Positions 1 through 34,246 are shown, counted from the first letter of the stretch. The stretch: 34,246 bases of DNA from Bacteriovoracaceae bacterium (GCA_017858255.1 JAFMBV010000031.1:1-34246), one strand, 5' to 3'. Numbers and translations are program-made. The notes: generated by a model not told the origin, from the letters alone.

Positions 1-149
1 GTGGTAAGTCTGGGCGATATATTGTTGATAATGGAAACCCAAGGGGGCTTGATTTAGCGAAGACTTCCCTCAAACTATCCCGCTTTAAAGATATGTATGG
101 GATGGGGACTTTTTTCTTGCCCCCTGGAATTACTCCACCACGCTGGTAA
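1..149 (+). CDS. C-terminal end of an unidentified protein (partial)
   Basis: An open frame enters from the left edge (first complete codon at base 3) and stops at TAA 147-149, giving 48 residues. The visible tail is polar, contains the stretch FKDMYGMGTFFLPPG and ends in ITPPRW. No family is recognisable. The frame is uninterrupted and sits naturally before a convergent gene, so it is probably the 3' end of a real gene, but with only 48 residues the function cannot be assigned. Confidence 0.45.
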   Translation, partial: GKSGRYIVDNGNPRGLDLAKTSLKLSRFKDMYGMGTFFLPPGITPPRW

Positions 150-171
150 GTTTAAATTTTCTTCTTACCCT

Positions 172-444
172 CTATATTATAGGATTCGTTTTTAGTGATG
201 CACGAAAGTCACAAGAAGACTCAACACTTTCAAGTTTTTTATCAGCTGAATTGATAATAAATGTCACAGGGCAGCCCTCTAGTTTATAAGTATGTTTCAG
301 TGAAAATTCAATATGGTTACAAACGGCTTGATCATCTATGTTCTGAAGGAATTCAAATGCACCTGAGTGGCTTCTGTATTTTAATGCACAACCAACTTCT
401 TTGCCTTCTTGAGGAACATTAGCAAAGACTGTTATAAATGTTAC
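172..444 (-). pseudogene. Small secreted-type protein without a start codon (probable truncated gene)
   Basis: A 90-residue open frame on the minus strand is preceded directly by an in-frame TAG and has no ATG, GTG or TTG near its 5' end. The product begins VTFITVFANVPQEGKE, which resembles the hydrophobic core and cleavage site (VFA/N) of a signal peptide whose first residues are missing. It then continues with four cysteines (about residues 19, 42, 58 and 79), consistent with a small disulfide-bonded secreted protein. The missing start suggests loss of the 5' end, or a frameshift or base error just upstream. The rest of the upstream gap holds the ribosome-binding site of the divergent regulator gene. 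It could also be a chance open frame; the signal-peptide-like start and the cysteines argue against that. Confidence 0.4.
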
Positions 445-463
445 CTAATCGGGGGACCTCTTT

Positions 464-2209
464 TTGACAAAAAACTCAAGTGATTTCTATTACTTAGGTG
501 AGTATGAAGCCGCTTCTCTGTGCCCGCTAAGTCTTAAAAATGCCCCCTATATTGTTGCCGCTTGTGCTTTTAAAGGTGACCACCATTTCGCCAGAAGAGT
601 CTATAAAGAGTATCGAAAGGAGTTTAATGAGCGAGACTTGGTCTTTGCCAACTTCCACTTAGGTATCAGTCTAACGAGAACTTCTCATTACCATGAAGCA
701 AAAGAAGTTTTCATTGAGAATTGGAGAAAAAGAAAAAGCAGAAAACTTTCAGAAATAGAGAGGTTCTTTATTTATCAGGGATTAAGCTTTTTTCGCTTTT
801 TCTTTTCGAATCACTCCTCAAGTCTTTATTTTGCAAGAGTCGCCGAAGAGGAACTGCTAAAGAAACGAAGTGCTCCTCCGCTTCTTTTTTCCCTCGTTAA
901 TGATCTTATTGCCCATAACTTTTTTCAATTGGGTAGACCGGCCAAGGGCGAAACCTTTTTAAAAAAGGCGATCAAAAAGACAAAAGAAGGTGAACTGAAA
1001 ATTCTTAATGAAGAATTTAAGGCCAGTTTGGTTATTTATAAAAGTCAGTACAGTAAAGATGCCGAATATCATATCAAAAGCCTTAAAAAAATACTCTCAA
1101 AAACATCGGAGTCTAATGATTACACTCGCTCCGAACTCGTTTTACAAATTTCTAAACTCTTCTTTTTAATGGGCGCCTACAATGATGCTCGTGAATTTCT
1201 CATTAAGAATTTTAATACGATTTATAAAAATGACAACAAAAGGAAGGTAGCTAAACTTAATACTTTGTTGGCCCAACTTCTTCTTCCTAAAGGTCAGTTC
1301 ATTGAGGCCATAAGCTTGCTTAAGGTTGCTAAAAGTAATTTAAGTCAGGATGTTGATTTTAATCTGCTCGCCCCGATTCTTGGCATAGAAAAGCTGGTTT
1401 TAGAGTCTCTTGGACAGAATACTCAAGAACAGAGAGAACAGCTAGAAAGACTTCTTGATAAAACAGACAAGGGAGTATTGAAGCAAATACATTCAAGAGA
1501 AGGAAAAAAACCTCTTTTTAATGAAGAAGATCAACTTGGTATCCTCTTTGATAAAGTTTGTTTGCGTGACAGTTCAGTACTCGATGAGATTATTGATAAT
1601 GAGCTTCTTCACCTCGCCTCAATGTACTTCTCTCCTTTTGAAAAAAAGTCCAACCTGGTGGTTCATCCCAAAAATATAGGTATTTTTCTTTTCTCTGAAG
1701 ATGAAGTGCTCTATCGGCCTGGTAAGGTTTCTAAAAACCAGTACCAGTTTTTAAAATTATTATCCACTGGTCCTCAAACAAAGGAAATGTTGGTGAGAAA
1801 TATTTGGGGTTATTCAAGCTATGATCCTTTTCGCCATGATCATCTAGTATATACTCTTGTTAGGCGTTTACGAGTTCTTCTTGGACCTCGAAAAGATTGG
1901 ATTCAAGCGAGTGAAGATCAATACACACTTGAAAGAGAAGTCGCAGTGGTACTTAACTCTGGTACCGAGAAGTCAAATGTACTTCAAGTAAATAAGGAGA
2001 GGATACTCTCATCTTTTCCTGAGGATATTAATTTTCGTCAAATTCAAATTTTAGAAGGTGCCATTAATGACTTCTTTTCGGCATATGATGTGGCCGAATT
2101 CTTTAAAACGACAAGGATGACTTCTTATAGAGACCTCGACGATTTAGTGAAAAGAGATTTATTGATAAAAAGAGGAAGGGGGCGTGGTACCCGCTATGTC
2201 CTTAGATAA
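464..2209 (+). CDS. TPR-like regulator with two C-terminal winged-helix domains
   Basis: The 581-residue protein starts at TTG, with GGGGGA seven bases upstream. Residues about 30-390 are helical and resemble degenerate tetratricopeptide repeats (for example FANFHLGISL, HYHEAKEVF, GQFIEAISLL). Residues about 418-492 look like an OmpR/PhoB-type winged helix: FLKLLSTGPQTKEMLVRNIW, then HLVYTLVRRLRVLLG as recognition helix and a DQYTL wing. Residues about 510-581 look like a second winged helix, ending in the basic wing KRGRGRGTRYVLR. There is no signal peptide or membrane segment, so it should act in the cytoplasm as a DNA-binding regulator whose helical array senses a protein partner or ligand. 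This reverses the order of SARP/BTAD regulators, which have the DNA-binding domain first. It converges with the GLUG lipoprotein gene; its targets are unknown. Confidence 0.7.
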   Translation: MTKNSSDFYYLGEYEAASLCPLSLKNAPYIVAACAFKGDHHFARRVYKEYRKEFNERDLVFANFHLGISLTRTSHYHEAKEVFIENWRKRKSRKLSEIERFFIYQGLSFFRFFFSNHSSSLYFARVAEEELLKKRSAPPLLFSLVNDLIAHNFFQLGRPAKGETFLKKAIKKTKEGELKILNEEFKASLVIYKSQYSKDAEYHIKSLKKILSKTSESNDYTRSELVLQISKLFFLMGAYNDAREFLIKNFNTIYKNDNKRKVAKLNTLLAQLLLPKGQFIEAISLLKVAKSNLSQDVDFNLLAPILGIEKLVLESLGQNTQEQREQLERLLDKTDKGVLKQIHSREGKKPLFNEEDQLGILFDKVCLRDSSVLDEIIDNELLHLASMYFSPFEKKSNLVVHPKNIGIFLFSEDEVLYRPGKVSKNQYQFLKLLSTGPQTKEMLVRNIWGYSSYDPFRHDHLVYTLVRRLRVLLGPRKDWIQASEDQYTLEREVAVVLNSGTEKSNVLQVNKERILSSFPEDINFRQIQILEGAINDFFSAYDVAEFFKTTRMTSYRDLDDLVKRDLLIKRGRGRGTRYVLR

Positions 2210-2213
2210 GTTT

Positions 2214-2369
2214 CTACTTCTCGACAGAGATGATAATATACTCCCCAGCTTTTCCATGAAAGCGTAATAACCATGGATAAGACAAGTCAGAGTCGTTTCC
2301 CTCTTTAATGGAGGTTATGGTTTTTGAGTTAGTACGTTGTAAGTAAGATTTTTGAGGACCACTTTTCAT
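2214..2369 (-). CDS. Possible 51-residue protein directly after the GLUG lipoprotein gene
   Basis: An ATG-initiated frame of 51 residues (start MKSGPQKSYLQRT, end EYIIISVEK) begins 15 bases after the TAA of the GLUG lipoprotein and is in the same frame. Its composition is protein-like, mixed charged and beta-prone. There is no clear Shine-Dalgarno sequence, so it would depend on re-initiation after the upstream stop. It could be a coupled small protein, a former C-terminal extension cut off by a stop codon, or chance. It does not overlap the convergent regulator gene, which ends at 2209. Confidence 0.3.
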   Translation of the reverse strand: MKSGPQKSYLQRTNSKTITSIKEGNDSDLSYPWLLRFHGKAGEYIIISVEK

Positions 2370-2384
2370 GTGCAGATAAAATTC

Positions 2385-5300
2385 TTATTCAAAAAACTCA
2401 GGAAAGGCTTCCCATATTGGTAGGGGAGGAAGGCCAGGTTCCAAAACCCAAGGGTCGCCTGCCGTTAAAATGGCACTCGTTGCGGAGGGATTCACAAAGT
2501 CGGCTTGAGTAACAAAATTTACGAAATTGGTACTGAGGCCTTCATCTGCATCAATTGGCTGGGTGTAGATGCTGTTAACGGTAGAAGTATTAAGAGCACT
2601 ATTCGTAAAATAACTGGAGGTACCGAGAGGCGCCGTCACAGAAGGACAGTTTCCAATACTATTTTCAATACTAGATGCTGCTGTAATTGTTCCATTTAAG
2701 CAACCTGCTGCACCTGCAGCGCCTGAGGCCAAGACAATGGCACGTGAAATAACATTTTTTATTAAAGTGGTATTGATGTCACCCGCGATGCCGCCAGCAG
2801 AAGTACCTGCTGCTGTTACAGTGCCGTCAAAGGATCCATTGATAAATTGTGCATTGGCGGCAGTTCCAAAGTGCCCACCAACTTGACTTAATCCAGTAAT
2901 GTCCCCGTTAGCTCTAAAGAATTCAAATTCTAGTTGAGTATGATTTACATTGCCAGCAATGCCTCCAACTTCACTTACAGTAGCATTACCTACGTAAACA
3001 TTTCTTGCAATGAAATTATCCATTCTGATATTGCCAGTATTACTGACGAGACTTCCTGTTAAAGAGCCAAAGATACCGCCAATACCGTCGTCAGTTGTTG
3101 CAGAACCATCAATGGTCGTGTCAATTACATATATGTCATAGAAGTCAGACTGCTCATTAGTGAGAGTCACATTTCCAAAGGCGCCACCGACAGAGTAGGT
3201 AGCTCCTCCTCCGTAGACATTAGAGTTTGTAATATAAATTTCAGCAAATGCTACAGCGTATTGATAGTCATGAACTCCATTACCTTGATTTGTTCCATCA
3301 TCAAAAACCTTTCCAGCAACGATTCCAGTGTGGCCTAAAATACTGGTGTTTTTAACAAGGCTCACATTATCGATGTAAAAAGCAAAGTCTTTGTCATAAT
3401 CAAAGTAATCCCTCTGTTCTATTCGGCCTGATCCTTTTCCGGCGGCCGTTCCAATAACTCTAAAGAGACCAAGGGGTTCACTATTTGTGTTGTCGATAAA
3501 GTTAATATTACTGACACCCTGATTATTGGGTTGAAATTCACCAGTAAAAGGATTGGTATTACTTCCAATAGGCACAAAGTTACTTGGGTTTGGAGAAAAG
3601 TCGATAATATTTCCAAGGCGAAAGGTTTTATCCATAAGGCTTGGCTTATCGCCAATACTATTCCACTGAGAAGGCGTGCTCAGGATAATGGGATCGGTTG
3701 GGCTTCCTGTATAAGATTCGCCAACTCCTTGAACAGCATTAATACTCTTTAAGCTTGGAGGTTGAGAAGAGACATTCTTCCATGGGGTTGTTCCTGAAAT
3801 ATCAAAGTTCGTATAATTGGTGAAGGCATTAGCACTGGCCGTCGCTAGTGCTGTGCAGTTGCCATCACTTGCACCATCAGAGATATGATAGACATCTGTT
3901 ACTGTAGGGGTGGCGACCTCAGAAGAAATACAATCCGTTTTTGTACCGGAGGCACCCACAACCGAGGAAGATGTATAAGACTGAACAATACTTCCAGCAT
4001 TTAAAAGAGCAATGAGTCCAGACCCAAGGCCTGAGCTGACACTGACCTGACCTTGACTAAAAACTTCAACGATATTATTTGCAATCGCCTGGCCTATAAA
4101 TCCGCCAACATCTGCCGTTCCCGTAACGTCTCCGTAAGCGGCACAGCGATTGATCGTTATGCCTGTACCCGAATTATTACTATTTCCAATAAAACCTCCG
4201 GCAACACTCGTCGTGCTAGTCGTGACAACATCAGCATAACTATCTTCAATAAGAGTCGTGAAAGTTGAAGAGTTCATTATAGTGCCAATGAATCCTCCGC
4301 AATCAGTTGTTGCACATTGAATGCTACCAAGAGCGCGAGAGTTTTTAATGGTTGGATTATTTGTTGAGATTCCTGATAAACCAATGTGGCCGCCTACTGA
4401 GGTTCCAATAGGAGCAGAGAGTATATTTATTAGACTCACATTATTTCGAAAATCCACTCCGTAGGCACCGCCGACGAGTCCACCAATTTCGTTTCCACCA
4501 CCATAAATTGTTGATACGGCCTTCGAATCAATTACGCGACCATCAGTAACTAAACCGACAAGACCACCCATTTGAGGAATATTTCCGAGGACTGATCCAG
4601 AAGTTCCAAGTTGAATATTATTGGCAGTCACCGCAAAAATTTCTCCACCAGTTTGACTTAATTGGCCAACGGCTCCGCCGACTTTACTGACTGTTGCTGC
4701 ACTTGAAGTGAAAGTTAAATTTTCTACGATAGAGTTTCTCAAGCCATTACTCGTTCGGATGTGACCGACGATGCCACCAATAGAATCATGATTTCCTGTT
4801 ACATTTATGCTGATGTCTTTTACTCGTAGGCCCCAAGCTTCAGTATAAGACCCACCATTTGTAGAGGCATCCGTTTCATCCATGCAGCCGATGAGACCAC
4901 CTGTTTGAGTTGTACCGGCGCCATTGAGAGTAAAGGAAATATTTTGGGCATCAACCATCCAAATTCGACTTCCTAAGAAGACATTACCGACTAGGGCACC
5001 GTTGCTATTATTGCCGGCCGTAATATTAAAGTTTTCTAGCTTTAACTTTTGAATAGAAGCCTCAGAGTTATTTGGAAATGTCCCTGTTCCATCGATCTGT
5101 CTAAAAAGAGCTGCAGCATTACTTGGGGAATTTATGGTGACGTTTCTAATGGTATGACCACGACCATCGAGCATTCCTGTGAATGTGTTGTTAACAACTG
5201 CATTTGGATATGTCCCTCTAGTACTAAAATCGAGATCAGCATAGAGTTCATAAATAAGGTTTAAGTTCGCGGGTATGAAAGTATCAAATTGAGCAGGCGT

Positions 5301-6209
5301 ACAAATGATTCGCTCACCTGCTACTGGGCTAAAAGGAGTTGCGCCTGTGCCGGCAGGAGAAGAGCAGGGGTTTTTAGAAATTCTAATTTCATTTGCTGTT
5401 AGGGAAGTTGTCGATTGAGAGTTTAGGCGAGCGGCACCTCTGTTGGCGAGTCCTGCATAAGGGTTTTCCACAACAACTCTATCTACTTGGCCCGCACATC
5501 CTGCTTGATCATAGAGGTCGATAACGATGGCAAAATTCCAAGGACCTGGGCTAAAGATAGGGGTTTTAATTTTTCTAATTGTACTATCTAGTTCCGGAGT
5601 TAAGACTGTCTGTTCATCGACACAGGCACTAATGAGACCAGGGCCAACACTTCCTGGGCCTTTACTTGGCAGGATTACTCGGTAAGAACTTGAAGTCGAG
5701 TTTTTACAAGTCCCAGCATCAAATGTATCAAAGACCCCACGTTGATCAGTACAAGTTGCAGGTAGGAGCGGTAGGGGTTCACCGTTAGCGGCCCTGGTGT
5801 CACCATTTCCAAAAAAGGGATCAGCACAACCAGCATTACTAAGAGTCAGCGCTACATTCGCTTCCCCTCCATTTAAAAGAGTTCCTCTAACAACACTACA
5901 GCGAGTGACTCCTTCCATAACATTATTAAAATCAGCATTTGTCGTGTTGTAGCCATCCCAACTAATGGCCGCAAATTCCCATCTACCATTTGGTAACTCT
6001 AGTGGAACACCATCAAAAACTTTAGAAAAGCTGACTCCAGTATCAGGATTAAAGCCAAAGAGCATCGTTCCCCCAGTTTGTCCGGGGACAATGGCCGTAA
6101 GGCCCGCTACTAGAGTTACTCGTGCTTTTGTGATATCTGCCTTTTGGCCACAGCTAAAAAGTATGCCTAAAAGTGTAAAAATTTGAAGAAGAGTTATTAA
6201 CCTATTCAT
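2385..6209 (-). CDS. Large GLUG-repeat surface lipoprotein
   Basis: This 1274-residue protein has a lipoprotein signal (ITLLQIFTLLGILFSC, Cys at about residue 20). Around residue 300 it enters a long repeat region in which glycine-rich turns of the form GG-[LIFAH]-[IVFA]-G recur at least fourteen times: GGLIG, GGIVG, GGAVG, GGLVG, GGFIG, GGIFG, GGIAG, GGHFG and others. These alternate with beta-strand residues, Asn and Ser. The pattern is typical of GLUG-type right-handed beta-helices in bacterial surface proteins. A repeat-free section near residues 810-880 splits two repeat blocks. The product is expected to be lipid-anchored and possibly surface-exposed, for adhesion or as a passive fibre; no enzymatic motif is visible. 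The start has AAGG just upstream. Ligand and export route are unknown. Confidence 0.75.
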   Translation of the reverse strand: MNRLITLLQIFTLLGILFSCGQKADITKARVTLVAGLTAIVPGQTGGTMLFGFNPDTGVSFSKVFDGVPLELPNGRWEFAAISWDGYNTTNADFNNVMEGVTRCSVVRGTLLNGGEANVALTLSNAGCADPFFGNGDTRAANGEPLPLLPATCTDQRGVFDTFDAGTCKNSTSSSYRVILPSKGPGSVGPGLISACVDEQTVLTPELDSTIRKIKTPIFSPGPWNFAIVIDLYDQAGCAGQVDRVVVENPYAGLANRGAARLNSQSTTSLTANEIRISKNPCSSPAGTGATPFSPVAGERIICTPAQFDTFIPANLNLIYELYADLDFSTRGTYPNAVVNNTFTGMLDGRGHTIRNVTINSPSNAAALFRQIDGTGTFPNNSEASIQKLKLENFNITAGNNSNGALVGNVFLGSRIWMVDAQNISFTLNGAGTTQTGGLIGCMDETDASTNGGSYTEAWGLRVKDISINVTGNHDSIGGIVGHIRTSNGLRNSIVENLTFTSSAATVSKVGGAVGQLSQTGGEIFAVTANNIQLGTSGSVLGNIPQMGGLVGLVTDGRVIDSKAVSTIYGGGNEIGGLVGGAYGVDFRNNVSLINILSAPIGTSVGGHIGLSGISTNNPTIKNSRALGSIQCATTDCGGFIGTIMNSSTFTTLIEDSYADVVTTSTTSVAGGFIGNSNNSGTGITINRCAAYGDVTGTADVGGFIGQAIANNIVEVFSQGQVSVSSGLGSGLIALLNAGSIVQSYTSSSVVGASGTKTDCISSEVATPTVTDVYHISDGASDGNCTALATASANAFTNYTNFDISGTTPWKNVSSQPPSLKSINAVQGVGESYTGSPTDPIILSTPSQWNSIGDKPSLMDKTFRLGNIIDFSPNPSNFVPIGSNTNPFTGEFQPNNQGVSNINFIDNTNSEPLGLFRVIGTAAGKGSGRIEQRDYFDYDKDFAFYIDNVSLVKNTSILGHTGIVAGKVFDDGTNQGNGVHDYQYAVAFAEIYITNSNVYGGGATYSVGGAFGNVTLTNEQSDFYDIYVIDTTIDGSATTDDGIGGIFGSLTGSLVSNTGNIRMDNFIARNVYVGNATVSEVGGIAGNVNHTQLEFEFFRANGDITGLSQVGGHFGTAANAQFINGSFDGTVTAAGTSAGGIAGDINTTLIKNVISRAIVLASGAAGAAGCLNGTITAASSIENSIGNCPSVTAPLGTSSYFTNSALNTSTVNSIYTQPIDADEGLSTNFVNFVTQADFVNPSATSAILTAGDPWVLEPGLPPLPIWEAFPEFFE

Positions 6210-6379
6210 ACACCTTAATTATCGGTCAAATTGTCCTTAAAGATTAGAATAGGCTTAATTCATGGCATTTTAAGAACTTAGAAATTGTGTAAAAAAGGTG
6301 ACAACTCTAAATTGCCCACTCTTTAAGGAAAAGCACCTCTAAATACTCGATTTTAATAGTAAAGGTTATATGGGCTATT

Positions 6380-6400
6380 TTCCTTTAGTTTGCTAAGGAA
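6380..6400 (-). other. Hairpin after the S1 protease gene
   Basis: Arms TTCCTTTAG (6380-6388) and CTAAGGAA (6393-6400) can pair around the loop TTTG with one bulged base. It lies just beyond the stop of the minus-strand protease gene at 6416 and may mark its transcript end. No T-tract follows on either strand, so it is not a standard Rho-independent terminator. The remaining bases between 6210 and 6415 show nothing else clear. Confidence 0.3.
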
Positions 6401-6415
6401 CTATTCTCTTTGAGA

Positions 6416-7276
6416 TTACAAATACTGACTAAGCCACTTTGAATAGGCTTGAATATTCGTAAATCCCGCAAGTCCTTTGCATAGGACTGTTCCACCAACA
6501 GCGTAAGAAGTAATTCCGACAAGCTTAGCTCTTCGGTCCTTCTCGTAATAGACAAGAGGGCCACCACTATCACCGATACAGTTTCCAGTTTCGGCAACAA
6601 CCCCTGTAGTTAAAAGGACATTAGAGCGGTTTAGTTGGATAAAGTTTAATAACTCATCGTCCATATTAAATTCTCTTATCATTTGCTCGCGAAAACCTTC
6701 ATCTTGTAAATCTGTTTTTGTTACCCCAACTGCTCTTACATCAACTTCCATTAGGTCTTTGGAGTAGATAGGGAAATTACTAGGCGCCTCTTTTGAACCC
6801 CAGCCAGTGGAAGCAAAACGGCCTGCCATATTTCTGAAGTCACTCTCAATGATCACGTTGTCCTCAAGAGAGGGAATATCAATAACACCAAGATAATCAT
6901 TTAATTGAACATCACGTTTTAAAATAATCACAGCGATATCATGAGCGACAATTTTATCGGGATCAAATTCAGGGTGCATATGAATGGACTTAATTCTCGG
7001 CAACCTTTTTAAACGATCAACTTCCCCGGTAGAGGACATGCCTTTAAGACGTAATGTACTTGGACTAAAGCTTTTTACACAGTGAGCCGCCGTTAGCACG
7101 ACATTCTTTCGCACCAAGCTAGCACCACACAAATGGCCACTAAATCTAACTTGAAGAGAGAGTTGCCAGGGATGTTCTAGATTAGAAGTCTTTGTACCGC
7201 CTATAACCTTATTTACGGCAAATAAGTTTAAGGGGAAAAGGGCCACCAGAGAAAAAAGCAAAATAAATTTGTTCAT
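6416..7276 (-). CDS. Secreted trypsin-family (S1) serine protease
   Basis: The 286-residue protein has a signal peptide (cleavage near FA20/V21) and a chymotrypsin-fold protease domain starting at the IGG of residues 25-27. The triad is complete: His65 in LTAAHC, Asp113 in HDIAVI, Ser237 in GDSGGP. Cys50-Cys66 and Cys233-Cys266 match the two conserved disulfides. The position equivalent to chymotrypsin 189 appears to be Gly231 rather than Asp, so a preference for small or hydrophobic side chains is more likely than trypsin-like cleavage after Lys/Arg (inference). A short propeptide after the signal suggests activation by cleavage. GGGAGA lies six bases before the ATG. It is encoded among other exported proteins and hydrolases, fitting a digestive role in a predatory bacterium. 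Confidence 0.88.
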   Translation of the reverse strand: MNKFILLFSLVALFPLNLFAVNKVIGGTKTSNLEHPWQLSLQVRFSGHLCGASLVRKNVVLTAAHCVKSFSPSTLRLKGMSSTGEVDRLKRLPRIKSIHMHPEFDPDKIVAHDIAVIILKRDVQLNDYLGVIDIPSLEDNVIIESDFRNMAGRFASTGWGSKEAPSNFPIYSKDLMEVDVRAVGVTKTDLQDEGFREQMIREFNMDDELLNFIQLNRSNVLLTTGVVAETGNCIGDSGGPLVYYEKDRRAKLVGITSYAVGGTVLCKGLAGFTNIQAYSKWLSQYL

Positions 7277-7480
7277 TTAGAATCTCCCTATCAATTAATT
7301 CCATTTAAAAAATTTTCTCATGGAGATTACGAAATGATAACCTTAAAAAATCTTTCTTTGGGAAGCTATGTTTAAGGAATAGGGATAACCGACAAAAAAA
7401 GTTTCTGACAGCGGGCCCTTAGATACTCTTGTCGATAATTCTTTTATGCGTTTCACCTTAGCTCATGCCACTAAGAGAAA

Positions 7481-8497
7481 TTATTGTGGGCACTCATTTT
7501 CTGAAAGATAGTCCTGACCTTTGAAGACTCTTTCTTTAATAAAGTTAAACTTCTCTAGTGAATGGGCTTTTAAAGATTTGGGGTTAAAGCGAAAAGCGGC
7601 AAAGGACTCAGCAAAGTCTTCAAAAATATCTTGTTTTGCATAAGCACTTACAAAACTTGATTCATTTTTTCTTAGAACCTGGTCCCTTTCTCTATCAATT
7701 TGCCAAGAAATCTCAAACCACGATGGATCAGTGTCTAGGTGAAAGTGGGCAGCAATGACGTGGCCGATTTCATGAACCATCGTGTACTTGTGATAATCCT
7801 TATCGAGCTCTAGCATTGCGGGATACATAATTATAGTAGCGTTAGAGTGAACTTGAGGCCCATTTCTATGCTCATGAGTAGATTGTGCCAGCCTTGTCGG
7901 CGGGAGTGGGTAAAGTGAAGACGGAAGCGAATAAATTCCTTCTAAATAGCCAACGAGCTCCTCCTCATGCCAGGCCCTTACTTTATATAGTCCATTAAAG
8001 TCAGCAATAGTATTAGCACTTGCCTCACTTTCTCCTGAGAAAACAGGTGGCTTTAATAACGAGTAGCCAAGAGATGACAAGTTGAGTCCTGTCTCAAGGA
8101 GAAGGCCCATGTAAAAGGCTCCAGTCTCGTGGCCGAAGACTTCTTTTGCGGCACAGATGACATCAATACATTGACCATCCTTAAAGAGGTGCCAATAGTC
8201 TATATCCTTTGCAGGTCTAAGCTTATAATCGAGATGGCTTGTTAGGTAGCGGTAGGCCGCAGTTAACTTGACTGACTTATCTAAAACGAGAAGTCCTCCT
8301 ATTGAAGCGGTCTTCTTTTGATCATTCTGTTTTACTAATTTTATAACTTTTTCAAAATGGTCTTTATCCTCCAAGTAAGAGGTATTTTGACAACGGGACT
8401 TTGATATTTGATATTTATCCGCTGAGATATGGTCAAATTCGGAGTTTCCACTAGCGCTAGTCGTAGCTAGTAAAATGAGGGCCATGGTCTTTAGCAT
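7481..8497 (-). CDS. Secreted HExxH zinc metalloprotease
   Basis: The 338-residue protein has a short hydrophobic N-terminus (MLKTMALILLATTSASG) typical of a signal peptide. The metal-binding motif HEIGH is at residues 242-246, with Glu243 as the predicted catalytic base. About 47 residues later, FEDFAESFA (292-300) resembles the third-ligand helix of gluzincins of the anthrax-lethal-factor-like/Pro-Pro endopeptidase group, where an EDFAE-type helix supplies a glutamate ligand. The first 230 residues match nothing I recognise; cysteines at 36, 110, 115 and 336 may form disulfides. It is divergent from the helicase gene and sits upstream of the S1 protease on the same strand. The gap 7277-7480 between them shows no gene. 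Substrate unknown. Confidence 0.7.
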   Translation of the reverse strand: MLKTMALILLATTSASGNSEFDHISADKYQISKSRCQNTSYLEDKDHFEKVIKLVKQNDQKKTASIGGLLVLDKSVKLTAAYRYLTSHLDYKLRPAKDIDYWHLFKDGQCIDVICAAKEVFGHETGAFYMGLLLETGLNLSSLGYSLLKPPVFSGESEASANTIADFNGLYKVRAWHEEELVGYLEGIYSLPSSLYPLPPTRLAQSTHEHRNGPQVHSNATIIMYPAMLELDKDYHKYTMVHEIGHVIAAHFHLDTDPSWFEISWQIDRERDQVLRKNESSFVSAYAKQDIFEDFAESFAAFRFNPKSLKAHSLEKFNFIKERVFKGQDYLSENECPQ

Positions 8498-8714
8498 CTG
8501 TTCTCTCTTGTTCTTCTTAATACAATAGAGATATTAGGTGATGAGGACATTTTTACGCAAAAAAATGTAATTCTTTCAGTTACTGTCAGCTTTTACGACT
8601 ACTGATAAGCTGTCACGCTTTGGTTTTAATTCTTTGTATTATCAAGCCCTGTCTTTTGAAAGAACTACACATAAATACCCGAAATCATATATTTATACGA
8701 TTAGCAGGATAAAT

Positions 8715-8744
8715 ATGATAATTAATTTTTATGAGTATATCTGA
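8715..8744 (+). other. Possible 9-codon leader peptide overlapping the helicase start
   Basis: AGGA at 8706-8709 is correctly spaced, five bases, from ATG 8715, which opens the frame MIINFYEYI and stops at TGA 8742-8744, inside the first codons of the helicase. The helicase ATG (8731) has no ribosome-binding site of its own at a normal distance. The short frame may therefore deliver ribosomes to the helicase start by coupling. It may also be chance. Confidence 0.3.
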
Positions 8745-9957
8745 TCAATTTAACAAGCTTGGCCTTAGCGAGTCCTTACTTAATCAAGTAAAGGAAAAAG
8801 GTTACACCGTTCCTACGCCTATACAGTTACAAGCAATACCTCCACTTTTGGAAGGACGAGACCTACTGGGAATAGCACAAACTGGCTCTGGTAAAACAGC
8901 TGCCTTTTCTCTTCCTATTTTGGAGCTCTTTTCTCGCAACAGACAAACAGTGAAAGCTAACCACGTACGCTCTCTTATACTCTCTCCCACTAGAGAACTT
9001 GCTACACAAATTGAAAACAATATCAAAGAGTATGGGAGTGGTTTAGAGCTTAGTTCAAAGGTCGTATTTGGCGGCGTTGGAAAAGGGCCACAAGTCGATG
9101 CCATAGAGCTAGGTCTTGATATTCTTGTCGCCACACCAGGTCGTCTTCTTGACCTTATAGATCGAGGTCATTTAAATTTTAGCGAATTAGAAATTTTTGT
9201 CCTTGATGAAGCAGACATGATGCTTGATATGGGTTTTTTAGGTGATGTAAAGAAAGTTATTTCTTTTCTACCTACAAAAAAACAAACACTACTTTTTTCT
9301 GCGACAATGCCTCCCGCAATAGAAGAGCTTGCTAGTGATTTATTAATAAATCCGGTCAAAGTTAAGGTGAATGAAGAATCGTCAATCGTAGATACGATTG
9401 AACAAAAAATTTATTCACTCGAAAAGTCTAACAAAGGCTATCTGCTAAACGCATTACTAGAAGATGCAAGTTTTAGTTCAGTGCTACTTTTTTGTAAAAC
9501 AAAGTTTGGAGCTGATAAGATCATTGAACAACTGGAGAAAATACCTGTTACCTGCGCTGCTATACACAGTAGGAAAGCACAGGGAGAAAGAGAGCTTGCT
9601 CTTGAAAACTTCAGGCAAGGAAAGATTCGCGTTCTCGTCGCCACAGATATAGCGGCTCGAGGAATTGATATTAAAAACGTAAGTCACGTAATTAATTATA
9701 ACCTTCCAGAAGATCCAAAAAGCTATATTCACAGAATCGGAAGAACTGGTCGAGCTGGAGAAAAAGGAATTGCCATTTCTTTTTACGTTGAGTCTGAAGC
9801 CAAAATGCTCAAGAATATTGAGGTAGCATCAAAACAAAAGTTTACGATTGACTCTAATCAACCCTTTCACAAAGACTTCTCTCTCGCTGCTCCTAAGACC
9901 GATAAAAAAAGCAAAGGCAAGCAAAGAAAAAAGAACAAATCTAAAAGCAGACGATAA
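8731..9957 (+). CDS. DEAD-box ATP-dependent RNA helicase (RhlE/SrmB-like)
   Basis: The 408-residue cytoplasmic protein has the full DEAD-box set: Q motif GYTVPTPIQ (24-32), Walker A AQTGSGKT (49-56), PTREL (86-90), ATPGR (134-138), DEAD (159-162), SAT (190-192), then in domain 2 ATDIAARGID and HRIGRTGRAG. It unwinds short RNA duplexes using ATP, in ribosome assembly, mRNA decay or cold adaptation. The C-terminal tail from about residue 388 is strongly basic (KSKGKQRKKNKSKSRR), as in RhlE-type helicases, and should bind RNA non-specifically. No in-frame start lies upstream of 8731 because a stop occurs at 8719. It appears monocistronic and is divergent from the metalloprotease gene. Confidence 0.93.
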   Translation: MSISDQFNKLGLSESLLNQVKEKGYTVPTPIQLQAIPPLLEGRDLLGIAQTGSGKTAAFSLPILELFSRNRQTVKANHVRSLILSPTRELATQIENNIKEYGSGLELSSKVVFGGVGKGPQVDAIELGLDILVATPGRLLDLIDRGHLNFSELEIFVLDEADMMLDMGFLGDVKKVISFLPTKKQTLLFSATMPPAIEELASDLLINPVKVKVNEESSIVDTIEQKIYSLEKSNKGYLLNALLEDASFSSVLLFCKTKFGADKIIEQLEKIPVTCAAIHSRKAQGERELALENFRQGKIRVLVATDIAARGIDIKNVSHVINYNLPEDPKSYIHRIGRTGRAGEKGIAISFYVESEAKMLKNIEVASKQKFTIDSNQPFHKDFSLAAPKTDKKSKGKQRKKNKSKSRR

Positions 9958-10338
9958 CTTTAGACTTTCTCTATAAAATGTCGGCCATATCCTAAATTGG
10001 ATTTACTTTCATGGGTTGTTTTACAAAACGAAGCCTGTTACCCATCTATAATGAATTTCAACTTCCGGTATTTTTACCAAAAAATGAGTTAAATTACTGA
10101 GATTACTAAAATCTAGAGTATTTCAATCTAAGAAGTAAACATTCTCAGCGGATTAAAATTCTAATGTTCTATTTTTATCATAAATTATATTACAACGCGC
10201 ATGTGAGGAAGCATCATCTTGAAAGTCTTTTTCTATGTATCGCTGTGTCATTTTATGTACTTACAGCACTAAATTCAATACATTGATCTTCAATAAAATA
10301 CTCAATCTTACGGCCCTCCTTAATTAAAAGGCGACACC
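9958..10338 (+). other. Intergenic region before the alpha-2-macroglobulin operon
   Basis: This 381-base AT-rich stretch contains no intact gene. It must hold the promoter of the alpha-2-macroglobulin/pbpC operon, but I see no convincing -35/-10 pair. AAGGCG precedes the ATG at 10339. On the minus strand two short frames lie end to end (10253-10306 and 10153-10251), which could be remnants of a small decayed gene. Confidence 0.5.
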
Positions 10339-13300
10339 ATGAAAAAATTTGGTTTTCTTATTTCCTCACTAACTCTTATTTCTGCTTTTCTCATTTGGGA
10401 TCAATTTTATTATTGGTCAGGGCCTCTGGAGTTTCTTAAAGACGACTTCACTCTCTACTCTACAGTAGCCATCTTTGTGTTTGTGGCGATTCTTAACCTC
10501 CTTACCTGGAAATACCCTCAGCGGTTTTCCCCCTTATGGTCACAAATTGGAAGAAATATCAAAAATAAAAACTTCTTTATCACTGCGATCTTGGCCGGAG
10601 GGCTTGGTGCTCTACAGTTTTTTAATCCCTACCTGCTTCCACCGATTGTCTCCTCAGTTATAGGAACAATTCTCTGCCTTCTTATTATTCATACTCTCTT
10701 TACAGAAACTGGCCCTTACAAAGGATTTGTTGGTGAATTTAACTATCAAAAGCCAAACTGGGCCATAAGAGCCTTTAAAAAAGGGGGATTGAAATCTTTC
10801 TTAACGAATTTAAATAAGAAATTCTTGGTAGGTCTCGTTTTAATCGCCATTTTAACAGCAGGTATTTTCAATTTTTACAATAATAGACCGCAGCCTAAAG
10901 AGCCGGAGAAACTAAGTTTTAGTTTTTATGAACCAGGTCCAACGAGGCTAAGTAAGAGTAGTAACGGAGAGGTAAAGGAGCGAATCGCTGAACTCCAGAT
11001 CCGCTTTGATAAATCAGTTGCTCCTATTGAACTGGTAGGGAAGTCCTTTAGTGAAGATACTCCTCGTCTCTTTCCGGAAATTAAAGGAACCTGGAAGTGG
11101 ATAAGTGATCAGTTACTTTCATTCACTCCGTCTGAAAAATGGATATTAGGAGAGAAGTACCACTTCCAGCTCTCAAACCTCAAGCTTCCCAAGAGATATA
11201 CAAAAGCAAAAACGGAAGATGAATTTACCATAAAAGAACTCAAGATTAATGTTGATAATAAAGAGTTCTATGAGGACCCAAGGGACCCTAAAATAAATAA
11301 AGCAATTTTCACTTTAAGCTTCAATTATCCCGTTGACCAAAAAAATCTCCAAGAATCGATTGTCCTTAAAAAAATCGAGTACGCAAAATCATCAAAAGAG
11401 GGTGACCTCCTTGTGGATGCCGCCAAAGTTCAGGCCGAGAGTCCAGTAAAGTTTAAAGTTATTTTTGATGACCTAGGCTACAAAGCTCATATCCACACTG
11501 AGTCTCTCTCAATCCCTAAACACAGTGCTCGCGTAAACCTAAAGCTCCTGCCTGGAATTAAGTCGACTTTCAAAGGGACTAGCACTGACTATCAGGTGGA
11601 CTCTTATGTTGATCTGCCAGGTATGTTTGATTACTTTAATATTGAAGACGCTGATCTTAAAATTGTTGAAAATGAGAAAGCTGTACCAGAGCACGTTGGA
11701 GTTCTTCAATTCTCTGCAGGAGTTTACCCTTCTTCTCTAAAAGGAAAGATACGTCTCTATGAGCTTCCAAAAGTGATGAAAGTAGAGGGAAGAAAAATAA
11801 GACACTGGTCTGAGCACACGGCCTCTGCCCTTGGAATGAGTAGAAGTGAACTCATCGAAAGAAAACCAGTTTTCCTTGAAAACTCTCAAGAATTTCCAAA
11901 ACTACACTCTTTTATGTTTGAACTAAAGCCTTCTACTTACTACATCCTCTCTATTGAAAAAGGTATTAAGTCTGCCTCAGGCTTTGTTCTCGCTGATACC
12001 TTCGAAAAAGTAATTTATGCTAGCCCTTTCCCAAAGAAACTTAAACTTATGCACGACGGTAATATTCTAAGTTTATCTGGAGAGAAGAAACTTAATATCT
12101 ACAGTACGAATGTTCGAGAAATTGAAGTGGAAATTGGCCAACTTCTTGGTGATCAAGTTCAACATATCCTTACTCAAACCAATGGAGATTATGCGAATCC
12201 ACGCTTTCGAAATGAGTATCAATTCAGTAAAGAAAATCTCGCCCATTTCGAACGAACAAAAATCAAAGTTTTGCATGCAAGTGATAAGAAACCCAGTTAT
12301 TCCGTTCTAAATTTTTCAAAATACCTCAGACGAAAAATTCAAGGAAAAAAAACGCAGGGTATATTCTTTGTTAAAGTAAAAGATACAAGAAATAGGGGAT
12401 TAACCGATCAACGACTTATTGTTGTAAGTGACCTCGGCGTTGTTATGAAAATGGATGTCTCAGGAGATCATCACTTCTTTGTTCAGTCTCTTAGTTCAGG
12501 CAAACCCGTTGCCAATGCTCTCATCCAAATTGTCGGAAATAACGGATTATCAATGTCCTCAACAATGACTGACTCAAGAGGCTATGGTGAAGTCCCTAAT
12601 CTTGAAAAGGATATTTCACGTCCTCGTTACGCTAGAGGCATTCTTATTAAGAAAGGTGAAGACCTGGCATACCTTAAGTATAAAGACTTCAACACCAATC
12701 TCGACAACTCGCGCTTTATGGTTGGAGGTATCAGTAACTCTAGGGCCAAGGATTCATTAAGGGGCTATCTTTTCAGTGACAGAGGGATCTATCGTCCAGG
12801 TGAGGAAGTTCGTGTTGGTATTATTGTAAAAGGCGGCCAATGGGACAAGAGCCTACTCGGCATCCCAGTGGACATTGTTGTTACTAACTCTCAAGGCAAA
12901 TCCATAGTTAAAAAGGAGAGGGTTCTCACAAGGAAAGGCTTAGATGACCTGATCTTTAATCTGCGAAGGGGAGCTCCAACAGGTTCCTATACAGCAAAAG
13001 TTTTTAACTTCTATGGGAATAACCGTAAGCACAACAGAACACTTATTGGTAGTGTAGATTTTAAGGTAGAAGAGTTTCTTCCTGATCGCTTGAAAATTTC
13101 AAGTATCTTTAACAAGACGAAATCTTCAGGCTGGATTTCTCCGGAAGACCTTAAAGCGGAGGTTAACCTCCAGAACTTATTTGGATTTCCCGCTAGCGGC
13201 AATGAAGTAAGAGCAAAGTATAAGATAACACCAGTCTCTCTCTTCTTTTCAAAGTATAGAGACTTTAGATTTGATAACCCAACAAAGTCATTTTCAAGCT

Positions 13301-16300
13301 ACTCAGAGGATTTAAATAACTCTCAAACAGATGATAGTGGTAACACAGCATTTAATCTACCTCTTGAAAAATTTGCTAAGAAAGTCTTTCGCTTAAGCTT
13401 CTTTGCAGAGGGCTTTGAAAAAGGTAGTGGTCGTTCTGTTACGGCTAAAACATCAGCTCTTGTTTCTCCCTATAACTATCTTATTGGTCTTAAAAGTATT
13501 GATGATTATTCCTACATTAAGAGAGAGGATAAGCGTACGGTTGAATTTATTGCCATTGATTCCGACCTGAACCCAATCTCCCCAAAGGGACTCACCATTC
13601 GGTTTATTGAGAAAAAGTACGTTAATGTTTTAACTAAGAGACCAAACGGTAGCTTTGGATATGAATCTCAGCTAAAAAAAGACGTTCTTTATAAGAAGCC
13701 TTTCATTATTGAAAAAGTGGCTAAAAAAATGGTCCTTGATACCTCTAATGCTGGTGACTTTATTGTTCAAGTAAGGGACGACAAGGAGAACCTCTTCTCC
13801 TCTTTTGAGTACACCGTTATCGGTGCCAGAGACCTGTCTCGTTCTCTATCAAGAAACGCTGAACTCAAAATAAAACTGAATAAAAAGGACTACGCACAGG
13901 GAGATACTATCGAATTGGAGATTAGGTCCGCCTATGTTGGCCGGGGCCTGATAACCATTGAAAGAGACAAGGTTTACGACTTTGTATGGTTCAATCAAAA
14001 TCAAAAGACGACAACTCAACGTATTGTCATTCCCTCTAATTTAGAAGGAAACGCTTATCTGAATGTCACTCTTCTGCGGAGTAAAGATAGTGATCAAATC
14101 TACACCCTTCCATTAAGCCACGGAGTTGAACCCTTCACTATTAGTAAAGACTCAAGAAGAGAGGAGATAGATCTCTCAGTGAAGGAACTCTATAAACCTG
14201 GCCAAAGAGTGGATGTAAAATATTCGACCTCTTCAAATAGTGACGTGATCCTCTATGCTGTTAATGAAGGTATACTCCAATTTGCCAATTATAAAAAACC
14301 AAACCCCCTAGACTATTACTTTCGTAAAAAATCTCTAGAGGTCAATACTTATCAAATTCTTGATCGTCTCTTACCTGAGTATGGAAGAGCCGTCAGGAAC
14401 CTCGCTCCTGGTGGTGGGTACGGTGCTTTATCAGAACAGCTCAATCCTTTTAACAGAAAATTGAAGAAACCAGTTGCCTACTGGTCAGGTCCATTAAAAG
14501 CGGGACCAGCGAAAAAGACTTGGAGTTTCAGGGTGCCCGAACATTTCAATGGCTCCCTTAAGTTCTTTGCTGTGGCCGTAGGCAAGCAGACCCTTGGTTC
14601 ACAAAGCGAAGCTGCAAAAGTTCGTGCAGACATGATCTTAACACCGAATGTTCTTACCTTTGCTGCTCCTGGAGATCAATTTGATATTCCTGTTGGAGTC
14701 TTTAATAATATCGAGAATAAAGAGAAAGCGCACGATATCACCTTAAAACTTAGCCACTCACCGAGCTTAAGCTTGATCGTCCCCAGTCAAAAGATGATTA
14801 AGATCAACGTGCCCGCTCGCAAAGATAAAACTCAGTCATACTCCCTTAAGGCGCTCACAAACCTTGGTAATGCCAACCTTACATTTACGGCCAATAGCTC
14901 TGCTCTCGAAAATGCCATTACTGAAACAATGAGCATTAGGCCAGCCACTGCCTACTCTACAGACTTTAAAATGGGTGTAATGGAAGACTCTAAGTTAGAG
15001 ATTCCAATCAAGAGAAAGATTTATTCTCAATACGCTCAAGGGAAAATCGTTCTTGGTCTAAGCCCACTTGCTCTTTCAGAGTTCCTGATCAGTTACCTCG
15101 ATAAGAACCCTTATGGCTGTTCAGAGCAGCTAGTCAGTAAGGCCTTTCCTCATCTCCTAAGCAGCCTAGATGACAAAAAATTTAAAGGAGAAGCACAGAT
15201 TTATATTGAAAAAACCATACAAGCTTTAAGGTCACGACAAAATGATGATGGGAGTATCAAACTCTATCCCTCTAATATAGGCCACTCTATCTTTGCAACC
15301 CTTTATACGCTTCATTTTCTTATTGAAGCCGATGAAAGAGGCTTAAAAATTGATCAACGTTTCAAAAAACGTGTTGCTGGTTTCTTGAAAGGAAGCTTAA
15401 AGAACCTGAAAGATAGTTATCTATTGGGCTATGCAATTTACCTACTGACAAGAACTGAAGTTATCACTACCGCTTATCTAAGTGATATCAATCCCATAGT
15501 AGAGGATATTGTCGCCAAGATTGAAAATAAGGAAACTTTAAGTAAAGGTGATAGTCTTACTCTTCTTCATGTTGCTTCTTCTTATAAGCTTTTGATGAAT
15601 GAGAAAAAAGCCCGTGAACTTTTAAGGAACTTTCGTCTTGATCTTAAAACGGAAAACTACATAGACTCGTATTACAATCCTATCGTTAAGCAAATGCGTC
15701 TTGTTGGTTTACTGGCCAAGCACTTTCCCAAGAGGGCAGCGACCATAGATCCTAAAAAGCTAATGGTTCTCTTCAAAGCTCAGAAACGCCACTTCAACAC
15801 CCTAAGTTCTTCTTATACTCTTCTTGGTCTCGAAGACCTTAGAAGCTTTATGAATCGAGGTTTAAGTAAGAATCTCGTGGTAAAACAAGCTTTTGTTGAC
15901 GATAAGGGCAAGTTCCGCTTTGAAACTATTAAGGGCAGTAAAGGAAAGTATAAATTTTCTTCAAGTGCATCAAAAATAGTCGTTGAGAGTTCAGACTCTA
16001 CAACTCTTTTTTGGAGTTTCTATCACTCAGGCTTTTCTCTTCCAGGCTCTGAACTAAAAAGTAGAGGCATTGAAGTTTTTAAGGAAATTCTAGATAAGGA
16101 CGGCAAGGCCATTTCAAATGTTGGTCAAGGTGATATCGTTACTGTCAAAATCAAGTTTAGAACGACCAATGACAAAAGCCTTCGCAATACAGCGATCGTT
16201 GATCTCTTACCTGCAGGCTTTGAGAATATTCTTGATAGAGAAAAAGACATGTCTCCTCAAGGAGCTCTTGGTTATACTAGTGACTTTATTAATGTGAGAG

Positions 16301-16473
16301 AAGATAGAATCATTAGCTACGGCAAAATCTCAAAAACTATGCAAGAGTTCTCTTACAAAATAAAGGCCGTCAATACTGGAACATTTCAAGTTCCAGGGAC
16401 CTTAGTGGAGGATCTCTACGACCAAGAGCATATCGCTCTAGGAAAAAGCTCTACGATTATTGTTGTAAAATAA
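10339..16473 (+). CDS. Bacterial alpha-2-macroglobulin with N-terminal membrane domain
   Basis: This 2044-residue protein is the bacterial counterpart of the macroglobulin protease trap. When an attacking protease cuts the bait region, a reactive thioester links it covalently. The thioester motif CSEQ is present at residues 1594-1597 in NPYGCSEQLVSKAF, so the protein should be trap-competent. A typical macroglobulin-domain signature SDRGIYRPGEEV lies near residue 815. The alpha-helical thioester domain follows the Cys (about 1590-1860), then a C-terminal receptor-binding-like beta domain. Residues 1-185 form about five membrane helices (about 4-20, 40-57, 79-95, 100-121, 162-180) instead of the lipoprotein signal found in E. 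coli YfhM, so the trap is held in the inner membrane facing the periplasm. pbpC follows with no gap. The pairing fits emergency repair: the trap stops proteases that enter a damaged envelope while PBP1C patches peptidoglycan. Confidence 0.9.
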   Translation: MKKFGFLISSLTLISAFLIWDQFYYWSGPLEFLKDDFTLYSTVAIFVFVAILNLLTWKYPQRFSPLWSQIGRNIKNKNFFITAILAGGLGALQFFNPYLLPPIVSSVIGTILCLLIIHTLFTETGPYKGFVGEFNYQKPNWAIRAFKKGGLKSFLTNLNKKFLVGLVLIAILTAGIFNFYNNRPQPKEPEKLSFSFYEPGPTRLSKSSNGEVKERIAELQIRFDKSVAPIELVGKSFSEDTPRLFPEIKGTWKWISDQLLSFTPSEKWILGEKYHFQLSNLKLPKRYTKAKTEDEFTIKELKINVDNKEFYEDPRDPKINKAIFTLSFNYPVDQKNLQESIVLKKIEYAKSSKEGDLLVDAAKVQAESPVKFKVIFDDLGYKAHIHTESLSIPKHSARVNLKLLPGIKSTFKGTSTDYQVDSYVDLPGMFDYFNIEDADLKIVENEKAVPEHVGVLQFSAGVYPSSLKGKIRLYELPKVMKVEGRKIRHWSEHTASALGMSRSELIERKPVFLENSQEFPKLHSFMFELKPSTYYILSIEKGIKSASGFVLADTFEKVIYASPFPKKLKLMHDGNILSLSGEKKLNIYSTNVREIEVEIGQLLGDQVQHILTQTNGDYANPRFRNEYQFSKENLAHFERTKIKVLHASDKKPSYSVLNFSKYLRRKIQGKKTQGIFFVKVKDTRNRGLTDQRLIVVSDLGVVMKMDVSGDHHFFVQSLSSGKPVANALIQIVGNNGLSMSSTMTDSRGYGEVPNLEKDISRPRYARGILIKKGEDLAYLKYKDFNTNLDNSRFMVGGISNSRAKDSLRGYLFSDRGIYRPGEEVRVGIIVKGGQWDKSLLGIPVDIVVTNSQGKSIVKKERVLTRKGLDDLIFNLRRGAPTGSYTAKVFNFYGNNRKHNRTLIGSVDFKVEEFLPDRLKISSIFNKTKSSGWISPEDLKAEVNLQNLFGFPASGNEVRAKYKITPVSLFFSKYRDFRFDNPTKSFSSYSEDLNNSQTDDSGNTAFNLPLEKFAKKVFRLSFFAEGFEKGSGRSVTAKTSALVSPYNYLIGLKSIDDYSYIKREDKRTVEFIAIDSDLNPISPKGLTIRFIEKKYVNVLTKRPNGSFGYESQLKKDVLYKKPFIIEKVAKKMVLDTSNAGDFIVQVRDDKENLFSSFEYTVIGARDLSRSLSRNAELKIKLNKKDYAQGDTIELEIRSAYVGRGLITIERDKVYDFVWFNQNQKTTTQRIVIPSNLEGNAYLNVTLLRSKDSDQIYTLPLSHGVEPFTISKDSRREEIDLSVKELYKPGQRVDVKYSTSSNSDVILYAVNEGILQFANYKKPNPLDYYFRKKSLEVNTYQILDRLLPEYGRAVRNLAPGGGYGALSEQLNPFNRKLKKPVAYWSGPLKAGPAKKTWSFRVPEHFNGSLKFFAVAVGKQTLGSQSEAAKVRADMILTPNVLTFAAPGDQFDIPVGVFNNIENKEKAHDITLKLSHSPSLSLIVPSQKMIKINVPARKDKTQSYSLKALTNLGNANLTFTANSSALENAITETMSIRPATAYSTDFKMGVMEDSKLEIPIKRKIYSQYAQGKIVLGLSPLALSEFLISYLDKNPYGCSEQLVSKAFPHLLSSLDDKKFKGEAQIYIEKTIQALRSRQNDDGSIKLYPSNIGHSIFATLYTLHFLIEADERGLKIDQRFKKRVAGFLKGSLKNLKDSYLLGYAIYLLTRTEVITTAYLSDINPIVEDIVAKIENKETLSKGDSLTLLHVASSYKLLMNEKKARELLRNFRLDLKTENYIDSYYNPIVKQMRLVGLLAKHFPKRAATIDPKKLMVLFKAQKRHFNTLSSSYTLLGLEDLRSFMNRGLSKNLVVKQAFVDDKGKFRFETIKGSKGKYKFSSSASKIVVESSDSTTLFWSFYHSGFSLPGSELKSRGIEVFKEILDKDGKAISNVGQGDIVTVKIKFRTTNDKSLRNTAIVDLLPAGFENILDREKDMSPQGALGYTSDFINVREDRIISYGKISKTMQEFSYKIKAVNTGTFQVPGTLVEDLYDQEHIALGKSSTIIVVK

Positions 16474-18774
16474 GTGAGTAAACTTTTTATAAGCCTATTC
16501 ACTTTGTTCTTACTGTTACCGGCCTGTGATTTTTCCGCAGGCCCACTATCACTTGAATATTCTCAATCTCGTCAGGTTTTTGATAGTACTGGTAAACTTC
16601 TTCGCTTAACTCTAAGTGACGATGACCAATATCGATTATGGGTATCTACTAATAAGACACCTAATCAACTTAAGGAAGCATTCTTGTTTAAAGAGGATCG
16701 CTATTTCTATTGGCATCCGGGATTTAATCCTATCAGTCTTTTTCGCTCGTTCTTCCAACTTCTCTACCAAGCTAAGCCCGATGCAGGAGCTTCAACAATT
16801 ACAATGCAACTCGCGAGGCTTCACTATAAGATTCATACACGCTCAGTTTTAGGAAAGATCAAGCAAATCGCGGCTGCCTACTGGATTGAAATTCTCTATA
16901 CAAAAGATGAAATTCTAGAAGGCTATTTAAATCTCGCGCCATTTGGACGTAACATTCAAGGTGTGAAAGCTGCGAGTCGTATTTATTTCAGAAAATCTTT
17001 AAAGCAATTAAGCCTACTTGAAATATTCTTTCTTAGTTCAATCCCTCAGAGACCCTCTATTCTTAACAGTGTTCAAGTCTTGGCACCTCTACCTGAAAGC
17101 ATTAAGGAGTCGAGTTCCAAGCTCTACCGTGCCTATTCTCAAAAGGAGAAAATAGAAGTTCTTGATGACCTTCTGAAACTTCCCTATATGATTCACGGTG
17201 TGAAAAGCATTGCTTTTGAAGCACCTCATTTTAGTGATCAAATTTTAAGGCGAACAACTGAAGCAGATATCTATGGCTCCATAGACCTTTCTCAACAAAA
17301 AATTTTGGCAAAAACTCTTTATGATTATATTGAAAAGAGGAAGAAAGAAGGTATTCAAAATGCTTCACTTGTTTTGATTAATTACAAAACAATGAAAATC
17401 AAAGCAATGCTTGGTTCAAAAGATTTTTTTAATAATAAGATATTTGGCCAAGTTAATGGTGTTATTTCTCAACGAAGTCCCGGCTCCACTCTAAAACCAC
17501 TTATTTATGCCATGGCGATGGAACAGGGAGTTATTATTCCGGAGTCAATTGTCTTTGATGCTCCCTTAAGCTTCAGAACACCTGAAAACTATGATCAGGT
17601 CTTTAGAGGCCCCATGAGTGCAAAAAATGCTCTCATTACTAGCCGTAATGTACCTGCTGTTTATCTCGCTAGCCTTCTTTCAAAGCCAAACCTCTTTGAA
17701 TTCTTAGGTCGTCTCTATCCTGGAAAGTTCTCTGAAACAAATAACTACGGTTCTTCTCTGGCCCTTGGAGGGGCCGAGTTCTCTCTCCTAGAATTGACTA
17801 AGCTATATGCTATGTTTGCTAATAAAGGTCAGTTTAAAAATATAAGCTGGTTGAAGGATGAAGCTGTAGGGGTTGGACCTCTCCTTCTAAAGCCTGAAGC
17901 TATAGCTATGATGATGGAGGTCTTGAGTCACAATCAAAGACCTGGTCTCCACTATGATAAGAACTATGTCTTGAAAGGTGCAGACGTCTATTGGAAGACT
18001 GGTACAAGTTTTGGCTTTAGGGATGCTTGGAGTGTCGGTATTGTGGGTCCCTATATCTTAGGAGTTTGGGTTGGCAATTTTTCTGGCCTTGGTAATTCAA
18101 GCTTGATTGGCGCAACAGCCGCAGCTCCGCTCTTCTTTGAGGCCATAGATAAGCTTGAAATACCAATTCACTATGATGATCTTCACGCCATTCACGAAAA
18201 TATAACTGAAGTTGAAGTTTGTGCAGTTTCAGGCTTTTTGCCTCAGAAATTCTGTCCCCATAAGAAACTAAGCCTATTCTATCCTGGAATATCTCCTATT
18301 AAGAAGTGTGCAGTTCATCGAAGAATCGAAATTAATATGAAGTCAGGCTTACGTGCCTGCACGGAGACTGTCGAGAAGACACGAAAGAGTATCGTTGAGG
18401 TTTGGCCCAGCCACATAATGGAAATATTCAACAAACTTGGAATTCCACGAAAACCACTGCCTCCCTTTGGACTGGAGTGCAATAGGCAAGGGCTTAAGTC
18501 TATTGGCGCTGCTCCTATAATTTTAAAACCGCATAGAGGTCTTAAATACACTTTTAGAAAGTCTGAAAAACAACATCTTATTGTCTTTAAGGCACAGGCC
18601 GATAATTCTGCAGTCAAGCTACACTGGTACGTAGATAATTCCTTTCTAGGTAGCTTTAAAGGGAAGCAAGAAGTTTACTGGAAAGCAAGGCCTGGCAAAT
18701 TCAAAGTAAGAGTAGTCGATGATTTAGGACGGCAAGCAAATAGAAGTTTAACTGTTCTGTATCTAGATAATTAA
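16474..18774 (+). CDS. pbpC: Penicillin-binding protein 1C (peptidoglycan glycosyltransferase)
   Basis: The 766-residue protein starts at GTG directly after the TAA of the macroglobulin gene, so translation is probably coupled. The N-terminus has a lipobox-like LLLPAC (Cys18), unusual for PBP1C, which is normally anchored by a membrane helix. The glycosyltransferase 51 domain (about 55-235) includes FKEDRYFYWHPG with catalytic Glu74 and GASTITMQLAR. The transpeptidase-like domain has the three expected motifs: STLK with Ser338, SRN at 390-392, and KTG at 508-510. A cysteine-containing linker (about 580-625) and a C-terminal beta-sandwich of the BiPBP_C type (about 675-766) complete the PBP1C layout. 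It polymerises glycan strands from lipid II in the periplasm; in E. coli PBP1C the transpeptidase activity is weak. Confidence 0.93.
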   Translation: MSKLFISLFTLFLLLPACDFSAGPLSLEYSQSRQVFDSTGKLLRLTLSDDDQYRLWVSTNKTPNQLKEAFLFKEDRYFYWHPGFNPISLFRSFFQLLYQAKPDAGASTITMQLARLHYKIHTRSVLGKIKQIAAAYWIEILYTKDEILEGYLNLAPFGRNIQGVKAASRIYFRKSLKQLSLLEIFFLSSIPQRPSILNSVQVLAPLPESIKESSSKLYRAYSQKEKIEVLDDLLKLPYMIHGVKSIAFEAPHFSDQILRRTTEADIYGSIDLSQQKILAKTLYDYIEKRKKEGIQNASLVLINYKTMKIKAMLGSKDFFNNKIFGQVNGVISQRSPGSTLKPLIYAMAMEQGVIIPESIVFDAPLSFRTPENYDQVFRGPMSAKNALITSRNVPAVYLASLLSKPNLFEFLGRLYPGKFSETNNYGSSLALGGAEFSLLELTKLYAMFANKGQFKNISWLKDEAVGVGPLLLKPEAIAMMMEVLSHNQRPGLHYDKNYVLKGADVYWKTGTSFGFRDAWSVGIVGPYILGVWVGNFSGLGNSSLIGATAAAPLFFEAIDKLEIPIHYDDLHAIHENITEVEVCAVSGFLPQKFCPHKKLSLFYPGISPIKKCAVHRRIEINMKSGLRACTETVEKTRKSIVEVWPSHIMEIFNKLGIPRKPLPPFGLECNRQGLKSIGAAPIILKPHRGLKYTFRKSEKQHLIVFKAQADNSAVKLHWYVDNSFLGSFKGKQEVYWKARPGKFKVRVVDDLGRQANRSLTVLYLDN

Positions 18775-18958
18775 GATATTTTTGTATTCCAAATTAGCGC
18801 CGGTTAAGCTCAACTGAATACCTTAGATGGTCTCGTCGTCATTAGTTGGCGGGATGAATCTCTCTCTTCACATTTATGACAAGAATCATCTCCGTTGCTC
18901 TCAGCACTCATTTTCCATTCCATTTATATATGAAAAGTTGAAGGAGAAAGGAGTGTTT

Positions 18959-19060
18959 ATGAGTATTTTAGAAATGTTGTGTATTGGTCTTATCTCTGGA
19001 TTAATTTTAATCCAGATTAATTACTATCAAAGTGTACACCAAAAGTTTAGGAAGGTTTAA
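18959..19060 (+). CDS. 33-residue single-pass membrane peptide
   Basis: ATG 18959 is preceded by AGGAG at five bases, a much better start than the ATG at 18827 that opens the same frame. The product is one hydrophobic helix (LEMLCIGLISGLILIQI) followed by a short basic tail (QKFRKV), so it should be a small inner-membrane protein with its tail in the cytoplasm. Its stop codon abuts the ATG of the next gene, so the two are translated together. No family is recognisable. The 184 bases between pbpC and this gene show no other feature. Confidence 0.6.
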   Translation: MSILEMLCIGLISGLILIQINYYQSVHQKFRKV

Positions 19061-19279
19061 ATGACTAATCAAAAAAAAGAACTTACCCAGAGAATTGAAG
19101 CAAAGAGAAAACTTTTGCAAGCGCATCTGTCCCAGTTGAAAGCTGATACTACTGGTGCCGTTAATAACGAACAAGATAAATTACAAGATCAAATTGAGAA
19201 GTTAGATAGTGCTCTTCGTGAAGTGACCAATAGCTTCTCCGAGTCTGTCGCTAAAAAAATAAATAAATGGTTACAGTAA
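19061..19279 (+). CDS. 72-residue charged coiled-coil protein
   Basis: The gene starts immediately after the preceding stop codon, with AGGAAGG as ribosome-binding site. The product is almost entirely charged helix, with leucines at heptad-like spacing (KRKLLQAHLSQLKAD, DKLQDQIEKLDSALREV) and a C-terminal amphipathic KKINKWLQ. It has no signal peptide or membrane segment. It probably pairs with the small membrane peptide encoded upstream, as small stress-response coiled-coil/membrane pairs do. That is inference from position only; the family is unknown. Confidence 0.65.
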   Translation: MTNQKKELTQRIEAKRKLLQAHLSQLKADTTGAVNNEQDKLQDQIEKLDSALREVTNSFSESVAKKINKWLQ

Positions 19280-19442
19280 TCTTTAATATGCTCTAGAGAT
19301 GAGATTAGAATCCACCAAAAAGTCACTTATAAATTGATAGAAAACGGCTTGTAACATCATCTTCATCATATACATGAATGGGATTTATAATAAAGTTCAG
19401 ATGTCATCTAACTTTTAAAAACAATATTAGAAGGAGAATAAT

Positions 19443-20021
19443 ATGGAAAAGGAACAATTAACAAAGATGGTTGCTGGTAGGATCACTGGTCTAAAAAGAT
19501 TAATGGTTATTTCAAAAAAAGAAGGAAAGCTATTAGGAAAAGTTTCTCATATATATTTAAATCCTGAGCAAAAGAAACTTTCTGGAATTGTTTTAAAAGA
19601 TGAGTTTTGGAGCCGAGAACGGTTTTATTTCTCAATGAAAGATGTAGAGTCTGTTGGTGAAGATGTTATTCTCATTAATTCTGAAAATTCCTGTAAAAAG
19701 GTTCTTGATGATGCTGACATCTTAGGGGTTTCACTTGAAGATTTGAAAGGTCATGGTGTTATTACTGCTGATGGAAAAGACTTAGGAAGATTTAAAGATG
19801 CAAACTTCCGAGAGAAAACATGGGAGATCTCAGAGATTTTCATGAATAGTGGTCAATGCTTAAAAGTAGAAGTGTCTAAAATAACAATTGGTGAAGATGA
19901 TGTTGTTGTTCCGGCCTCTTATGCTATGAATATTGAAAAAACGGTCGAGAGCAAAAAAGGTCTATTATATCGCTTCCTGATGGAAGAGAAGGATGAAGAC
20001 TCCAAAAGGATTATTCACTAG
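19443..20021 (+). CDS. Protein with two PRC-barrel domains
   Basis: The 192-residue cytoplasmic protein starts at ATG with AAGGAG six bases upstream. Two similar small beta-barrel units can be seen: residues about 15-80 (GKLLGKVSHIYLNPEQKKLS, DVESVGEDVILI) and about 85-165 (DLKGHGVITADGKDLGRFKD, KITIGEDDVVV). The arrangement of G-x-x-[IL]-G-x-[VF] strands matches PRC-barrel domains, known from RNA-processing (RimM), photosynthetic and sporulation proteins and often stress-induced. It follows the small membrane and coiled-coil pair, so the three may act in the same envelope-stress response (inference). The gap 19280-19442 has TATAAT at 19386-19391 without a good -35 element. Confidence 0.72.
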   Translation: MEKEQLTKMVAGRITGLKRLMVISKKEGKLLGKVSHIYLNPEQKKLSGIVLKDEFWSRERFYFSMKDVESVGEDVILINSENSCKKVLDDADILGVSLEDLKGHGVITADGKDLGRFKDANFREKTWEISEIFMNSGQCLKVEVSKITIGEDDVVVPASYAMNIEKTVESKKGLLYRFLMEEKDEDSKRIIH

Positions 20022-20043
20022 TTCTCATTTAGATATTTTGGAG

Positions 20044-20073
20044 TTATCATTATCTTGTGAAAGACAATGATAA
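20044..20073 (+). other. Strong hairpin with GNRA-type tetraloop after the PRC-barrel gene
   Basis: TTATCATT (20044-20051) pairs perfectly with AATGATAA (20066-20073). After one A/C mismatch, TCTT pairs with AAGA, closing a GTGA loop, which is a GNRA tetraloop in RNA. It starts 22 bases after the PRC-barrel stop. It is followed by A residues rather than a T-tract, so it looks more like a 3'-end stabilising structure or a Rho-type terminator hairpin than an intrinsic terminator. Confidence 0.5.
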
Positions 20074-20139
20074 GAAAAAAAATAGTTGTATTAATCCGAG
20101 AATCGTTAGTCGAGATTTCTTTAACAAGCGCAAAGTGTA

Positions 20140-20886
20140 ATGAAGTGGTTGTTAAAGATTCTTAACAAATGGTTGATTGCTTATTTGTCTGTCCCTAGTG
20201 AAGGGAGAGCAAAGAAGACGACAAACTCTATTGAGCTATTGGCGGCGACAATTAAACCCGGAGATGTATTATTGGTCGAGGGGAAGGAGCGCTTCTCAAC
20301 GGCCATAAAGTACTTAACCCAATCGAACTGGTCTCATGCTGCTATTTATGTTGGTCCCCGTGGCAAAAACGAAAAGGGTGAAGTTTTAGATCTTCTTGAA
20401 GCGGATATTTCTGAAGGGGTTAGGCTGATTTCACTCACTGAATACGCCAGTTTTCATACCCGGATTTGTAGACCCTTAGGATTGAGTAGTACGGATCTTG
20501 AACATATTATTGATTTTTGTCACTCCAAACTGGGCCATGCATACGATCTAAAAAATGTCTTCGATTTGGCCCGCTACCTTTTGCCTGTTCCTTGGGTTCC
20601 AACGCGTTTTAAGAAAGCTATGTTGGCCTTTGGTAGCTCTAACTCGACCCAGGTTATTTGCTCAAGCTTGATAGCTGAGGCCTTCCAAAGCATAAATTAC
20701 CCAATCCTACCGCTTATTGAAAAGTCAGGCGATAGAGAGGTCCATACAAAACTTTCGGCGACTCTTTTTACTCCCTCTGACTTTGATCGCTCTCCTTATT
20801 TCAACATCATAAAGCCTACTTTTATTAAGGGCTTTGAATATGGCTCTTTTGAATGGGATCATCTCCAAGCCCAAGAAATTGACTAA
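20140..20886 (+). CDS. Permuted papain-like (YiiX/NlpC-P60 type) protein
   Basis: The 248-residue protein has the circularly permuted NlpC/P60 order, with the histidine before the cysteine. His66 is in NWSHAAIYVG, an acidic residue Glu87 follows in LLEAD, and the nucleophile Cys174 is in VICSSLIAEAF. The opening GDVLLVEGKERFSTAIKYLT also fits YiiX/YebB proteins, which are thiol hydrolases or acyltransferases acting on lipids, peptides or peptidoglycan. The N-terminus (WLLKILNKWLIAYLS) is an amphipathic or hydrophobic helix without a clear cleavage site, so the protein may be membrane-associated. The ribosome-binding site is weak. The next gene starts 69 bases downstream with its own promoter-like site. 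The substrate cannot be told from sequence. Confidence 0.75.
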   Translation: MKWLLKILNKWLIAYLSVPSEGRAKKTTNSIELLAATIKPGDVLLVEGKERFSTAIKYLTQSNWSHAAIYVGPRGKNEKGEVLDLLEADISEGVRLISLTEYASFHTRICRPLGLSSTDLEHIIDFCHSKLGHAYDLKNVFDLARYLLPVPWVPTRFKKAMLAFGSSNSTQVICSSLIAEAFQSINYPILPLIEKSGDREVHTKLSATLFTPSDFDRSPYFNIIKPTFIKGFEYGSFEWDHLQAQEID

Positions 20887-20943
20887 GAAATTAACGGCCC
20901 GAGAAATTATTACAAGAAAACATAATATTTTCATGGGCTTAGC

Positions 20944-20949
20944 TATAAT
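20944..20949 (+). promoter_or_regulatory. -10 element for a possibly leaderless transcript
   Basis: A perfect TATAAT ends six bases before the ATG of the S1 protease lipoprotein (20956). Transcription from it would begin at or within one or two bases of the start codon. No Shine-Dalgarno sequence is present, which fits leaderless initiation. The -35 region is poor. Confidence 0.4.
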
Positions 20950-20955
20950 CTTCCC

Positions 20956-22110
20956 ATGAGAATTTTAAACCTGCTTACCTTGCTAGCTACTCTTACTCTT
21001 CTAAGCTCTTGTTTAACCAGAGAAGACTCCTCCGTTGTAGAAGGTTTTGAAGTACAGGTTTCAAATTATGTAGTTGGTAGTCGAGATAATAGGGAATTAT
21101 TAACTGAAAGTTCAGTTGATCAATCAACAGTGGCCATAGTTAATGAAAATAATAATCTAGTCTGTACGGGAACGGCCATTGGCAGCTACTTTGTTTTAAC
21201 AGCAGCTCACTGCCTTTACGATAAAGAAAAGAATCAAATTAGGCGTGACTTGAGTGTTATTCCATATATTCATATGGCAGATAATTATAAACCTCATACT
21301 AGGTTTTTGATTAAAAATTTGTATGTTCCTAAGTCTTACATAAATCAAAGTAAGGGAACGGTTGAATCAATTGAGAGAGATATCGGAGTCATTAAGGTAA
21401 GAAGCTTTCAAGATGCCCCATTGTTTAAATCTGTCGTAAAAATTAGAGAAGTAGGAACAAAGGAAGACATTTTAAATAATAATAACCAACTAACGATGGT
21501 GTCTTACACGGGTGAGGATTCCAAAGAGGAGTTGTCCCAATATATTCAAGAAAATTGTTATTATCATGGTGCAGTGAAAAGAAACTCAGGCGCTTTTAAA
21601 CATGACTGCGATACTATGCCTGGAACGTCAGGATCGGGAATGATCGTAGGGAACAAGGTCGTTGGTGTTAACACAAGCCATAGTAAGGATTCTGATTACA
21701 ATTTTGGTGCAGTTATTAAGAACTCTGACTATGAAGAGATTAACTTCATCATTAATAGGCAACCTGAATTATTAAAAGATTTTAAAGACTTTGACGTTAA
21801 AGTTACACCTTATATTGGGTTGGAAGTAAGAAATCAATGTCCTTATGATATCCAATTTGCGATTCAGTATGTTGATACTAATGGTGAAAAGCAGACTAAG
21901 GGTTATTATACAATCACTCCAAATACACTGAAGCTTTTAAATTTCAAAATGAGTAATCACAAACCCCTTCTTCATGCCGTTTCTGTAGATGGTAAGAATG
22001 AATGGAAGGGGAATAAAAATGTTTTCTTTTATGATCAAAATCGTCCATTTATGGAAGTTTCACTTCGACAAGCTTATGAAGATGGCCTTATTACTTTTGA
22101 TTGTCGTTAA
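20956..22110 (+). CDS. S1-family serine protease lipoprotein with DUF1036-like tail
   Basis: The 384-residue protein has a lipoprotein signal (TLLSSC, Cys19). The protease domain (about 50-270) has the triad His85 (LTAAHC), Asp142 (ERDIGVIKV) and Ser225 (PGTSGSGM). GTSGSG in place of GDSGGP is more like the glutamyl-endopeptidase (V8-type) branch of the family than trypsin. Residues about 285-384 form a separate domain: GLEVRNQCPYDIQFAIQYVD followed by KGYYTITPNT resembles the DUF1036 pattern (a conserved Asn-Cys start, an AI-Y strand, then a G-W/Y-x-x-I-x-P turn). This domain probably binds something outside the cell. It is expected to be membrane-anchored and active in the periplasm or at the surface. 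Its stop codon abuts the stop of the convergent operon. Confidence 0.8.
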   Translation: MRILNLLTLLATLTLLSSCLTREDSSVVEGFEVQVSNYVVGSRDNRELLTESSVDQSTVAIVNENNNLVCTGTAIGSYFVLTAAHCLYDKEKNQIRRDLSVIPYIHMADNYKPHTRFLIKNLYVPKSYINQSKGTVESIERDIGVIKVRSFQDAPLFKSVVKIREVGTKEDILNNNNQLTMVSYTGEDSKEELSQYIQENCYYHGAVKRNSGAFKHDCDTMPGTSGSGMIVGNKVVGVNTSHSKDSDYNFGAVIKNSDYEEINFIINRQPELLKDFKDFDVKVTPYIGLEVRNQCPYDIQFAIQYVDTNGEKQTKGYYTITPNTLKLLNFKMSNHKPLLHAVSVDGKNEWKGNKNVFFYDQNRPFMEVSLRQAYEDGLITFDCR

Positions 22111-22386
22111 TTAAATTTTAAGAAATTCTCGAAGCTTGCGCCAAAATGATTTCCTTGGGAAGAGCCTCTTATAATGTTTTTCCCCTTTAGCGTTTTTTCT
22201 CATTTGTATGAGCTTCTTCTTAGAGAGGTTAGTCAGAATATTTTCAAGGACTTCTTTATTTAATTCGGGATTTTCTTTAAGAAATTCTTCTTCGAAATCC
22301 ATTACTATCCGTTCCCAATTCATTTCTTCATAAAATGAGAGAACTTCTAATACAGAATCTTGAAAGTTGTTGTTTTTATCCACCAT
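22111..22386 (-). CDS. Small winged-helix-like protein, last gene of the ApbE operon
   Basis: The 91-residue protein has no signal peptide. It is helical and charged: WERIVMDFEEEFLKENPELN, then KEVLENILTNLSKKKLIQMR, then a basic segment KGEKHYKRLFPRK. The order of helix, helix, recognition-like helix and basic turn resembles a small winged-helix domain. The final RKSFWRKLREFLKI is a basic amphipathic helix that could touch membrane or nucleic acid. It begins nine bases after the ApbE stop, so it is very probably co-transcribed. It could be a regulator of the operon or an accessory factor. I recognise no family. Confidence 0.6.
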   Translation of the reverse strand: MVDKNNNFQDSVLEVLSFYEEMNWERIVMDFEEEFLKENPELNKEVLENILTNLSKKKLIQMRKNAKGEKHYKRLFPRKSFWRKLREFLKI

Positions 22387-22395
22387 GTCTCTAAT

Positions 22396-23331
22396 TTACT
22401 TCTTAAAGCTATTAAGTGCCCTGTTACTTAAATGACTTTTACCGCTATCATCAATAAGGATACCATAAATATCTTCTTTGTTTAGAAGGGCGAGAGCGTC
22501 AGATGTACTGAGGGCCATAGCAATGGTGCCCCATACATCTGTTTCTAAACAAGTATCTCCGATAATAGTACTAGAAACAACTGGGCTTGAGTTTTGTTCA
22601 TTATTCTTCGTCAGGATATGGTGGCTGGCATCTAACTTGTTAAACTGAATATAAGAGCCTGATGTTGAGACGCTTCCATTTTGAACTTGGACGAGCCCTG
22701 CTGCTTGGTTAGGGTCTTTGGCAAATGGATTTCGTATTCCAACCTTCCAAGGCCTTGGAGCATCTGGTTCTGATTGAACTCTCATATCTCCAGAACCATT
22801 CACTGAGAAATTTATCATGCCTTTATTTCTTAAAAATTTAAAAGCACAGTCAACAGCATAACCCTTACCAATTCCCCCAAGACCAATCCTCATCTCAGTG
22901 TAGGGTAGAAAGACTGTCATTTCTTTAGAGTTAATTTCCACTTTTTTAAAATCTACAAGGGAGCGTAGAGTTTCTTTTTCTACAGGAGTAAGAGGTTTGT
23001 CTGATTTTAAAGACTCTCTCCACTTTGCATTGTAACTTGCATAGGTAAGGTCAAAAACACCTTGAGACCTTTCAAAGAAATTAGCAGACTTGCTTAAGAG
23101 AAAGAGCATCTCTTCATCGATTGGGCACGGCCTAATACCTGCAAGTTCATTTATTTTATTAAGGTCACTTTCTTTGAATTCTGTGAATTTATTTTCAATT
23201 CTTAAAACTTCTTGGTGAGCTTCCTTAAATAAGGCAGTGACTTCTTCAAAACGGTAGAGATTTTGGGGGTAGGCCTTATAAATGAACTGTCCACCCATTG
23301 CTGGGAAATTGGATTCACAAAGAGTGGACAT
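22396..23331 (-). CDS. apbE: ApbE-family FAD:protein FMN transferase, apparently cytoplasmic
   Basis: The 311-residue protein has the ApbE fold signatures in order: AMGGQFIY (11-18), VFDLTYASYNAKW (92-104), LGGIGKGYAVD (151-161), NGSGDM (178-183), STSGSY (222-227), HHIL (237-240) and ETDVWGT (263-269). Asp265 matches the Mg-binding acidic residue of the family. ApbE enzymes move FMN from FAD to a Thr or Ser of a target protein. Two things are odd. There is no signal peptide, and an in-frame stop (TGA) just upstream rules out a longer start, whereas family members are usually exported. Also, the DPRTG-like stretch normally after the HH is replaced by TKNNEQNSS. AAAGGA precedes the ATG. It lies 18 bases after the thioredoxin gene. 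Confidence 0.85.
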   Translation of the reverse strand: MSTLCESNFPAMGGQFIYKAYPQNLYRFEEVTALFKEAHQEVLRIENKFTEFKESDLNKINELAGIRPCPIDEEMLFLLSKSANFFERSQGVFDLTYASYNAKWRESLKSDKPLTPVEKETLRSLVDFKKVEINSKEMTVFLPYTEMRIGLGGIGKGYAVDCAFKFLRNKGMINFSVNGSGDMRVQSEPDAPRPWKVGIRNPFAKDPNQAAGLVQVQNGSVSTSGSYIQFNKLDASHHILTKNNEQNSSPVVSSTIIGDTCLETDVWGTIAMALSTSDALALLNKEDIYGILIDDSGKSHLSNRALNSFKK

Positions 23332-23349
23332 GGTTTCCTTTAGGCTTCA

Positions 23350-23781
23350 TTAAAGAGAAGTTGGAGGGATATCTTTTTGATAAATGATTTTACCCGACTC
23401 ATCTATAACTAATGTTTGCGGTAGGTTTAAAATACCCAATCCTTTAGAAAAGGATTTATCCTTATCCATTAGAACCTTATAAGTAAATCCATGTTTCTTT
23501 AAGAACTTTTTAATCTTTCTTGGTGAATCTCCTGCACTAACTGCTACAAACTCTACTTTGGGGTGGTCTTTCTTTAGTTTTTCCAAAATGGGTATTTCTT
23601 GGATACAGCTTGTGCACCATGTGGCCCAAAAGTTAATGACGAGCTTCTTCTTTTCTTTCATTGGGTACTTAAAGGACTTTTCTTCCTTATAAATTGGAAG
23701 GGAGAAACTCTTAAGATCTTTTGCCCCTTTTGCCCAAAGAGTAGGCGAAAGTAGGAGAGAAAAAATTAAAATAACTTTCAT
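23350..23781 (-). CDS. Periplasmic TlpA/ResA-like thioredoxin
   Basis: The 143-residue protein has a cleavable signal peptide (to about WA17). The thioredoxin fold contains the active site WCTSC (Cys56 and Cys59) after KKLVINFWAT, and the cis-proline loop LPQTLVID near residue 120. Proteins of this group act as membrane-side or periplasmic disulfide reductants that keep the cysteines of partner proteins reduced, for instance before metal or heme insertion. The natural candidate partner here is the DUF4266 lipoprotein with its C-G-C tail, encoded two genes upstream in the same operon. It is separated from the neighbouring genes by only 8 and 18 bases. Confidence 0.88.
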   Translation of the reverse strand: MKVILIFSLLLSPTLWAKGAKDLKSFSLPIYKEEKSFKYPMKEKKKLVINFWATWCTSCIQEIPILEKLKKDHPKVEFVAVSAGDSPRKIKKFLKKHGFTYKVLMDKDKSFSKGLGILNLPQTLVIDESGKIIYQKDIPPTSL

Positions 23782-23789
23782 AAAAACCT

Positions 23790-24968
23790 CTAAAATTTAA
23801 AGCCAAAGCCTGTCTGATAATAACCATAGCGCATACCATTTGTCCTAGTGCTGTAAACTAAGCTATGACTCCACGTTACGTCTTCCAACTCTACGCCAAA
23901 ACATTTAAAGTCGGCTCTCGTGGATTCATAGAAAATACCACTTTCGTAGGATTCATATCCTGCCATATCAGAGTCACTTGTCATAAAGGTCTCGGCCGAA
24001 GCAAAGCGCCCTTTGTAGTATTTAGTTTCATTTTGCTTATGGATGCGAGCAAATACTTCCATAAAGCTTTCATCTTCTTCAATGTCAAAAAGGTAAGCCC
24101 CTCTTATAGTATGAGCATTTATATCCCACTGGTCCCAGTAGTAACGATAGCTGAGGTTAAGTGCACTAAGCTTACTTAAACCGTGAACCCATTTACTTGA
24201 GAGAGCATAACGACTTCTTGTCTCTGGTAAGACCTCCACTTGGCGAACGCCAGCAACACTTACAGTATTTGCCGTTGATTCCAAGTAACCATTTGAGCGA
24301 GCAAAGGTAGCATCAAATTGAATGATATCTTTTACTGTTAAGATCTGGCTTGCTGTTATGGAAGTGGCCATAATCTTACGACTTAGTCCGGTCGTTATGT
24401 TAGCAGCACTAGGATTAGAGATATCCTTAAAGAGACTTACTTCGTCGTTATAATACTGAAAAGAGGCGCCGAGTGTGAAGTTGTCATTGGCAAAAGATCT
24501 TGAAGCACTAAGCGTGCCATTTAAAGATTTATAGTCATATTCACTAGAGAAGCCGATATCAAAACCATAGTTCCAGACATTCTTTCCAGCCTTCTTTTCT
24601 TGGCGCGCTCCAAGGTTAGCGGAGATTCTATTTTGACCCATAATAGGTGTTCCACTAGCTCCCGTATAATTGTCTAGTTTTGTATCACTGGCCGCAGTCC
24701 ATGCATCAAAGACAATCTTGCCATTGATGGCCGTGTCTTCGTTGATTTGGTGTTCGATAAAAACCATTGGCTCTATAACGTTGGTTTCTTCTCGCCCTGA
24801 ATTATCGGCAACCTGATTACCGTCATTACTATTTTGGTGATAGAGGTTAAAAACAGTTTTAAGTTTTGTTCTTCCTTTCGCCATCATCTCAGCAAAAGTA
24901 TTCTGTAACGCCAAGGTAAAGAGAAGGATGGTGTGAAGAACCTTTATCGTTTTTTTAGTTACACCCAC
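23790..24968 (-). CDS. DUF3570 outer-membrane beta-barrel protein
   Basis: The 392-residue protein starts at GTG inside the last codons of the DUF4266 gene (14-base overlap, different frame). A signal peptide ends near FA26. The mature part is a chain of alternating amphipathic strands ending in YGYYQTGFGFKF, with terminal Phe, as in outer-membrane barrels. It matches DUF3570 in length, the N-terminal basic strand KGRTKLKTVFNLYHQ and its gene neighbours. Near the start, residues 99-105 read D-N-Y-T-G-A-S, which fits the ApbE flavinylation motif D-x-x-[ST]-G-A-[ST] with Ser105 as acceptor. In a barrel this would place FMN on a strand or loop. Whether the motif is used is not known. Confidence 0.8.
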   Translation of the reverse strand: MGVTKKTIKVLHTILLFTLALQNTFAEMMAKGRTKLKTVFNLYHQNSNDGNQVADNSGREETNVIEPMVFIEHQINEDTAINGKIVFDAWTAASDTKLDNYTGASGTPIMGQNRISANLGARQEKKAGKNVWNYGFDIGFSSEYDYKSLNGTLSASRSFANDNFTLGASFQYYNDEVSLFKDISNPSAANITTGLSRKIMATSITASQILTVKDIIQFDATFARSNGYLESTANTVSVAGVRQVEVLPETRSRYALSSKWVHGLSKLSALNLSYRYYWDQWDINAHTIRGAYLFDIEEDESFMEVFARIHKQNETKYYKGRFASAETFMTSDSDMAGYESYESGIFYESTRADFKCFGVELEDVTWSHSLVYSTRTNGMRYGYYQTGFGFKF

Positions 24969-25167
24969 AACCGCCTCCTACCGCTGAAGAGCCGCCAATG
25001 GCACTCTCTCTAAATGAGCGCACCTCATTTCTAAAGGCCGATTCTTCTGGATGGGGATCTAGTTGCATAATTTTTTTAGCAAGAATACCTCGGTCAATTT
25101 GATCGACATTGGCACAGCCGCTAACTAACGACATTAAAAAGATAAAAGTGAGGCTTTTTATCGGCAT
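24955..25167 (-). CDS. DUF4266 lipoprotein with GGGCGCN tail
   Basis: The 70-residue protein has a lipoprotein signal (LMSLVSGC, Cys18), a short helical part (RGILAKKIMQLDPHPEES) and a Gly/Ser-rich end finishing in AVGGGCGCN. Mature length is about 53 residues. The strongly conserved-looking C-G-C-N terminus suggests a metal site, a disulfide or a modified peptide end. This layout matches DUF4266, small lipoproteins encoded beside DUF3570 barrels. AAGGA lies seven bases before the ATG. It is the first gene of the operon and its last codons overlap the start of the barrel gene, so the two are translationally coupled and probably made in a fixed ratio. Confidence 0.8.
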   Translation of the reverse strand: MPIKSLTFIFLMSLVSGCANVDQIDRGILAKKIMQLDPHPEESAFRNEVRSFRESAIGGSSAVGGGCGCN

Positions 25168-25258
25168 AAACTATCCTTGTTAAAATATGATTTTTAAAAT
25201 TTTAACTCATAATAGTTAGAATAACTTGAGATAAATCAGGAAATCTCTGCCCTTAACG
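25168..25258. promoter_or_regulatory. Divergent promoter region
   Basis: These 91 bases separate the DUF4266 operon (minus) from the lysozyme-like gene (plus), so promoters for both must lie here or just inside the genes. The region is very AT-rich, with several TAAAAT/TATTAT-like candidates, none with a good -35 partner. A shared regulatory site would control both operons. Confidence 0.35.
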
Positions 25259-26788
25259 ATGAGCTTTTGTCCCACCTTGGTTCTAGGTCATAATAAGGTG
25301 GTGAGAGTTAAAACGTTGTGCATCTTCCTATTTCTTCAAATATCCAATCTTTATGGGGGAGAGGTGGTTCCTGATCATTCTTATCGAGTATCTAATGGCT
25401 CAATAGAGACAACTTCTGGTGATATCCTACGCCCAGGAGAATTTATAAAGGTTACCCGTACTCATCAAGGCTGGGCCTATGCTTTTCAAAGATTAGATCG
25501 CTACCTCAGACCAACTGGATCACTTCTCTATGCTTCACAACCTTGGGTTGAGAGGGCCGTAGTAGATCTATCCATTGAAGAAATTATTCGCATGGTTCAA
25601 GGGGCAGGGGATATTGTTGAGGAGTCCGTGAGCCCAAGGGTTCCTTGTCCACCAGCATCTGATGGAGTCATTGACGATACAATAGCTGCGCTCATTCTTG
25701 AGAGCGTTGTCGAAGAACAAACTCAAACAGGTGCTGTCGCCCGATCGCTAAGGCCAGTCCCAAGACCTACTCCAACTCCTGCTGCTACAGTGGCACCAAA
25801 TTCAGAAGAAAGTTTTGCACCATTAACTTCTCCTAGACCTGTCATGAGACCGCCAAACCTTGGAGCAAGTGATTTAAGCTCATTTATATTCAAATCTCCA
25901 GCAGAAGCCGATAGCTATTTTGCTTGTTATAAAAATAGTCGTGACCTGCACTTAGATTATGAAACCCGCTATCGCACAAGTATAAGGCGTATGGCGCGGG
26001 CCTATGGTCAGCAAACGGGTGGTTCAGTGCCCCAAGACGACGTGACGACGCTTATGAGCTGTTTAATTTTCAGAGAGAGTGCTCAGTGGAGGGGAGGAAG
26101 TTCTTCAACTGGCGCCTTAGGTTTAGGTCAGTTCACAGAAACTGCGAGAGAGCAGGTCAGAAATATTCTCTCGTATAATCCAGGCCGTACTCGTAGCTTT
26201 GATGACCGCGCGGCGGAGCAGAGAGCTGAAAACACAGCTGGGCGTATTACGAATAACACTCTTAGGCGCAACCTCTCCTTGATTGAAGCTGAGAGAGAAA
26301 ACCATGATAGAAAGGTAGCACTTCAAGAACTTTGGAGCTCGATTCCGATGACTGATCGTCCCTCTGCTTCTGAGATAAATTCATCTTTTGTTGGCAATAA
26401 TGATAACCATGAAGCGGTAATTGCCATGAGTGCTTTGGTGCTGCGTAACTGCCAGATTCGTATGGAGCAAGATAATATTGAAATGGATCCAAGGACTTCT
26501 TTGTTGGCCTGTGCTGGTGCTTACAATATGGGAGTTGGTGGTTTTCAAGATAATGCCATCGTTAGAAATGGTGCCCAAAGCTTGGACGGTTGGATTAATA
26601 ATTTAAAAAACTCTGGTGATTCTCAAAGCGCAGAGACACGCAATCATCTTGTAAGTGTTAATCGGTGTATTAGTGATGGAGAAAACTTTCCTCCTTGTGG
26701 GACCCAAGCGAACTATTGCACGGCCTTAAGAATGGCGAATCCTTGTACTCACGGTGCAGACCCCAGATGCGTAGGAGAGTGCCAATGA
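25259..26788 (+). CDS. Secreted lysozyme-like (transglycosylase SLT type) protein
   Basis: The protein has up to 509 residues. A signal peptide (LCIFLFLQISNLYG) lies after a rather long N-region; two GTG codons at 25298 and 25301 are plausible alternative starts, neither with a clear ribosome-binding site. Residues about 35-105 are beta-rich and SH3-like. A proline-rich linker (about 160-205) leads to the catalytic domain: Glu273 in IFRESAQWRGGSSSTGALGL followed by GQFT is the soluble-lytic-transglycosylase pattern, with the later CAGAYNMGVGG corresponding to AYNAG. The last 45 residues contain six cysteines, probably disulfide-bonded. It should cut peptidoglycan glycan strands in the periplasm or in prey. 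The next gene overlaps it by four bases (ATGA). Confidence 0.8.
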   Translation: MSFCPTLVLGHNKVVRVKTLCIFLFLQISNLYGGEVVPDHSYRVSNGSIETTSGDILRPGEFIKVTRTHQGWAYAFQRLDRYLRPTGSLLYASQPWVERAVVDLSIEEIIRMVQGAGDIVEESVSPRVPCPPASDGVIDDTIAALILESVVEEQTQTGAVARSLRPVPRPTPTPAATVAPNSEESFAPLTSPRPVMRPPNLGASDLSSFIFKSPAEADSYFACYKNSRDLHLDYETRYRTSIRRMARAYGQQTGGSVPQDDVTTLMSCLIFRESAQWRGGSSSTGALGLGQFTETAREQVRNILSYNPGRTRSFDDRAAEQRAENTAGRITNNTLRRNLSLIEAERENHDRKVALQELWSSIPMTDRPSASEINSSFVGNNDNHEAVIAMSALVLRNCQIRMEQDNIEMDPRTSLLACAGAYNMGVGGFQDNAIVRNGAQSLDGWINNLKNSGDSQSAETRNHLVSVNRCISDGENFPPCGTQANYCTALRMANPCTHGADPRCVGECQ

Positions 26789-27180
26789 AAAAGTATCTAC
26801 TATGTTTTCTCATCGCCGCTTTTGTCACAGGGTTAAGTAGCGCCGAAAATCGCAAACCAATAACTTGGGCCAAAATTAAAAAACTTGAAGAGAGTATGGA
26901 GGTCTGGGCCAAAAAGGTTGGCGATGCCGACCTCATCAAAATTGGAAAAATACAGCAAAGACCAAAAGAGATAAAAGTTATTAGGGCCTTTTTCCCCTAC
27001 CTTCTTCCACAGGGGTTTTTCTCTCGCCAGTTAGATTTAAGCTGCTATCCAAGCTTTCATCAATTTAGAACAAAAGTAACTATTGAAAATTACACAAAAT
27101 GGAAGTCGTGCGTTAAAGGACTCTATGGAGAAAATCCACCTGAGCTAACAAAGCAGGCCTTAAAAAGTCTTCGCCCTTAG
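26785..27180 (+). CDS. Secreted protein of unknown function, coupled to the lysozyme-like gene
   Basis: The true start is the ATG overlapping the TGA of the lysozyme-like gene, giving 131 residues with a signal peptide (MKKYLLCFLIAAFVTGLSSA, cleaved before ENRK). The mature protein is basic, with KKLEESMEVWAKKVGDADLI and two cysteines (DLSCYPS, KSCVKG) that could pair. No family is recognised. The four-base overlap suggests a dedicated partner of the lysozyme-like protein, for example an inhibitor, chaperone or targeting subunit. This is inference from gene order only. Confidence 0.65.
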   Translation: MKKYLLCFLIAAFVTGLSSAENRKPITWAKIKKLEESMEVWAKKVGDADLIKIGKIQQRPKEIKVIRAFFPYLLPQGFFSRQLDLSCYPSFHQFRTKVTIENYTKWKSCVKGLYGENPPELTKQALKSLRP

Positions 27181-27275
27181 TCATTTACTATCTAATTATC
27201 AGATAGCTAACCCCCAAAGCATTATTCTTTAGTAAACTCCTCGGTTTTGATAAAAATGCCTCCAAGGAGTTTTAA

Positions 27276-27932
27276 ATGTTCAACGCGCTAATTGCCTTAT
27301 TTGCAGTATTCTCTCTCTCTTCAAATGCCTATTATGAAGATCTTCCTGAAGTAATATCTCTCGCTAACAGCGGTGACTTCACTCTTATCGAAAATTCAGC
27401 AAAATGCCCCGGCCAATATTCTCCTCGTCAAGAAACTGATGAGCTAAGAGGGCGAGAAGGAAGTCTCTGTGTTCAATCCCTTAAATTACCTGCAGAAGTG
27501 GAGCAAGAGATTGATCTTATGAATCAAGCAGAGCTTGAAAATGAGAGTGATTACGACCAAAGAATTACTTCTGTTTTTGCTTTTAAATATCATCGGTTAG
27601 TTGGCGCTCATGCAAATCTTTCTGATGTCGAGGATCTTGCCAGTGCTTTAAATATTCCTCTCTCACAAATGAAAGACCTAACACTTAGTGCTGAAATAGC
27701 GAATGAGAGAACTTTTTCTCGCTTTGATGATCTTTTCCTTGGGATTGAGTTCAAGAGTAACTCTAAGGTGAGTAATTTTCTTTTAAGAAGTTTTGCAGGC
27801 CAAAAAGTTCAAGTGATCTCATTTGGAGATGGACTAGAGCTTTATGCAGGTGGTGGCTTTTACGTAACTCACTATCTTTTTATCAGTAATGATAAGGCCT
27901 TTTACGTGAAACTTTCCTGGTGGAATAGCTAG
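27276..27932 (+). CDS. Secreted protein of unknown function
   Basis: The 218-residue protein starts at ATG with AAGGAG six bases upstream and has a signal peptide (cleavage near SSNA/YYED). The mature part is acidic, with two cysteines (AKCPGQ, GSLCVQ) about 20 residues apart, a helical middle (AEVEQEIDLMNQAELENE) and beta-rich C-terminal strands (LELYAGGGFYVTHYLFI, KAFYVKLSWW). No family is recognised. It sits 15 bases before the thioesterase gene and may share its transcript. Confidence 0.65.
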   Translation: MFNALIALFAVFSLSSNAYYEDLPEVISLANSGDFTLIENSAKCPGQYSPRQETDELRGREGSLCVQSLKLPAEVEQEIDLMNQAELENESDYDQRITSVFAFKYHRLVGAHANLSDVEDLASALNIPLSQMKDLTLSAEIANERTFSRFDDLFLGIEFKSNSKVSNFLLRSFAGQKVQVISFGDGLELYAGGGFYVTHYLFISNDKAFYVKLSWWNS

Positions 27933-27947
27933 TGATAGACTCGCTCT

Positions 27948-28427
27948 ATGGGTCTAACATCTGAGGAAAAAATTTATCAACAAGAACTCCTACGCGCTAT
28001 TCCTGTCGTTGACGGCATGGACATTCATATCGTTGGCCTTTCTTTAGATAACCTTACTCTTTCGGCCCCACTCAATACACATATCAATTATGAAGGAACA
28101 GCATTTGGCGGCTCCTTAAACACTCTTTGCGTTCTCTCATGCTATCTTCTAATTCATCATCGCCTTAAAAAAGAGAATTTAGATTTTAGTTCTTTGGTAA
28201 TTCAAGATAGTCAGATTCAGTATTTAAAACCGGTTAATAATGATTTTATGGCGTCTGCAGAATTTTTAAATGCGGAGAGTTTCTTGAAAACTTTTGAGAG
28301 GCGAGGGACAGCACGAGCACAGATGAAATCCGTCGTTACCTGTGACGGGTCACAAGTTGACTTGGTTCAGTTCGAGGGACGATTCGTTGCGAGTAAAGAT
28401 TTTAAAAGGCAAGCCCCGCCCATATAG
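27948..28427 (+). CDS. Hotdog-fold thioesterase (YiiD C-terminal-domain type)
   Basis: The 159-residue cytoplasmic protein matches the thioesterase domain of E. coli YiiD: AIPVVDGMDIHIVGLSLDN, then APLNTHINYEGTAFGGSLN, where the Asn and the GTAFGGS helix start form the hotdog active site, and IQYLKPVNNDF later. It should hydrolyse acyl-CoA or acyl-ACP thioesters; chain preference is unknown. The acetyltransferase domain of YiiD is absent. Its last 61 bases overlap the 3' end of the minus-strand DUF2878 gene. Confidence 0.78.
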   Translation: MGLTSEEKIYQQELLRAIPVVDGMDIHIVGLSLDNLTLSAPLNTHINYEGTAFGGSLNTLCVLSCYLLIHHRLKKENLDFSSLVIQDSQIQYLKPVNNDFMASAEFLNAESFLKTFERRGTARAQMKSVVTCDGSQVDLVQFEGRFVASKDFKRQAPPI

Positions 28428-28891
28428 AGCGCCCAAAAAATAGCGACGAAATATAGAGCATTTTCACTTAACTCTAGTATTCCAAAAGCTGGTCCTGCCT
28501 TGTAAGCGAGAGGCCCACCAATTATTCCAAATAAAATGGCGACAAGAGGTTTATTTAAAAACTTCTTTAGGCTGTGGAGAAAGTTAAGGGGAAAGACCAA
28601 CCATAAGGCCATCAGCCAAGTGGGATAAAGACCAATTTTTTCACCTGCAAAAGAAAAATTCTCAGTATAGAAAAGTAGACCGTCTCCTAAAAGACCTGCG
28701 GTGAGAGCGATAGAATAAAAAAGGATGAAAGACTTTTTTTCTTCAACGTAATAGAGGTAATGACCAATTAATGACATCAATACAAAAATACCTAAAACTA
28801 GTAGTTGTGAATTATTAGATAAATATTTGCCACTTAAGACACATGCCCACCAAGAAAGAGAGGTGAAAAGAAATCCAATAGTATTTTTCAT
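28367..28891 (-). CDS. DUF2878 multi-pass membrane protein
   Basis: The 174-residue protein is strongly hydrophobic, with about five to six membrane helices. The pattern YSIALTAGLLGDGLLFY, then YPTWLMALWLVFPLNFLHSL, then GIIGGPLAYKAGPAFGILEL matches DUF2878 (conserved GD, P-W-LW and GGPLAY-G motifs). Its function is not established. It starts 21 bases after the stop of the DUF4105 gene, so the two are probably co-transcribed, which hints at a shared role in envelope lipid or lipoprotein metabolism. Its 3' end overlaps the convergent thioesterase gene. Confidence 0.75.
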   Translation of the reverse strand: MKNTIGFLFTSLSWWACVLSGKYLSNNSQLLVLGIFVLMSLIGHYLYYVEEKKSFILFYSIALTAGLLGDGLLFYTENFSFAGEKIGLYPTWLMALWLVFPLNFLHSLKKFLNKPLVAILFGIIGGPLAYKAGPAFGILELSENALYFVAIFWALYMGGACLLKSLLATNRPSN

Positions 28892-28912
28892 AAGATCATC
28901 GTAGTGAATTCT

Positions 28913-30727
28913 CTAGAAATAGAAAAGTAAAGAAGTTGAGACATTTATATCTTTGTTTAAGAATTCAGTTTCCGTCTTTAACGAGAAGTCTGAGTTGAGG
29001 TCTAGCTGTGCCGATAAGTTTGCGTACCTGAGTGGTTCACCCTCAGCTTGAAAGTTCCCCCAATGGCATCCAAGGGCAAGATTGAGTCTGAAGAAATCAA
29101 GGGGCTCAACAATCCACTGGGCCAGCAACATTCCTTGAATTTTTAATTCATCGGCCAAAGTATCTGGGCGAGAATAGTCTATTGTTACCGGAAGAATAAT
29201 TCTAAAGATCCCCTTATTTGCACGCCAATTAACACCAACTAAACTTCTCATATAAGGACCAACGTCATAAGCAATGGTGTTGGGATGATTTCGCGCACCA
29301 ACTTCTAAACCCCAACTTAAAGCGCCTGTGTTGGCCCAGTTTTCTTGGTTGGCCTCTGTTTTAAAGAGGGTGAATTTTTTTAGCTCCAGACGTTTTCGCT
29401 CTTCATCGTATGCTCCCTCAACCTTTCCTAACATGAGTTGCGACCAGGAGGGGGCACCCTTTTGTGGGTCAAGGTATTCATGAAAGCTAAAACGATAAGT
29501 GAACAAAAATCGGCCAAATTCAGGATCTTTTCCTGCACGACCAAAACTTTGGCTTTCATGGCCTAGAGCTAGGTAGCGAGAAGGATGGATAAAGTGGGGA
29601 CTAGTTGTTTCTTTAACAATAACGGGCCTAGTCTCAACCATTGATAATTTAGACCTTTCTTTCTGGAGAGCGCGCTTTTCTTTAACGGCCTCCGTATCTT
29701 TTTTAAATAGTAGTTTTCCTTTTTCAAGATCCATCAGATCAATTTGAAAGTCTAGGAGTTCTGCTTGGTCTTCTTTTTTTAGAGGAACTTCTTTGGTCTT
29801 GAAAGCTAACTTTACCTCTTTTGAAAGGGCAAGGTGGCGCGCCTGTGTTTTCTTAAATTGAGAAGAACGTACTTTCCTTTGAGAAATAAAATTTTTCGTT
29901 TGATTAACTAAAGATAAAGTTTCACTTGGAAGAACGAAGTATGACATGCGCTCTTTAAAGTTAAGCTCGGGTCTAATGGCCTCAAGAAAAAGCAGGAGAT
30001 GATAACTGCAATTTTCAGTGAGATAGTAATAATCAAAGACCGCTTGATCCATTTCCCATAGATGAGCGAGAAACATTTCCTTTTCCGAGTCATTTAGCTT
30101 GAGCTTGTACTCCCAAAGGTCTCGAGTTTCGCTGTCATTATATTCGGTAATCTTTATAAAGTAGGGAAGGAGACTGAAGTTCCCTTTAAAGCCACCAGTA
30201 AGCCCAAATAGAGTATATAGAAGCGGGTTCTGTGTCGTCATATGGGCCGCGAAGTTGACGCCATATTCAAGTAGGTCGTTATTATTTCCCTTACCTTGAA
30301 GTTTAAAAAGAGTATGGCCAAAGGCACTGCTGGGGTTATTGACGTAATAACTGGCAAAGACAAGCCAAACATTTTCTAGTTTGACCTTTCTTTTAAAATA
30401 TTCAAATTTTGGACAATTTTTTACTTGAGGCGAGATGAAGCCTTTGCTTTTTAAATAGAGTGTTCGCGCAGGAAACTTACAGCGCATCACGGGGTCATCT
30501 TTTAAAACCTTTATCGCCGCTTGAAGTTCCATTTGAGGTGAGTGGCGACCTAATGGATGAAAGAAGAAGTTATTGTTGGTAACAGCAGAGTTATTATTTT
30601 CACCCTTTGAGGTGTAACGATGGAGATTTAGCCATTGTTGATCGTATGTAGGTGAGGCGAGAGACTCTGCGGAGATGCTGAGGACGAGGAAAAGATAGGC
30701 TAAAGTGAGTAAAATGCGTAGCTGCAG
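28913..30727 (-). CDS. DUF4105 protein (Lnb-like candidate lipoprotein N-acyltransferase)
   Basis: The first ATG (30532) would omit the signal peptide. The frame stays open upstream, and a CTG at 30725-30727, six bases after AGGA, gives a 604-residue protein with a good signal peptide (LRILLTLAYLFLVLSISA, cleaved before ESLA). I therefore place the start there, although a non-standard start needs proof. The DUF4105 domain has His138 in NPSSAFGHTLFKLQG and Cys240 in LTENCSYHLLLFLEA, the His-before-Cys order of permuted papain-like thiol enzymes. DUF4105 proteins have been reported as lipoprotein N-acyltransferases (Lnb) in Bacteroides; I recall this without being able to check it. The C-terminal 230 residues look like an outer-membrane barrel ending in SLLFYF. 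DUF2878 follows in the same operon. Confidence 0.75.
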   Translation of the reverse strand: MQLRILLTLAYLFLVLSISAESLASPTYDQQWLNLHRYTSKGENNNSAVTNNNFFFHPLGRHSPQMELQAAIKVLKDDPVMRCKFPARTLYLKSKGFISPQVKNCPKFEYFKRKVKLENVWLVFASYYVNNPSSAFGHTLFKLQGKGNNNDLLEYGVNFAAHMTTQNPLLYTLFGLTGGFKGNFSLLPYFIKITEYNDSETRDLWEYKLKLNDSEKEMFLAHLWEMDQAVFDYYYLTENCSYHLLLFLEAIRPELNFKERMSYFVLPSETLSLVNQTKNFISQRKVRSSQFKKTQARHLALSKEVKLAFKTKEVPLKKEDQAELLDFQIDLMDLEKGKLLFKKDTEAVKEKRALQKERSKLSMVETRPVIVKETTSPHFIHPSRYLALGHESQSFGRAGKDPEFGRFLFTYRFSFHEYLDPQKGAPSWSQLMLGKVEGAYDEERKRLELKKFTLFKTEANQENWANTGALSWGLEVGARNHPNTIAYDVGPYMRSLVGVNWRANKGIFRIILPVTIDYSRPDTLADELKIQGMLLAQWIVEPLDFFRLNLALGCHWGNFQAEGEPLRYANLSAQLDLNSDFSLKTETEFLNKDINVSTSLLFYF

Positions 30728-30737
30728 GGGTAATCCT

Positions 30738-30759
30738 AAAAGGGGGAGAAAACTCCCCC
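30738..30759 (-). terminator. Rho-independent terminator of the DUF3015 gene
   Basis: On the minus strand the perfect seven-pair stem GGGGGAG/CTCCCCC closes a TTTT loop and is followed by TTTT. It starts about 11 bases after the DUF3015 stop codon and ends just before the ribosome-binding site of the DUF4105 gene. The latter therefore relies on readthrough or on a promoter overlapping the terminator. Confidence 0.8.
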
Positions 30760-30770
30760 GATTGATAAAC

Positions 30771-31193
30771 TTAAATAAGCTCTATAATTTGGCCATGGAT
30801 TGATTCAGCATCATTGTCCGCAGCAAAAAGAGTTGCAAAATTTTGTTGAAGAACTTTTCTATCAGCAGTGTCAGCACCAATTAGCTTTAAGTAAGCTTGA
30901 AGAGTTTCACCTTGACCACGAGCAATGTCGTTAGCAAGTTTTTCTCTGTTGTTTTGGATAAAAACAGGACCAGATACTTTTGCCTGTTGAGCATCTTCAC
31001 AACCCAAAGTTCCTGTAGACATTGCAAATGTTTGCATACCAGTTCCGTTAACAGTTGCAGCTAGTACATTAAAAACAAGCCCTTCTTTTCCTGCAAAAAG
31101 GTAAGATCCAAGACCACATCCTGCAGGCCCGTGAGCTGCAAAAGTGTTTCCTACAAAAAGTGTCATTGCGATAATCATTACTAATTTTTTCAT
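30771..31193 (-). CDS. DUF3015 family exported protein
   Basis: The 140-residue protein has a signal peptide (MKKLVMIIAMTLFVGNTFA) and then the DUF3015 hallmark AAHGPAGCGLGSYLF, the NGTGMQTFAMSTGTLGC segment and two conserved cysteines (26 and 65), probably a disulfide. GAGGAGG precedes the ATG, one of the strongest ribosome-binding sites in the window. Together with the strong terminator this suggests an abundant, independently transcribed periplasmic or outer-membrane protein. Its biochemical role is not known. Confidence 0.85.
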   Translation of the reverse strand: MKKLVMIIAMTLFVGNTFAAHGPAGCGLGSYLFAGKEGLVFNVLAATVNGTGMQTFAMSTGTLGCEDAQQAKVSGPVFIQNNREKLANDIARGQGETLQAYLKLIGADTADRKVLQQNFATLFAADNDAESIHGQIIELI

Positions 31194-31389
31194 TCATCCT
31201 CCTCGATGATAGATGTAAACCTTTAAAACAATTAAGGTCCATTGTGCTAATCATTTCAGTTATGTAAAGAGGGAAAGTTGCTTCCTGAGTTGATTACTGT
31301 TCTATTAAACCCGTTGTTTTATGCGCTGCTCTTGAGTCTCTTCAATAAAGCTCTGGGCCAAATTCTTTTTGAGTGTTTTTAACCAAAAT

Positions 31390-31398
31390 TTATCCACA
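31390..31398 (+). promoter_or_regulatory. Single consensus DnaA box
   Basis: TTATCCACA matches the DnaA consensus TTATNCACA exactly. It is alone, with no cluster or AT-rich unwinding element, so it is not an origin. It could be a titration or regulatory site, or chance. Confidence 0.3.
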
Positions 31399-31419
31399 AT
31401 TTCAGGGATTTAGTAAAAG

Positions 31420-31442
31420 AGCTGACAATAATCAGCTTTTTT
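31420..31442 (+). terminator. Intrinsic terminator with no gene upstream of it
   Basis: AGCTGA (31420-31425) and TCAGCT (31432-31437) form a six-pair stem around CAATAA, followed by a run of T (31437-31442). It is on the plus strand, 78 bases before the hemerythrin start, although the neighbouring gene to the left is on the other strand. It could end a small RNA or act as an attenuator in the hemerythrin leader. An A-run on its left lets it work weakly on the other strand. Confidence 0.55.
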
Positions 31443-31519
31443 GATGTGTGTTTTTGTAAGAGTTTTCTCCGATGAGTTTCAAAATGTAATCAAAGAATTT
31501 AACTTTTTAGGAGGCCGTT

Positions 31520-31921
31520 ATGAAACTAGAAACCTTTCTGTGGACAGATGATTTAAGCATAGGTGTTACAGCAATGGATGATCAGCATAAGATCCTCATT
31601 GATAAAATCAATACACTAATTGATGATCTAAACTCTGATGGGCCGAATGCCTATAGCGATTATAAAGAACTGGCCCGGTTTGTTATTGAACATTTTGAAG
31701 ACGAGGAGAACTTTATGGAAAGCATCAACTTTCCTGGTCTACCTATTCATAGAAATATCCATAAGCAACTATTAGAGAAAGTGGGTGAGTTTGATGACGA
31801 TATTCGCGATGGTGTAGTAGATAAGGTGAAGCTTGTTTCTTTTTTAAAGATGTGGCTTAAATCACATATTATGGGAATAGATATGAAATATGGGGCCCAT
31901 GCTAAAACAAATGCCGCCTAA
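31520..31921 (+). CDS. Bacteriohemerythrin
   Basis: The 133-residue single-domain protein carries all seven di-iron ligands of the family: His23 (MDDQHK), His58 and Glu62 (HFEDEE), His77 and His81 (HRNIHK), His116 and Asp121 (HIMGIDMKY). The opening WTDDLSIGVTAMDDQH is typical. It reversibly binds oxygen in the cytoplasm, for oxygen delivery, sensing or protection under low oxygen. It has no fused signalling domain. AGGAGG lies five bases before the ATG. A zinc-finger-like protein and a Nudix hydrolase are encoded directly downstream. Confidence 0.95.
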   Translation: MKLETFLWTDDLSIGVTAMDDQHKILIDKINTLIDDLNSDGPNAYSDYKELARFVIEHFEDEENFMESINFPGLPIHRNIHKQLLEKVGEFDDDIRDGVVDKVKLVSFLKMWLKSHIMGIDMKYGAHAKTNAA

Positions 31922-31986
31922 AAAGCTCGGTTTTTAAGGCCATTTCGATTTATGACGATAAGTAAGTCAGATAATGAGGTGACTAT

Positions 31987-32232
31987 ATGTGTGATGTTTG
32001 TCGTGAAGAAGAAATTGATTGGAAATTTAAAAATGGGACTAAGCCATCAAGTAGCTGTCGCTTGTATCGAATTTACCGCGGTCAATCGACACAGGTTATG
32101 TTGTGTCACCTTCATTCTATTGAGCTCTTCTGCATTGGTGAAACTCGCTTTTTAAAGTTTCACCCTAGGCTTGCTATGAAGCTTCATACCAACGTTCGAT
32201 CTTCCTCTAGTGATGTTTTTGCTTTTTCTTAA
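31987..32232 (+). CDS. Small zinc-finger-like protein
   Basis: The 81-residue protein starts MCDVCREEE, with AGGTGA five bases upstream of the ATG. CxxC (Cys2, Cys5) and, 35 residues later, CHLH (Cys40, His43) form a probable zinc-binding knuckle. The following HSIELFCIGETRFLKF is hydrophobic and helical. I recall similar small proteins with a CHLHSIELF-type segment from delta-proteobacteria but cannot name a family. Another frame over the same bases (31952-32155) lacks such features. It lies between hemerythrin and Nudix genes on one strand, so it is probably co-transcribed. Function unknown. Confidence 0.6.
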   Translation: MCDVCREEEIDWKFKNGTKPSSSCRLYRIYRGQSTQVMLCHLHSIELFCIGETRFLKFHPRLAMKLHTNVRSSSSDVFAFS

Positions 32233-32253
32233 CGAATTGGACAAACTAGTTCC

Positions 32254-32925
32254 ATGGTTAAGCATGACTCACATTTTCGTAATTTAAAAAAAGCATTAAA
32301 ACTGCGTCGCTTTTGTCCGGAACCAGACATTATTGAAAGCTGGGCCGCAGTTCATTTGATTTTTTCTCATGATCAAAAGGCCCTCAAGGATGGTCTTAAG
32401 CTTGCGATGATTCGTCGAACACAAAAGAAGGAAGATCCTTGGTCTGGACATTATGCTTTTCCAGGTGGTCGTGTTGATGAAGGGGAAGACCTTTTAAAGG
32501 CTGCATTTCGTGAGACCCATGAAGAAGTAGGACTGAAATTGGGACAGGATACCTACTTGGGTGAGTTTCTTCATATGCAGCTAAAGCTTAAAGGAAAAAA
32601 TTTGCCATTTGCGATATCGGCCCACGCTTCCTACATCCCAAATATCATGCCTTTCACCCCTTGCCCTGATGAAGTTGATGAAGCTTTTTGGTTTTCTCTT
32701 AACAATATTCATAATGAGGCCCACCTTTATGAAAGAAAATTTAAGCTAAGTGGGGGAGAGTACGAACTGCCTTGTATCAGTTTTTCAGGTCATACCATTT
32801 GGGGCATCAGCTATATGATTCTTCAGGAGATTTTTTCTCAATGGGAAGGACTTCCCTATAGTGATAATTCAAGCTTTTCAAAGTCTATCCTACCTAAGTA
32901 TCCCTATGGACGAGTTCAAAAATAA
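32254..32925 (+). CDS. Nudix hydrolase (CoA pyrophosphatase-like)
   Basis: The 223-residue protein has a complete Nudix box at residues 72-94 (G-x5-E-x7-RETHEEVGL), with Glu90 and Glu91 as metal ligands, preceded by WSGHYAFPGG. The context GHYAFPGGRVD and the length fit the NudL/CoA-diphosphatase group, which hydrolyses the pyrophosphate of CoA and related nucleotides; the full CoA-specific motif is not clear, so the substrate is uncertain. It begins 21 bases after the zinc-finger-like gene with a poor ribosome-binding site. It has no signal peptide and should be cytoplasmic. Confidence 0.85.
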   Translation: MVKHDSHFRNLKKALKLRRFCPEPDIIESWAAVHLIFSHDQKALKDGLKLAMIRRTQKKEDPWSGHYAFPGGRVDEGEDLLKAAFRETHEEVGLKLGQDTYLGEFLHMQLKLKGKNLPFAISAHASYIPNIMPFTPCPDEVDEAFWFSLNNIHNEAHLYERKFKLSGGEYELPCISFSGHTIWGISYMILQEIFSQWEGLPYSDNSSFSKSILPKYPYGRVQK

Positions 32926-33122
32926 ACAACCCTCATGGCCCTTAGGACAAGTAACTGAGAAAAATCAGCCTTTCCCTAGCAAGGTATCTGATCAAAATCT
33001 ATCCTTCCTTATAAATTTTTCCTATTTATGACTTTCTCCTTATGCGGCCTTCGAAACGGGTGTACTAAATGGTGACCTAACCAAACTGCATGCCCTATTT
33101 TACAAAAATGAGAGGAGAAGCC

Positions 33123-34246
33123 ATGAAACGACCAAATTTGGCCAAAATAACGCTTTTTACAGCGTTCGCCCTAATGGGAAATCAATCTTGGGCCCAAGAT
33201 TATCAAGACCAAGATCTGCAAAGATTTTTAAAAGAATTTAAGGCCAATCCTTTGAAGGTAATGGAGCAAACACCTTTTAAAGAGTCTCTCGGACAAGCAC
33301 AGCAGAGAATCGTTATCCCAGAAGAGGCCATAAAAAATAATGCCTTCATTGAAGCAAAAGACCAGTTAAGAAGTCAGATTTGTAAAGAAGTTGAAGGTGT
33401 TGAGGTTTGTGCTGACCAACTCTCAGGTCGTGCGGGTATTCAAAATAATGATAGGGCCGAGGATCTTGTTGATCTTGGAAATAGAACGTTAAAAACTCTT
33501 TCGTCGATGGATAAAAAGGGCCTTCAGTCAGGGAAGTTAACAGTACGTCCTTGGTCTGATGATTATTGGGCCATTTATAAAGGCGTTCTTGCTCGTCGCT
33601 ATGCTGATTCAAACAAGACAGATGGGGAAGATTGGAAAGTTCATACGGACTTTGTAAGAGATAATAAGTCTGATCTATATATTGAAAGTGGCATGATCAG
33701 TGCTCTCTCACCTTCAGAAAAATATGACCTACTTGTAGGTGATAAAAATGAAACGCTCACAAAGAAAATGTTAAATGAAGGGCGCTCATACTATGAAAAC
33801 TCTGGAAAGGTTGAAACTTGGATGGGGATTTGCCATGGTTGGGCACCTGCTGCCTTTATGCTTGAGCGTCCAACAAATGTAGTCGAAGTCGTCGCTGCTG
33901 ATGGTAAAACAATGATTCCATTTTACCCATCTGATATTAAAGCTCTTGGTTCATTAGTTTGGGCCAATGTTCGTACCTATAATAATTTTTCTGGTGGTCG
34001 TTGTAATGCAAAAGACCCCAGTCGCGATGAAAAAACTGGTCGAATTATAGATCAAAATTGTTTTGATACAAATCCAGGTACATGGCATAAGGCAGTTGTT
34101 AATCAAATCGGTATCTCTGATCGCTCATTTGTAATCGATGCAACTTATGATTATGAAGTTTGGAACCAGCCAGTTTATGGTTACAGCTACCGTTATTATA
34201 ATCCGGAAACTTATGAAGTTTCTAAAGATGATTATAGTGAAGTGGC
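33123..34246 (+). CDS. Secreted transglutaminase-elicitor family protein (partial)
   Basis: The frame runs off the right edge, with 374 residues visible. ATG 33123 has GAGGAG five bases upstream. The signal peptide ends near QSWA24. The segment ETWMGICHGWAPAAFMLERP followed by the strand NVVEVV, and later PGTWHKAVVNQIG and SFVIDATYDYEVWNQPVYGY, fit the transglutaminase-elicitor (M81D) domain known from oomycete elicitors. A Cys237-His322-Asp339 triad can be proposed. It should cross-link or deamidate glutamine-containing proteins outside the cell, or act as a thiol protease of the same fold. Gap 32926-33122 shows no gene. The C-terminal end is not visible. Confidence 0.75.
   Translation, partial: MKRPNLAKITLFTAFALMGNQSWAQDYQDQDLQRFLKEFKANPLKVMEQTPFKESLGQAQQRIVIPEEAIKNNAFIEAKDQLRSQICKEVEGVEVCADQLSGRAGIQNNDRAEDLVDLGNRTLKTLSSMDKKGLQSGKLTVRPWSDDYWAIYKGVLARRYADSNKTDGEDWKVHTDFVRDNKSDLYIESGMISALSPSEKYDLLVGDKNETLTKKMLNEGRSYYENSGKVETWMGICHGWAPAAFMLERPTNVVEVVAADGKTMIPFYPSDIKALGSLVWANVRTYNNFSGGRCNAKDPSRDEKTGRIIDQNCFDTNPGTWHKAVVNQIGISDRSFVIDATYDYEVWNQPVYGYSYRYYNPETYEVSKDDYSEV

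Follow-up and report, generated by a model that had tools for sequence, protein, structure and literature searches.

A DUF4266-DUF3570-thioredoxin-ApbE operon of a Bacteriovoracaceae bacterium as a candidate outer-membrane thiol-flavin electron relay without haem

Gene clusters combining ApbE, DUF3570, a thioredoxin-like protein and DUF4266 were described by Meheust et al. in 2021, who reported 285 clusters with DsbD, 221 of them with DUF4266, as well as 316 clusters without DsbD, and counted the transporter VIT1 in 25 clusters (PMC8238504). In the same study, the DUF3570 protein of Chlorobium luteolum was found experimentally to receive covalent FMN from its ApbE at two serines, and flavinylation was abolished only by replacing both; the CXC end of DUF4266 was also noted, and redox cycling was suggested for it (PMC8238504). 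A text search of that paper returned nothing on DUF3570 as a beta-barrel and nothing on an ApbE lacking a signal peptide, and the passages checked in two later ApbE papers contain no treatment of DUF3570.

We analyzed a stretch of 34,246 nucleotides from a Bacteriovoracaceae bacterium (GCA_017858255.1, JAFMBV010000031.1:1-34246), hereafter the window, which holds five ORFs on the minus strand at 22111-25167. The locus is a member of this known but unexplained flavinylation system: an ApbE with its catalytic residues, DUF3570, DUF4266 with a C-terminal CXC and a thioredoxin-like protein are all present. The initial annotation knew of no established function for such a gene set, which holds true for its physiology, but the system and its flavinylation had already been published in 2021 (PMC8238504). 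The window shares with the published system the association of the four families, a DUF3570 with two FMN-acceptor sites, predicted ones in the window, and the CXC end of DUF4266, and clusters without DsbD were counted there too. In contrast, DsbD is unlinked in the window's genome, the published thioredoxin belongs to PF13899 while that of the window is of the Redoxin/AhpC-TSA type, and the tested acceptor motif is [S/T]GA[S/T] while site 1 of the window reads TAAS. The features of the locus are the following.

24955..25167, minus strand: DUF4266 lipoprotein of 70 aa (PF14086, 1.2e-16), with lipobox LVSGC and Cys18
24958..24969, minus strand: CGCN C-terminus of DUF4266 (Cys67, Cys69), invariant in the loci found via DUF3570
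24974..24979, minus strand: AGGAGG within glycine codons of the DUF4266 tail, 5 nt upstream of the DUF3570 GTG start
23790..24968, minus strand: DUF3570, predicted barrel, 392-aa precursor (PF12094, 1.8e-27), signal peptide at about residues 1-26
24636..24698, minus strand: predicted extracellular loop 2 of DUF3570 (precursor 91-111; AlphaFold2 model), with both putative flavin-acceptor motifs
24687..24698, minus strand: TAAS, site 1 of DUF3570, Ser94 (mature Ser68), Ser in 52/52 sequences
24654..24665, minus strand: TGAS, site 2 of DUF3570, Ser105 (mature Ser79), Ser in 51/52 sequences
23350..23781, minus strand: TlpA/ResA-like thioredoxin of 143 aa with signal peptide (Redoxin 1.3e-21 / AhpC-TSA)
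23605..23616, minus strand: CTSC active site of the thioredoxin (Cys56, Cys59), within WCTSC
22396..23331, minus strand: ApbE flavin transferase of 311 aa without signal peptide (PF02424, 5.3e-50)
22111..22386, minus strand: winged-helix-like gene of 91 aa, a neighbour judged to lie outside the system

The genes are transcribed in the order DUF4266, DUF3570, TlpA, ApbE and the 91-aa gene. DUF4266 and DUF3570 overlap by 14 bases, and the gaps that follow are of 8 (to TlpA), 18 (to ApbE) and 9 bases (to the 91-aa gene), so that the tight packing first read from the sequence, with gaps of 8-18 bases and one overlap, is confirmed by the ORF coordinates. The GTG start codon of DUF3570 sits within the 3′ end of DUF4266, and the AGGAGG formed by the DUF4266 glycine codons precedes it by 5 bases, which makes translational coupling of the pair probable. 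The 14-nt overlap is retained in 24 of 26 Bdellovibrionota loci.

We surveyed 129 genomes of the order Bacteriovoracales, with loci found via DUF3570, which is encoded in 31 of them. DUF4266 was found in 30 of these 31 genomes vs 1 of the 98 others (Fisher p about 5e-27), and the sole DUF4266 genome outside the DUF3570 set carries the start of a DUF3570 at a contig end. In the fetched neighbourhoods of the order, the four core genes lie side by side in every contig of sufficient length, in one of two orders, TlpA-ApbE or ApbE-TlpA. A scan for DUF4266 in named genomes recovered 66 loci, from Bdellovibrionota, Gammaproteobacteria, Bacteroidota and other groups, with DUF3570 adjoining DUF4266 in each. 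The conserved grouping of DUF3570, DUF4266, TlpA and ApbE that the initial annotation mentioned is supported. Plasmid carriage was seen in a single distant Hymenobacter plasmid only. The proposal of a five-gene unit stands for these four genes and fails for the 91-aa gene: its homologues occur in 50 of the 129 genomes, many without DUF3570, and it is linked to the operon only in the window's genome and its closest relative (G031), so we rejected it as a system member and regard it as a neighbour. The 91-aa protein has no Pfam match above the cut-off, the best being TFIIE_alpha, a winged helix, at 0.0095.

We lean, if only slightly, toward the view that the four genes encode an outer-membrane electron relay built on thiols and flavins and free of haem, leading from DsbD through TlpA, the CGC end of DUF4266 and surface FMN to an outside acceptor. 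While the DUF3570 precursor is still in the cytosol, ApbE would attach FMN to its Ser94 and Ser105, and after export DUF3570 would insert as a 16-strand barrel with the two FMNs in or at its extracellular mouth. An inner-membrane DsbD encoded elsewhere in the genome would reduce TlpA, and from TlpA electrons would move to the lipoprotein DUF4266, whose C-terminal Cys-Gly-Cys arm would pass them to the barrel FMNs and from there to an outside acceptor, which may be ferric iron, oxygen, quinones or soluble flavins. For DUF3570 itself we suggest, more tentatively, a role as a haem-free conduit through or at the outer membrane, with two covalent FMNs that a dedicated leaderless ApbE would load in the cytosol ahead of export and that the lipoprotein's CGC arm would charge from the periplasmic thiol pool, thiols thereby reducing something outside the cell.

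The AlphaFold2 model of mature DUF3570 is a 16-strand barrel (pLDDT 90.2, pTM 0.85), and the protein combines, all by prediction, a hydrophobic N-terminus, 16 strands and a C-terminal Phe. Foldseek matches of the model are the outer-membrane channels OpdK, FadL, OmpG and PelB, with TM-scores up to 0.54, which place the model in the general class of outer-membrane barrels and single out no specific relative; sequence searches likewise gave no specific structural homologue. The model and these matches support the barrel that had been surmised from the sequence. The turns on the termini side of the model are all short, and the long loops all lie on the opposite side, which in outer-membrane proteins is usually the extracellular one; loop 2 (precursor 91-111), which holds both serines, is therefore predicted to be extracellular. 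The model of a gammaproteobacterial DUF3570 of 22% identity displays the same 16 strands and the same short termini-side turns, with the FMN sites again in loop 2 on the far side. Conserved residues, loop 2 excluded, also lie nearer the extracellular end (mean height 0.82 vs 0.57, p about 3e-4).

In a cross-phylum alignment of 52 DUF3570 sequences only a dozen positions are invariant, among them Ser94 (52/52), and Ser105 is kept in all but one (51/52). The window's protein thus has one exact [S/T]GA[S/T] motif (TGAS, site 2) and one relaxed motif (TAAS, site 1), the latter aligning with the canonical TGAS of two other loci (L171 and L172); that TAAS differs from the tested motif counts against the relay. 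With both acceptor serines conserved in the window and the C. luteolum homologue flavinylated in experiment (PMC8238504), the suggestion that the barrel carries FMN is supported, Ser94 and Ser105 being the predicted acceptor sites. Loop 2 has a pLDDT below 50, a further point against the relay, and the flavins may for this reason either face outside or fold into the lumen.

Regarding regulation and surroundings, we found no shared motif upstream of DUF4266, where the window's own stretch was read by eye, no Rfam match in the window, including no FMN riboswitch, and promoter and terminator scans that did not rise above chance. Among the largest neighbour clusters of the order there is no conserved redox gene beyond the core four, and none of the operon's neighbours in the window points to an electron acceptor, which again counts against the relay. 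The same machine could instead serve metal uptake, with surface FMNs reducing Fe(III) or releasing chelated iron, Fe(II) moving through the barrel, and linked transporters dealing with it. The iron/manganese transporter VIT1 indeed lies directly after the operon in one Bacteriovoracales genome (L039, gap 16) and downstream of it in ten Chryseobacterium-type loci, besides the 25 published clusters (PMC8238504). However, it is present in only 1 of 30 loci of the order, and no iron gene was seen adjoining the operon in the window. VIT1 proteins, moreover, often carry iron out of the cytosol, and we consider this explanation rather unlikely.

The nearest solved relatives of the window's thioredoxin are ResA and related thioredoxins; WCxxC is present in every thioredoxin of the order survey, and a thioredoxin of another type occupies the same slot in Bacteroidota. 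DUF4266 ends in VGGGCGCN in 29 of 29 proteins of the order, where loci were found via DUF3570 and the count is not circular, whereas its invariance in the cross-phylum scan is partly circular because the tail pattern was one seed of that scan. The glycine and cysteine codons of the tail vary synonymously, which shows selection on the protein. With this codon variation, and with no such overlap in most Bacteroidota, we rejected the idea that GGGCGCN is kept only through the overlap with the next start. PDB armadillo matches of DUF4266 were disregarded, as no matched stretch passes on its own. As the cysteine partner of TlpA, the initial annotation had considered both the barrel and the lipoprotein; DUF3570 has no conserved cysteine, and 36 of the 52 sequences have none at all, making the barrel unlikely and leaving the CGC end of DUF4266 as the most likely partner. 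DsbD is not linked to the operon in the window, although a complete one is encoded elsewhere in the genome; it was found in 73 of 73 good-quality genomes of the order, and in another family of the same phylum (L171) it directly precedes a Trx-DUF4266-DUF3570-ApbE run.

A mobile CGC arm on DUF4266 would be plausible by analogy with yeast Erv2, in which a C-terminal CXC pair is an electron shuttle (PMC4019985, PMC3509050). Two observations on this arm count against the relay: in Erv enzymes the electrons of the shuttle go to a cysteine pair next to the flavin, a pair that is absent from the DUF3570 barrel, and the lipoprotein tail, coming from the periplasm, would need some way of getting to the extracellular mouth. 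Erv2 combines a CXC tail with a flavin (PMC4019985, PMC3509050), and this layout speaks for a reverse reading, in which the FMNs would take electrons from the CGC tail and from the thioredoxin and give them to oxygen or another oxidant, in an Erv-type analogue that makes disulfides. We find such a thiol oxidase quite improbable, given that the thioredoxin most resembles the ResA/TlpA/DsbE kind, which is usually reducing, and that DsbD, an electron donor, lies within the L171 gene run. Copper maturation pathways employ a short Cys motif on a lipoprotein together with a thioredoxin, and the invariant motif of DUF4266 beside a thioredoxin recalls them, in line with an earlier idea that the CGC tail binds a metal and TlpA merely keeps the tail reduced. 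Mature DUF4266, however, has two Cys only and no invariant His or other Cys to serve as ligands, and a metal-binding tail would leave ApbE and FMN unexplained; this is a weaker choice and, in our estimation, very unlikely. A redox role for the CXC motif had already been proposed (PMC8238504).

For flavin loading, the relay calls on an ApbE that acts in the cytosol. In the operon ApbE the conserved AMGG motif stands at the very N-terminus and an in-frame stop immediately precedes the ATG, which leaves no room for a signal peptide; GGIGKGY, His238, Asp265 and Thr269 are conserved across the order. By a hydropathy measure, as opposed to a trained predictor, a hydrophobic N-terminus was found in 0/31 ApbE, 31/31 thioredoxin, 29/29 DUF4266 and 27/29 DUF3570 proteins of the order. 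The linked ApbEs of Bacteroidota, with one exception (Pontibacter), are also leaderless and cluster with the order's own (support 94), and a second ApbE of the window's genome, which has a lipoprotein signal and lies inside an apparent NQR operon (L141), falls outside this clade. Loading before export is likely in the window's lineage, and it would fit extracellular acceptor sites, which a periplasmic enzyme could not reach after insertion. Cytosolic loading is not universal: in each of the 15 genomes where no ApbE is linked, mostly Gammaproteobacteria, one is encoded elsewhere and is mostly exported, and some other Bdellovibrionota have an exported ApbE nearby (L179); such exported enzymes count against the relay. 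Among the genomes of one genus (g4), three carry the operon and have its ApbE as their only one, while the other 11 have none above the cut-off, so that this enzyme hardly serves another target. That the target of ApbE is a different protein and the barrel a plain channel, as a leaderless enzyme beside an exported barrel might suggest, is hardly credible given the flavinylated DUF3570 homologue (PMC8238504), the two conserved acceptor serines and the operon genomes in which this ApbE is the only one. The cytosolic ApbE of Klebsiella pneumoniae is likewise without a signal peptide, but its acceptor is a soluble fumarate reductase and not an exported barrel (reviewed in PMC12052999).

The proposed relay resembles several known systems in part. 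With Erv2-type thiol oxidases it would share a flexible C-terminal CXC pair exchanging electrons in a flavin enzyme; these, however, are soluble FAD enzymes of the ER that have a cysteine pair next to the flavin and work in the opposite direction, and we claim no sequence relation. ApbE-attached FMN is known from Na+-NQR, and the proposed system would share it with the NQR of the same genome (L141), which differs from the window's operon in its inner-membrane acceptors and its exported lipoprotein ApbE. Outer-membrane electron routes known so far run mostly via multihaem cytochromes, as in the cytochrome-porin conduits of the MtrCAB type, which take electrons across the outer membrane. Barrel-based electron passage would be the role in common, but the DUF3570 system has no haem, a smaller barrel, and its cofactors on the barrel itself.

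Beyond the published description (PMC8238504), our analysis adds a predicted barrel topology with both serines in one extracellular loop and an operon ApbE without a signal peptide, which make a widespread gene set of "function unknown" directly testable. If surface covalent flavins are fed by the DsbD/thioredoxin thiol pool, they would provide an electron route that spares iron in several phyla, relatives of predatory bacteria among them.

The gene that neighbours the operon encodes a 91-aa winged-helix-like protein that has no Pfam family above the cut-off and has homologues in 50 of the 129 Bacteriovoracales genomes; it is a separate family. Its stop codon abuts that of a gene for a trypsin-like protease. 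These and other genes of the window are as follows:

10339-18774, two back-to-back genes (2044 aa and 766 aa)
20956-22110, trypsin-like protease that carries a lipoprotein-type signal and has DUF1036 as its C-terminal domain
22111-22386, minus strand, 91-aa winged-helix-like protein
30771-31193, DUF3015 protein
31520-31921, hemerythrin-domain protein

Judging by size and N-termini, the back-to-back pair possibly encodes an alpha-2-macroglobulin-like protein and penicillin-binding protein 1C. Elsewhere in the same genome, a lipoprotein ApbE is encoded within an apparent Na+-NQR operon (L141, contig G000:C55), in which ApbE was assigned by profile and the remaining genes from their sequence starts alone. 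Features at this and two other loci are:

L141, 6551-13455, apparent Na+-NQR operon
L039 (Bacteriovoracales genome G052), 6002-6688, VIT1 iron/manganese transporter gene, downstream of the operon
L106 (Gammaproteobacteria), 1607-4546, large protein with a hydrazine-synthase-alpha-like domain

In the clusters at L106 and other gammaproteobacterial loci, extra genes upstream of TlpA-DUF4266-DUF3570 encode this large protein and SH3 or outer-membrane-barrel proteins. In L039, 16 bases separate ApbE from VIT1. The Bacteroidota loci L119, L123, L124, L128-L131, L135, L139 and L140 also have VIT1 downstream of the operon, no more than about 1.4 kb from DUF3570.
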